The position numbers were made by a program, and so were the translations under genes. Shown one piece after another: positions 1 to 64,000 of a stretch of 64,000 nucleotides of DNA. A model generated the notes under the pieces. It searched no databases. It saw nothing but the letters and a program-made list of their open reading frames with translations, and had not been told where the DNA came from. The DNA is from Xiphias gladius (taxonomy: Eukaryota > Chordata > Actinopteri > Istiophoriformes > Xiphiidae): assembly GCF_016859285.1 (NCBI RefSeq), contig NC_053402.1:25174556-25238555 (forward strand), written 5' to 3'. Each line of letters begins with the position of its first letter. The first letter of the stretch is position 1.

Positions 1-113
1 TCCACACACACCTTCAGCACACAGCACGACAGTCATGCAGTGCATGTGCAGACATTTAAAAAAAATCCTCCCATCATCACATCAAATCCCATCATCCCCT
101 GCTGTGTGAACAG

Positions 114-3100
114 GTGTGAAAAGGAGCGTGAGCATCGTGCTCGTCTGGAGGCGGAGCTTAGCAACCTGAGGCTGCTGGAAGAGGAGCTGAAGGTCCACAA
201 ACTGCCAGAGCTGCAGAGTCTGCTGAATGATCAGACGCGACAACTGAGGGAGCTGCAGCTGCAACACCAACAGGTAAAACAATTTTTAAAAACTCACCTG
301 CATTATTCAGACAAACCACCTGCAGCTATGTCACGTTTCCTGTCTTCCTGCGCAGGATATGCAGGGTCTCCTGGCCCTTGTGTCAGCGGGCGTCACCGTA
401 GAGATACAGAGAGCTGAGTCGACAGACCTGATCCAGCAGCTGGACGGCCTGAGACAGACGAGTGTAATGCTGCTCAACAAGAACCAGAATGAGTTCTGGT
501 TCGATGCCCAGGTAGACAAACATCCACAACACGCTGTTATTTTGAAATAAAGGAAACATGATTGAAGAGTGGAAGATTTTCATCATGTAAAACAGCATTT
601 CACCAGGTGTGTTGTGTTCAGGTGTCTGCGTTGAGTTCTCCAGAGGTGACCTTTGGCCCCCCAGAGGTCGTCCAGGCCGAGCTGCTGGAGCTGAGAAGAA
701 CGGCAACCAGCCTGGAGGAAGAGCTGACGCAGCTGCAGACCCTGGTTAGATGCAACGATTACTACTGCACTTTCTGTGAAAGACAACACCTCCAATATAA
801 TAACAACGTAAAGACAAATCTTTGTCCTATTGTTATCCGAAAGTAAAGTGGTGTAGCAGAAACATCTGGGTCCCGTACATCAGCGGTCTGAGTGGACCCT
901 CTTCCCTTTGAATACATCCATCGTCACGTCAGTACAAACAACTGAATCGACAAGCAAACACATGCGCCTGTGCTGGTGATCAGGGTCGTCAGTAATGACC
1001 TGTTCATAACGCTTTTAAGAAACACAAGGATTGAGAAAGGATTACTGTGTCGTAGCCCTGAATCCACTAGTGGAGAGAAATAATCGGCACCTATTCTGAT
1101 ATTTGATTAAACATTTTACTTGTTTTTCAACCAAAGAAAGTGAAAAACATGCGCACACTACTCGGGTTCCAGCTTCTCAAATGGCACGATTTGCTTCTTT
1201 GTCACAGGAAAATGAAAATCTGGGACTGTTGGTCGGACAAAACAAGACATTTGAAAACGTCACTTTGGATACTGTGAAGCTGGGATCAGCACTGTCTTCA
1301 TCATGTGACATTTCATACACAAAACGATTAAACAACAGATCAATCAGTTATGAAAATAACCGTTAGTTGCAGTATTACTTTGTTACACATTACATGTTTT
1401 ATTTGTATTCCCGAGGGTCTTTTCCTTTAAGACGCAGAGCGTTCGATAAGAAAATTCACACCATTCTCATGTATGTGTCACCAGATCAAACCCTGCTCAC
1501 AGCGCTGAGCTCATGGAAAGATTACCCTTGTGATACAGGTCAAAGAGTCAAGCGCGGTTAACGTTTGATTTATGTCATTTGGCTGCAGTAACAGTAAGCA
1601 GTAGCTGTGATGGCCGAGTGGTTAAGGCGTTGGACTTGAAATCCAATGGGGGTTCCCCGCGCAGGTTCAAACCCTGCTCACAGCGCTCAGCTAATGTTCG
1701 TATCTGTCAGTTTGCTTTAGATTCCTATATATAGAAATATGTTTAAACCTCTGGTGCTGCCTCCCCCTTTCAATTCCATGATGGGTCATTCTTGATTCTA
1801 CCACCACATGGTGACTTTAAAAAAAGGGTGTCAGATATGTACTCATCCACACGGACTTAATTTTTGAAAATCTGTGTGAAAACCTGGATTTTGTAGGTCG
1901 CTAAATCATGATTTACTGAGCCATGGTACGTGTGCTGTGATGGCCGAGTGGTTAAGGCGTTGGACTCGAAATCCAATGGGGGTTCCCCACGCAGGTTCAA
2001 ACCCTGCTCACAGCGGTTCTTTGCTTGAAAGACTCATTACTGTGCATTTATTTCTACCAATGCAAATCTAATATATACTCATACAGTACAATTGACCAGT
2101 TTACAGGTAGGTCTGCAATGTAAGCCAAATCCATTGCAAATTTAACCTTACATTGTAAATACAGAACTTGATGTGTAGTTTAAAGTTCTCAATAAAGCTG
2201 CAAGAGAAGGACTATCCTCTACATAACACTAACATGCAGCATTATATATCTTTTTGTCTGTGTAGAACATCCTGCTGGAGGACTCTGGTCTGGAGCAGAC
2301 TGAGTCCCTCGTCCAGCGGCTGGCAGTCCTGCAGCAGAGAGCAGACGGTCTGTGCGGAGACCTGGAGTCAGTGCTGCAGGCTGCAGCTCAGCAGGCTGCA
2401 GATCATCAGGCCCTGCTGGACATCAAGAATGGGCTTGAGACCGAGATGCAAGACTACAAGAGACTGCTGGATGGACTAAGGCGAGAGGGGTACGAGCTAA
2501 CGATAATGGAAACTTCTGACTCTCTTAGGCAGAGGAAGCCGAAAGGTTGCATAAAGTTTTATAGTTACAAAGCCTTTATTTAGTTTTGCATATTGGATTA
2601 AAACACCAACCATTTCAAACCTCACATGGCCTTTCTCAGGGAAGACACAGTAAAAACAGACTGATTACACCTGCTGCTCTTTATAGACAATACACAAGAA
2701 AAATAAATTTTATTCCCTCAGGTAATAAAATGACCAACAAACACAATGAAAACAACTATCAGACTGCAGACTTTTCAAACCAATCTGCATCTATACACTT
2801 GATGTTCACTGTGATGGATTATATAACTCAAACACATTTCAGGACTGGAAATAAATGAGAACGCATTTGAAAATGGTCAGCAAAAAAGTTAAGAATGCAT
2901 TCGGTAATTTGTAGTTAAAGAGCTACAGCAAAAAAACACTGGTATGTTCTGGAAAACTTCCTAGGAAATTATTAAGAAATTACAAGACCCATAATTTAAA
3001 GCATTACCCAGATTTGTTTCATGCCTTTTTGCTTTGAAGAATAATGTCAGCTTTGTTCTTGCCCTTCTTCTTGTCTTTTTATGTTCAAACAGAGTTTCAA

Positions 3101-6100
3101 GTCTTCACTTAAACTCCATGCCTACCATCAGGTCTTTCTGTGCTTCAACCAGACCTGCTGCCTCCAGAAAAGTCACACCGGACAGAGTAGTCAGTGTTCA
3201 GGGAGGAAATCTTTGGATGGTGGAGGTTCAGACTTTCTCTGGAGGCCACGTCAGCACTGTCAGACAAACACCTGTAGTTACCCGGCTTACAGAAACACTG
3301 ACCACAAACCAGTCAACCAGGATCCAAAGTAAATATTCAAAGAGCTCACCACTGACATCGATTAACAATTCAAATCTGACTGACTTGAGAACAGGAGCTC
3401 TTCCCCAAAGGACCGGGTGGGAATCCATCCACGTGGCTCAGATCAGCCAAGGTTTAGACAAAGGAGCTATCTTCAAAGCTTCTAATATGGAGATAAATCC
3501 TACAACAACGGGGATCACCATGTTGGTTTCTGACACACAATCCGCAAGGAGAGCTGGTGTTCAAACTGAACCAGAGACCTTTATTTCCAAACAAACTACC
3601 AAAGAAGCTGGTTCACAGGATAATAAAACTTGGCCACACATTCAAACAGAGCTCACCAAAACCATTCCTGGTGCAGAAACTGAAATAAAGCAAGGACCAC
3701 ATTTTGAAACACAGACAACCACATCTGATCCCCGCAAACAAACTGCTGCAGAGTTAAAGAAAGAGAAAGAAACTACGATTTTAGCTGTAATGGATCACAT
3801 TGAGGGCTCCATCCAAGCTACAAAACCAGATCCTGCACAGGTTATGTCTTTAAAGTTGGAGATTCTATCAGAAACTGTCGGGGATAGAGATGAAATTGCC
3901 CTCACACCATTTGAGGTGTCTGGATCCCACCGTCCTAGGTCTGAGGGGGCTCATGGTGAGTTCTCCAGTGAGGGGACCCTGGCGGATGACAAGGATGTAG
4001 AAAGGCAAGTAAAGAAGGTAGACGAAGAAAAACTAGGAGTAGAAGGTTCTTTGCTTGTCACAAGGTTTGATCAGAATACAGCATTTTCCATTACGTCCAA
4101 CAGCAAACAAAACGAAGTCAAGCAGGATGCAAATACAAGGTCCACCATTGCAACTTCTTCATCCAGTAGCCCACTCAGCAACAGCAACCTTGAGAGTAAA
4201 ACTACAAGTACAGAGATTTTGAAAACAACAGAATTAGAAATGAATAAAGGGAAAGTAGTCAACAGTCCCCATGATACCAGAGAGGTAAAGGTGGCCCCTA
4301 TTGAGTCGGTTAATGTAGCAAGTCAAGAAGCATTGTTGAGTACCAAAAAGTCAAAAGAGGCTACAAGTCTAACAGATTCTGGGGTGGCTATGAGTTCATC
4401 TGACCTTGAAGAGCTTCTGAGTCCAAGTATAACAGATGTATTCCTGAGCCCAATAAAAACAGTTGCATGCTTGAGTCCAGAAATATGTCTGAGCCCAGTT
4501 GAGACAGAAGTGTTAATGAGCATGAAAGATCAAGTATTTTGCCCAGTTGATCTAGAAAACCATATCAAAAGTCCTGATTCGTTTCTGAGTCCAGAAATGT
4601 ATCCCAGTCCAAATGACTCAGACACATGTTTGAATCCAGTCGGGACTAAGGGGTGCCTGAGTCCAAATGGTGAAGAAGAAGAAGAGGAAGCATGCTTAAC
4701 TGAGGCAAATGCACACGTGAGACTAGTCGAGAAATACATTCTCTCAATAAAAGAGGAATGCAAGTCCTTATCATTTAGCGGAGAACGAGCTTTGCCAGAA
4801 GAGGGCAGAAATAGTAGAGTCACCATTTCAGGGAAAGATGGGGAGAGTTTGTGTTATGGATCATTCAAAGGTAAAGAAGGAAGAAGAGATACTCTTAATA
4901 GTACCAACATCAATTCTAGACCAACCAGTCAAGACAGCGACCTTCAGCAGAGCACCAGTCTGGGAAGCTTGGAGATGGGAGGTCCAAGTGGTGGTAGTAT
5001 TGCATACAAAGAAGAGCAGCTTGATTTTGGAGGCCTGTATCGGAAAAGTGTAAGAGATTCAAGAAGTCCTGGAGATAGGTACAAAGATATGAGCAGCACT
5101 GCAGATAACAAGGATGTCCAGAGACAAGATGGCAGTCCAGGAGGCCAGTATGGCTCAGACGACCAGAAAGAGACTGCCAGTATGGGTAGCGGTGTGGCTA
5201 GTAATTCAGGAGGTATGGCTGCTAGCAACAGTGGAATGGCTAGTAATCTTGCAGCTAGTTGTAGTGGCACGGCTGCCAATTCATCAGGTACAGACAGTTG
5301 TAATGCAGAAGCTGCTGCTACAGCAGGAGTAGGGGGAAGATTCAGGTGTGGCAGTGGAGAATTGATGGTTTATGGATGCAGTCTTAGACCTAAAAGCAGT
5401 CTGGATGCCTGCACTAGTTTACCCAGCAATGGGAACAAAGAAAGCCCATCAGTGGCCACAGACCCTGTGACAAGCCCCCCAGAAACAGGGAGATTCTGCA
5501 GGAGAGGAAGTGGAGAGTGGATGTTTTATGGAGGCATTCTTGGACATAAGAGTAGTGTGGACAATGGAGTTAACTTACCCATCACAGGCAGTGAAGAAAA
5601 CCCATCAGTGGCCATGCTCCCTGCGACAAGTCGACACGGGCCAGGGCGGTTTGGCAGCATAGGAAGAGGGGAGTGCATGGTTGACGGTCCCAGTCTTAAA
5701 TCTACGAGCAGCCTGGCTGGCAGTGATGGTTTGCCCACTGTAGGAAATGAAGAATGCCCACCAGCGGTTACCCAACTGGCAACAAGCCCACCAGAAAAAG
5801 GGAGGTTTGGCAGAAGAGGAAGTGGAGGTTGGAGAGTTTATGGTGGCATGACTGGACGTATGAACAGCCTGGCTAGTAGCGATAGCTTACCCAGTGCAGT
5901 GAGCGAAGACAGCCAGTCAGTGGCCCCACAACTAGCAACAAGCGCACCAGTTGCACAAGAAGGAGGGAAGTTTGGCAGTAGATGGAGTGGGGAGTGGAGA
6001 GTTTATGGTGGCAGTACTGGATGTTTGAATAGTGTCGGTAGTGCAGACAGGGTCAGTGATAATGATGGCCATGTGATCAGTGCGCCAAGTAGTGCTAGGA

Positions 6101-6960
6101 GCTGTGGCAGGCTCAGCTCAAGTAGTGTCGTTAGGCGCGGCAGCAGCGTAGGAAGTGGTGGTAAGTTAAGTAGCTCAGGTAGTGGAGGCAGACTCAGCAG
6201 CTCACCTATCAGCCACAGGATTAGCAGCCCTGGGAGAATGGCTAGCAATGGCAGTGGTGAATGGAAGCCTGTTTACGGCTCAGCTAATGGACGCAGGAGC
6301 AGTGTAGGGAGTGCAGGCCGATCGAGTGGAGGAAGGACAACCAGCAGCCAAAGAGCCCCGAGCCCTGGGGGGAGGATGAGTGTCAGCGGGGGTAGCGGTG
6401 GGTGGTTGAATAGTTCAACAGCAGGTGGGAATCGCATTAGCAGCACCGGGAGTGGGTTGAAACTCAGTGGCTCAGGTAGCAATGACAGAATCAGTAGCCA
6501 AGCTGGAGGAAGGACCAGCAGCTCCTGTGGGTCAGGGAGGACCAATAGCACGGGGGGGAAGGTCATCAGCAGCAGGGACTGGACGATCAGGAGCACTGGC
6601 AGCGGAGCCGCAAGCACCAAGGAGAGAATCAGTGTTTGTAAGATGGCAGCGCTGTCGATCTCAGCGGCGGGAAAGGAGAGAAGTCAGGAGAGACAAAGAC
6701 AAGCTCAAAGGTCTCAGCAACAACAACAACTGACTGCAGGTGAGAACAGGTGGTTTTCAACAACAACAACAACAACAACGGCCACAACATGTCAGAAAAA
6801 ACCCCACCAATGAGTACATACGTGCAGTTTGCGTTTTGGTTTAATCTGCTCTCTGTCCTCTCTTGCAGCTACCTCTCCTCTCATTCAGCGTTGGTTGACC
6901 ACAGGCGTCGGGGACATGAGCGCCGATCCTCATGGCCTTGAAGACATCATGCGTCTCTGA
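114..6960 (+). CDS. Divergent type I keratin-like intermediate filament protein with giant tail (5' end outside window)
   Basis: Seen: exons at 114-273, 356-511, 622-744, 2266-2489, 3093-6739 and 6869-6960, with AG/GT borders and matching phases; stop at 6958-6960. The first four exons (160, 156, 123, 224 bp) align in order, phase and length with type I keratin exons 3 to 6 (157, 162, 126, 221). They encode coiled coil and end in a changed helix-termination motif, DYKRLLDGL instead of EYRRLLDGE. The next exon, 3647 bp, encodes about 1216 residues: a Ser/Thr-rich part, a cluster of Ser-Pro motifs, about five 52-aa repeats, then a Ser/Gly-rich stretch and poly-Gln. The last exon encodes a 29-residue end. 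Visible product is about 1466 aa; head, coil 1A and part of coil 1B lie upstream. Known: type I keratin tails are normally about 10-150 aa. Inference: a keratin-derived filament protein with an enlarged tail. No ortholog recognised. Filament assembly is uncertain because the rod is divergent. The donor at 745 (GTTAGA) is weak. Confidence 0.8.
1085..1375. mobile_element. Non-autonomous interspersed repeat, family Q (copy 1)
   Basis: Contains the phrase TTCCAGCTTCTCAAATG, followed by a stretch ending in AAAATAACCGTTAGTTGCAGT. The same phrases recur near 45220-45440 and, inverted, near 54390-54490. No coding capacity. Class not identified; a degenerate MITE-like element is likely. Confidence 0.5.
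1482..1512 (+). pseudogene. 3' fragment of a tRNA-Ser (T arm and acceptor strand)
   Basis: The stretch AAACCCTGCTCACAGCGCT followed by GAGCT matches the 3' end and downstream flank of the tRNA-Ser at 1604-1685, which is followed by CTCAGCT. The 5' two thirds of a tRNA are absent. It looks like a remnant of a third tandem copy or a copied tRNA 3' end. It cannot form a functional tRNA. Confidence 0.6.
1604..1685 (+). tRNA. tRNA-Ser (anticodon TGA)
   Basis: An 82-nt cloverleaf with the long variable arm of tRNA-Ser. The acceptor stem GCTGTGA pairs with TCACAGC and the discriminator base is G. The anticodon stem TTGGA/TCCAA encloses CTTGAAA with anticodon TGA at 1637-1639. The T arm has loop TTCAAAC; A and B box sequences are present. 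No CCA is encoded and no intron is seen. No run of four T follows within about 50 bp, which is unusual for a pol III gene, so activity is uncertain. It lies on the same strand within the 745-2265 intron of the giant-tailed filament gene. Confidence 0.9.
1934..2015 (+). tRNA. tRNA-Ser (anticodon CGA)
   Basis: An 82-nt cloverleaf almost identical to the tRNA-Ser about 250 bp upstream. The two differ at the first anticodon base (CGA at 1967-1969 instead of TGA) and at one base near the variable arm (CACG against CGCG). All stems pair, including GCTGTGA/TCACAGC. As with its neighbour, no TTTT terminator follows closely. The pair looks like a local duplication followed by a one-base anticodon change between Ser isoacceptors. 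Confidence 0.9.
5335..6110 (+). repeat. Tandem repeat of about 156 bp inside the giant tail exon
   Basis: Units begin near 5335, 5488, 5644, 5800 and 5965, so the period is 153-165 bp (51-55 codons), always in frame. Each starts with a GRFG-like motif, followed by RGSGEW, VYGGS and KSSLA-like blocks, then an acidic/Ser part and an ATSPPE-like end. The fifth unit decays into Ser/Gly-rich sequence. A sixth partial block (SGEW..VYGSANGRRSS) occurs near 6250-6310. Confidence 0.8.
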
Positions 6961-7619
6961 TTGGTTAACTGGGAAGGAGCGGAGTGACATCATGTGTTAA
7001 GACTGCCGCTAAAACACCAGAACACATATACAAGTAAGAACAAGGAGAAATACAGACATCAAATACAGTATAAAATGATGATGCTGAGAGCTGGTTATAG
7101 TCAGTTTTTATTTTAAAAACTAGGAATGCATTGTGTTTGTTTCAAATGTAATTTTGTTTGAAATTATAACATTCTACGAACACTCAGGTGGAAATCAGAT
7201 TATACTGTTATAATGACGTCTTTCTTCGTAGTCAGCAGTTCATTTTCTTTGTCTCTGTATTTTCTGAGCTGTTGTTGGAAAAGCTGACTACACATGTTGA
7301 GAACGTTTTAAATTGTGTGGTGTTACCTTTTAAAATCTCCTGGTTTTATATCTGGGTTTTTATTATTACATTATGATCACTTCCTTCAGTATTCATCCCT
7401 CTGTTTGACTGGTATTCCTTTTTATATTCTACATGTCAGTTCTTTAAACGTAAAAAACCTGAAGCTTTACTTTACTTGGAAATTTTCAATTTTAATCTCG
7501 GGTCATGTAGATTTTACATGATCTAACTTTGTGGTGTCTGACATTTCTGTTTGCATCCGTCATCGTGATGTCGGTCTCTGTCTTAAATATCACATCTGAT
7601 TTGTAAATTTGAGCCTGAG

Positions 7620-7625
7620 AATAAA
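7620..7625 (+). terminator. Polyadenylation signal of the giant-tailed filament gene
   Basis: AATAAA about 660 bp after the stop codon at 6960, in A/T-rich sequence without other features. It is the first canonical signal seen after the stop, giving a 3' UTR of roughly 680 bp. Confidence 0.6.
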
Positions 7626-7649
7626 GCTGATAGATAACCTATGTCCTGG

Positions 7650-10600
7650 TTGCCATAAATTTATTTTGAAATGATAAACTTTATGTGAAAGGCAGGAGGA
7701 ACTGTCTCAGTGAAGTAATGAGAACGACACCTATGAGCAACAAGAAACACCTTAAAACTCCTCAGATCCAGAAGTGCAGCGTGTTAAGAACGTCTTTTTA
7801 CCCACGGAGCCCCGAAATTTGTAGGTAACATCATCCCTTACACTCTCTATTGTTGCTTCAACCTCTGATAAAACCAGGAGCTGCATCCTTTGCAACTGTC
7901 TAAGTGAAACCTAACTTCCTTGAATAAATCTTTTGTCCACTTTAAGAAAACCGAGACTCTGAAAATGTCTGATGAATATCTGAAAACGATCATGTTGGTA
8001 AAACCTTAACAGGCTTATTTTGAGCAAACATGAGGCTTGGGTTTAAAAGGACTGTTGGACCAGCAGGTGGCAGCGGAGTCAAAATCAAATTAAACCAAAG
8101 TCTAAGCAGAAACTTTTAGTGTCGCAGAAACTCGCTGCCTATTGGATAAAGCGTTCAGTCAACAACGTTACACCACCAGTCGGACAAATGCTGAGCCGTA
8201 TAATGAGCTCGCTTTAATCCATACCGTAACCACCTGTTACTGATGAATCTTCAGCAGACATGGGAAAAGGTTGTGTTCAGTGTGGTGATCTCTCCAAGGT
8301 GTGTGTTAGTGGAGGGGTGTTTGTTTCCCCCTTCCTGTCTGAGATTAAAACCAACACTCAGTCCACAACACAACTACGCCCATAAAACCATATAAATGGT
8401 TTGAATCTAGTTGTTTGTTTGGACAGGAGGCGACTTCTTTGGTGACTAATGGGAGGATTTCAGGAAAAGAAAAGAAAAAAGATGTGTCCCTTCTACAGGT
8501 GGTCTGTAGGGGGCAGTAAACACTGCGGCTTTGTGTGAGCTCGACGTTTCCACGGTGAAGGAGAAGCTGTTCCCTCACCTGTGCAGGTGCAGTTGGCACA
8601 GACAGGTGTCTGTGCCCAGTGGAGCAGCCAGGACTGAACCAAAGTGAGTCCTGTGGTTGCAGGACCAAGACGGTCCAGCTGGACATTAACAAGAGAGTAA
8701 ACTTTATTTATACATGTCACAGTAGAACGATGCTAAGACAATAAAAACAAACTGTCAAACAAGTGTCATCAAGTTCCAAGCTGCTGGACAGAATAAAGAT
8801 GTTTGTTTTTTATTTCAGACCGTTAAAAATCTGTCCGCAGTATCCAAAGGTTTTTTTTACAAATGTCAACAGTGTTTACAGTCCTATGCGAGGTGTCCAC
8901 ATGGCCTATATATCACTGTAAATGTGTCCTTAGTGAAGACAGACCTTACTAAAGGCATCCACGGTGTCTTCAGGTCGTTTGTCCCATATAAGATAGGTCC
9001 AAAGTTCAGGTCCGGTCCGGAGATCAGAAGTTTGGTCCCTTTATTTTAAGGTGTCACAATAACAATGGACAGACCACATTAACAAAACAATTTTTTTTTA
9101 AATTAAAAAAAATCCCAGAAACACTCGATTATCAGAGACAGGACAAGACTAAAGGCTTTGTTTCAAAGTTGTAGATGATGTTTGGCAGGACAGACCTATA
9201 AACAAACCTGTCCCTGACTGACCGAGTCTGACGGGGGTTTCCGACCGTGTCCGTTTGCCTCTACACATGGGATTTGTTACAACAGCAGACTGATGCTTAA
9301 ACTGCTCCTATAAAAGCTTCGGTTTGTCGCTGTTTTAAATAAAAGATCCGATCATATGTCATAATCACAGTCGTATCTTTAGTGGCAGCGGATTCCTGAC
9401 TGGTGACGTAATCACACCTTTGAATCGATCGGGTGTTTCATCTGTGATCGATCTTTCCGCCGTCTCCTGTCTGTCAAATCCGTCACAATGGACCAATCAG
9501 GCACTGATCAATGATTCACGACCCTCCACCGCGGCCTCTCCTTCCTCAGGTATGTAAAGGGTCAAAGGTCGCGCACAGCCCGCAGAGATAAACACTTCAA
9601 CCGAAACAAGGCGCGTCTGTCTTCAACACACAGTTCAGCGCGTGACCAAAAGTATGTGGATTTTTTTCTTTTGAACTTTAGTATCCCAGCGGGAAACAGC
9701 TTTTCAGAATAGAAGAACAGCAAAGAAGTAGAGACAATTAAGAGCAATAAAGAAGTGCCGAGACTCAATATCAGAAACCAATGCTGGTCTAAAAACTTCA
9801 CCGGACACTTTTACAGGAAAGCGTCTGACTTATAATGTTCTGGTATATGTCCTGAATAAAGCCGCAAATGCGCGATGCACAAGACGCGCACAGACCACGC
9901 CATGCCATTAAACGGTTGCATTGTGGGTCACGTAGGCGTCGGGATTTTGACAAGGAAAGACCAATCTGTGGAACATCAAGAGACGATAGTCTGACGGTGT
10001 TGAAGGGTAAATCTCAGAGCTGCTAACGTGACTGGAGGCTCTTAGTCCGGTTACGTGTGGTTTTGTTAGGACTAAGTCGTTGATTTTAAACAAAGGCAGG
10101 GAGACACAGTTCAGTACCAGAGGCGTTGGAGGATCCGGAAACCGCTCAGCTCTGCAGTTTGGCAGATTTGCGGTTTGGCAGAGTAGCAGCTTGGAGGTTT
10201 TCCCTGTGAGTTGCAGCGGCTCAGCGGGGATTGTGACGACAGGCAGCCGTGGTTTGATTGGTTTGCTTGGCAGCAGTTTGGAAGCGGAGCGGAGAAAGTT
10301 GTGGCAGAGTCAGATAGTCCTGCTGCCCCCCTCCCCCCCAGTGCTGGCCATTCAATTTCAATTCAACTTTATTTATCCTCGTAAAGACGGTTGTATGCAG
10401 CAGCTCGCCCCACCTGACCGAGTGGCAGCCTCGAAAGGGGAAGTAGTAAGGATCCCTGTGGAACCCCATACCTTAGCGGAACCAAAGCTGACTTACAAGT
10501 TCCCCATTTCCACACAGGATGACCCGCCTGAACTCTCAGCGGTTCCTCTGGATTTTCGGAACCTTAAACCTCAAACCAAACCTGAAATGCCCGCACGGTC

Positions 10601-11669
10601 GATTACAATACTGTGAGCACCAGCGTCGCGAGCTGCAGACACGTCCAACGGGACTAGTTCAGAGTGTCGACCAAAAGTCGGCGGCTAAAAGAAGAGATTT
10701 CAAACGTTAAGGAGTGTGTGCTGTGCTAGGGTCCGGTATAGCGCACACTCCCATCGGCTGCGGACAATCCAACACTGAGCTTCGTCGTGGTTCCCACTTT
10801 GCTTTCATTATCGTGAGAAGACACAACAGAACTTAATTCAACATGTTTTAAAAACAGCTTCTGGGTTTTCTTCAGATCTGCAAAACAAAGGAGTCTCTGG
10901 AGAGAAACAATGCATGCTGGGACGTCTGCTAATATGTTAATCGTGTTTCTTCAGAAACTTCACGTGATGAAGTCGAGGGAAGTCTCAGCAGTTCAGTCAG
11001 TCAGCTCATCGTTTCAAATCAGAAGAGGCCTGAAAATGAAAACTACACGTCTTAAGTTGAAGTAACTCAAATGAATACAACTTGCAAATTTATATTGAGC
11101 TGATGAGAAAAGACGAGTCGGTTCCTCTGAATTTCTTCATGACTCTTCGCGCACGACAAAACAACACATGGAAGCAGCGCATGAGCCGTGATGCATAAAA
11201 AACCCCCGACAAACCTCCTTTAGAGGAGCTGAGGTGAATGTGGCTCGGTCACACACCAAATAAATATAAATAGATACACGCCACATAATAGGTGGTGTAG
11301 GTTACTGGGTCCTCTGCCGTTATGCAACCAAATACTTTACACTGGGAGGGTGTGTGCGTGTTTGCGAAGGACAGGTTTTTTTTCTCCATAGCTCACATAT
11401 TGGAGGCTCTGTTCCAACAGGCCTCTGGGAAATACCAGTGATAACGCACAGCGAGGTTCACTCATGCATGAACACACACACCTGTCACTCCGACAACCTT
11501 AAGGAGCTGTAATACGGTTACGAAACCTGGACCCGGAACAAACACAACATGTTCCACTTTTCTTTCCATCTGAAAGTGTTTTCAGGATCAATCAATAAAA
11601 TAAATGCTTAATGTTTTACACCAGCAATCAGACACGAGATTCATGATCAAAGAGATGCAGTTAAACCCG
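7650..11669. other. Intergenic stretch with no supported gene
   Basis: Open frames here are short and lack splice context or family motifs. A possible MITE-like remnant lies around 9640-9800, where AAAAGTATGTGGA resembles a fish transposon end. A fragment at about 10348-10395 (CAATTCAACTTTATTT) resembles the tail of a common fish repeat. The segment 9360-9620 is somewhat CpG-rich. Nothing else is supported. Confidence 0.5.
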
Positions 11670-11789
11670 CTAAAGTTTGGGGAATAATGGGCTTGTAATT
11701 ACTGCTGACATCCTGCTGGTCTTTCTACTGCAGAAAATCTCTTATTACTCCGAGAGGAGCAGCGCTCATGTTCTGGTGAGTGGGGAATA

Positions 11790-12455
11790 TCGTGGCCAAT
11801 CAGAGTTTATTATTCAGAAACTCCCAGCTTCCCATGTCCCCACAGGATCTCCGGAGCTCAGCCAGAGTGACCGTCGGGTTCTTGGTCACGTCTCCTACCG
11901 AGGCCCTTCTCCCGCGACTGCTCAGGTTGGCCGGGCGGCCAGGTTTAGGAAGAGTCCTGGTTGTTCCAGACCTCTTCCATTGAAGAGCAATGGAGGCCAC
12001 TTTGCTCTTGGGAACCTTCGATGCAGCAGAATTTTTTTTTTTGTAGCCTTCCTCAGATCTGTGTCTTGACACAATCCAGTCCCTGAGCTCTGCAGGCAAC
12101 TCCTTCGACCTCATGTCTTGGTTTTTGCTCTGATATGCATTGTCAGCTGTGAGGCCCCATATATACAGGCGCTTTACAGATCATGTCCAGTGATTGGATT
12201 TTACCACAGGTGGACTACAGTCAAGGTGTAGAAACACCTCAAAGATGATCCTGAGAAATGGGAGAAACCATAGCAAAGAGTCTGAAAACTTACGTCAATG
12301 TGATGTTTCGGTTTTTCCTTTTTAATAAAATTAGCTAAAAAGTTCCGTTTTTGCTTTGTAATTAATGGGTATTGAGTTTAGATCGATGATTTTAGCATCA
12401 GGCTGCAACAAAATGTGAAAAAAATTGAAGGGGTCTGAAAAAACCTTCTGAATGA
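11790..12455 (-). mobile_element. Truncated Tc1-like DNA transposon
   Basis: Reading leftward from 12114, the minus strand encodes about 100 residues of the Tc1 transposase N terminus. It has the MRSKELPAELRDWIV start, the helix-turn-helix region with GYKKK and VPKSKVASIALQWK, and the GRPANLSSRGRR linker. The rest of the transposase, including the catalytic DDE part, is missing. The sequence to the right up to about 12455 matches a Tc1 5' UTR and end (ATGTGAAAAAAATTGAAGGG). A full element would be about 1.6 kb, so this is a 5' fragment. Confidence 0.85.
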
Positions 12456-12660
12456 ACCTTTACACACATTGTAGTTGTTCGAGCCGGAACGGGACAAACA
12501 CACACTGTTGACACAAAGTTGGAAGGACACTGTTGTCTAACATATTGCATGCTGGAGCATTTAGTTTTCCCTTCACTGGACCTGAGGATCCCACACCAGG
12601 AAAAACCAAACCCAGACTAGAGTATTTTAAAGTATGTGGGCATCCACTTAGTTTTGGTTA
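12455..12660. mobile_element. Tc1/mariner-derived remnant (second element)
   Basis: The segment running from GTTGACACAAAGTTGGAAGG through GTTTTCCCTTCACTGGA resembles the untranslated end of another fish Tc1/mariner family. It ends near AAAGTATGTGGGCATCC, an end-like motif. No coding sequence remains. It abuts the Tc1 fragment on its left. Confidence 0.5.
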
Positions 12661-12769
12661 AATAGGTTACTTGAGATTACACCTTCATCTGTTTTCCAAA
12701 AAAAAAAGGACTAAAATATGTTGGTATTTCTAGCCGGTTAAAAAAAAAGACTTCCATAAAATTCATTAA

Positions 12770-13130
12770 AAATTGACTGGAGTTTGGTGGAAAGATGCCA
12801 TTTTCCAAACCAGCCTCAACACCCAGAACTGACAAAACAAAACAAAACAAAACAAAACAAAACAAAACAAAACAAAACAAAACAAAACAAAACAAAACAA
12901 AACAAAACAAAACAAAACAAAACAAAACAAAACAAAACAAAACAAAACAAAACAAAACATGTTGATAGATTTCATTTAAATTTGGTAAAAATTTAATGGA
13001 GTTTGGTGGAAAGATGCCATTATCTAAACCAGCTATTACACCCAGGACTGACTAAACAAATCAAAACATGTTGAAAGCTTTCACTTAAATATGGTAAAAG
13101 TTTAATGGAGTTTGGTGGCCAGATGCCCAT
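12770..13130 (+). repeat. Minisatellite of about 109 bp, three units, containing an (AAAAC)n array
   Basis: The block GGAGTTTGGTGG plus AGATGCC recurs at about 12779, 12999 and 13108. Units 2 and 3 are 109 bp apart, while units 1 and 2 are about 219 bp apart. The extra 110 bp is a pure AAAAC array between about 12833 and 12959. In unit 2 the same place reads ACTAAACAAATCAAAACATG, a plausible seed for the array. Confidence 0.85.
12833..12959 (+). repeat. (AAAAC)n microsatellite, about 25 copies
   Basis: An uninterrupted pentanucleotide array. The long open frames that cover it on both strands are caused by the repeat and are not genes. Confidence 0.95.
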
Positions 13131-13441
13131 TTCTGCAACAGAGCACTGTTGAACATATTTTGTTTTTATTTTTTCTTTGTATACTTGTACAGACTTTTTG
13201 CATGTGGAGGCTGTGCAGTCTGCAGGAAACCTCCACCATATGAGCCGCTGAAGACAGGTGAGGTGGCAGCAGATGTGTATTCCATGAACAGGTAGAACGT
13301 ACAGAACAGCGGCAGACGTGTGTGATGTTGGCACGAACAGACCTTATTGAGTAACACAACAGATTCTCATCAGCTTCAGAGAGAGGAAACTTGGCATCAG
13401 GTGAATAGAAACAGATGTCAGGCTTTATTGTGCTCTGCTTT

Positions 13442-13443
<2 letters not shown>

Positions 13444-13478
<35 letters not shown>
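13444..13478 (+). repeat. (GT)n microsatellite
   Basis: About 17 uninterrupted GT units in non-coding sequence. Confidence 0.95.
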
Positions 13479-13479
<1 letters not shown>

Positions 13480-14959
13480 CAGGCGAATATTAAGAAACCA
13501 GTAAATCTTCTTCAATACTTCTCTTCTTCTTTTTCTCAGACCTCCTCTGATGATCAAGTCTTAGGAATTAAACCATTAAAATCAGTTTAAATACTGAGTC
13601 GTAGCCTGAAGCAGCTTAAATCCAAAATTCATCACTGACTAAACAGAATGTGGCGTTAACTGTTTTTTTCGGATGCCGGCTGAAATGACTGATGCTGTCG
13701 TTCTTCTTGTCCTGTCTTCCACTTTTTATCAAGACAATGAGGAAATGTTATTTGTGTGTAATTTTGAATATTATTTATTTTGAATTATATATTTTGAATA
13801 TATAATTGTGAATATTGTCATAGCTCCAAAGCTCCAAACACTCAACGTGACACACGTGGAACAGTTTCAAGGTTTCAGCAGCGAACACACCTACAGAATA
13901 TTTACCTCAGAAGCTTCTAGTTTGAATTCTTAAGTGTCCCAAAAAAAGGGAGACCACCGTGTCTGCCAGGAACCAGGCTTTGCTTCGCCTGTACTCCGAC
14001 TTAACGTGAGGCCCGAGAAAAGTAGCCACAGGTAAGAATCGCCTTGACATTTTTCCTTTTATGGTGAAAATGTGCGGCAGCGGGTCTGAAACAGAGAGGA
14101 GGGCAGGCTGGAACAAAACGCAGGATTATCTGCCAGGTGTCGACTATCGGAGCAGCACAGACACAAACCGAGATGAAAAGGAAACAGAAAAACACATTTA
14201 GTGAGGAACATGTTCTACAGCAGAAAGAATCAGAGAAAAAGCAAGAAAACTGAAGATGTGGGGTAAAACGGAGAGAATCAAGGCATGCACGCAGTCCAGT
14301 ATCCTTCCTACTGCTCTAGTGTCCTTCAGGTGTGTTTTGCTTTTATTGTTTTCGGGGGGGAGTGTGTGAGAAGGCAAAGATTGTAGGTTTTAAACCTCGG
14401 GCTTTAGCATGGAAGACAGGATTTATGTTCTTAAGCTGCAGCTATGCATCAAGGCGAGCGAGCACGTTGGGAAAGGAGCAGCTCCGGTAAAAGAGACTTC
14501 TGCAGCAGCAGCAGCAGAGCAGGGGTTGACAGACAGTTTGACGAGGACCGAGCGGTGACGGCTGAGTGAATGATTGATGGTCCCATAAAGGCAGAAAGGG
14601 AGACTGAAGAACATGTACGAGACGGAGAGAAAGCTCGGGGGGACTAGAGGAAAGAATTCAGGCGGCGTCACACCCTGAGGAGGAGGAGCAGGCATCTTGA
14701 GAAGCTTTTGTATGAAGCTTCCGTCTGTGCAGACCCTACAGTTATATCCTCTGAAATACAGCCGCTCTTTGGGAACTCACTTCGGTGCAGAATTTCCACT
14801 TGCACGTTTATGTTTTGTAAACTTGTCTCAGACTGCGGTGAAACAAAGTGCCACTCGATTTGTGGTTTTTCCCGCACGCGACGTGTGTTGCCCATCACGC
14901 AGAGAATCTGCTCCAGTTTCACACCGACGTGGTGATGTCGGGTGCAGAGACGCGGGCTG

Positions 14960-15197
14960 GTGTCCATCTGCACCTCGCCTATGGTTCCATGGTAACCATA
15001 CGGGCAAACACACACATGTTCGTGGGAGTCCAGCAGCCCCTTGCACTTCCCTCCGTTCTCACAGGTATCACCGTGGCAGACGGTGACGTTTCGGGATCCA
15101 TGGACCGAGATCTTGCTCTGGGAATCGCCCCGCTTACAGTCGAAAGTCCAAAGTGGTTTTGGGACTTCAGCAGGGTCGTCTTTGTAACTGGTGTGCA
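14960..15197 (-). CDS. Candidate minus-strand exon with an EGF-like domain
   Basis: Reading leftward, the frame gives an N-glycosylation-like NVTVCHG, then Cys spacing C-x4-C-x5-C-x10-C-x-C followed by PYGYHG, the layout of an EGF-like module. The sixth Cys expected after GYHGxx is replaced by Gly, or lies in another exon. A possible donor sits after GGCGAG near 14973 (minus strand). Upstream residues (WTFDCKRG) add a further Cys. The host gene was not recognised. EGF modules are usually extracellular and disulphide-bonded. It may be a decayed exon or chance. Confidence 0.3.
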
Positions 15198-15988
15198 CCG
15201 GTGAGCTTAATCCAGGTGATGATCTCAGGTCATGTTGGCTCTGCAGGGTCCAGTTTTACCCCCTTGTCCAGAGACTCCTGCTGCTTTCATGTTTGTCAGT
15301 CCTCTCAGAAAGATGCCCGAGATCCTGAAACCTGGTCCTGACCAGGTACCAGCCCCTCCTTCTGTGGCACGTTAGCAGGTGGCCATTTTATTCCCCTGCA
15401 GAACCACTCCACGTTAAATCGGTGATTATTTCTACCAGGTTTGGTTTATAACAACATCCCCCGGCTGGTGACACCGAGGAGTCTCATCTCCGGTTTTTCT
15501 TCAGAAGTCAAATTTTCACATTTCTGTTGTAGAAGAAAATCCACTCGGTTCACGGAGACCACGGCTGCTCTCCTCTTTTAAAGAAATTCTGACTTTTCAC
15601 ATCGACAAACAAATGAGCACAACAGCCAATCAAACCGCAGCGTGGTAACAGGTAATCGGCCCCACCTGGCTGTTTTCATTACCAGAGACTGTGGACATGG
15701 ATCAGTTGATGTTGTCCCCACGTACAGACCCCTCCAGCCAAGAGCGATTAAAAGACCTTTAAAACTCTCCTATCAGACGCCGAGCTTCAACTGTAGAATA
15801 ATGATCATCAACAGCAGAATTTATCCAGAATTATATCGATTTCTGACTCCGGGCCAATAAACCCACTTTGTTCTGCTGCGGCAGAAAAGGCTTTGACCCA
15901 AATGATCCATCGCCTCCATACAAACTGTACGTGTCCTGCACATGTACGTATTCCTTAAAACCTAATGACAAATTAGAGGTGATAGGAC

Positions 15989-16128
15989 CTGGCGTAATGC
16001 GACAAAATGCAGCTGTGTAGATGGTTTTTCCCCCCAGGTCCCTCAGCAGGTCCACACAGGCCTGATAGCCACACAGCTGCCTCACTTTAATAGAAGAAGA
16101 CCCGTACCAGCTGAGGTCTGAAGTGCAT
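15989..16128 (-). CDS. Possible minus-strand Cys-containing exon, unknown function
   Basis: An open stretch of 140 bp between an acceptor-like TTACAG and a weaker donor-like CAG/GTCC on the minus strand. It encodes about 46 residues with four Cys, including LCGYQAC. It lies about 0.8 kb upstream (minus sense) of the EGF-like candidate and could belong to the same gene. No family recognised and no second line of support. Confidence 0.2.
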
Positions 16129-16275
16129 CTGTAACGACGGTAGTAAAGGTTAAGGTGATCGGTCATTTTCTGGTGTGGGCTGTTGGACGTCAGACAACAG
16201 GAGCTGTGTTAGTTAAAAACACAACCAGCCGCTGGTGGCGGGAGTCGATCAGCTGCACTCATTGTTTTAAATGTA

Positions 16276-16338
16276 AACCGCCGCCAGCACCGCCAGCACC
16301 GCCAGCACCAGCAGCACCAGCAGCACCAGCAGCACCGC
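16276..16338 (+). repeat. GCACCGCCA / GCACCAGCA tandem repeat
   Basis: Short imperfect 9-bp units with GCACC cores. The Pro/Ala-rich open frame across it is repeat-derived. Confidence 0.85.
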
Positions 16339-17129
16339 CAAGGCTCGGCTTTCATTCCTTTCATAGCTCCTCGTCCGTCACAGTGGACGAGGAGAGACGA
16401 GGGGATTAAGTATCAAGTTATACCACAGCCTCGGGTCCCAGCTTTTCCTGAAACAGATCCGCTCGACACTCTGTTTTGCGTCTGCAGCTCTGTATGGAAG
16501 ACGAGGAAGCATTTCTGCTGCTGTCACACAAAAATCTAACGCTTGTACACCGCAAAGACAAACAGGTGGATGTGAGGTGGATGAAATGCCAGAGTGCCGC
16601 AATTTGCTGCGTTGAGAAAGTTGTCTCTACTCTCTGATGTTTCACGTTCGCATTTGACATGACTGTGAGGTGTTTACTGCGGTTAGAGCTACAACACACA
16701 CCGAAGACTGGAAGCCAGAAACCTCTGAACTGACAAGACCCAGTTCGGCTGCAGGGGAGACCGGTTTTAGGTCTGAATAAGACGCATATACAGACACAGC
16801 ACTGGTTGCAGGACGTTTAATAAAACAACACCATAGTAACACATTTAAATTTAAGAAGAGCCCGATCAACCACGAACACAACTTTTCATCCTCTTTGACC
16901 TGCGTCTCATCTGCTGACCTTATTCCTTTATTTAATGTGCATAGAGGCAGCAGCAGCAGCAGCTCGTGTAAGCCCCGCCCCCCGGTATCAGGTGGGGGCG
17001 GGTCCTCTCGGTGTTACATAAGGCTGGAGCTGCAGGCGGAGGCTTCAGGGTCAGGCTGACAGGATGATGAATGGGGGGGCGAGCCGGGTTCAGAGGCAGG
17101 TTTCCCTGAGGCGGGGGGAGGAGGGTCAT

Positions 17130-17131
<2 letters not shown>

Positions 17132-17160
<29 letters not shown>
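17132..17160 (+). repeat. (GT)n microsatellite
   Basis: About 14 GT units in intergenic sequence. Confidence 0.95.
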
Positions 17161-17162
<2 letters not shown>

Positions 17163-17529
17163 GTACCAGCAGAGCGGTGAGAGCTGAAGCCAGCTGCCTG
17201 TCACTGTGTGTTCGATCACACTCCGGAGCTGCCGCTGCTCATTTGTGGGTCTGAACAGTTTCTGTACATGTTGACACTGGAGGCTCCCGCAAAACCCAGA
17301 CCTGCTGCATCGAACCAGCTCACCTCGTCTATGAACATCTGTCCAGTCACGAGTCAGGTTTCCATCCAGATGAGGCGCAAATTGTAACCAAATTTTCAGA
17401 AAATGCTCCGAAGAAAATGTGAATGAATGTGTGTTTCCATCCAACATGAAACCCTGTCTCCTAGGAAACATGTTCATGCACCACTTAACTGGCAACGTAA
17501 TGACGTTCAATGGCAACTTTTCCTTTTTT

Positions 17530-17556
17530 GAATGAATGAATGAATGAATGAATGAA
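17530..17556 (+). repeat. (GAAT)n microsatellite
   Basis: Six to seven uninterrupted GAAT units. Confidence 0.9.
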
Positions 17557-20508
17557 GTGCTACAATTATTAACAGCAGCAGAGTCGCAAGCACACGACTG
17601 TCAGACCAGAGACCAGGTCCACATCCAGACCACGATCTTTCCAGAACCTGGACCAGGTGCTGTGAGAGTCTGAACTGAACCATAAACCAGTTTAATGATG
17701 CTGGACTCGCTACAGGTGGATGTTGTTCAGCAGGATCAGAGATTTTGGTGGAAAACAGACACGCCTGTGAACATTTAGCTGATTCGTCCAGTATCAACGT
17801 GTTTGTGTCTTAAATGCAAAAATTAACAACCTTTATTTGTTCCGTTGATAGAAAACATGATGCAATTATGTCTCCTACAAAATATATTTGAAGTTGTAAA
17901 TTAGTTGTATATTGATTATGAGCTGATCAACAGCTGGTGGAGCCGATTCTCCGGTCGCCGCTGTTAAACCACCACAGAAGAAGAAGGACGCGGCGAGACG
18001 GGGTCACTGAAAGAGCTGCAGTCGAAGCTCGGACGATGGAGAACCACGTGGAGAACGTGATGGAACCGGACGTTTCTGCTGGTTCCAGGTGTTGATGTGA
18101 GGAAGGTTCCGGTCTCCTCACGGCTCCTCACAGATTCTGACGGTTTCCTCTCTTCACGCTTCACGGACGTCAGCGTTTAGTCGCTCGGGCTGATCCAACG
18201 TTTCCACCTCAGCCACTTGTAAACATTTTTCTTTTTTTTTTTTCTTTGTTTCCACTCAGGTTTTTTAATGCTCAAATTGAACAGTTGCATTGACACAGGC
18301 GAATGAAAAAACCCACCTGGTGTCTCTGAATCCGAGACAATCCCAGCGTCGGTTACCCATCACCCTTAGGACGTGAGACCGTTGGGAATGTTTGGAGCTA
18401 AAACTCGTCGAGCACGACGTCATCAAGTTCCACGCGAAGGCAACGCCGCCGATGCTTGGCGCTCCGAGCAGGTGCGAGCTGACATGAACCCGCTGCTTTG
18501 TATGTTTTAGCTCGGTGGTTCCGGTCGACTACAGTTGTTAGTAAACATATCAGGTGCAGCAGCCTTAGTGTGAAGTATGTTAGTGCCGGTCACACTTTAC
18601 GATACGTTACGCAAAACTGCGTAGTTACTAAGGAAGGCGGGAGAAAGTGAAGGGAGATCCACGACTCACCAATAACTACCTCATGACTCATTAATGCACA
18701 CTAACATCGCCTGTTCTCTGTGAACTCATCACTATCTACCTGCTGTCTGAGTCATTAGGGAACTACTGATTAACGACCCATCAGCTGTCAACCGTTGCTC
18801 AGTAACGACTTAGTAGCATCAGTAATGAACCGGGGAGCAGAGAGGAGCTGGTAACAGGGCGACACCAGAGTCTGGTCCGGTCCGGGACCCCTCGGTCCAC
18901 CTCACTGACATTGAGCACCAGTGAGCGGCGGCACGGACCCCGTTCAATTTTGAAAACCAGACCAGTATTAAGCTGATGAAAAGATGAGGTGCAACACTGA
19001 CAGAAACTCTTTTATTCACGTATCGATAAGATTCGTCTGCAGAGGAGTGTTTTCCGATTACGAATCGTGACACCACGGATCAGACCCATGGATCGACTTC
19101 CTCAGGCCGGGATTTTCTTCTGTCCAACGTGCGACTTCACCTACATTACTCTACACCAACACTCTCTCTGTCTATCCTACACTCATCCCTTAAGCTGGTC
19201 AGACACCGATTTTTACCCGAACCGGTCGACACCCACCTCAACAGGGTCCTGATCGATCAGTGATCTGGCCGTCGGGTGATCGGTTGGATTTCTGGCAGGT
19301 CGGACAGTTTGGTCGGCGGTCTGCGGTTTGATCTGATCACAGATCAGATGTACCAGCACGGCAGGAAGATTCTGAACCGAAGTCGGCTTGTTTTAACATG
19401 AGTATTTTACATGTTGTGGTTCAATTGTTGCCGGACTCAGTCTGTTGTGCTATAACAGACGGAAAAGGCTCCATATTTTTCTCTTTTCCTCTTTCTTTAG
19501 TAAAAGGAAGACGCCGCGTTTCTCTGCTTGTTGAGTCTTGTTTGAATAAAGTTTACTGGAGTTAGAAAACTGAGCGGGGGTGTCAGTGTGAGCTCCACGT
19601 CATGGTGGGGCAGTGGATCCGCACAGTGTGAACTTACAGGGCAGAAAGGAGGATTTAAACGTGTAACTGTGAGGAGATTAAAACACGATGTGTCCCTGTC
19701 CAACAAAAAAGTACATGTACAAGTAGTCACAGAAAACTACTCCTAAAAACAGCACCTACAGTACTGGGCGGAGATGCTTTGTCTGCTATGCTGCTTATAT
19801 GGGTTATGTCTTCGAGCTTTTGTTTTGGCGTCGTCCGCTCCTGACTGCATTGTGCATCAAACCTGCTGATGGTTCATTCATCATCATTCCTCCTTTCACA
19901 GGCACAGAAAATTTTCCGCTTCGTAAACAAACATGTTCGACATCCAGGTGAAATCAAACGATAACCTGCCGTGAGCATGACGGAGAAAGGACTGGGTGTT
20001 GCGCATACCTTTCGGTTTCCCCTGCAGCCTGAGAGCGGCGGCTGCAGATGCTGGGAACACGCCTGCAGCAGAATTCCACACAGCTACACCCACACCGCAC
20101 ACACACACACAAAAAACACTTGTCAGGGAAATGATTCCAACTAATTGGCTGAATTTTCTCCAGGTTGCATTTATGCATTCGGTAAATCTCCTGATGTAGC
20201 TGCCCCCGTTCGTGCCTCTCATGTAATCGCCACTATTACGTTATGACCCCTTGTGAGTCTCTTCAGCTACAACAGAAATATTCCCTCTGCTTTGCAGCAA
20301 AGGAGAATTTTATCTCACTTCACCAGATGCATCTAAAAACCGGTGACACCACACAAGTGAGCAGCTGACTGACTAGAAATGGAGAAGAGGGAGACAGGTG
20401 GACAGAAGAGACTGTAGGCAGACGGAAGTCCTTCAATCTTTGCAGCCAGATGCTGCAAATCCTTTAACCATCTATTTGGCTTAGGTTTTCCTGTGATCAG
20501 GCCTGTTT

Positions 20509-20605
20509 CTTCATAATATTGTTGTATAATCACGGGTAGATGCAAAACAGTTGACCTGAATAAACCACGTTAGCACACGTTGATCCACATGTTGACGTTT
20601 TCCCA
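20509..20605 (+). repeat. Unnamed interspersed repeat, copy 1 (second copy near 22600-22670)
   Basis: The words TATAATCA, GGTAGATGC, AACCTGA, ACCAC and CCACATGTTG occur in the same order here and at 22608-22670 in the first intron of keratin A. Identity is roughly 70 percent over 60 bp by eye. Confidence 0.5.
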
Positions 20606-20892
20606 TTTCTCCTCAGTGGAACTGAACAGAAACGCAGGAGAGTTCAGCTTTTTTCTGTGAGTTTGGTAACAGCTGTAAAAACGAGTACCGTGATCCGTCG
20701 CCAGGGTTACTGGACGCATCCAAAGCTGAGGTCAAAACGAGTTGCTGCAGACGGTGTGAAGGGTTGACAGTGAAATGCACCCTGGGAGTCGTGGTTGACC
20801 TCTCTCCTTTGTGTCCACAGGCGTCCTGCAGCATTTTACTGTTGGAGCTGCTCCAGGTTGTAAGTTTGTTACATGTTTTTTATAGAAAACTC

Positions 20893-21025
20893 TTAATCTG
20901 AAAAGTAACTAGTAACCAAAGCTGTTGGATTAATGTCGTACAAGCATAAAACAGCAACAAACTCAGACACACAAGTAAAGCACAAGTACCTTAAACTGTA
21001 CTTTGAAACAGTACTTGGGTAAGTT
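20893..21025. mobile_element. Palindromic interspersed repeat, family P (copy 1)
   Basis: Contains TAATCTGAAAAGTAACTAGTAACC and an AAGTACCTTAAACTGTACTT-like core shared with copies at about 30100, 42818, 45566, 48059 and 54765. Non-coding and MITE-like. Confidence 0.5.
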
Positions 21026-21855
21026 CTGATTAGTTTGGACGTGTCAAATCGGATCAATGCACTGACTGGCCAACGGCCGTCTGCGGAAAACAGATTGACG
21101 TTAGGTTCGGAAACACTGTCAGGGTCCATCCTCTTCTGAATCTGCTCATCCGGAGTCCAACCATTTATTTTGTCCACAGAAATGATTTAAGTTTCTCAGA
21201 ATGGACCTGACAGTGTTGTTTAGTTGAAACCCTTCACAGCATCTTTAAGTACAATAATCTCCCTCACGCTCGGTGGCTCATAGAAATCCTTCATGCCAAG
21301 TGAGCATGTCCAGAATTTTGCACCTTGGATTCTCTGATTGTTCTCATCAAAATGTAATCAGCCTCTTCGGCCTCTGCTTATTGTCGGCTCTGTTTACTCA
21401 AGATTAGGTAGCTGACAGAGGTTCATCCTAATCACACAAGTGGTTTTGTCTTTAAACCGGTCTGGCTCCTGCTTCACAAGGAGCTGCCGCGCTGCCAGCA
21501 TCCATCCATCACTGCGCTCATTAACATGACATTGTGGTTGTTCTGGTGAAGGTCACCCACTCTTCTACAGCTGCTGATTGATTGGACATGACTTTTTTCA
21601 TGCTGGGGTAAACTCTAAACCAGTGGTTCAAAATAAATGTCATCCAGGTCCGAACTTGCCCAAACCTTTTGATGCTTTTGAAGTGAAGTGAGAGGTGGTG
21701 TGAGGATCCCTCTGCGTGCGAATCAACGGGCGTTTTACACGGGTGGCTTCCACAGACACACCCCTATATTGTTTCGAGACTGGCACATCTCCTCCCAGGT
21801 TTGGCACCAGCTCTCCATCCTTCTCCTCCACCCACCCCGCGAACTCATCTGGCGC

Positions 21856-21863
21856 TATAAAAA
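21856..21863 (+). promoter_or_regulatory. TATA box of keratin A
   Basis: TATAAAAA lies 92 bp upstream of the start codon at 21948. It sits in a 250-bp stretch with keratin-like 5' UTR composition (CT-rich, AGCAGAAACACAGCC). The position fits a TATA-driven epithelial keratin promoter with a short 5' UTR. Confidence 0.8.
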
Positions 21864-21947
21864 TCTGCCTCTCTCTCTGAGCTCTCCACTTTCTCCTCTC
21901 CAGCTGAAGCAGAAACACAGCCTCCTTTACCCTCAACACCAAACACA

Positions 21948-24900
21948 ATGATATCGTTTGGCTCCAAAAGCTCCAGGTCGGCCGTTGGTGGAACCTACAT
22001 GGGCAGTAGTAGGTCCATGTACGGTGGTGCCGGTGGCAGACAGGTCCGGATCTCCAGCGGTGGCTCCTCCATGTCCATGTACAGCAGCGGAGGTGGTGGA
22101 AGTGGTGGAGCTGGCTATGGCTTCAGCTTTGGTGGAGGTGCAGGTGCAAGTGCAGGGATCAGAGTGGGCGGTGGCGGTGAGATGGACATCTCCGCCAACG
22201 AGAAGTCCACCATGCAGAACCTGAACGACCGCCTGTCCTCCTACCTGGAGAAGGTCCACAAGCTGGAGTCGGCCAACGGCGACCTGGAGCTAAAGATCAG
22301 ACAGTTCCTGGAGAACAAGGTTTCCCCCACCGCCAGAGACTACAGCGCCTTCTACGCCACCATCGTAGAGCTGCAGGGAAAGGTAGGTAACATCATGGTC
22401 ACGGAAGGTGTGTGCACATACCTGTCAGCTTAAACACATCATCCCACCTCGCTTCCATCCTGTTCTGTAAGTTTCCCCGACCCACAAAAATTCCCCTGAC
22501 TCTTCGGCGGAAGTGACAGCATGAAAACTGACAGCGTTAGCGTGACGACAGCAGCAGGTTGTTTATGTCACGTCACAGACAGAGAATTTAAACATTTTGT
22601 GAGTATAATCAATGGTAGATGCATAAAAGTCAACCTGATTATACCACATAACCACATGTTGGAGAACTACATTAGATCATGCACACATGGACCAGTACAC
22701 CCAGGAGGAAACTGTCTTACCCGTCTATTTCATTTCATTTCGTCAGGGTCCACATTTGAAAAGTATCCCACAGTACTTTGGAAGGACTGAAAAAAAAAGG
22801 GACATGAGATGGATCCTGGCAGACATGTCACTCTTCCCAAATTTCGTTTAATCAATATAATGACGACTTGTTTCTAAAGAAAATTCCTACATAAACCTAA
22901 GAATAGAAAGAAGAAGAAAGAGCCGAGAAAACAGAAACCTAAAATAAAAATGAATGAAACACCACCACACTTCAGACTGCGGGAGGTCTCACATCCTCTA
23001 AATACACCGAGTAAGAGAGTGTGATTTACTGCTGAGAGCAACAGGACACGTTTTGCAGTGGAGACCGACTGACATCTGACATTTTCCTCTCAGCGTGCAG
23101 ATTGGACAGCGCTGCAGGGGCTGAGCTTGGCCTTCAGGGACCGCCGCAAGACATGGCAGCGTGAAACTGAGTAGAAGAATGTCTTGTTATTATTTCACCT
23201 CAGGCCAAAGGACAAGGGATGAATCCTGTTGTTTTAGGCAAAGAAAAATCTCGTCAGCTGCTGGTAGTTCCTGCTGACGGAGCAACGGAGCTGCTGTTGA
23301 AACATGAGACACACAGCAGTCAACACTGCAGCCTCACAAAATGAATCTACCGTCAGCACCTTTAACCTCTACTGTTCGAGTCCGGCTGGAGTCGGATGGC
23401 ATGTGTTACGTCTGCTACAGAACACAGTACATATCCGCTCCGTGCTGCGTTCTCCTTCAAAATCTGAATTGAAAAGGGAGAAATGAATGTGTTATTTCGA
23501 TGCTTTCTTTCCATGTGTTTGCATTAATACATCAGAATATGGTTATTTCTCCGTCTCTGTACATGGGGAACTTTAAAATAATGGTAAAAATCCCTGAAAT
23601 TCTCCGTTGACAAAGAGTGAACATTAGAATCTAACAGCGTCTCTTTGCTCCTTCATCTTCCAGATCCAGGACACTACCAAAGTCAACGCTGGCACCTACC
23701 TCTGCATCGACAACGCCAAGCTGGCCGCTGACGACTTCAGGGTCAAGTGAGTGAATGAAAAAAATCAGTCTGAGCGAAGGCTCGCTTCGGTGAAGTTTGG
23801 CACGAGAAATTTTGTCCCAAACGGAGGAAGTTATCGAGGCTTATTATGTGCCACCACCCAGGTTTACCGCACGAGACGTGGTTTACACACAGGTGCTGCT
23901 AACTGAGCGTTAGCTTCACTAGCTTCGTTTTCCCTCCGCAACACGAACTGAAGACTCGGGCCATTTCCTGTCCCTGCAGCAGCAAAACACCAGTTTCCTT
24001 CCAACATAGAAACGGCTGCTCATGTGTTCATTCAAAAAAAAGAAAAGAAATACATTCATCATCGTCATCAAGGTTCTCTTCCTGAACTCCCATACAATCC
24101 TTTAAATAAGATGCTACTTTAAATGTCTCCGTTTTAGACATTGTGAATGCTTCACATCCAAAGAGACGACAAAGTTCTCCGAACAAAAGACGATAAAAAA
24201 CCAAAACGACCTTCATTTCACAGGCCGCACAAATGCGACTTTCTTCCTCCAAAGCAGCGCTCTGAGCCGTTTCTGTAGGAAGAGGCAGATCGCCGGATCT
24301 GATGGAGGCACAAATAGAGTCAAACAATCATATTAAACACCTTTTCCCTCAGAGATAGAAAATCAAACACCTCCTCAAACCCATATCACACATATCCGTC
24401 ATCCAAGGTCCATTTGCTGGACATCCCATTTAAATATTTAAAATAACACATTTGTAAGAATAAAGTTTTAGATAAGTAAGTAAAGGACTCAATTTTTAAA
24501 AGAAAAGAAAAATACTGCGGTTTCATGTTGTTACGATGCGAATCAGATCTTTATCGTGGACGACTGGTTGCAGCGGATAAACCGTCGCTATGCTCATGTT
24601 TATTGCTACGTTTCAGCCACACTCCCATCCGGACAATGTGAACCGTGACCAACGGATGTCAGGCGTCATAACACAGTATATACTGTATATATAGTAATGA
24701 TAGTTTGCAAAAAATGATAAATTGCAAAAAAGTGCATTACATCTCTGATCCAGTGAGTGTAGATGGGTTGTGAATCATCAGGGGTCCAGCAACCAGAGAT
24801 GCAAAGAAAACAGCGATTAATTTACACTTCGGAAAATGATCTTCATTTATTGTTAGAAAAGAGATTTAGAAATGAACTTCACGTCTGTTGTTCAGGTTCG

Positions 24901-27900
24901 ATAACGAGCTGGCCATGCGTCAGTCGGTGGAGGCCGACTGTGGCGGGCTGAGGAGAGTCCTGGACGAGCTGACTCTGGCCAGGACCGACCTGGAGATGCA
25001 GATCGAAGGGCTGAGGGAGGAACTGATCTACCTCAAGAAGAACCACGAGGAGGTCAGTGTCCTCTCAGATCTTATTGAGCAGATTGGGCATTGGGGTAAA
25101 TAAATTGGGTAAACAGAATTAAACACAACAGGTTAAAGATAAATTAATCCAGTTCCCTCAGAGACTAGACATGTCTTAGTGGACCTAGGTTTGCTGCAGT
25201 CAGATGGAGGTTTAGCGAGTGCTGAATCCTCACTTCCACCTGTGTCTCCTCATCCTTGCTGGTTCTGTAGGACCTGCTGGCTCTGCGAGCTCAGATGAAC
25301 AGTGAGGTCCACGTGGAGGTGGACGCCGCTCCTCAGCAGGACCTCACCAAAGTCATGGAGGAGATCAGAGAGCACTACGAGGGTGTCGCCACCAAGAACC
25401 GCAGAGACCTGGAGTCCTGGTTCCAGACAAAGGTGAGGATGTGGTGTTGAGTCACACTAGTGCTGCGGTTCTGGGGATGGTCACGTCTGTTGGTCCACCT
25501 CTCTGGTCCAGACTGAAATATCTCTGGATGGATCGTGACGAGGATAAATCCTACTGATTCTGTTGATCCTCTGACTTTTCATCTACAGCCACCATGAGGT
25601 TCACTTTTGTGATTATGAGTGAAATATCTCAACAGCATTCGTGACCTTTCACTAACATGGCTGGAGACAATAGACAAATATACCCTGCGTTAGACAAGGT
25701 CATGAAACAAGAAAGTCTCAATATACTGCAGGTTGAAGGAGGAAACATAATTAACATGATTTCTTCGTTTTTCTACTTTATTATATCCTGTATGTACAAA
25801 GTAGTTAGTAAACACAGATAGATGTGGGGGAGTTACTTCACACCTCTGGAGAACTAACTCAATACTTCCGTGTTTTCGCTCTCTACAGACAGAAATACTA
25901 AGCAAAGAAGTGGTTGCCAACACAGAAACCCTCCAGATGTCCAGTTCAGAGATCGTAGAGCGCAAACGGTCGCTGCAGGTCCTGGAAATCGAGCTGCAGT
26001 CCCAGCTCAGCATGGTGAGCGTCACGTCACATCTCAGAACATGTTGTCAATTCCAGAGAATTTCTGAGGCCAAAAGCTGACTGAACCGTCTCCGCTCTGT
26101 GTCCTGCAGAGAGCGGGGTCGGAGGCCACCCTAGCCGAAACTCAGAACCGGTACGCCGTGCAGCTGTCGGGTTACCAGAACCAGGTGGGCAGTCTGGAGG
26201 AGCAGCTGATGCAGCTGAGGGCCGACCTGGAGCGTCAGGGACACGAGTACCAGATTCTGCTGGACATCAAGACCAGACTGGAGATGGAGATCGCCGAGTA
26301 CAGGAGGCTGCTGGACGGAGAGTGCAGGTGAGACACCTTTGGCTGTGTGAGAATTAAAGGCTATTTACAGGGTGAACCGCTAGGAAACATGTCGTGGAGG
26401 CCAGTACCGGAATCTGACAACAGGAGCAACAATAACAGAGGGTCTGAGCGAAATTGACCAGAGGGTTCAGCAAGTGTTTGTCACATAAAAAACAAGGTCA
26501 GAACCAATGTTGACAGGAGCCGGTTTATTTCTTCTTAAAGTTCACGTTTCATTGCCATGGAACCGGCAATTTTTCACTTGATACTATCCGATCTAATTTT
26601 TATGCCGGAAGACGTCAAATGATTTTGGGGCTTCATCACTGTTCATTTGACTGATTGAGTAGGTCCAACATTTGTACATGTAGCTCTGTGTACTGTTCCC
26701 CTGAAACACAATGTTTAGAGCACGACGGGACGTTGAAACTGCAGCTGAAACTCAGGACATTCAAGTTATTCTAGGGTTAAATCTATTTTGGGTTTTGTTC
26801 TCTGCAAATAAATAACTTTTGGGCATCTGACATTAGGCTTTTTCACTCAGATCCAACATCTTGAACATTTTATCAGAAAAAAGCTTTAGAAACAGCATCA
26901 GCATCATCAGGACTCTACAGGTCTCAGCTGAAACTTGGGAAAATCTAATTATTTGATCAATAATTAGATTCAATCTAATTGAATCTAAATATATCAAATC
27001 AAAAATTTCCAACAAATGTATTAAAAACATAAAATTATAAAACATAAAATTAAATCCTGCTGCAGGTTTCAAAAACTGGGTAAGAGTCGTACTTGTTGGA
27101 TCAAATTTGATCCGAAAACAGCTGAATACACATCCAATAACAACAGAAATCGTTGACAAAGGCTGTGGCCAGGATAAAGCAACGACAGAGCAAATAAGAA
27201 AATACAGAATTTTCTTTCATAATTCATTAAAACTGGCTTTGAAAAAATGCCCAAAACATCAAATGAAGGGGAAAAAAATCCTCCTGGGATCAAAGCACAT
27301 TTATTACCAATTACTAAATGATAATTATTAGTGTTTATTTATTATTATCTCCAGATTTTCACTGTCCCATGATTATGGGCTCAAATAAGGGTCCAAAAGT
27401 GGTGTGGCTCTTTGTGAATCTGCGTCAAAACCCTAAATGAGAAACTCAACTCTGTGAAGTTGTAGCTGCAGAAAAAACAGAGAATGAAAGTCTAAATTAA
27501 AACGTGTGCGAAAGTACAATAAAAATAAATGAAAAACGTCAAATCTGTACTTGTACCTTAATGCAGTTCTTAAAAAAGCTAATTTTTCCCTCGTTCTTTG
27601 TATAAAATGACCCTTCGTATAAATAGAGCACAAATATGATCATCAACTTCAACTCCTCGTCATACAGGTTTACAGAGGACGATTGTTTATTTAACCTCCT
27701 CAACATTAGTATTGATCCTAATTTGAGCTCATACATTAAGGCTCTAAATAGCAGGATATTAATAGGTCATATCTTCATCCATCAAAATAATAAACATCTG
27801 AAAACAAATCGGACTCTTCTGTTTGTCTCTTTTCCTGCAGCCTCTCCTCCTCGTCCTCCTCCTCTACCTCCACCTCCACCTCCACCTCCACCTCCAGCAC

Positions 27901-27991
27901 CAAACAGAAAGTAATCACAGTTATAGAGGAGATTGTGGATGGAAAAGTGGTGAGCTCCTCTTCATCAGAGACCTTCAGCGAGGCCCTGTGA
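21948..27991 (+). CDS. Keratin A: type I cytoskeletal keratin, complete, 443 aa
   Basis: Seen: seven exons at 21948-22382, 23664-23746, 24896-25052, 25271-25432, 25889-26014, 26110-26327 and 27841-27991, all with AG/GT borders. Internal lengths (83, 157, 162, 126, 218) are the type I keratin pattern. The head, about 85 residues, is Gly/Ser-rich. Coil 1A starts with [15 protein letters not shown]. Coil 2 ends with EYRRLLDGE. The tail has a Ser run, a (Thr-Ser) repeat and [10 protein letters not shown]. Known: type I keratins pair with type II keratins as 10-nm filaments in epithelial cytoplasm. The start was chosen because it follows a TATA box and short leader and opens the typical fish keratin head. 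AATAAA at 28045-28050 follows the stop. Exon 3 is almost identical to that of keratin D, whereas exon 6 resembles keratin B, which suggests gene conversion. K13/K15-like by general form; orthology not assigned. Confidence 0.95.
25495..25660 (+). mobile_element. Interspersed repeat, family R (copy 1, in keratin A intron 4)
   Basis: Contains CTGGATGGAT, then GATCCTCTGACTTTTCATCT and AGTGAAATATCTCAAC-like words. The same order occurs at about 63235-63420. Non-coding, class unknown. Confidence 0.55.
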
Positions 27992-28044
27992 GCACCAACA
28001 GGGGGCGCTCTCGCTGCTCACACACACACACAGACAAACACGCA

Positions 28045-28050
28045 AATAAA
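28045..28050 (+). terminator. Polyadenylation signal of keratin A
   Basis: AATAAA 54 bp after the keratin A stop codon, within A-rich sequence (CGCAAATAAAAG). The 3' UTR is very short. Confidence 0.8.
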
Positions 28051-28059
28051 AGTCTGCTG

Positions 28060-31000
28060 AGGTGCCTCAAAATCAAACCTGGTCTGTTGTGTTTTCCGTC
28101 CAAAGAGGCTGCAGTTCCTCTAGTGGCCACTAGGTGCTGCACTAGGATGAGAGTAGAGATGTTTGGGAATAAAATGATCAAAATCAAAGTATTGATAAAA
28201 AACCACAAATATCTTTCCCCTTATCCGCCGAGTCACGGTTCATTCTTTAAGAACAGTCGGAGCTTGTGTCTGAAATTCAGGTGTTCAGCATCTCTGTGCG
28301 TGGGGCTGCAGCCCCGTCCAAAAACATGAGGCGAAACATTACAACTCTAAAATCCGTGACCACAGAAAACCGGCCAGAGCAGAAGAAAAACACGTCAGCA
28401 GCAGCTCCGCAGCGCGAGAGAAAGAAGCTCCGATTCTGTTTCTCATCTCAGATCGAATCAAGAGTTTACAAGAGATTACAGTTCTGTATCAGCTGCCATG
28501 ATCGTCCAGTACGAGGAGGCCAGAAGCCCCTCGATTTCACACCTGAGGTTCAGCTGAGCGACCCGGGCTTCACCTCTGATCCCCAAACGTGCCGGGGACA
28601 CTCACTTCACACACCGGCAACTGGCAACCACTTTACTTCTGGGGGGGTTGTGCACAACGTTCCACGGCGTGACCGCAGATCACGACTTCACGTCTAACAT
28701 CCTGCCTACAGGCCTGACCGACAGTTCGGGGGAAGACGTTGACCTACTTAACACGAACACTGACTGCCTTTCATAAAAGAAGAGTGCGGCTCGTCACTGT
28801 TGTGACGGAACATATGCAAACAGTGTAAAAATAATGTTTTCGATTCCCTGTGAGTGTTTAGGCTTCGACACGAATGACAGATGAATGTGTCCTGTACCGA
28901 CAAGTCCTCCGACCCGGACCGCCACGTAAAGGTCGTTCGTCCCCACCCTCTGGTACGACCCATGGGAGGCGTCCCGGACCTTCGCCGTCACAGGACGTCA
29001 TTAAACACGCCGTTGAACGCGTGGAACCGTCATGGTTTGGTCGTTAACACTTCCTTAAGGTTAGACGACCTTCATCGTCATGGTTACTGTAATGAAGGTG
29101 CAGTTCAACAACGCCCGACCCATCCATCCAACCTCCTAACGCGGACTTTGTCGCTCTTTATATCACGTCACCCGACGTCCTCCTTTTGCCTCCCGTCATA
29201 AGCGCTACGGCCACCAGAGGGCGCCTGACAATGAAACATAACTATGGGGCGTAATAAGCTGCTCGCACAGACGACCAATGGGGATGCGTTTCACAGGTGG
29301 ACAGTCTCCCTGCCACAGACAAACGGCCAATAAAACTACAGCTAACCTTAACCCTAAAACCAAGTCGAGACTCTCACGATTAGCTACAAAGAGGATCAGA
29401 CGAAATCTCTTTATTTCAGAAAATGTCCTCCCTTTTCAACAATGACTGAACTTTACAAAATGTCCACACCTTCTAATGATCTACCTTAACTTTCCAAAGT
29501 ATCCGAATTCTAAGCACATGTCCTCACTTTATAAAAAGCCGTCACGGTCCAGGTCTAGAACCGGTCTTCACAAAGACAGAAGTACACACACAAACTAAGC
29601 TCCTATAAAACTCCTCCGTCCATGAAGCTGCGGTCAGTTGGAGTTAATCTTCAGCCACGGGCTCAGTCCGTTTACGTGGACATTAAAGGAAGCCAGGTAA
29701 CCCCGGTGACGCCCACAGAAGACGGGCCCGTGACGTGCGCGTCCGCAGCTCGTCCAAACACAGGGACGGGTTTGACTGTCAGGGGAAGAGAATTCAGGCT
29801 GAGTGAGGCAGCGGGCGAAGTGGGAGACCTCACCACCTGCTGTCACCTGAGCGTGACGCAGGGTTTATTCTGAAAGCTATTCTGACCAAAGCTTACGAGG
29901 CTAAGTTGTTAGAAGAGACGCCTCGGAAAACGGCTCCGAATCAACGACAAACCGACGGTTCAAAAACTCAGGGGGCAGGTGAAGATGAAAATATTTATCC
30001 AAGAAGAGAAAAAGTGGAAAGTGAGGATTTTTGGAGCTAGAGGACAGTTTTGGGTGATTTTGGTTTAATCTGTGAAAGGAGCATTTCCGCACAGTGTTTC
30101 AGTGTTTTACTGATTATACTCGTGTGTATTTTTACCTAAGGTACACTTCCAATACTAGACTTTTACTTGTAATGGAGTATTTTAAGTTTCACAATGGCAA
30201 TTGATGATGCCAGGCTGCCTGCAAAATAAAAATACTCCATTACAAGTAAAAGTCCTGGATTCAAAATAACCACGTCAGTGCAAGTACAGAAGTGTTATCA
30301 GCAAAATGTGGTTGGAGTATCAAGGTAACTATTTTCTGCTGTAAAATGTTCCCAGTCACTTTGATCAGATCATTGATCCTGAGTCGCGGAGGCTCCAGCA
30401 GCGTCGTCATAGACAGGGAGTTTAGTCCACTGGTTCCCAACCCGGGGGTCGGGCCCCTCCAGAGGGTCGCCAGGTGAACCTGAGGGGTCGTCAGATGATT
30501 TCACGGGAGAGGGAAGAAGAAGAAGAAAGACAGTTCTGATTCACTGACCTGGAGTCAGTTTATGAACTTTCTTCTTGTCTCTTTTTGAAATATCAGATCA
30601 TTTTACTTCTTCCAGCTTCAAACTGTTACTGAGATGAAACCAAATGAGAGTTTTAGGGGGGAAATGTTTTGGGAAACAACATCTGAACATAACATGACAT
30701 GAGGACACAAAACAAAGAGGCGGGAAAACCCTTGGATTGAGCTCGTCTTTGTATTTTGAGCTGATGATATGTTTTAATTCAGCATCTTAATCTGTCCAGT
30801 AACTAGTGACTACAGCCGTCAAATCAATGCCGTGCAGTAAGAAGTAGAAAATTTCCCTGCGACGTGTAGCGGAGAAGCAGTGGGAAGCAGCAGCTGCTTA
30901 TGGAACCAACTCTTGCGTTGGTTCCATAAATATGATTAATGTGATTCTGCCTGGTTGCATGAAGATTAGCGGGTTAATATAATGGAGTACGTTGGTGCTA

Positions 31001-31540
31001 CATCTGGACCTGAAGTTGAACAGCTTTACCACCAGCTTCACACAGACCTTTTGTTACTGTAGACCCGGTTTCTGGGTAAATAGCGACCTGTTAGCCGGGC
31101 CTGAGTGAAGAGCATTTCATTGTTTGCTTGCACAACAACAGAAAGGGGGTGGGGGGGACCTGCAGGGCCGAAATAACACACACAGCTCAGAAACAGGTTT
31201 GGACATGCAGAGAGGAATCCAGGTGGGTGTTAGACAGAGGAGGCCCCAGGGTCTGAAAGGTACAAAAATCTGAAGCAGATTAGATTCCATTGGGTTTTAC
31301 AGAGGAAGACACAGACCTGAACAAACAGCACCGTTGAGTCACCTGAAAGACCTTCCAGGCACAGAGAGCAGAGCAAACACCGAGGGGCTGGATGTGATAT
31401 CGTTGAGCAACAGGCCTGCACTTAAAATTCCTGCTGCGATTCATCTGTGTTTGCTCTGCTTGTCATCTTCCTGGCGGCTCGGCATGTGTCTCTTGCCCTG
31501 AGGTGTGCAGTGGGGGCCGGACCCTGGACCCCTCCCTCAC
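28060..31540. other. Intergenic stretch between keratins A and B
   Basis: No supported gene. Apart from the composite repeat at 30100-30870 it is unremarkable. The segment 28660-29240 is relatively CpG-rich, with many CG-containing words, but shows no splice-supported reading frame. Confidence 0.45.
30100..30870. mobile_element. Composite palindromic repeat, family P (copy 2, longest) with inner repeat
   Basis: At 30161-30187 GACTTTTACTTGTAATGGAG is followed after about 44 bp by its reverse complement (30229-30257), giving a strong hairpin. A segment from about 30425 (GGTTCCCAACCCGGGGGTCG) resembles a widespread fish repeat. The right end (AGTAACTAGTGACTACAGCC) matches the right part of family P at 20900 and 54770. 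Confidence 0.55.
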
Positions 31541-31550
31541 TTTACAGAGG

Positions 31551-31558
31551 CATAAAAG
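31551..31558 (+). promoter_or_regulatory. TATA-like box of keratin B
   Basis: CATAAAAG lies 70 bp upstream of the start codon at 31621 and is followed by a CT-rich leader similar to that of keratin A. Confidence 0.65.
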
Positions 31559-31620
31559 GAGCCGAGTCCCACTCTCCTGCATTCCCTCCTCTCCATCCAG
31601 AGCAGGCAAACTCCTCCACC

Positions 31621-34600
31621 ATGAACACCTACTCTCGCTCCGTCACCTTCTCCAGTGGACACCGTCTCGGGTCCACGAGGGCCCCCAGCGTGTACGGAGG
31701 TGCCGGAGGCTCCGGGGTCCGCATCTCCAGCATGAGCGCTCCCAGAAGCTTCTCTTTCGCTGCAGGTGCTGCTGCCGGTGCTGCTGCCGGAGGCGGCTTC
31801 AACCTGGCCGACGCCATCGACATCTCCGACAACAAGAAGATGGCCATGCAGAACCTGAACGACCGCCTGGCCTCCTACCTGGAGAAGGTCCGCAACCTGG
31901 AGGCGGCCAACGCCGACCTGGAGCTGAAGATCAGACAGTTCCTGGAGAACAAGACCAAACCTGAGGGACACGACTGCTCTGCATACAAGGCCGTCATCAG
32001 TGACCTGCAGGACCAGGTGAGACCAGGTTCTGATTCTGTACACAGATTTGTCACTATCCTAAGGTAAGGCTGTAGAAGAGGCACAGAAGAAAGACTGGAA
32101 ATGTGAGATCATGTGAAAATGTCAAGATAAGAATACTGCCTGAAACCGAAGATGCTCCGTTTGTCTGAGAGCTTTTCACGCTTGAAAACACAAGCATCGT
32201 CCTCACTGACACGAAACCCCCCCTGGCAGGTTACAGTGGCCGAGGCAGGCAGGCACGGTCTGTCGCGTCCTGCAGGATGAGTACAGGGGCAGCCACACCC
32301 AAACAACACAGACACCGACTGCGGCTGCAGCATTCAGGCTCACGACAACAGAAAACCACTAAAACAATAACGGGAACTTTGACTTTTATTTGCATGGTCT
32401 TATCTTTTTTAAACCAGTTGTGTAGCTGTCTCCCGAACCTTTCACACTCGTTGTATTCACCCTCATCTTTACACTCAGGTGAAATAGGAAATCAAGAAAA
32501 GGACACACTGTAAACCACAAAATAAAGTTTTTAATCTTCAGTATTATTTAAGACACAAAGGCAGCCAGACGCTGGTGACGGCTGTTAGATTCATCTCCTT
32601 GAAGCTGAAATACTTCGAAAAGTCATTTGTTTTTGAGTCTCAGTTAAGTTTAGAGACACATCCGGCCTAAATCTGTGTGTCCTTCTGTCCTCAGATCTTT
32701 GACGCCACCCGTACAAATGGATCTCTCTACCTGGCGGTCGATAACGCCAAACTGGCCGCTGATGACTTCAGGGTCAAGTGAGTACGCGAGCACAGGACAT
32801 TCACATCAGAAACCGCGGCTGCGCTCGGCTTTTACGCGTAGACAACTGTAGGGTGATGTCGTATTGGAATTCACTTCCTTTACTGAGCTGGTTTTTCTGC
32901 AACACCCAAAATATCTCTATGAACAGAATTTACTGACACAGCCTGAAACATTTTTCTTGAAGGAATAGAAAGACTTAGTTGCTTTGAAAAACGACAGGAA
33001 GTTAATTATAAACTGCTGCACAGGCAGCAGTGGCTGTGGAGCTTCACTCAGAAGCTTCTCGTTTTTAGGTTTCCTTCAGTATCACAGTGACCCAGTGACA
33101 GTTGTCTGAACGTCCACGGCTGCAAACGGGAGCTGATCTCAGCTGGTTCAGCAGCTTTTAATCGGACAGTTTGACTACATGTAAAAACACATATAGTCTA
33201 AATTACGGGAACATGATTATCCCCCAAAACTGAAGTAAGATAACAAATAACAAAAAGAGTGAAGAAATCCATAGATTTTTATTTTTTTGTGATGCACTGT
33301 TTGTTTACAGTACTAATCCTCCGAATGTCAAACCCCCCAACCTGCTCTATGACAGCTTTTGTTCCGTTCTTTCTTTGTGAATAATATTTAATGGAGTTCC
33401 CAGTAGCATAGCAATCATTTAGCAGTCAAGTACTTGACCAGACATCAGATGCTGTGGTTTTCCGGAGAGGCCAGTCTCTGAGCTTTCCGTGCTTTGGATC
33501 AAGCGGCTGATGTGACTGATGCTGCTGCTGTGCAGGTATGAGAACGAGCTGGCCATGCGTCAGAGCGTGGAGGCCGACATCGCCGGGCTGAAGAGAGTCC
33601 TGGATGATCTGACGCTGGGAAGATCCGACCTGGAGATGCAGATCGAGGCACTGAGGGAGGAACTCATCCAGCTCAGGAAGAACCATGAGGAGGTGGGCAT
33701 GAAACCGAAAACTGCTCATTATCGCTTCATCTCAGTTTATTATTTTGATGATTTGATTCATCATGTTTTTAGTCCATGTTTTGAAACAGCAGATTTGTTT
33801 GAATAAGAGCCAAAACCCTTAAAGGATTTAAATTTAAAATGATATTTTAAAAAAAGCAGAAAGCAAACTTCAGAAAATTGGATTTATGGCCTAATAAACA
33901 ATTAGAAAAAATGATAGTTTCTAATCATTATCATTGACAAATTTTTCAGTGATCTGGATGTGTTTTCCCGCAGGACCTGCTGGCCATGCGAGCTCAGATG
34001 AGCGGTCAGGTTAACGTGGAGGTGGACGCCGCCCCTCAGCAGGATCTGTCCGCCGTCATGGCCGGAATCAGAGAGCACTACGAGAACGTCGCTGCCAAGA
34101 ACCGCAGAGACCTGGAGTCCTGGTTCCAGGCCAAGGTGAGCTTCATAAACCCGCTCTTATCAAGAAAATCTTGACTAGATTTAATTAAGCACACTCCCCA
34201 GTGTACCCATCTTTAAGCCGTAGTATCTTTGTAATGACACGCTGCCAGTGAAAAGCTCCTTTTTGTGGAAAAAATATTCTGACCCTGTAATTTAAAAGAA
34301 AAACTGGGGGTTTTCCCATTCACTTCAGTACAGTAAGGTGTTTTCTAGCAGCATCTAGTGGCTGTTAATGGACCCGCAGGCTATACGATGCCTGACCCTG
34401 TTACACTCGACAATATAAAAACCTACACAGCCAGCGGTCTTCTCACAACCTTGACAAATTCTACGTAATTTTAAATCTCTAAGTCTCCTGATTCTATCTG
34501 TGCAAAGCGTTTTAGGATCCTCATGTCACATATCACAACTATTGTTGACACAGATTTGGTTCTGACTTGTGGCTCCAAAGTTTGTTCCACAAAAAAAAAA

Positions 34601-35777
34601 AAGTCCAACCACAGTGGTTTTCTTTCAAACGCCACCAGGTTATGACGTTTATGAAAAGGGTTGAAGTACAGTAACCTTTTTATTTTAGGAGCATTTATTT
34701 CAGGCTTGTGCACAAAAATGGGGGGGGGCATAAATCACCACTGGTCAAAGAAAGTGAGTATTTAAAAAGTCAATAATCTAATTCAATCCATCAAGTACAG
34801 TGAGAAATAAAAACACAGAAGTGTTAATAATAGAAATGACAAACAGTAAGGTGTCGTCTACATACATGCTGATTTATGAGCAGTTTTAAAACAGACATTT
34901 TTTTCTTTCGTTTTGTTGTTTTTATAGTCTGAGGAGCTCAATAAGGAAGTCGCCGTGAGCACCGAGTCTCTCCAGTCATCACGCTCCGAGGTCACAGAGG
35001 TCAAACGCTCGCTGCAGGGTCTGGAGATCGAGCTCCAAGCACAGCTCAGCATGGTGGGTTTCTACCTTTCCTTGGTCCTTTTTAATTTTGAAGCAACAGA
35101 GTCTGTACATCTCCTGACACTGTGTTTTCCCCCCGTTAGAAAGCGTCTCTGGAAGGATCCCTCGCCGACACCCAGAACAGGTATGGCGCCAAGCTGACAG
35201 GTTACCAGAGGCAGGTGTCCGCCCTGGAAGACCAGCTGGCTCAGCTGAGAGCCGACCTGGAGCGTCAGGGGCACGAGTACCAGATGCTGCTGGACACCAA
35301 GACCAGGCTGGAGATGGAGATCGCCGAGTACAGGAGGCTGCTGGACGGAGAGCTGTTGAGGTGAGTTGACCAGTCCATACTGGGATAATACTGGGATACA
35401 TCAGATGTCAGATGTCAACAGGTCGGCATTGTCTTGAGACGAGATGAGACAGATGAGACAGTCAAACAGCGGCAGCCGTCAACCGTCTCTAAAATACATT
35501 TAGACAAAGGCATCATAAAAAGATAATTTAGGACACTTAAAAAGATTTGTGTTCAAATAATTAAATGTAAATAAGAGTATAACAGTTTCACAGCTGACAG
35601 CAGCCTGAAGTACCAGCACCGTAAGAAGCTTCTTTAGCCTGCTGAGTTAACAGGAGTCTTGTTTCTGTGTTTTCCTGCAGCCCCTTGAAGTCCACTACGA
35701 CTCGCAAAGTGCTGATTGTCACCAAAGAGGTCGTGGATGGTGAAGAGGTCAGCTCCAAGACTGAGGAGACAAACTGA
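31621..35777 (+). CDS. Keratin B: type I cytoskeletal keratin, complete, 413 aa
   Basis: Seen: seven exons at 31621-32016, 32695-32777, 33536-33692, 33974-34135, 34928-35053, 35140-35360 and 35681-35777, with the exact 83/157/162/126/221 pattern. The head is short, about 70 residues, with an Ala/Gly run. The rod starts [16 protein letters not shown] and ends [10 protein letters not shown]. The tail is short, without the Thr-Ser repeat, and carries [14 protein letters not shown]. The frame is open upstream to 31447, but the ATG at 31621 was chosen for its good context (CCACC ATG), its distance from the TATA-like box and because it opens a normal keratin head. Known role: heterodimer with a type II keratin. 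AATAAA follows at 35827-35832. It shares sequence patches with exon 4 of D and exon 6 of A, and is the closest match to the decayed keratin C. Confidence 0.95.
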
Positions 35778-35826
35778 GACAACAAACATCTGTCGACACG
35801 ATGCCAACCGTTCTCAGAAATACACA

Positions 35827-35832
35827 AATAAA
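35827..35832 (+). terminator. Polyadenylation signal of keratin B
   Basis: AATAAA 50 bp after the keratin B stop codon, followed by a GT-rich stretch (TTTGTGTGTGTGTG). Confidence 0.85.
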
Positions 35833-36950
35833 ACACTTCTGATGAACCGAGATCTTTGTGTGTGTGTGTTAGTATCTGTTCTCTTTGATATCGTTATCAT
35901 ATTATTCTATATAACTTCCTCAAACACTGTCCGGGGCCTTTCTTTCCAATTCCCTCTGTCTGATCAGTATAACCGGTCAGATTTTTTGATCCACTCCCGT
36001 TTGCCGCGTTTAAGTTACTGCATTACGCTGTTAATACAAACTCAAGGCTCCCTGTTACCGTTTCAAACTAAAAGCCGCCCAGTGTTTCAGTGGACAGGAA
36101 CCCTTCATTTATTCACAGGGATTTTATTGTGAGACATGGTACGTTGTTCGCTACTACCGGCTACAGATGGCTGAGACATTGACAGGCATACACCCACAAT
36201 ACCCTAGACGAGTGATCCAGAACAACACAGCCTTGAAAATGTCATGATTCCAATGCTGAATTTATTAAAGCCGTAGAAATGTATACGACAGGCGCCAGGA
36301 GGTTATCCAGCCTTGGTTTTTCGCCCGCCTGTATTTGTGGCCCGGCCTTTATTCGTTTGTGTCAGAGACCTGGCTTTTAATTGACTGCCGGTTTTTGTTT
36401 GAAGAAATGCTGGTTATATGTTATTATCCTGTGTGTGTGACCTAGTCGGGACACTGAGGCCTTGATCTTTAAAACTGGGGCTGTCTTTAAATTTGAAATC
36501 TCTTAGGACAGAAAACTCAACCCCCAGGGTCTAGATCCAGCGCTCTTTGGGTTCAGCTCAGGTTTTCCTGAGGCCGGCTCACTTTTACCTGGGGTAGATC
36601 GCCATATTAATCTGGATCCAAATCTGTCGACAGCCCGACCACTAACCACCGATCAGACCACAGACCTGAGTCATCATTTCAGCAGGATCCCGACAGGGAC
36701 AAAAGTACTGACTTCACAATAAAGAGCAAATATTTGTCTGGGTCAGTTCACTGTTCCAGTCTTTCCATGTGTCACCCTGGTTTTGAAACAGAGCTTCTAA
36801 CAAACACAGGGAGAGTTTTTACCACTGAATAACTACATCGTTATGGTTAGAGCTGCATTTTGCGTCGATGCTTTTACTCCGATTCAATCACTGCAGCTCA
36901 GAACAACACGAGGAGACTTTGATGAATAGAAAAACGTTAAACACTAATTA

Positions 36951-37270
36951 TGATGTGTGCAAAAGTTTGGGCCCCCTACTAAGTCAGTACTCAGTGACGC
37001 CCCCCTCTGGCAGATACCACAGCCTGCAGACACTCTGTGTAGCAGCTCAGTGTCTTTCTGGTCCCGAATGGTGGGTTCTCAGCCTCCTCCTGCAGATCGC
37101 TTCAGGCTCTGTGATGTTTCAGTCTGTCCTGCTCACACAGCAGCTTTAACATCTGCCCACAGATGTTAAGTGATGTCCCCCCCCCCCCCCGCCAAAGACT
37201 AGTGCGTGCTCCACATATCTGGAGCCCCGGCCACGGAAATGTTTCTGTACAACGCCACCGCTGGTCAAAA
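36951..37270. mobile_element. Tc1/mariner-like remnant
   Basis: Begins with GTGTGCAAAAGTTTGGGCCC, which resembles the terminal repeat of a common fish Tc1/mariner family (family knowledge). A degenerate stretch with CACAGCCTGCAGACACTCTGTG follows. No transposase and no right end seen. Confidence 0.45.
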
Positions 37271-37689
37271 AGCACCACATCGTCCTTTCGAGTTCCGCCA
37301 GAGGGAGCAAGATCAGACCAGAGCGTGAAGATTACACAACCATAAAACTAAACATCTATTCACCGTGAGCTGCTTTGTTAGTGCAGGAGCTACAGGATCA
37401 AGTCACTTCCAAAACTTCTCTACATGTATCTTGTAATTTACCACTTCTGCAGGGAAACACAAAGCAGTCTGACTTTTTACCTCCATTGGGCTTAACAGCT
37501 CAAATTGTGTGTGAATGGCTCTGACGCTCAGACAAATGTGTTCATCGATAGCAAAAGAAATACACATGATAAAATTCACCTTTAAAACAGAGGAATAAAA
37601 TCAATACACGGGGGCATGAATTAAGCCGACGGAGCTCTTGGCTCATGGCGTTAGACTGTAGTAATAATATATTGCATTTCCTTCAAATA

Positions 37690-37960
37690 CAGTCAAGATC
37701 AGAAGTACTTTGGACAGTTACACGGGTTTTTTTTGTTCTTCAGGCTCTGAGCTTCAAGCACATTCACTCTGAAATAAAATAATGGAAACTACATCAAAGA
37801 GCCAGGTCTCAGCTTTAATTTGAGCAGGTTTACAGGAACGTGGAAAGAACCGTGTCGGAGGAACAGCCCTTTAAACACACAGCGCCCAAATTTGAGCTGC
37901 TTCTGTGAAGAAAAGTCGCTGTAAATCTAAGGCGCTAAGTTGACAACGCATTGGTAACTT
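37690..37960. mobile_element. Degenerate copy of the Tc1-like element found at 61181
   Basis: Shares in order AGTACTTTGGACAG, CTCAGCTTTAATTTGAGCAGG and GGAGGAACAGCCCTTT with the end at 61181-61340 (AGTATTTGGACAG, TTCAGCTTTAATTCAAG, GGAATCACAGCCCTTT). No coding sequence is left. Confidence 0.55.
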
Positions 37961-40439
37961 CATGAGGAAAAATGAGTGTTTTCAGCAGAGACCAAACTTT
38001 ATCCTGAAAATGCAGAACCTAAAACGTTTTTGGACTTTTTATTTGTAGCTTCGCAGCGACGTTCACACCTGAAACTACCTCTGATGGGATTTTGAACAAA
38101 GCGTTTCATCCTTACTGAGTTCCCTGAGGCCGCTGAGCCAGCGAGTCTGGTCTGGTCATCACAGTCCAGCGACACTGAAGTGCCGTTAAAAATTCGGCCT
38201 GAAGTGATCTGAACCCGTCAGACGGGCTCATTAAACCCCAGCTCAAATTTTCTGCTTTCACCCCGTCAGCCCTGCTGGTAGTCAGCCAATCTGGCCACTC
38301 TCTAAGTGGAGCGAGGACTTTTGCGTGACGTGACTGGATGGTCTTGCTGAAAAACGACGTAGCAACAGTGCTGCTCCTCAGGACCAAAAGGAACTCTGGC
38401 GTAACCCCTCTGCATTTTGTGGCAGTGCTGTGGTCGTGTCTGTGAGGAGCTCACTTAGCTCACAAGCAGAGGAATTTTCTCAGCGTATAGACTTTTCTCT
38501 GGAGGGCGGAGAGTGTGAATTAAACCTAAACTGTCTACATTTACACGAATTACAAACCTCCTGACTCCTTCCGTTCTTCAGCGTCTCTGTGGACAGACCT
38601 GTGGGCTCCGAGGTGTCCGAGGGCCGACTGGATGTCTGCACCTCGGGGCTCCGCGTGGACTGACGGAACCGGTCCATCAGGCGAAGCCTGTCCAAACAGC
38701 TGTCTGGCCCCTCTGAGGCATCACCTGGAGGAACAGCCCCCTCACCTGCTCAATTCAGATCGGCTTTCTCTCTGGGCCCCTGGGGCAGCACTGCCCCCCG
38801 GCATGTTTGGCATCCGCATCTCCAAGGCACCCTACTCCTTCTCCTCCGCCGGTGCTGCCGGCGCTGCCCTAAACGTGGCCGACAACATCGACATCGCTGG
38901 CAGTGAGAAGGCCACCATGCAGAACCTCAACGACCGCCTGGCCTCCTACCTGGAGAAGCTGCGCTCGCTGGAGAAGGCCAACGCCAAGCTAGAGATGAAG
39001 ATCAGGCAGTTCCTGGGGAGCAGGGCCAGGCCGGAGGGTCACAACTTCACCGGCTTCAACATACGCATCAAAAAACTACATGAACAGGTGAGAACGCAAA
39101 CACAGAGGAACAGCAGGAAGCTGGGGGCTTCTTTACCCTGAATTCAACCTCCCAGGCAGCTTAGCCTCGCGGGCAGGCCTCAACACGCTCCACCAATCAT
39201 CTGCTTCGGGTTAAAATCCTAAAACCAGGACTAGAGATACAGTTACAGAGTCAAGTCTTTCCTTAGTCACAATTCTAAGAATCTGATCAGAGTTTATTTG
39301 CACAGGAAAACCTGAAAACTAAAAAAGAAAAAAGAAAATGTAAACAAAACAGGAAAAATCACTGGACACAATCCATCACTGGAAGACAAAAAAAAAAAAA
39401 AAAACAGACAAGGACTGTGGTGGTGAGATAAAAAATAATAAACTAAAGGCACCTCACCAAATAAATTAATAAATAAGGCCGTTAGGCAACTAAGCTTAGA
39501 TTTGATTAATGAGGAAACAAAAAGTAACTAAAATGTACTTTAATTCCCATTTACAACCTGCACTCGCACATATTCAGACCAAATATCTTAAATAATAAAC
39601 TAAAGTAAAAAGGGAATTTTCTGATTTTCTAAAACGCTCAAAAAATTGTACAGAGTTTGGTTGGTGGCTGGTCAGAGGTTTGTCAGCTGGGTGGGGTTGT
39701 GCAGGAGGAGTTTGCTGACTCGTGACTTCTGTGTTTTTGAAACCCTGACCGCGGCGTTTAGGTCGCCTGATCTGCCTGTAAGGCCGAACTCAGGGAGAAA
39801 AAGCTGGAAATCAATTGAATGGATTGATTTAAAGCTCAGGGAGAGAAATTTACTAGTCAGGTTAAGAAAAAATAACTAAGAATAAAGAGTTCACGTGAGC
39901 TTTCAACGTGAACAGGAGTGACTTAAAAAGTCATCATCATTTATACATTTGAACATTTCATAAAGCTGCTTATTTACTGTGTTACTTTATTCGTGAATCT
40001 AAGTCCAAAGCCTGGATAAACGTCAGTTAATTAGATGAATTAGACGGATAATGTTTGGTTGAACTCAACTTTTACAATGAAAACTGTGGAAATGTTTTGT
40101 AAAGTCTCGGGTTTGTAATAAAGGACAGAAGCAGGTGACTGTTAATCCCCTTGAAAAGGTTCAGTTTCGTCTGTTTAAATGTCGTTTGTTTGTTTCTTTG
40201 TCAGTAAATATGTGTTGTGAATATTTGCAGTAGATGATGTTTGACTTGCAAAACCTATTTCAACACCAGAGGACGAGGAGAGATGAGAGTTTCAAGTAGA
40301 GGAACCGGTCTGTTGATGCAGCAGGTGGCGCTGGGGGGTGTCAGGTGCGGACGGGTAGCGTCACCTGAGTGTGATGAAACACGAGTCTGACAGGCTGCAG
40401 AGTTTCTGTACAACTCAAATACTGTTCAGTTTAAGTTTT

Positions 40440-40760
40440 ACTACTCTTTGTTTTTAATTAGTTTTTAGTTTTTGTTTTTACGTTATTTAAGTTTGAAGAT
40501 GTATTCATTTTAAATCTAAAAATGTTTTTGAATTAAAAACATTTTTTTTAAAGTTTTAATTTGATTAATTTTTGATATTAGTTTTATTATTAATTCAGTA
40601 TTTTATTTTAATATTTTATAACTGTTTTTTTTTAGTTTCTCATATAAGTTTCTAAATTTGATTTTGAAATGTTTTTAGAGTTATTTTTTAGGTTATTTAA
40701 TTACTTACCTTTTTTTTCCACTTTCGTCTTTTTTACATTTTATAAGTTTTCGTTTTCAAA
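40440..40760 (+). repeat. T-rich low-complexity stretch in keratin C
   Basis: Repeated TTTTAGTTTT and TTTTATAA-like words. The same kind of sequence recurs at about 41695-42015, in the interval where exon 5 should lie. Confidence 0.6.
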
Positions 40761-41694
40761 CTTTGCACTCAGTAAATTAAAGGTAATTTAAACCTTTATA
40801 CAAAATGTATGTTTAGAATTTAAGATTAAATGACTTAAAGTGGTAAAACATAGCAGAGGTTTGACCTCAGGGAAATGAAAACACAACATAATCATTTACA
40901 AAGACCGGTTCAAAATTAAAAAACTTTATACTTGTGATTTGCTGGTTTTGGGGGCCACCTGGTGGCCAGGAGGCTCCAAGCAGCCACTTAACTCATTTAT
41001 CTCTCAGGCTGACTCTTGTTTCCCATGTTCAAAGAGGAAAATTAAGCCCGAATGAGATCCGACGAAGCCTTTTAGAGTTTACTCTTCTTTCCTCTGCTCA
41101 GATCAACGTCGCTGCTCTTGTCAACGCCAGACTGGCCACCGACGACTTCAGGGTCAAGTGAGCGAGGACGAGAAGCGTGCCATCATCTGATTTCACTTCT
41201 GTGAGCGTGGTCTTCCCAGTCCTTTCAAGATTTGGAGCAGTTGCGGGCTAATTTTCGTGACTTTCCAGGCACGACAACGAGCTGGCCATGCGTCGGTCTG
41301 AGGAAGGTCCTGGGTGAGCTGAGTCTGAGCCGGGCCGACCTGGAGATGCAGGTGGAGAGTCTGAAGGCCGAGCTGATCCAGCTGGAGAGGAACCACGAGG
41401 AGGTGAGACGGATGAGACCAGAGGAGATCGAACCTAACGCTGAGACGGATAAAGACTCAGGGGTGTGACCGGTGTCCTCCTCCCGCAGGACCTGCTGGCT
41501 CTGCGGAGGTGGACGCCGCTCCTCAGGAGGATCTGTCCGCCGTCATGGCCGGAATCAGAGGCCTCCAAGAACCGCAGACACCTGGAGTCCTGGTTCCAGG
41601 CCAAGGTGAGACCACCAAGACCCTGTCCCTGCTCTGAATGTGGTCACTGCTGCCCCCTACAGACCCAGACCGCCCTCTTTTTTTAACTTAAAAC

Positions 41695-42015
41695 GGTTCT
41701 GGTTTTTTATTCATTTATGAGTTTTGTAACTTTTTAGTTGTTTTTCAGTTCTTTGAATTTTAGTTTATAAGATTTATACATTTTTTCTTTTATTCTTTTA
41801 TTTAGTTTTATAATTTTTGGATTTTATAAGTTGAACTTTTTAATGTTTTATACCTTTTCATTTGTTTTTTTTAGTTTTACGAGTCGTAGTTTGTATGTTT
41901 ATAACTTCTTTTATTTAGAAGCTTTACCTTTGAAGTTTTGAACTTTTAGAACATTCATTTTCAGTTTTATAACTTTTCATTTTTAAGTGTTTAACGTTTA
42001 CCTTTTTAAAGTTTT
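41695..42015 (+). repeat. T-rich low-complexity stretch between exons 4 and 6 of keratin C
   Basis: Words such as AGTTTTATAACTTTT and GAACTTTTAGAAC recur irregularly. No keratin exon 5 sequence is visible here. Confidence 0.6.
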
Positions 42016-42270
42016 AGTTTCTTAGTTATTCACTTTGGCTGCAAATAAATATTTCCATTATCGCTTAAACTGCTGTTTATTTTCTCACTTTATCATTTGG
42101 TTTCTAAAATGTCCAAAAAAACCAAAAACAAATAGTGAAAATGGTGAATATTGAAAAGTCCCCGGACGTCTCGTTTGATCCGACCACTAGAACAAAAGTC
42201 CAAGATATTCAGCCGAATGTCACATGAGACAATCAAAGGCGGCAAATCTTCAGGTTTGTTGTTTCTGTTG
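42015..42270. mobile_element. Interspersed repeat, family Q (copy 2)
   Basis: Contains GGCTGCAAATAAATATTTCCATTATCG and AAATGTCCAAAAAAACC-like words shared in character with the other family Q copies. Degenerate, so assignment is tentative. Confidence 0.35.
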
Positions 42271-42817
42271 AAGTAGACCGGTGGTTACGATGTGTATCCT
42301 AAAATAGACCAGATTCAATTCTGGGACACTGTCAACATTATTATGATTCTTATTATTGATTGTGATTATTATTATAGCCCCCCGCCCCGAACAGAAAGGG
42401 GCTTCAGAGGGGACCAACAGCCGCTACGCCAACATGCTGGGAGGTTACCAGAGGCAGGTGGGGGGTCCGGAGGGGCAGCTGGCCCGGCTGAGGGCCGACC
42501 TGGAGGGCCGGGGGATCCCGTACACAGACCTGCTGCACGTCAAGACCAGACTGGAGCTGGAGATCGCCGAGTACAGGAGGCTGCTGGACGGAGAGACGGT
42601 CGAGGTGCGTTTGAGATGAAATCTTTCACACACGTTGAAGGTAAAGGTGAATCACAGCAGCCAACCGGTTCCACTGAGCCTGTTTTTGGCTGTTTTACTG
42701 AAGTAAGGAAAAAAAGGAAAAAACACACATTTCCAAAGTTTTGAGATACCAAGTCAAAACAGAGTTACTAGGGAGTGTTTGCACTTTGGAGTTTTGAGGA
42801 TGCTTCTCAGCTGGGAG

Positions 42818-43272
42818 ACGGTGAAAGTATATTTACTCCACTACGTTACTTCAGTACAGGTTTCAGCTGATGGTACTACTTGTGTATTTCTACTCCATTG
42901 CATTCATCTGACACTCATAGTTAATATCACTTTTCAGATCAAGATATTACATGTAAAACACATGATAAACTTAAAGAATATGATGCAGAGCTTCACTGTT
43001 AAACTACACATTGGTGTATAAAGTGCATATATCAACAAAGTACAACGTTAGGCAATAATATCCATTAATACAAGGTATTACTGTAATATATCAGTCTGAA
43101 AGGAGAATCTCTACTCTATTGGTAGTTTTATTTTTCACAATTCAAGTGGATTTTACTTTTAAAATTCTCCGGCTTCACCTAATTTCTAAATGCCAGACTT
43201 TTACTTGTGATGGAGTATTTTTAGAGGATTTTTACTTGATCAAAGAGTCTAAATACTTCCACCTCCACCGCT
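42818..43272. mobile_element. Palindromic interspersed repeat, family P (copy 3, in keratin C intron 6)
   Basis: Starts TATTTACTCCACTACG and ends TCTAAATACTTCCACC. It contains GACTTTTACTTGTGATGGAG, the same block as the hairpin arm at 30161. Non-coding. Confidence 0.6.
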
Positions 43273-44924
43273 AACTTTAGAGCTACTCCCTTCGTGCCCA
43301 GTGTGACAGACGGTAGGACGAGGGTTTCCTTCGGGAGGGGGCACAGAGTACGTAAATGTAGTGGCGACAAAATTGTCACTTTTTCATACAAATGGGTACA
43401 AATCGCCCAGAACATCAGGTTCGATAAAAGCCGGTCATGACACTAAATAATGTAACCTATCAAATCAAAAGGCCTTTTATAGCTTTAGGAGCTTTTTTGA
43501 ATGTTCAGAATATTCAAAATCTCAGGCCGTTCGGTACGAGGGAAAGGAACCCGGGTTGAACGAAAATACTAAATGCTCTGATTTCGTTTTTCTCTTTTTT
43601 GGTCCTGTGTTTCTGCAGCACCGTCGTCACCACCACCAAGACCAACCGGGTGGTGACCGTCGCGCAAGAAGTCGACTCCTCCGGAAACGTGGTGTCCACC
43701 AGCACCAGTTGGACCAAAAATCCAGCCAGCCGCACCTCCGACCGGTCCCGGTCTGAGCCGGCGGAGGGTCCACGGAATAAAAATGAAGTCTGACGTCGTT
43801 TCTGTGGCTCGTGCGCTTTCATCTCGCCGACAGATCAGCTGTTGACCGGTTCATCTGAGAGAGAGACCAGACAGCGGGAAGGATGACACAAAAAAAAGAA
43901 GAGAAGAGAGGAAAATATCAATAAAATTAAATCATGACACAATAAATATACTGATAATTACTGAAGAAACTAAGAAAAAAGAAGACAAAAGGAACAAAAA
44001 TGAAAAATAACATAAAACAATAGTTTTAAAAGGACAAATAAATTAAAAATCAAGTATAACTATGTTCAAATTCAAATGAAGACTTTTTGTATTAATGTGT
44101 CAGGAGAGCACATGTAGAAAAGCTTCTCCTCAATAAGATGTTTTCGCCTGTAAAACTACCTGAGCTCTGCCGTTTCCGTCACTAGATGGTGACCAGTGTC
44201 ATCAGGTCACCGCCACCGGGTCAGGGTCGACGCGTTGTGCTGGTGAGGACTGATCTCACCTGGCAGACGCCAGAAACTGCAGCTCTGACGTTCTTGTGCT
44301 CCAGGACACAGAAAGTCCACCGTAAACCAGGTGGAGGCTGCGGTGCTGCTGGTGGGCAGAGCCACTTCATTAAAAAGATTCAGTGATTGTCTCCGTCCCA
44401 CGTGTCCAGTGTACATACATTTACTCCTCGCAACATCCTACCTCTACTCAAACCAGGATCACCAGCAGGGACGGTTCAGCTACTGCCCAGGGCCCCCAGG
44501 AGCCCCGGCTTTACTCCATAGTATCTGGGTCTACGTCATTTCATTGATCACGGATTTATCAGAAGCGGGTGCCACTTAAGTACCATATCACCTGTAACAG
44601 GTCCTCCTTCCACCATCACGTGGCCCCGGTCCGGTAGAGGGACTCAAAACCTAGTTTCAAGACCTGAACTGTTTATTGGATATGTTCCTGTGAAGTTTCG
44701 TCTTATTACCTTTCTTTACTTTTAGGAAACTTCGGGTAAAGTCGCATTATTCCACCTCAGGAGAACTCTGAGGCTGTAACCGACACTTGGTTTCATCGTC
44801 AATACATCTGATTGAACTGATTGTCCAGTGAAAAATATCCGTCATCATTCGCTGATGATAAATTGAGCATATTCTAATAAAAACGCACAGATGCTGTGTT
44901 CACCGTCATAGAAAAGTAACAAAT

Positions 44925-45440
44925 TAAAGAAGCTTAGAATTTAAGAAGCTGATACCAGTGAACTTTTGGCATTTTTGCTTAAAAAATGACCCAGATGTTG
45001 AATCAGTTATCAAAGTTGTCGCCAATCAATTTCCTGTCAATTGATTAATCAACTAGTCATTTCAGCTCCGGAGTGCTGGTTGGTTTCTGGGGTCAGTTTG
45101 TTATAAATTCAAGTACATAAAAGTACAGCGGAAACGATCAGTTGATTGGCAAAAAAATAATTGGCTACTATTTTAAATCATGTAATTTTTCATGTAAAGA
45201 TGTCAAACATTTCCTGTTCCAGCTTCTCAAATGTGAGGATTTGCTGTTTTTCCTTTTAAATCTTTTAATTTCAAATTTTAAGTTTTAAATAAATCCGAGG
45301 TCTGGACAAAACAAACAACGCGAACGTGTCGGTTTGGGCTCTGATTGGCTGTGATGGCTTTTCTCGCGGTTTTCAATCGATCACTTCATTAATCCAGAAT
45401 GAAAATAATAAATAATTAGTTGCAGTCCAATACAAAATGG
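44925..45440. mobile_element. Interspersed repeat, family Q (two adjacent copies)
   Basis: At 44925-45075: TTTTTGCTTAAAAAATGAC, AATCAGTTATCAAAG and TGATTAATCAACTAGTCATTTCAGCTCC. At 45125-45440: CCAGCTTCTCAAATGTGAGG, then AATAATTAGTTGCAGTCC, the same words as at 1170-1370. Confidence 0.5.
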
Positions 45441-45565
45441 CTAAAAATGACCTCCACCTCAACCGACGACAACAGTAAAATGTTGCCTTAATATTAATGC
45501 ATGGGTACTAATGCTCTATTGATATAATATATGACAGTAAAACAGTCACAGAGGCTGTTCTGCAT

Positions 45566-45733
45566 GAAGCACTTTTACTTTTCATACTTTAAGTACATTT
45601 TTCTGATTATACTCCTGCGCTGTTTCTTAAGTGCCATTTGCAACGCAGGACTTTTACTTCCAGAGGAGTAGTTTTGCCGTAGAATATTGGTGAATCTACT
45701 TAGATGAAGACCTGAAAACTCCTCCAACGCTGC
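45566..45733. mobile_element. Palindromic interspersed repeat, family P (copy 4)
   Basis: Contains TTTAAGTACATTTTTCTGAT, then GGACTTTTACTTCCAGAGGAG and TACTTAGATGAAGACCTGAA, which follow the family P layout. Non-coding. Confidence 0.5.
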
Positions 45734-45949
45734 TCATTTCATCCCAGTTCTCTCTTTTTATTTCCTCCATATTTTTCACGGAGTTTCTTTAAATGAGTGA
45801 AACAGCGCCCCTCTGAGTTGTAACTCCCGGTAAACGTCGGCCAGCGTGTGCGGTCAGAAGTGGAATAACACCCTCACCGATGTCTACCGACGTCTACCGA
45901 GGGCTGCCGAAGTCTACCGAGGCGCATCCAGGTGAGGCGATTTAGAGGT

Positions 45950-46282
45950 TGATTAAAAAGTATCAGCCAATCAGAAGCGGTGAATGCCGCGGCGGAGGAG
46001 AAGGTCCGGGGTGAGCCGCGAAGCCAGGCCAGGCCAGGCCAGGCCAGGCCAGGCCGAGCCGAGCCGAGCCGAGCCGAGCCGAGCCAGGCGTCATTTAAAC
46101 GAAATAACGGACGCAGCTAGCTTGTCGGCGCGCTCGTCCCGAGGCCAGTTAGCAGGGATGGCGCTCCGACGATAAACAAACAAAATGGCGTCGAGGCAGC
46201 TGAGTGGGACACGGCCATTACCCGGATGTTGACCAATTCACCCCAGAGGAACTTAGAGGACAGTCTTCGCCCTCAGAATAAC
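45950..46282 (+). promoter_or_regulatory. CpG-rich promoter with YY1 motif and a spliced first exon
   Basis: Dense CG dinucleotides span about 45975-46260. CAAAATGGCGTC at about 46180 matches the YY1 core (AAnATGGCG) typical of TATA-less housekeeping promoters close to the start site. A consensus donor GTGAGT begins at 46283. Within the exon, ATG at 46226 opens 19 codons that reach the donor in phase 0, while the ATG inside the YY1 motif opens only a short frame. The downstream gene was not identified. Confidence 0.5.
46023..46088 (+). repeat. Compound pentanucleotide repeat (AGGCC)n(GAGCC)n
   Basis: About six AGGCC units switch directly to about six GAGCC units. It lies in a CpG-rich region just upstream of a likely transcription start. 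Confidence 0.9.
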
Positions 46283-46804
46283 GTGAGTTAAGGCCCTTTT
46301 TTGTTTTATATGTTTTAGCCTACGTCTGTGTCTTTGCTCAGAGTTTGTGTCGCCTTTGAATGTCTCTTTGTGTCTGTGTGTCCCCTGTCTGCCGTCTTCT
46401 TGCGGATGTGACGGCGGCTACATCCGGCCTCTGCTCTTCGCCTTGACCCCGAATTTCCCCGGTTTTCTTTCTCTTTTTTTTGCATTCGTTCCGTCGTCTA
46501 ACGGATTTTGTGTGATGAGTGGATGAGCAGGTGTAGATAACGTCCGCCGGCTGCTTGTGAGAATTGTGTCGTTCTTGTTGTGTCTGTATAATGAGTCAAG
46601 TGCTTTAATAATTGAACCAGCTTTAGCTAAAAACAACTGAAATTAGCACTGATAATTAACACTGGGGTATTTTATATATATACCTAACTAATAAGAGGAG
46701 TGTGCAAGTCATGTACTTGAATTTGTTACTGAAACTTTCAAGTATTCAGTGCTGTTCTGTACCTATATCAGAGTAAAAACTGTTTTTGTAAAATGACTTG
46801 AGAT

Positions 46805-46945
46805 GTGACATCTAGTAGTTTAATCGCTTAGTTGAGTGACAACTATTTTGATAACCTTTTTACAATTGTTTGGGATTTTTGCTTGAAAAATTACAAACAT
46901 TTGCTCCTTCCATTATCTGAAATGTGAGGATTTGGTTTTGTTTTT
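46805..46945. mobile_element. Interspersed repeat, family Q (copy)
   Basis: Contains GAGTGACAACTATTTTGAT, TTTTTGCTTGAAAAATTAC and CCATTATCTGAAATGTGAGG, matching the 44925-45440 copies word by word. Confidence 0.5.
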
Positions 46946-48058
46946 TTTAAATTTTTTATTTTTTTTGTCATATAAGACCTATTAGGCAGTCTAATAGGTC
47001 ATAAAACATAGTGATGATATCTGTAACACAATAACAGGATCATTTATTTGGATTAATAATATTTAATTTAATATTCATTCTCAATAGCCAGATTGCAATT
47101 GCAGATATCTTAAATTACAATTCTGACAAGTCACATTGTAAATATGAGCAGTTAAAGTGCACCTGTATACGTCAGTTGAGGCCTATTAGACGTCAAAAGT
47201 GCTTGTCACAAAAAGATGTTTCAAAATCAAGTAAAAGGCTACTGTTTCCCTTCAGAATATCTTCAGACCTTTTTTGTTATGGTGTTATTTTTGCATCCTC
47301 CCATTAAGTCCTGGACCAATCAATCTGGACACGATGAGACTGATATTGATCTTCAACCTGACTTTGGGTGAGACGAGATGTTGCGTTATACTTTCTTGGT
47401 TTCCTTCATTTTGATGGACAGGGACGCAAAATTCCATCCTCATCTATTATTACCTGACATTTTAATTTCCCTTTTGTAATGGTAATGAGACATAACCTAT
47501 TTAATAGTATTTAATTTTCAAAACAAATCGATCTCAATAACATTTGATTATTCCTTTATAATGGCGTGGAGAGAGAAGACGTACAGACACCGAGCGTGCA
47601 GTCATTTTTCATCAACACCACACGAGGCAGATGGATGAAATTTTTTCCGCAGTGACAGCAGAGGGCACTAAAACGCCGCGGCCATTGTGCCTACACACGC
47701 AAAAACCAACAGTGGAATTTTACAGAATTAGACAATTACAAGTAAAATATGAACAAACCATTTACAATGAATCAAACTGAGCTCAGTTGACCTGCTGTAG
47801 CCCAGCCTGAACTCAAACCTTCCTCCTGGTCCGCATGGATTTAAACTGGGTGCGCGCTTGAGCGTAATCAAACGCATCAAGGGAGATAGCTGCAGAGGCG
47901 ATTGCCGTTCGGGTTTGCGTCTTTGCCTCGGACAGACGTGTTCTCTTGGCCGTTTTTTAATTTTGTCCTGAAGTTTGACCCTGTGCTCTGCTGTCACACT
48001 GTCTACCTGTGTCAGTGTGATGCCACGGAACTTGTAAAGCCTCATTGCCGGCTCACCT

Positions 48059-48280
48059 GAAGTGGTGGAAGAAGTAGACTATTCAGATCCTTTTACTTAA
48101 GTAAAAGTACTAATACCTGCTTGTGAAAATACTCAACCACAAGTAAAAGTCCTGCATTCAAAACCTTACTAAAGAAAAGTATGTAAGTGTTAGCAGCAAA
48201 ATTTAGCCTACTTAAAGCATCAAAAGTAAAAGTACTTCGCAGTAAAATGGTCCTGTTATTGTTACTTAACGTTATGGTAG
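48059..48280. mobile_element. Palindromic interspersed repeat, family P (copy 5, well preserved)
   Basis: Begins AGTGGTGGAAGAAGTAGAC and contains the perfect palindrome TTTTACTTAAGTAAAA near 48092, then CACAAGTAAAAGTCCTGCAT. This is the best copy in the window. Non-coding. Confidence 0.65.
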
Positions 48281-48515
48281 ATCGCCCTCAATGTTCTAAT
48301 CTGTCAAAATGAAGGACGGCCTTCAGATTTTTCCATCTTTGTTTTTATTTTTTTAAAAACAAGCAAATTTCAGTCAGTGACGGAACATATTTGGCTGACG
48401 TGACCCCTGCATGTTATGCTCCAAAGTATTTTCTCTTTTCTCTCCACCCTCTGTGGGACTGTCGATTTATGCTTCTCCCTTTAAAAGCAAACCTCATTTC
48501 TCATTTCCCCCACAG

Positions 48516-48785
48516 TTTACAGTTGCACTTTGTACTCATCTGTCTTTCCTTTTGACATTTTGGCACTGGTTAAGATTCAACAGGCCTGGTTGTTATGTAG
48601 GAACTGAGAATGAACCAGTTTACCTTCCTGGTTTAACTCATGAACACATACTTATTTGCTATCGCTTCCTTATTGAAAGTGTCCATCTCAGATCTCTAGT
48701 ACCAAATTTTGGAATCAAACCTTTCAAGGAAACTTTCTGCACACCTTACACGCTTGAGGAGCGTGATAGAGCATTGTTTTGGCAG
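48516..48785 (+). CDS. Candidate 90-codon internal exon of an unidentified gene
   Basis: Open for 270 bp in phase 0, between a strong acceptor (TTTCCCCCACAG) and a strong donor (CAG/GTAAGC). Residues include YVGTENEPVYLPGL and a charged end TLEERDRALFWQ. Its phase fits the first exon ending at 46282, so both could belong to one transcript, possibly ending at an ATTAAA at 51475-51480. No protein family recognised. The predicted N-terminal part is hydrophobic. It may also be part of a non-coding RNA. Confidence 0.3.
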
Positions 48786-48999
48786 GTAAGCTGAACTGGA
48801 ATGTAGCTCAGACCTGGGTTAGGTTTGCAGAAAGACTCCTGGGCCTGCAGAGGGGGATCAAACGTGACACATACCCATGTGAGTAATGGCTTGGCTCTCC
48901 AACACCTGCTGTCATTGTGGAATTGAGCTTTAAAAGTCATACATCACATTGACAGGGTACAAGGTCAGGTGAAGGTTGTACAAACTGGTTTGTTAACAT

Positions 49000-51590
49000 A
49001 CGACTTTTGAGATCAACTGTAAGCTTCAAACCAACCATTACAGGCAGTTTAACTCTTATTTTATTTGTGTGAAGTGTGGATTGTTGGCAGTGCTGATCAG
49101 GGTGTGATCGACTCGGTCGAGCCCCAGTAATGAAAGATGTAATGCTGTTAGCTGGGTTTGTGGTTTGACAAAGGAATGAGGAGAGGTGGTAAAAAAACAG
49201 ACTCATAGTGGGTAGTAATGAACAGATAGTTAATGTTTAAATAGAAAGAAGAAAGTAGATAAAATATAGGTGGTAAACACAACTAATCATATCCAAAGTA
49301 GAGGGTTCAGGCAGGGGCCAGAGATCTGCCCCACGACAAAGATTTAGACTCATTTACACACTTCTTGGGGAAAAAAGAAACTACTCTGACATAACACCAT
49401 TAAAAGCATGAAAGTAAAGCAGCTCATGGGCTGCTGGTAAAGGAAAAAAAGTCATAATAAATCCCTGCTAAGAGTCCCATTGGTTCTAAGGATCACCCCA
49501 GTGGTTTTTAGATTAAATACCGGTTTTTGAATGTGGCATGAGTTTCTCACATTAGTCCCTTTTGTTACACCATGATTTGGTGACAGTGTTCCCTACTCAA
49601 ACCATTCCCTGTTTTTACACCTATTACCCTGCAGTGAGTTGCATATTCATGGGTATTTTAGTGATCCAACAAATGTCTGCGCTCTGTCTGAAATAATAGA
49701 ATGTTTTGAGTTTTCCCCTCAGGTCTGCGTAGAAAACACTTTCTCTTAAAAAAAACTCCCCAAACTTTGACTTCTGATTTATAATTTCAAGGTTTATCGT
49801 AACTCATAAGCCCATATTTTTATGCGCAGAATTGATGTGAAGATTAACATTTGCATAACAATAAATTAACTTTTGTCGGATTGGTCAGTGTTTTTTTTTT
49901 TATCTACAAAATGTTCGTAGGTAGGAACAACATTTGTGGTGTCATCATAAAAACAGAGCAGTTGATACCTTTTCCCCAGCATCTTCCTCCAGATCTCCAT
50001 GTCATATTACAAAGATGGTTTGCACATGGTGTTTAGGATTACCCGCTCAATAAAGGAGGATTTGGTCTGTACACTAATAACTGATTGCCTGGAGAACACA
50101 TTCAATTAATCGTGATTGACGAAGATTTGCACCCGGCGAAAAACAGACCAATTGTTTTGAAAATGTTCGTTAATCAGACAAAGGCTTTTCTTCTTTTTCT
50201 CTTTTAGCTCAAAGCTTCAGTATAGACCTGAATTCATCCAGTAGTCCCACCGGACTTCCTAAAGGATTCATCTTTTAAATTCATACAATAATTGTAAACA
50301 ATATATCATATTTTTGTTACAGTACTGTTGCTGTTTCTGGTGGTTTTACTTCTGATGTTTTTATCTTTTAGACATCTGGTTAGTTCATCTGTAGACATGT
50401 ACAGTAATTAACAATAGGATCTGGTACTACAATAGGTACTGGTCTTGAACTTTTTCCATTTTGTGAGACAGTCACAAGTTCTGGAAATAAGGGTTGAGAA
50501 ACTGGAGTCCAAGATGTACTCCCACCCCTCAAATGCCCCAAGTGCTAACATTTGAGTACTTTTCACATGTCTGGTATTGTATGAGACTGGAAAAACCAGG
50601 GGATACGGCAGTGAAAGAGACACTTACCTGTGGACAAGCTCAGATTTCCTCTGTCAAAGAGCTCTTGAGCAAGTCTGGTCCCCTTTGGCTGACCTTTTTG
50701 AAACCTTACAGGTATTGAAGTATATTTAAAAAATCCTAAAACATTCATACACTCTGTGATATGTCATTTAAAGGTAAAAGGTAAAACTAATATTACTTCA
50801 GAGACCCTCACACTGTCACAGCTCAACAGTCTCTGATTTTCAATATTAAAACTTGTGCAAACATGTAAGCTAGTGTTTGCCTCGATCAGCTCTGTTTAAC
50901 CCCTGTTCAATCAGGAAGCCTCTGGAGATCTCTCTTGTAAGAGACAAAGAAGAGCTGTAACTAAAATGTCACAGTTGGCTCTGAAACCAAAACCAGACAC
51001 ACAGATTCAGCGTTTCGAACGTTGAACTGCCATTAGACTTCACTGGAGCTACTGGGAAAAAGTGTCAGATTTAGGGAGGCTCTTCCCTTTTGATACAAGT
51101 CAATGTGGTCATTTTAATTACTGTATGAGTTAAGTTCCATTAGCTCTGGACCGGAGGATGACGGGGGAGTGTATGTACTGTAACTTTAGATTTATTTCCC
51201 TCCTGTCATTTTCACTTCTCGTTCTATTTCAATCTTTGCTGATTTCGGTGTTGATTTTTAACAGGGATTAATCTCGAAGAACCTCGGCAGTGTTAAATGA
51301 AAAGGGCTTTAAGAACCTTTTAAAAGGTTAAACTGTTCATCTTATGTCTTCATTGAATTATCCTCACCTGTATTGACATGACTCCAGTTTGTGAATATTA
51401 TTAATTTTAAGCCATTGCGCAGTCTGAGTCTGAGCCAAAATTGTGTGTGTGAAAATTGTGTGCATGAACTTCTCATTAAAAATGGACACCAAGCAAAACT
51501 GTACACGTCTGCTTCGTGTTCTGTTTAATTTTCTTCTTTCACGGCTGGTTTGCAGTGGGCCCAGCCCTGACGAAAGTAAGGCTCTACCGT
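49000..51590 (+). other. A/T-rich stretch, possibly introns and 3' end of an unidentified transcript
   Basis: No exon is firmly supported. Some frames look coding-like but uncertain, for example about 50545-50710, which ends at an AG/GT site. A variant polyadenylation signal ATTAAA at 51475-51480 is followed by GT-rich sequence. Together with the promoter at 46.2 kb this suggests, without proving, one transcript. Confidence 0.3.
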
Positions 51591-51654
51591 GACTTCAGCC
51601 TGATTGCTCAGATTATTCGCTAGAAAAAGATGTGGAGGAGGTAGGAAAAGAAGC

Positions 51655-51885
51655 GATGACAAACGTCATTAAAAAAAATAGGGCTGCTACTAATGAATAC
51701 TTCGAATATTGTGTAATCTGCCGAATTGAACTTATTTTGTTCAAAAAGTGCAAAGCCAAAACATATTTCATATATGACAAAAACAAACAGCAAATCCTAA
51801 AAATAAACATTAAAAATGACTGAAATAAGAAATCAATTATCAAAATGATTTCCTTTTTAGACAATTGATAAACCCCTGCAGCTAA
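51655..51885. mobile_element. Interspersed repeat, family Q (copy)
   Basis: Contains GGGCTGCTACTAATGAATAC, AAATGACTGAAATAAG, CAATTATCAAAATG and ACAATTGATAAACCCCTGCA. These are the words seen, partly inverted, in the other family Q copies. Confidence 0.45.
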
Positions 51886-52544
51886 AAAACCGAACCGACT
51901 TTATTAATCAAACTCTTTATTTAGGAAGGACCAACACAACTCCAATTTTTTTTTTTTTTTTTTTTCTCTTTCCTCCATACAAAGTTGTGTAGTTGATTTG
52001 CAAGGTGGAACAGAACAAACGCAAGGATCTAACTACCTGCCACCTGGTGACAGAGTTTTATGAATTTTGTTTTCAAGAGAAATTTTAAAAAAAAAGATAC
52101 AAAACACCAGAAATAAACATACAAACAGGAACCAAAACCACAGACTAAACAAAATGAAAGCATCATCTCAACAATGCCACATAAGTCCATCGGCGCTGTA
52201 TAGTCCATGACCGAGTCACCAAGTGACCCACAAACAACAGATATCCATCCAGAAAAAAATACATAAATCCCCATGGAACAACCAGAGATACAAGAGCACA
52301 CTCGTTCTGCTGGTATGTTGATTTGTAGAGAGAGAAATATTGGTGAACAATTAAATGAAACATGAATCAAAAACGCAGTTAAATTATATAAAAAATGTAA
52401 TGTTTAAATCCTAATACACATTTTCTCCTCTTTTTATAAAAGACACAGACTGATTCCTGACTTACACCTGTTGGGGTGCCCTCAGCCAGGAGCAGATATC
52501 TTCAGGTGGCACGCAACCTTCACTGAGTGTTTCAACCCGTAACC

Positions 52545-52690
52545 ACGACACTCTCCAGTCGCTTGAGCGCCAGTGGTGGCGGAATCGCTGCCCATCTGCT
52601 CCGGCTTCCAGCTTCTCTCCTCTCGCCTACTCTCTATCCAGCAAGAGGCTCGTTCTGTCTCCTCGCTCTTTTTCTTCTCAAACTCTTAAC
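52545..52690 (+). mobile_element. Possible LINE reverse-transcriptase fragment
   Basis: The translation SLERQWWRNR, followed in another frame by FQLLSSRLLSIQQEARSVSS, resembles the region before the polymerase motifs of fish L2/Rex1-type LINEs (ERxWR..., YQSLLSSFS...). It is short and frame-disrupted. Weak call. Confidence 0.25.
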
Positions 52691-52858
52691 TCAACCTAGT
52701 CTCTACATTCAGGTCTAACTTGTTGTGGAGGATAACTCTCTAGCTGCTGAAATAAAACCCTTTCAGGGCTTTTCAGGCAAATGCAGATTTGGAAATTAGA
52801 GGCACAGGCGCAGATATTTTTATAAAGCGATCGGTTTAAAAATTATAGTTCAGGGTTT

Positions 52859-52960
52859 TGCAATTCAATTTTATTTATATAGCGCCAAATCATAGCAGCC
52901 GTTTTCTCAGGGCACTGTTCATGTACAGCAGGTCTAGACCGGACTCTTTATAGTTGTATT
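52859..52960 (+). repeat. Fragment of a common fish repeat tail
   Basis: CAATTCAATTTTATTTATAT followed by AGCGCCAAATCA and GCAGGTCTAGACC has the form of a tail shared by many teleost SINE/LINE-derived repeats (family knowledge). Confidence 0.5.
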
Positions 52961-53607
52961 TTGCAGAATTGTCCAGTATTGATGTTCATGTTTTATTGCT
53001 GTTTATACTGCTTTAAAACAAAGCTCCTCATGCTTAGATTCATTGGAGTTGTCAATAGAGTTGGTGATAGAGGCATTCAGGTAGACTTGTTCCACCTTGT
53101 TCCACCTTTGGTTTCACTTGATATAATTGCCGATGTGTGACATGCTACCGGTAACTTTAACCTCAATGTGGTAATTGGTGACATTTATATTTCAATGCAA
53201 CTATGCAATTATCTCCAATGCCAGATGATTCCCAGCGCATATTTGACATTTACAAAAGCTTTCACTATAACCGGAAAGGTTTACTACAGTACACCTGTAT
53301 ATTATTGCAAATTGCTTTCAATTGACTGAATTCTGGCTTCTCCTGCCTGCAGTGACAGCTTTGCTTACATAACTACCTGCTCGGTAAACCAAAGGTCGCA
53401 GAAAGCCCGGCGGTTCTGGACCGCCCACTCCCTGGCATTGATAACCAAAACCCGCTATTGTCACGCACGTAACCAATTTGAAGGTTACATTTTTCCCTGA
53501 CCATACCCTGCCACACCCATGACACACCTCCTGTACACATACCTGTCTCCCCACCTCACCTGCCATCATGGTATTTGTTGAGTGACTGACTCTTTGACTG
53601 CAGGAGG

Positions 53608-53615
53608 TTTAAATA
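53608..53615 (+). promoter_or_regulatory. TATA-like box of keratin D
   Basis: TTTAAATA lies 83 bp upstream of the start codon at 53691, a spacing close to that in keratins A and B. Confidence 0.6.
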
Positions 53616-53690
53616 GGAGGCGACAGTCCTGCTGCTCTTCACTCTCCTCTCTGCGTCGTCTTCAGCCACAGCAGAAAGACAGCATCCATC

Positions 53691-56600
53691 ATGACCTCCA
53701 ACTTCATCTCTTCCTCCAGGTCGGTGAGGAGCTCCATGGGGAGCTCCGGCGGGTCCCTGATCGGCCTCAGTGGCAGCCGTCGGGTGTCAGCTGCGAGGGC
53801 TGGCAGTGTGTACGGTGGAGCGGGAGGCTCTGATGTCCGCATCTCCTCCGCCTACATGGGTGGAGGCTTCAGCGGTGGCCACTCATCCTCCCTGCTCTAC
53901 ATGGACAACAGTGTCATCGGCAATGAGAAGTTCACCATGCAGAACCTGAACGACCGCCTGGCCACCTACCTGGGCAAGGTGCACTCCCTGGAGAAGGCCA
54001 ACGCCGCGCTGGAGCTGAAGATCAGGCAGTATTTGGAGAGCAAGATCGGCCCCAAAACCAGGGACTACAGTGCCTTCTTCGTCACCATCTCTGACATCAC
54101 TGCCAAGGTAAACTCATCCTCATCCTCGTAGGTAACGCGCAGATGGAGGGATGTGACTCAGTGGCAGAGCAATAAAGTTTTCCTTGAATGAATGACATCA
54201 AATTTGTAGTGAGGAGGGAGGTCCGAGTTATCTCCAACAACTTCATCTGTATATGTTCATACTGGCAAAATACTAGCTCCAGCTAACGATTGTTTTAATA
54301 TGTTCATCTTATTTTTTTAAATTAACTGATTTAATCAGGCTGTGAAGTTTAAAAACAAAGGCGAAAAAGTCGTTGTTTTTCTGTTGGTAAATTAATAGAA
54401 GTCCAAACCCCAAGGATATTCGATTTACGGTCATAGAACATCAAGAAAAAGCTGCAAAGTTTTACATTTGAGAAGCTGGAACCAGAGAATTTTGTCACAA
54501 TTTTGGCTTGAAAAATGACTGAAACAGTTACTCAATTATCACAATAGCTGTGATAATTTCAGAATACTGCATTATCATATTATTGGATTATAATGATCGA
54601 TGCTTTAATGTGTACACTACTTAAATGTTAAATTGTAAAGGTGGGGATATTTTTTTACTTTGATATACAGCTGCTGGGTAGTTTGTGAATTTCACTATGG
54701 GATCAATAAAGTCTGATCTTTATCCTTAATAATACATCTTTAGTTTTGTATCATGAATCTGAATCTTCAAAGTAACTAAAAGTATTAAATTAATGTAGTG
54801 CCAGGAAAAAAAAGTACAATACTTCCCTCTAAAATGTAGTGGAGTAGAAGTATAAAGTAGCTTAAAATGGAAATACTCAAGTAAAAATGAGTAGATGTAC
54901 TTAGTTACTGCCACCACACCTCTGCCTTTTTTGGAGTAACTTTACTCGAATATGTGTTGAATATCAGTGGAGCTCATGGTACTTCCACCACTCCACGTAC
55001 TATTTGGCATCCCAGAAGATAAAATACTAATAATGTGAGTTATGTGGAGATGAAACTGTGCTGGGGATGAACGCTGTTTGTCTGTCTCCAGATCCAGAAC
55101 GCGGTCAAGATGAATGGAGCCATCCACCTGAACATCGACAACGCCCGCCTGGCTGCAGACGATTTCAGGACCAAGTGAGCTCTAGCTCCCGTAGCATCTT
55201 TAGCAGTAGCAGCAGTAGCAGCGGCAGCAGTAGTAGTTTCATCTACATGTTTTCAGTGACATCTACAGTTGGAATCAGCTGTCAGACCTCTTATAAATCA
55301 CAGTACAGTTTATGTAACAGAGTGGTTTAGATAATCAAGTTATTGACCAGCAACAGTCTAATCTCATTATAGATCTGGAGCATTCCTTACAGGACCTGAT
55401 CAGACCTGATCAGGTCCTGTGGGTTTGAAAGCATCGAGTGCTGTTTTTCCAGACCGGCACGGGACCGAGTGAAACCATGACAACACGAGAACACAGATTC
55501 ATGTTGACAGAGAAACACTGACGGTGCCAACAAAACCGGTGCGGGCGTTAATTTGTTGACGGCGAGTTCACGTTCATGTTTCATCGTGCAGGTGAACAGC
55601 TCGTCCCTCGGGGCTTCAGTTACACCCTGACTCTGTTTCTAAAGACGCTCCGACACTGACGCGCCGCAGGAAAACAAAGGATGTAGTCATGTAACGTTTG
55701 GAGTGTGACGGTGACGGTTATTCAGGCGGCAGCCATCTGTCCTCTGTCAGAGCTCTCGCACACCGCTAATCGACTACATATCAGGATATCTGCAGGTCTT
55801 AAGGTCTTAAAAAGCACCGATTCTAGGCTTTTGAAGGTTCTTAAACTTTTTAATTTCATTTACAAGAACCTGACATATTTTGCTAGCCTGCTATAGGCAG
55901 TAATGTCAGTTTTTTTTTTTTTTTAAATAGTAAAAACTTTCTGAAGATTTTCCAGTACCTTTTGGTCCAGACCTCTGATGTTATGTAAAATTCATATTTG
56001 GACCTTTACATAAATAGGGTATTGTTGTAACTGGTTATTCCATTCATCCATTTATCCGTTTTTCATCCGCTGCTTTTCCCGGTCACGGTCGTGTTAATGA
56101 TTGATTTATGAATTGAATTAAACAGGAATTTCAGGCAGTGGTCAAACAGAGAGAAATAAAACACATCTTGTGTTCCACCAGAATTTATTAACCCTTTAAG
56201 TCCCCCTATTTATCCTTTTATAAATAGACTATACACATTTAATAAATGGTTTGATAACGCACCATAATGCAGTTGTATGCATCTGTAACGACACGGCTAA
56301 GACATATTTCGTTATTCCATCCTCTCTTTTACTGAGTTGTGGTTCATTATCTGTTTATCCAGCAGCCTCCACTGATTTGTGTTGGTTAGAGTTGGTAATA
56401 AAGACATTAATAAACACTGAGATCTGATCACAGCTGCGTTATAATGAATTATAAACATTTATTAGTGATATAATTTAAAAAGCCTGAAAATTCTGTAACA
56501 TCAAGTGTTTATTTTCCCACACCCGGTAAATGCACCTATCGATATACACACACACACACACTTAGCTTTACGCTTGAGTAAAAACACCAAGGACAACAGT

Positions 56601-59600
56601 GTGACGTTGACCCGACAGCTGATTATTTGTGCTGATGTTTCATGTAGTTATGATGTTTGTACATTTTTAATCTACGTGACATATGAAACAACAATAATCC
56701 AGAATCAGAGTTTAACGGCAGCTCTTACAGACCCTGTAATGTTCATACACGTAGCAGAGCATCATGCCGGTCCTCCTCCTGCAGGTTCGATAACGAGCTG
56801 GCCATGCGTCAGTCGGTGGAGGCCGACTGCGGCGGGCTGAGGAGAGTCCTGGACGAGCTGACTCTGGCCAGGACCGACCTGGAGATGCAGATCGAAGGGC
56901 TGAGGGAGGAACTGATCTACCTCAAGAAGAACCACGAGGAGGTCAGTGAGCTGAGAGAAATCTGAATACAGTTAAATAAGTTAATGTTAAGATTGATAGG
57001 TAGATAAGTGTAACAGAAGCAGTCGTGTGAAACCAAAGAAGTCGAATGTTGTGAAAAAGGCCATTTCCATGCAGTTTTCATTGAAATGTGGATACAGTCG
57101 GGATCAAATTCAAATTGAAATGCAGTTTGAGTTTTTCATTTTCAAGTTCAGTTTCCACTTTCGCTTGAAAGTGAGAGGTTCGCTTCACGTTCAGCTTTGT
57201 TCATTGCTTCACCATCATTGCAGTGTTATGCTCTGGAATACAAGGACACAGTTCACCAGTGGAGTTCCTACATTCAGTTTTCATTTTGGTAGCAATTCTA
57301 TATTTTCAGATGTGAAATTGAAAAGTGGATTTTATTGATTTTTAATTTTCACAAATCTCAATTTTGTTACACACAATGCCCAACCAAATGGAAAAGGACA
57401 TGTATGGATACGACATTTTCAATCTTAACTTATTAATTATGTTCCCGGTCTCTAAAGCTAATACTTGAGAACAACTAGCTGTTTCTAAGGAGTCAGTTAA
57501 TGTGAGCGCTAATGAGAGACTGCAGTAACCTCATTTGTCCGTCCGTCTGTCTGTAGGACCTGCTGGCCATGCGAGCTCAGATGAGCGGTCAGGTGAACGT
57601 GGAGGTGGACGCCGCTCCTCAGCAGGACCTCACCAAAGTCATGGAGGAGATCAGAGAGCACTACGAGGGGGTCGCCACCAAGAACCGCAAGGAACTGGAG
57701 TCCTGGTTCCAGGCCAAGGTGACGCCACACTATGGCTCTGTGCGGATGCAGAGGTTAAGTTTGTTACGTTTATGTTTGGACTTGACGTGTCTGTGTGTCC
57801 TGCGCAGACGGAGGCTCTGAACAAAGAGGTGATCACTCAGACGACCACCCTGCAGACGTCCAGGACAGAGGTCACAGAGGTCAAACGTACGCTGCAGACT
57901 CTGGAGATCGAGCTGCAGTCCATGTTGGGCATGGTGAGTGTCACGTGACCGCCATTAACTCCCTCCAGCGTTCCTGTGCAGTCGTCGGAACAAAACAGAC
58001 GCAGATATAAACGTCAATGAGAACAGCCGGTGGGCGGCGTTGAATTTTAGTGACGTAAGAAATTAACTGAAATTGCTTGTCAGTGTTCTCAACGAAAGCT
58101 CCCTATGTTTTACATCCAACATGTGGCCAGAGTCTTCAAAAATCTCCATTTTCAGGGATGGAGAAACCCTTTTGGCTTTAGCAGTAGTATGTGATTTTAA
58201 AAAATGTTGAGGATTTAAAGATGTCACGATGTCTGCACTGGGGTAAAACATTAATAACAGAGTTTTTCAAAAAGATAAAAAAAAGATCTGCAAAAATAAC
58301 TGTTCTTACAACTGTAACATACAGTGCAACCAGATAAATACCAGACAATACAGATGGAATATATGAAAGTTTGACATGGCCATTCACTGGAAATCCACTA
58401 AATCTTCTCTTGTCAGTGCTCGTTTTAACATCAAAGGAAAATCCCCCCAATTTTGTGAAATCTAAATCTATAGATTGAAGTTCATGTCTTTTTAAATAAG
58501 TCTATTCATGTTGGCTTTGTTGAGTTTCTAATCTGTCAACACCAGTTTAGCTCAGTCTAGACTCAGTTCAACTATAAAAATCCACCCAATTGAAATTCTG
58601 TTTCAGGACACATGAAGAGAAAAAAAACACAAAAACATAAAAAGTGTGGTGGTGGGTGTGAAACCCTAGTGCAGTAAAGGACGTGGTTCTGACTTCATTT
58701 TGAATGTTTCTGTGTTTCCTTTTGCAGAAAGCGTCACTGGAGGGGACTCTAGCTGAGACTCAGAACCGCTACGCCATGCAGCTCTCCACATACCAGATAC
58801 AGGTGAGACAGAAGCAGCCCCACCTGGTTTATGTGATCGTCTGGATTTGAGGTGATGAATCAGCCTTCGGTCAGACAGTTCGATGAAGACTTGAACCCGT
58901 GAAACTCCTTCTTCCTCTCGACCTGCAGGTGTCGTCCATGGAGGAGCAGCTGATGCAGCTGAGGGCCGAAATGGAGCGCATAGAAAGCGAGTACAATATC
59001 CTGCTGGACATCAAGACCAGACTGGAGATGGAGATTGTCGAGTACAGGAGGCTGCTGGACGGAGAGGCCAACAGCAGGTGAGCGTCGGACTCGGGCGTTC
59101 ATAATCACGCCTGAGGAGCTTTGTCGGGGGTATTTGGGAGTTTATACTCCATAAAGAAAACGTACACATGGTTGGTATTTAATCGGTTCAGACTACTGAA
59201 GAGAGAAGAAGCAAGCAAGTATTTAACAAGTAATTAGGTTGGTAGTGATTACGAAAGTACTTAGTGTGTAGGTCAAGAAATACGTTGTTGGAAGTAATTA
59301 GTGTTTCATTAGTCACTAACCAGAAATGAGATAACTAGCTCAAACTAATATTTCAGTGGCAAGTAACAAGTAATTGTCAAGTAAATAAGTAATCAGGTAG
59401 CCGCCTGTTGATGACTTTTAAGTAATTTAGTGTGTAAGTAGTAAGTAGGTCTTTAAATGGTAATTACTTCAGTAGTAGGTAAATAAGTAATTAGTGATAA
59501 TGCTCAGTATAGTCAGTATGTCAGTAGTAAGTAAAACACAATTAAGCAGTGAGTGAATAAATAAGTGGTTAAAAGTAGAAAGAAACAATTAAGTGTTAAG

Positions 59601-60167
59601 TAAATAAGTAACTAGAAATGATTAGTATTAAGTTGTAACATTGAATTAACTAGTAAGTAATCTACTTATTTATTAAGTACCAAGTAGGTAATTGAGTGTC
59701 AAGTCAGTAAATAATTATGTGATAATATGTAAGAATAGTAAGCATACGAGTAAAACTTTAGTAAGTGACAAAGTGAATAAGTGGTGAAAAGTAATTAGCA
59801 AGTAATTAAGTACTAAGTAAAGTATCAGTCGGTTTGAGTATAATTTTCCACTGAATGTTTTCTCAACATTTAGACCTTCATGTTGAAAAATACAATAAAA
59901 TAAACAGAATAAAACGTCACCTGAATGAAAATTAAAAAACAAAAAACAAAAAACAAAAAGAAACAGCTGAGGTTCAGAAAATCTGTGTCGACCAAAAGCC
60001 CAGAGATTCAGTTCACAGCAGTCAGTCGCACTCCTCTGTTCTGATTGGCCGACAGCATCAGCGCGTCCTCCTCCACGAGCACTAGGACCAAGCGGGTGGT
60101 GACGGTGGTGGAGCAGGTGGTTGATGGGAAGGTGGTCTCCTCCTCCTCCTCCTACGGGACCCTCTGA
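53691..60167 (+). CDS. Keratin D: type I cytoskeletal keratin with an extra intron, complete, 426 aa
   Basis: Seen: eight exons at 53691-54107, 55092-55174, 56785-56941, 57557-57718, 57808-57933, 58728-58802, 58929-59077 and 60056-60167. The usual 221-bp exon 6 is split into 75 and 149 bp by a 126-bp intron; the split falls between Gln and Val codons. Read through, that intron gives an in-frame TGA, so it must be spliced out. The head, about 80 residues, is Ser/Gly-rich. The helix start reads [16 protein letters not shown], with Gly at a normally acidic position. The end motif is [10 protein letters not shown], and the tail carries [12 protein letters not shown]. The last acceptor may be at 60056 or 6 bp later. 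Known role: epithelial filament formation with type II keratin. AATAAA at 60220-60225. Exon 3 nearly equals that of keratin A; exon 4 is a B/A mosaic. Confidence 0.95.
54385..54565. mobile_element. Interspersed repeat, family Q (copy, keratin D intron 1)
   Basis: Contains ACATTTGAGAAGCTGGAACC (inverse of the phrase at 1170), TTTTGGCTTGAAAAATGAC and AGTTACTCAATTATCAC. Confidence 0.55.
54765..55010. mobile_element. Palindromic interspersed repeat, family P (copy 6, keratin D intron 1)
   Basis: Contains AAAGTAACTAAAAGTATTAA, TAAAATGTAGTGGAGTAG and ATACTCAAGTAAAAATGAG, ending near GTACTTCCACCACTCC. Same layout as the 48059 copy, inverted in part. Confidence 0.55.
59200..59840 (+). repeat. Irregular AAGTAATTAG / AGTAAGTA tandem repeat in the last intron of keratin D
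   Basis: About 640 bp composed of AGTAA, AATTAG, AAGTAG and AAATAAGTAA words without a fixed period. Non-coding, probably from slippage and unequal exchange. Confidence 0.75.
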
Positions 60168-60219
60168 GCCGCCGCACCGGACCACAGCCAATCACCTCCG
60201 TCATTGTTCACTGGAGAAT

Positions 60220-60225
60220 AATAAA
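60220..60225 (+). terminator. Polyadenylation signal of keratin D
   Basis: AATAAA 53 bp after the stop, followed by T/G-rich sequence near 60248-60268. Confidence 0.85.
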
Positions 60226-60504
60226 ACAGTCCAAAGAAAGACTTTGCAGTGTCTGTCCTTTTTTTTGTTTAAGCTTCTCAAGTCTTAACGGAGCCTGAAG
60301 CATCCGCCCTCTTCATAATGTATCTCGTAAAAGTCTCACAGACGGATGCTAGAAAATTAGACATGATTTTCTGTTGTCCTGCAAAAAAATCCACACTGGA
60401 AATCTAGCAATAAGTTTTGGATTCCCCCTGATCAACAGGCTGAGATTCATTGTGATAAAGTACACAAAACAACTCCCACCATGACCTTTTGAGGGCGCCC
60501 TAAC

Positions 60505-60650
60505 TAATAATAATAATTAAAAAAAACTTCATTCATATTGCATTTTTCAAAAACAAGTCACAGAGCGCTTCACAAAGACATGAAATTACCAGATAAACGT
60601 TACACGAAAGTAAAAATGATAGTCAGGTTAAAACATAAACAGTTCAAGAG
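60505..60650 (+). repeat. Fragment of a common fish repeat tail
   Basis: TTCATTCATATTGCATTTTTC, then AACAAGTCACAGAGCGCTTC, resembles the tail of abundant teleost repeats (family knowledge). Non-coding. Confidence 0.4.
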
Positions 60651-60967
60651 AATGTATTTTAAAAAAAAAAAAAAAAGAGAGTAGCATTAGATCTTTTCTG
60701 TCATTGCAGACAGGAAGTACCAGAACAACACAATGCATCTTAACATGTAACCACACATGTAGTGTGAACAGTAGCAAGTTTGGATGGATACAAGCATATG
60801 AGTGTGTATGGGAGATTAAAGAGAACAAGAAAATAAAAAAATTACATTAAGAACGAGTGGAACAGATATAAAGATTTAAAATAATCAGAATCAGATCTAG
60901 TGGCCAAGTTCGTCGGTTCACGCTCCGACAGTTGGTGGCTCTCACGCAGTGAACTACGCAGACAATG

Positions 60968-61180
60968 CACAGGCTCAGGAGGTGGAGCGGGAGGTGGCTG
61001 GTTCGATTCCCAGCGCCTCCGGTCCGCATGTCAGAGTGTCCTCGGGCAGGATGCTGAACCCCAAATTGCCCCTGATGGCCGTGGTGTGAGTGTGTGTGAA
61101 TGTGGCTGTAGTGTGAAGCGCTTTGAGTGGTCGATAAGACTAGAAAAAAGTGTGATATGTAAGTGCAGTCCATTTACCAT
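60968..61180 (+). mobile_element. tRNA-derived SINE
   Basis: An A-box-like GCTCAGGAGGTGGAGC and B-box GGTTCGATTCC lie at tRNA-like spacing. A body with CCGCATGTCAGAGTGTCC and GCCCCTGATGGCC follows, then a tail AAGTGCAGTCCATTTACCAT. This matches a widespread teleost SINE-like repeat by form. It abuts a Tc1-like end on its right. Confidence 0.7.
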
Positions 61181-61905
61181 AAGTATTTGGACAGTGACGC
61201 AGTTTTCATGACTGTGCCTCCGTCCACCACCACAGTGGATCTGAAAAGAAAAGCCATCAAATTGTGACTGAAGTGGAGACTTTCAGCTTTAATTCAAGGG
61301 GGTCACATTAACTGTTTAGGAATCACAGCCCTTTTTATACGTAGTCCCTCATTTTCAGAGGCTCAAAAGTAAATATAAGAATTATTTTTAATACTCGGAT
61401 TAAGACCCTTTGCGGTCAAGGACTGGCTGAAGTCTGGAACCCACGGATGTCACCAGATGCTGAATTTCCTCCCTTGAGATGCTCTACCAGGCCTTTACTG
61501 CAGCCGCCTGCAGTTGCTGCCTGTTTGTGGGTCTTTCTGCCCTCAGTTTTGTCTCCAGGAAGTGAGAAGTCTGCTCAATTGGACTGAGGTCAGTGGACTG
61601 ACTTGGCCATTGAAGAATAATACATTTCTTTGCCTTGAAGCTCTTGTGTTGCTTTCGCAGTATGTTTTGGGTCATTATCCATCTGTACTGTGAAGCATGG
61701 TCCTCTCAGTTTTGCAGCACTTGGCTGAACCTGAGCAGATAGTGTAGAACCATACACCTCAGACTTCAGCCTGCTGCTTCTGGTACAAGTCGATCCCGGT
61801 TTCATCTGTGGCTTCGGTTGGCTGTCAGCTTCATTCCAGTGCAGAGTGGCCCGGAGTGAGAGTGACCCGGTGACCATCGGCCGTCCGATTTGTCTGATCT
61901 GATTA
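61181..61905 (-). mobile_element. Truncated Tc1/mariner-like transposon with transposase C terminus
   Basis: Left end AAGTATTTGGACAGTGAC resembles a terminal inverted repeat. The minus strand encodes the catalytic C-terminal part: MDNDPKHTAKATQ in one frame, then ILQWPSQSTDLSPIEQ and LRAERPTNRQQLQAAAVKAW in another, so at least one frameshift is present. The N-terminal DNA-binding half and the right end are missing. Not active. Confidence 0.85.
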
Positions 61906-64000
61906 TGACAGTGACCTGTCAGCGGCAGCGGGAAAAGTTGAATCCAAATGCAGCCCTGACATTTACTCCTCCATTAAGCTCCAGCCTCGCCCCAGCCTCA
62001 GGCCACCTGTCAACAGCCCCCTCCCCCCGTTATGTAACAACCTACAAACTGCTAATTAATACATCTGTGATGTGACAGTGCGCCGATGGCTAATTCCTCA
62101 CTGAAGGCGGTGAAATACCAGTAGTCGTGGAGTAGCAGACAATATGGACAGAAAATGGAAATAAGTATCATACTGCTGATGATGTACAGTATCAGGTTCA
62201 CGGTCTATGAGAAACAATAGGCAGACGACTTCACTGCGACAAAACAGACGAAGTAGACTTAGGTAATGATTTGTCTCAGCATTATTAACAATGAGAGGTA
62301 AAGCATCAGGACTGCAAGATGGTGGAAACCAGCTTGAAGCTTCGTACGTGGGAGGAGGTCGGAGGTTTCACCCTCCTGAAGGTCGTGTGTTTGTTTTTAA
62401 GCAGCCGCTACGAGCTGTGAATGCGCTGACCGTGTTAACACGCACTTGTGCGCTCCCTTTGTATTTACTGTTGATGCATTGCTGTGTTTTTCACAACACA
62501 ACAGTCGGTGCAGTGACCCGGAGCAGTTTCTGGTTGAACAACAGGAAGGTGTGCAGGAAAAACCTCAACGCCTGGTCTCAGTGACCTTCAGAGGTGAACA
62601 AGAGTCGTTAGTAAACCGCTGTAAAAATGGTCCAGTGTCACGTAGGGACAGGAAGTTCACGGCCACAGTTTCTGACTGGGTCCAGAGCGAAGGGAATTTA
62701 ACTCTGAACAGCAGAGAGGAACCGGGCCATCCGTGGACTGTTTTGAAATCTCAGCTGCCTCCGCTGTGACGTGGAGAGTAAATGAAGCGTTAAACCTCAT
62801 TGTCGATGCTGATCCACAGGTGGTTTACAGAGCTCAAGCCTCATTCAGAGCCGAGGCGTGGTCCCAGTTCAGTTCGGAGGTTAGAAAGTCACCAGAGGAG
62901 AGCGCGAAGCCACAGGGATGAGCAATCCAACCACAGTCTACTGTATCAAAGTTCCCTTGAGCAAGGCGCCGAACTCGGCGTGGCCCCAGACTGTAACTGT
63001 GCTGCTGAAACCAATTAATGTAAAGCTGAATGTTCATCAAAATTTCCCAGGGAAAATGTTTCTATGCTTTACTCGTTCCTCGTGTCAACGCTGGCCCTGA
63101 AGCGGTCCCTTCTGAACCCGACTACTCTGTAGAGGTCAGACGTTTGTTTCGTGACAACAACTGCGTCTTTTTAGACTTCGGTTAAATTTTTAGCCATGCG
63201 AGCAGCGAGGCTCCGGGAACGCCAGCCTCGGTCGGTCAGTTGGTCCAGCACTTTGGTCCAAACTCCTATTGGATGGATCGGTTTGCGGTGTTGTCCAGGA
63301 ACCTGTGGTCCCAGAGGATGAATCCTCATGACTTTGGTGATCCTCTGACTTTTCATCTGAGGCAACTTTGAGGTTGACATTTATGATTCGAATGAAATAT
63401 CACAACTATTGGACTCAACTTTGTGGTCTTGACTTGAGATCTCACTTTGGGATTTGTTGGCCTGGCTTGTCTTGACTTGGAACTTGGTAGTCTTGATCTT
63501 GGCACTCGTCTCAGGACTTGATTTGAGACTTAATGGATTTAATGTGGGACTGGTTTTGGGATTTAATTAACATTGTATTTGAGTAAAATATCAAAAACAT
63601 CTGGTTATACCCAAGGCTGGGCTACCAACCAAGCAAAATGGGCAACTGCCTCAAGGGGGCAGGGGGGCCGAGGGGCCCTAGATTTACAGGAGACTCCACC
63701 ATCGCTGTATGGCCGTTAGTTTGTGTTTAATTGATTTGAACTGAACTAATTTGAACGATCTGATTAATTGATGAACATCAGCTGAAAAAGGAAAAGTTTT
63801 TAAGTCGACTCCTGCAGTTTTATCCAGTCCTGAGGCTCTGTCTCGTCTCTGCCAAAATCTAGTTGTAACACCTTTGATATTTCAGCTAACATTCTGCCTA
63901 CGTGGTGCATATTCCTAAATAAATCTGCATCTAATCCGCTTATAACCAAACTACGTTGGGGAACACAGGGGCCCACAGCTCTGCTTTCATCAAACAGAGG
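61906..64000. other. Intergenic right flank, no supported gene
   Basis: Only short open frames. A SINE-like scrap (TTGAGCAAGGCGCCGAAC) lies near 62955-62980, and a family R repeat at 63235-63420. At 63420-63570 there is an irregular series of GACTTG- and TTGAGAC-like words. Confidence 0.45.
63235..63420 (+). mobile_element. Interspersed repeat, family R (copy 2)
   Basis: Contains TGGATGGATCGG, GATCCTCTGACTTTTCATCT and TCGAATGAAATATCACAACT, the same order and strand as in keratin A intron 4 at 25495-25660. Confidence 0.55.

Follow-up and report, generated by a model that had tools for sequence, protein, structure and literature searches.

The window analysed here, 64,000 nucleotides of Xiphias gladius contig NC_053402.1, carries a filament gene with a giant tail frame, confirmed at the sequence level by open exons, AG/GT borders and rod homology. 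We consider it fairly probable that this is a working, fast-evolving gene, derived from a type I keratin of the local cluster, with a tail some 1,250 residues long and a product acting as a filament linker or spacer subunit. Such a type-I-keratin-derived linker or spacer is the most likely reading of the sequence, in which exon architecture, rod homology, open frame, repeats, cluster position and the single genomic match of the tail can be seen directly.

Six open exons (Table 1) join on the + strand of the window into a reading frame of 1,466 residues with no internal stop. AG stands before every exon and GT after each of the first five, while TGA closes the last. The junctions 2489/3093 and 6739/6869 proposed in an earlier note on this DNA proved right, as judged by AG/GT borders, phase and the joined open frame. 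Retention of the intron 6740-6868 would lead to a stop of the frame at 6813 instead.

Table 1. Coordinates of the gene, its tail features and the neighbouring keratin copies in the window
Feature	Position	Strand	Remarks
Rod exon corresponding to exon 3 of type I keratins	114..273	+	160 nt vs 157 in neighbours; coil 1B
Rod exon, place of exon 4	356..511	+	156 nt vs 162 in neighbours; last part of coil 1B, then linker L12 and the first part of coil 2
Rod exon, place of exon 5	622..744	+	123 nt vs 126 in neighbours; three prolines (SSPEVTFGPPEV); donor GTTAGA, weak-looking
Rod exon, place of exon 6	2266..2489	+	224 nt vs 218, 221 and 224 in neighbours; remainder of coil 2B; the rod closes with ...ETEMQDYKRLLDG
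Giant tail exon	3093..6739	+	3,647 nt, Ser/Gly/Thr-rich; open frame 2995-6813
Run of LSP-centred motifs, acidic	4417..4665	+	all 6 LSP of the tail, plus more SP and NP
Five degenerate repeat units, 48-55 residues	5335..6108	+	starts 5335, 5488, 5644, 5800, 5965; consensus GRFGRRGSGEWMVYGGSLG..SSL...D.LP
Ser/Gly/Arg-rich basic stretch	6109..6630	+	partial sixth unit at 6232-6330
Last coding exon	6869..6960	+	closes with TGA
AATAAA, putative polyadenylation signal for this gene	7620..7625	+	second one at 7923
Apparently intact type I keratins of the cluster	about 22197-27995, 31621-35778, 53799-60167	same as the gene	
Pseudogene-like keratin copy, same cluster	38893-42595		

Of the members seen in a type I keratin cluster whose copies share one strand, the gene lies furthest left, and MBT-domain exons are found on its left side. 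The window holds four other type I copies on this strand, and L023 a fifth. The gene stands at the edge of what is probably a keratin gene cluster of the fish. A candidate first exon, with an ATG at L021:4642, is located left of the window past a gap of 2,500 N. It carries QKLTLQQLNRRLASYLQQ, resembling the start of coil 1A, with a weak Filament score (E = 0.082), and the Filament profile positions 21-90, unseen in the rod, presumably fall in the gap.

The Filament profile search (PF00038) suggested by the earlier note scored the joined exons well above the cut-off (E = 1.1e-18; 68.4 bits against 40), covering profile positions 91-309 of 313. The closest solved relatives were type I keratins, K14 (4.1e-8) and K10 (1.2e-6), vimentin following with 8.7e-4. 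In BLAST comparisons over the rod, K14 and K18 reached 85.9 and 85.5 bits, two window keratins 82.0 and 77.0, vimentin 54.7, K8 50.8, and BFSP1 and BFSP2 25 each; for the coil-2 part the scores were 71.6 for K18, 67.0 for K14 and 48.5 for K222, the human sequences here being approximate. Pairwise scores are thus best with type I keratins.

The exon structure points in the same direction. The phases of the four rod exons are those of type I keratin exons 3-6, in agreement with the positions and phases claimed previously, and the gene, like the adjacent type I genes, has an unsplit exon 3, which is divided in types II and III. All three apparently intact neighbours share the same lengths at places 3, 4 and 5, and the 224 nt of the right-most copy at place 6 are divided into 75 + 149. 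Counted by hand, the stretch between the first codon of exon 6 and the rod-end glycine has 70 residues both here and in K14. Against segments of 157/162/126/221 nt the exons differ by +1, -2, -1 and +1 codons.

The rod is nevertheless highly divergent, as the earlier note had stated: its identity to type I keratins is 27-29% over the shared rod, compared to 60-61% between two window keratins and K14. An exon-by-exon genome search with PF00038 (221 candidates, 127 scored, 141 matches) listed none at this gene, so that its single exons must be far diverged. The rod-end motif is present in altered form (EMQDYKRLLDG). The rod contains 4 prolines, compared to 0 or 1 in each of six reference rods, which have none in the stretch corresponding to the three in exon 622..744, and 2 in BFSP2. 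These coil prolines and the altered segment lengths are why we file the gene as type-I-keratin-derived and not as a typical keratin. Conversely, residues were hydrophobic at 35 of the 47 columns that are hydrophobic in all six references, compared to 20 of 110 where at most one is, and rod GC is strongly uneven between codon positions (0.73, 0.32, 0.70).

The best tree places the rod in a group that also holds K14 and the three apparently intact window keratins, at a support of 75/68. The last exon of the right-most keratin was taken there to 59078 instead of 59077, which affects just the final residue of its row. BFSP1, with an end branch of 5.19, was included in the first tree only and then left out, and the decayed copy KC and K222 were placed in no tree. 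The AU test retained the arrangement with all type I rows together (0.324), but also a sister position to BFSP2 (0.192) and a group with vimentin and K8 (0.237); the rod as sister of vimentin alone or of K8 alone was rejected (0.035 each). The branch of the rod is very long, 2.76 changes per column compared to 0.10-0.16 for the three apparently intact window keratins, and the trees leave its place unfixed. A keratin origin is thus supported by exon architecture, profile score, pairwise ranking and the position at the edge of a type I cluster, while the tree alone would leave it unsettled.

The tail comprises 1,246 residues, mostly from one exon, compared to about 34-51 in the window neighbours. 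Its frame is open for 1,272 codons; given how often stops occur in the other two forward frames, a run of 1,215 open codons has a chance probability of about 6e-37. Among forward open frames in 20 keratin-family loci from the PF00038 genome search (3-4 kb each) the longest had 436 codons (L005) and none came near 1,272. The tail gave no significant Pfam or PDB match, and its single match in the whole genome is its own locus. Scans of prokaryote and virus contigs, uninformative on fish, gave no relatives. The description of the tail as low-complexity applies to part of it: 212 of 1,221 windows of 25 residues fell below 3.0 bits, 145 of these in the final third. From its composition the tail is inferred to be mostly unstructured; an AlphaFold prediction of 523 tail residues, made from a single sequence without relatives, was uninformative (mean pLDDT 39.5). 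The motifs of the LSP run are possible proline-directed phosphorylation sites.

All six ungapped repeat matches found stay in the reading register, and their differences increase over the three codon positions (0.233, 0.346 and 0.387 at positions 1, 2 and 3; chi-square p = 1.8e-5, a value which is optimistic because the matches overlap). In all 10 pairs of units pN was lower than pS (dN/dS being computable in 9). However, pN/pS was 0.66 in the true frame and 0.67 and 0.68 in two of the five other frames; since this control shows the ratio to be non-specific, we did not use it as proof of selection and relied on register and codon-position pattern. Four VYG occur in the tail, a number reached in none of 5,000 shuffles, one each in units 1, 4, 5 and 6, the pattern that internal duplication would give. 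An origin of the repeats from a keratin head, as a shared VYGG could evoke, was not supported: when units 4-6 were each aligned locally to the head sequences from three window keratins, between 58 and 895 of 1,000 shuffles did as well in the nine comparisons.

Whether rod and tail belong to one protein depends on the join. The earlier proposal of a single protein with a giant tail is backed by phase, splice signals and open frame, but the sequence beyond the join is only weakly like a keratin tail. Among four tails tried K18 was best, equalled by 38 of 2,000 shuffles and by 12 of 288 other tail windows; window keratin KA, K14 and vimentin were equalled by 207, 643 and 673 of 2,000 shuffles, respectively. 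We do not claim keratin-tail homology. This weakness would also fit two genes, an arrangement which we judge unlikely, in which a short keratin-like gene ends by reading into intron 6, and a second, independent gene, coding for a Ser/Gly-rich protein, starts near the first ATG of the 3093 frame. Indeed, the frame 2266-2583 continues beyond the donor to a stop at 2581-2583, polyadenylation-like signals lie within intron 6 (ATTAAA at 2597; AATAAA at 2702, 2724 and 2850), and third-position GC differs strongly between tail (41%) and rod (70%), a pattern that two parts of different histories might give. Against this, donor 2489 and acceptor 3093 are in phase and sit where intron 6 lies in the adjacent keratins, the acceptor follows a pyrimidine-rich tract, and an independent gene would require its own upstream exon or promoter.

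The very long branch and the rod prolines, together with the pseudogene-like copy in the same cluster, could also suggest a decaying keratin copy, open by chance and devoid of present function. We regard this as highly improbable in view of six open exons with AG/GT borders, the 1,272-codon frame, the preserved hydrophobic core and the uneven codon-position GC of the rod. The coil-2 prolines would likewise suit a cytolinker or scaffold with its rod outside keratin filaments, whose basic Ser/Gly/Arg-rich end may bind microtubules or membrane, comparable to the Gly-Ser-Arg repeats of plakins. The tail, however, holds only 7 GSR/GRS/GGR motifs and no S-x-I-P and gives no significant profile match, and such a role seems to us a rather poor prospect.

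For the type-I-keratin-derived linker or spacer, the following course may be envisaged. A type I keratin inside the cluster would have gained its long tail mainly as a single huge exon placed at the usual site of intron 6. Using the hydrophobic core that it has kept and its coil 2B, the rod could pair with a type II keratin, and the protein would enter keratin filaments as a minor subunit. Prolines and small deletions where coil 2 begins point to a protein that cannot build filaments alone. The tail, with its acidic LSP-rich middle, repeats and basic end, would project and link or space adjacent filaments, phosphorylation being its likely switch. More tentatively, and with somewhat less than an even chance, the gene may represent a separate fish lineage of long-tailed filament proteins, obligate linkers and not builders, which arose out of a type I keratin and separately from nestin, neurofilament proteins and archosaur KRT78LT. 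Should rod and tail truly be joined, long tails would have arisen in another filament branch, from a type I keratin in an ordinary cluster, and the gene would offer a natural test both of the effect of a tail exceeding 1,000 residues on keratin networks and of assembly by a rod with coil-2 prolines. Our literature search, in which Fugu and teleost coverage was incomplete, met no giant-tailed type I keratin from fish, and we do not claim its absence from print.

With the type I keratins of its cluster and human K14 and K18 the gene shares the Filament rod, the positions and phases of exons 3-6 and intron 6 before the tail; the tail length and the prolines at the start of coil 2 set it apart from its cluster neighbours. 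Phakinin (BFSP2) is not known to have a tail, in contrast to the giant tail frame found here, and matches with 25 bits and 22% identity over shared columns. K222 is not known to carry the first half of the rod. As described in PMC7086170, K222 is, like this gene, a divergent keratin-like gene within a type I cluster, and Krt117, common to fishes, amphibians and reptiles, is a type I keratin with deviant exon structure (PMC7086170). Long-tailed keratins as such are already known: archosaur KRT78LT, a type II keratin, is reported to flank a keratin subcluster and to carry a cysteine-rich tail of over 1,700 residues, with more than 50 cysteines (PMC7086170). Both are keratin genes at a cluster flank with unusually long tails, but KRT78LT is of type II while exon 3 is type I-like here, and our tail has 21 cysteines in 1,246 residues. 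The type VI proteins nestin, transitin, tanabin and synemin also combine a rod with a long repeat-bearing tail, and tanabin is described with a single giant tail exon (4,848 bp) and a small last exon, as here; however, their rods come from three exons whose introns are placed differently (PMC2075511), whereas type I positions are retained in this gene. The contrast with nestin and synemin drawn in the earlier note therefore holds for intron positions, but it omitted KRT78LT (PMC7086170). In sauropsid keratins, repeat-bearing long tails have been proposed to cross-link filaments (PMC11816140).

The six exons of the long-tail gene, the keratin-derived filament gene with a giant tail at the left end of the window, join into a single uninterrupted frame, 1,466 residues long, which is open on the left and terminated by TGA. 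The joined rod exons matched the Pfam Filament profile (E = 1.1e-18, profile positions 91-309), the search that the earlier note had proposed, and solved structures including K14 and K10. The same note had assigned four exons to the place, phases and near-exact lengths of type I keratin exons 3 to 6, and this assignment held. Their lengths are 160, 156, 123 and 224 nt, compared with 157, 162 and 126 nt for the exon 3, 4 and 5 equivalents of the three apparently intact type I keratins of the window, in which exon 6 measures 218 nt, 221 nt and, split in the right-most copy, 75 + 149 nt; the phases are identical. Relative to 157/162/126/221 nt, all length differences are whole codons. By alignment, coil 1B is one residue longer, the part near the start of coil 2 two residues shorter and exon 5 one residue shorter, and there is one extra codon past the rod-end glycine. 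Exon 3, which is split in types II and III, is unsplit in the long-tail gene, and this is the type I arrangement.

Features of the long-tail gene and its surroundings (L021, adjoining stretch left of the window)
Feature	Position	Strand	Remark
Long-tail gene exons	114-273, 356-511, 622-744, 2266-2489, 3093-6739, 6869-6960	+	AG/GT borders
Degenerate tail repeats (n = 5)	5335-6108	+	48-55 residues each
tRNA-Ser, two genes	1604-1686, 1933-2016		anticodons TGA, CGA; intron between exon-5 and exon-6 equivalents of the long-tail gene
Sleeping Beauty-type transposase HTH domain fragment	11803-12180	-	7.8e-13
Open frame, weak EGF-like match	14671-15255	-	E 0.015-0.018, under cut-off
Four more type I keratin copies	~22.2-26.3, 31.6-35.4, 38.9-42.6, 53.8-59.1 kb	+	tblastn, K14 and K18 queries, window
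Third of these copies	38893-42595	+	
Extra exon-6 intron, right-most keratin	58803-58928		126 nt, GTGAGA...GCAG
Candidate first exon	L021:4642-4848		69 residues, end QKLTLQQLNRRLASYLQQ, then GTAGGA donor
ACAG repeat array	L021:5944-7355		1.4 kb
Gap	L021:7357-9856		exactly 2,500 N; window starts right after

In pairwise scoring of the long-tail rod, type I rods came first (77-86 bits), followed by vimentin and K8 (51-55 bits), with BFSP1 and BFSP2 last (25 bits); the rod comparisons included human sequences. The best tree of nine rods, BFSP1 being left out, placed the gene alongside K14 and three keratins of the window (support 75/68). Its branch measures 2.76 changes per column; the earlier note had described the rod as highly divergent. 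AU tests rejected a sister position to vimentin alone or to K8 alone (0.035 each). They did not reject placement within the type I set (0.324) or with the window keratins alone (0.295), and also with vimentin and K8 jointly (0.237), as sister to K18 (0.212) or as sister to BFSP2 (0.192). Since several placements were not rejected, descent is not settled by sequence alone; the type I assignment stands on how the gene is built and where it lies.

The long-tail rod is hydrophobic at 35 of the 47 columns hydrophobic in all six reference rods, compared with 20 of the 110 columns that have no more than one hydrophobic reference. It contains four prolines, three of them within exon 5 (0 or 1 in the references). 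Judged from these residues, the pattern suggests a coiled coil that is maintained yet weaker at the start of coil 2.

The giant 3.6-kb exon, said earlier to add about 1200 residues, encodes most of a tail of 1,246 residues in continuous frame. Serine (16.4%), glycine (10.8%) and threonine (7.9%) are abundant, and there are 21 cysteines and 23 [ST]P sites. The LSP motif occurs six times, each time inside 4417-4665. Net charge is negative in all seven blocks of 100 between residues 401 and 1100, and +19 over residues 1201-1400. From its composition, the tail would be largely unstructured; an AlphaFold model of 523 tail residues, made from the single sequence, reached pLDDT 39.5, which says little. 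No significant Pfam match to the tail frame was obtained (the best had E 0.27 and 12 bits, the cut-off being 27), no PDB match up to E = 0.1, and its only match in the 690.8 Mb assembly was its own. All six ungapped repeat matches found in the tail keep the register of the frame, and repeat differences increase from codon position 1 to 3; repeat pN/pS is not specific to the true frame. The tail exon (3094-6738) has a third-position GC of 41%, the rod exons one of 70%. Very probably, the tail belongs to the long-tail gene.

Filament profile positions 21-90 were not seen. Beyond the gap and the ACAG array, L021 encodes a product that aligned with the start of K14 coil 1A over 24 residues at 50% identity (E = 0.001, the search space being just this 9.9 kb stretch) and weakly with the Filament profile (E = 0.082). 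This segment is a candidate first exon; it would imply an intron within coil 1A, which is unusual.

A genome search located the window at C3:25174556-25238555, and the keratin set and genome size point to a teleost. To the right of the window, L023 carries a fifth keratin copy. The third copy has shortened exons 3 and 4, gave no recognisable exon 5 on search, and looks like a decaying copy. The extra intron of the right-most keratin falls within coil 2B and is absent from the two intact neighbours. The two tRNA-Ser genes are 97.6% alike across 82 bases. In the outermost 9.9 kb stretches examined on either side (L025 and L026) nothing matched a keratin at E ≤ 0.1, and the best in L022, left of the window, reached only E = 0.20. 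L022 also has minus-strand MBT repeats (5.1e-31 and 4.5e-14), the mark of a different gene left of the long-tail gene, which is therefore the left-most cluster member seen.

The long-tail gene is a real, odd, keratin-derived gene. Its rod would most likely pair with a type II partner and the protein would be incorporated into filaments, the tail most likely jutting out and linking or spacing them. The nearest parallel stated in the literature seen, in extracts of PMC11816140, is a proposed cross-linking of filaments by sauropsid keratins through their long tails, which carry repeats. A long keratin tail has precedent in KRT78LT, described in extracts of PMC7086170 as an archosaur type II keratin with a tail of >1,700 residues, whereas the long-tail gene has a type I-like exon arrangement. 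The same extracts describe Krt117, a type I keratin with deviant exon structure that occurs in fishes, amphibians and reptiles, and part of PMC8733776, where no tail lengths appear, counts 21 zebrafish keratin genes, one of uncharacterised type. The earlier note had set long-tailed nestin-type proteins apart by their intron positions; type VI filament genes, as covered in extracts of PMC2075511, have their own intron pattern, from which that of the long-tail gene differs.
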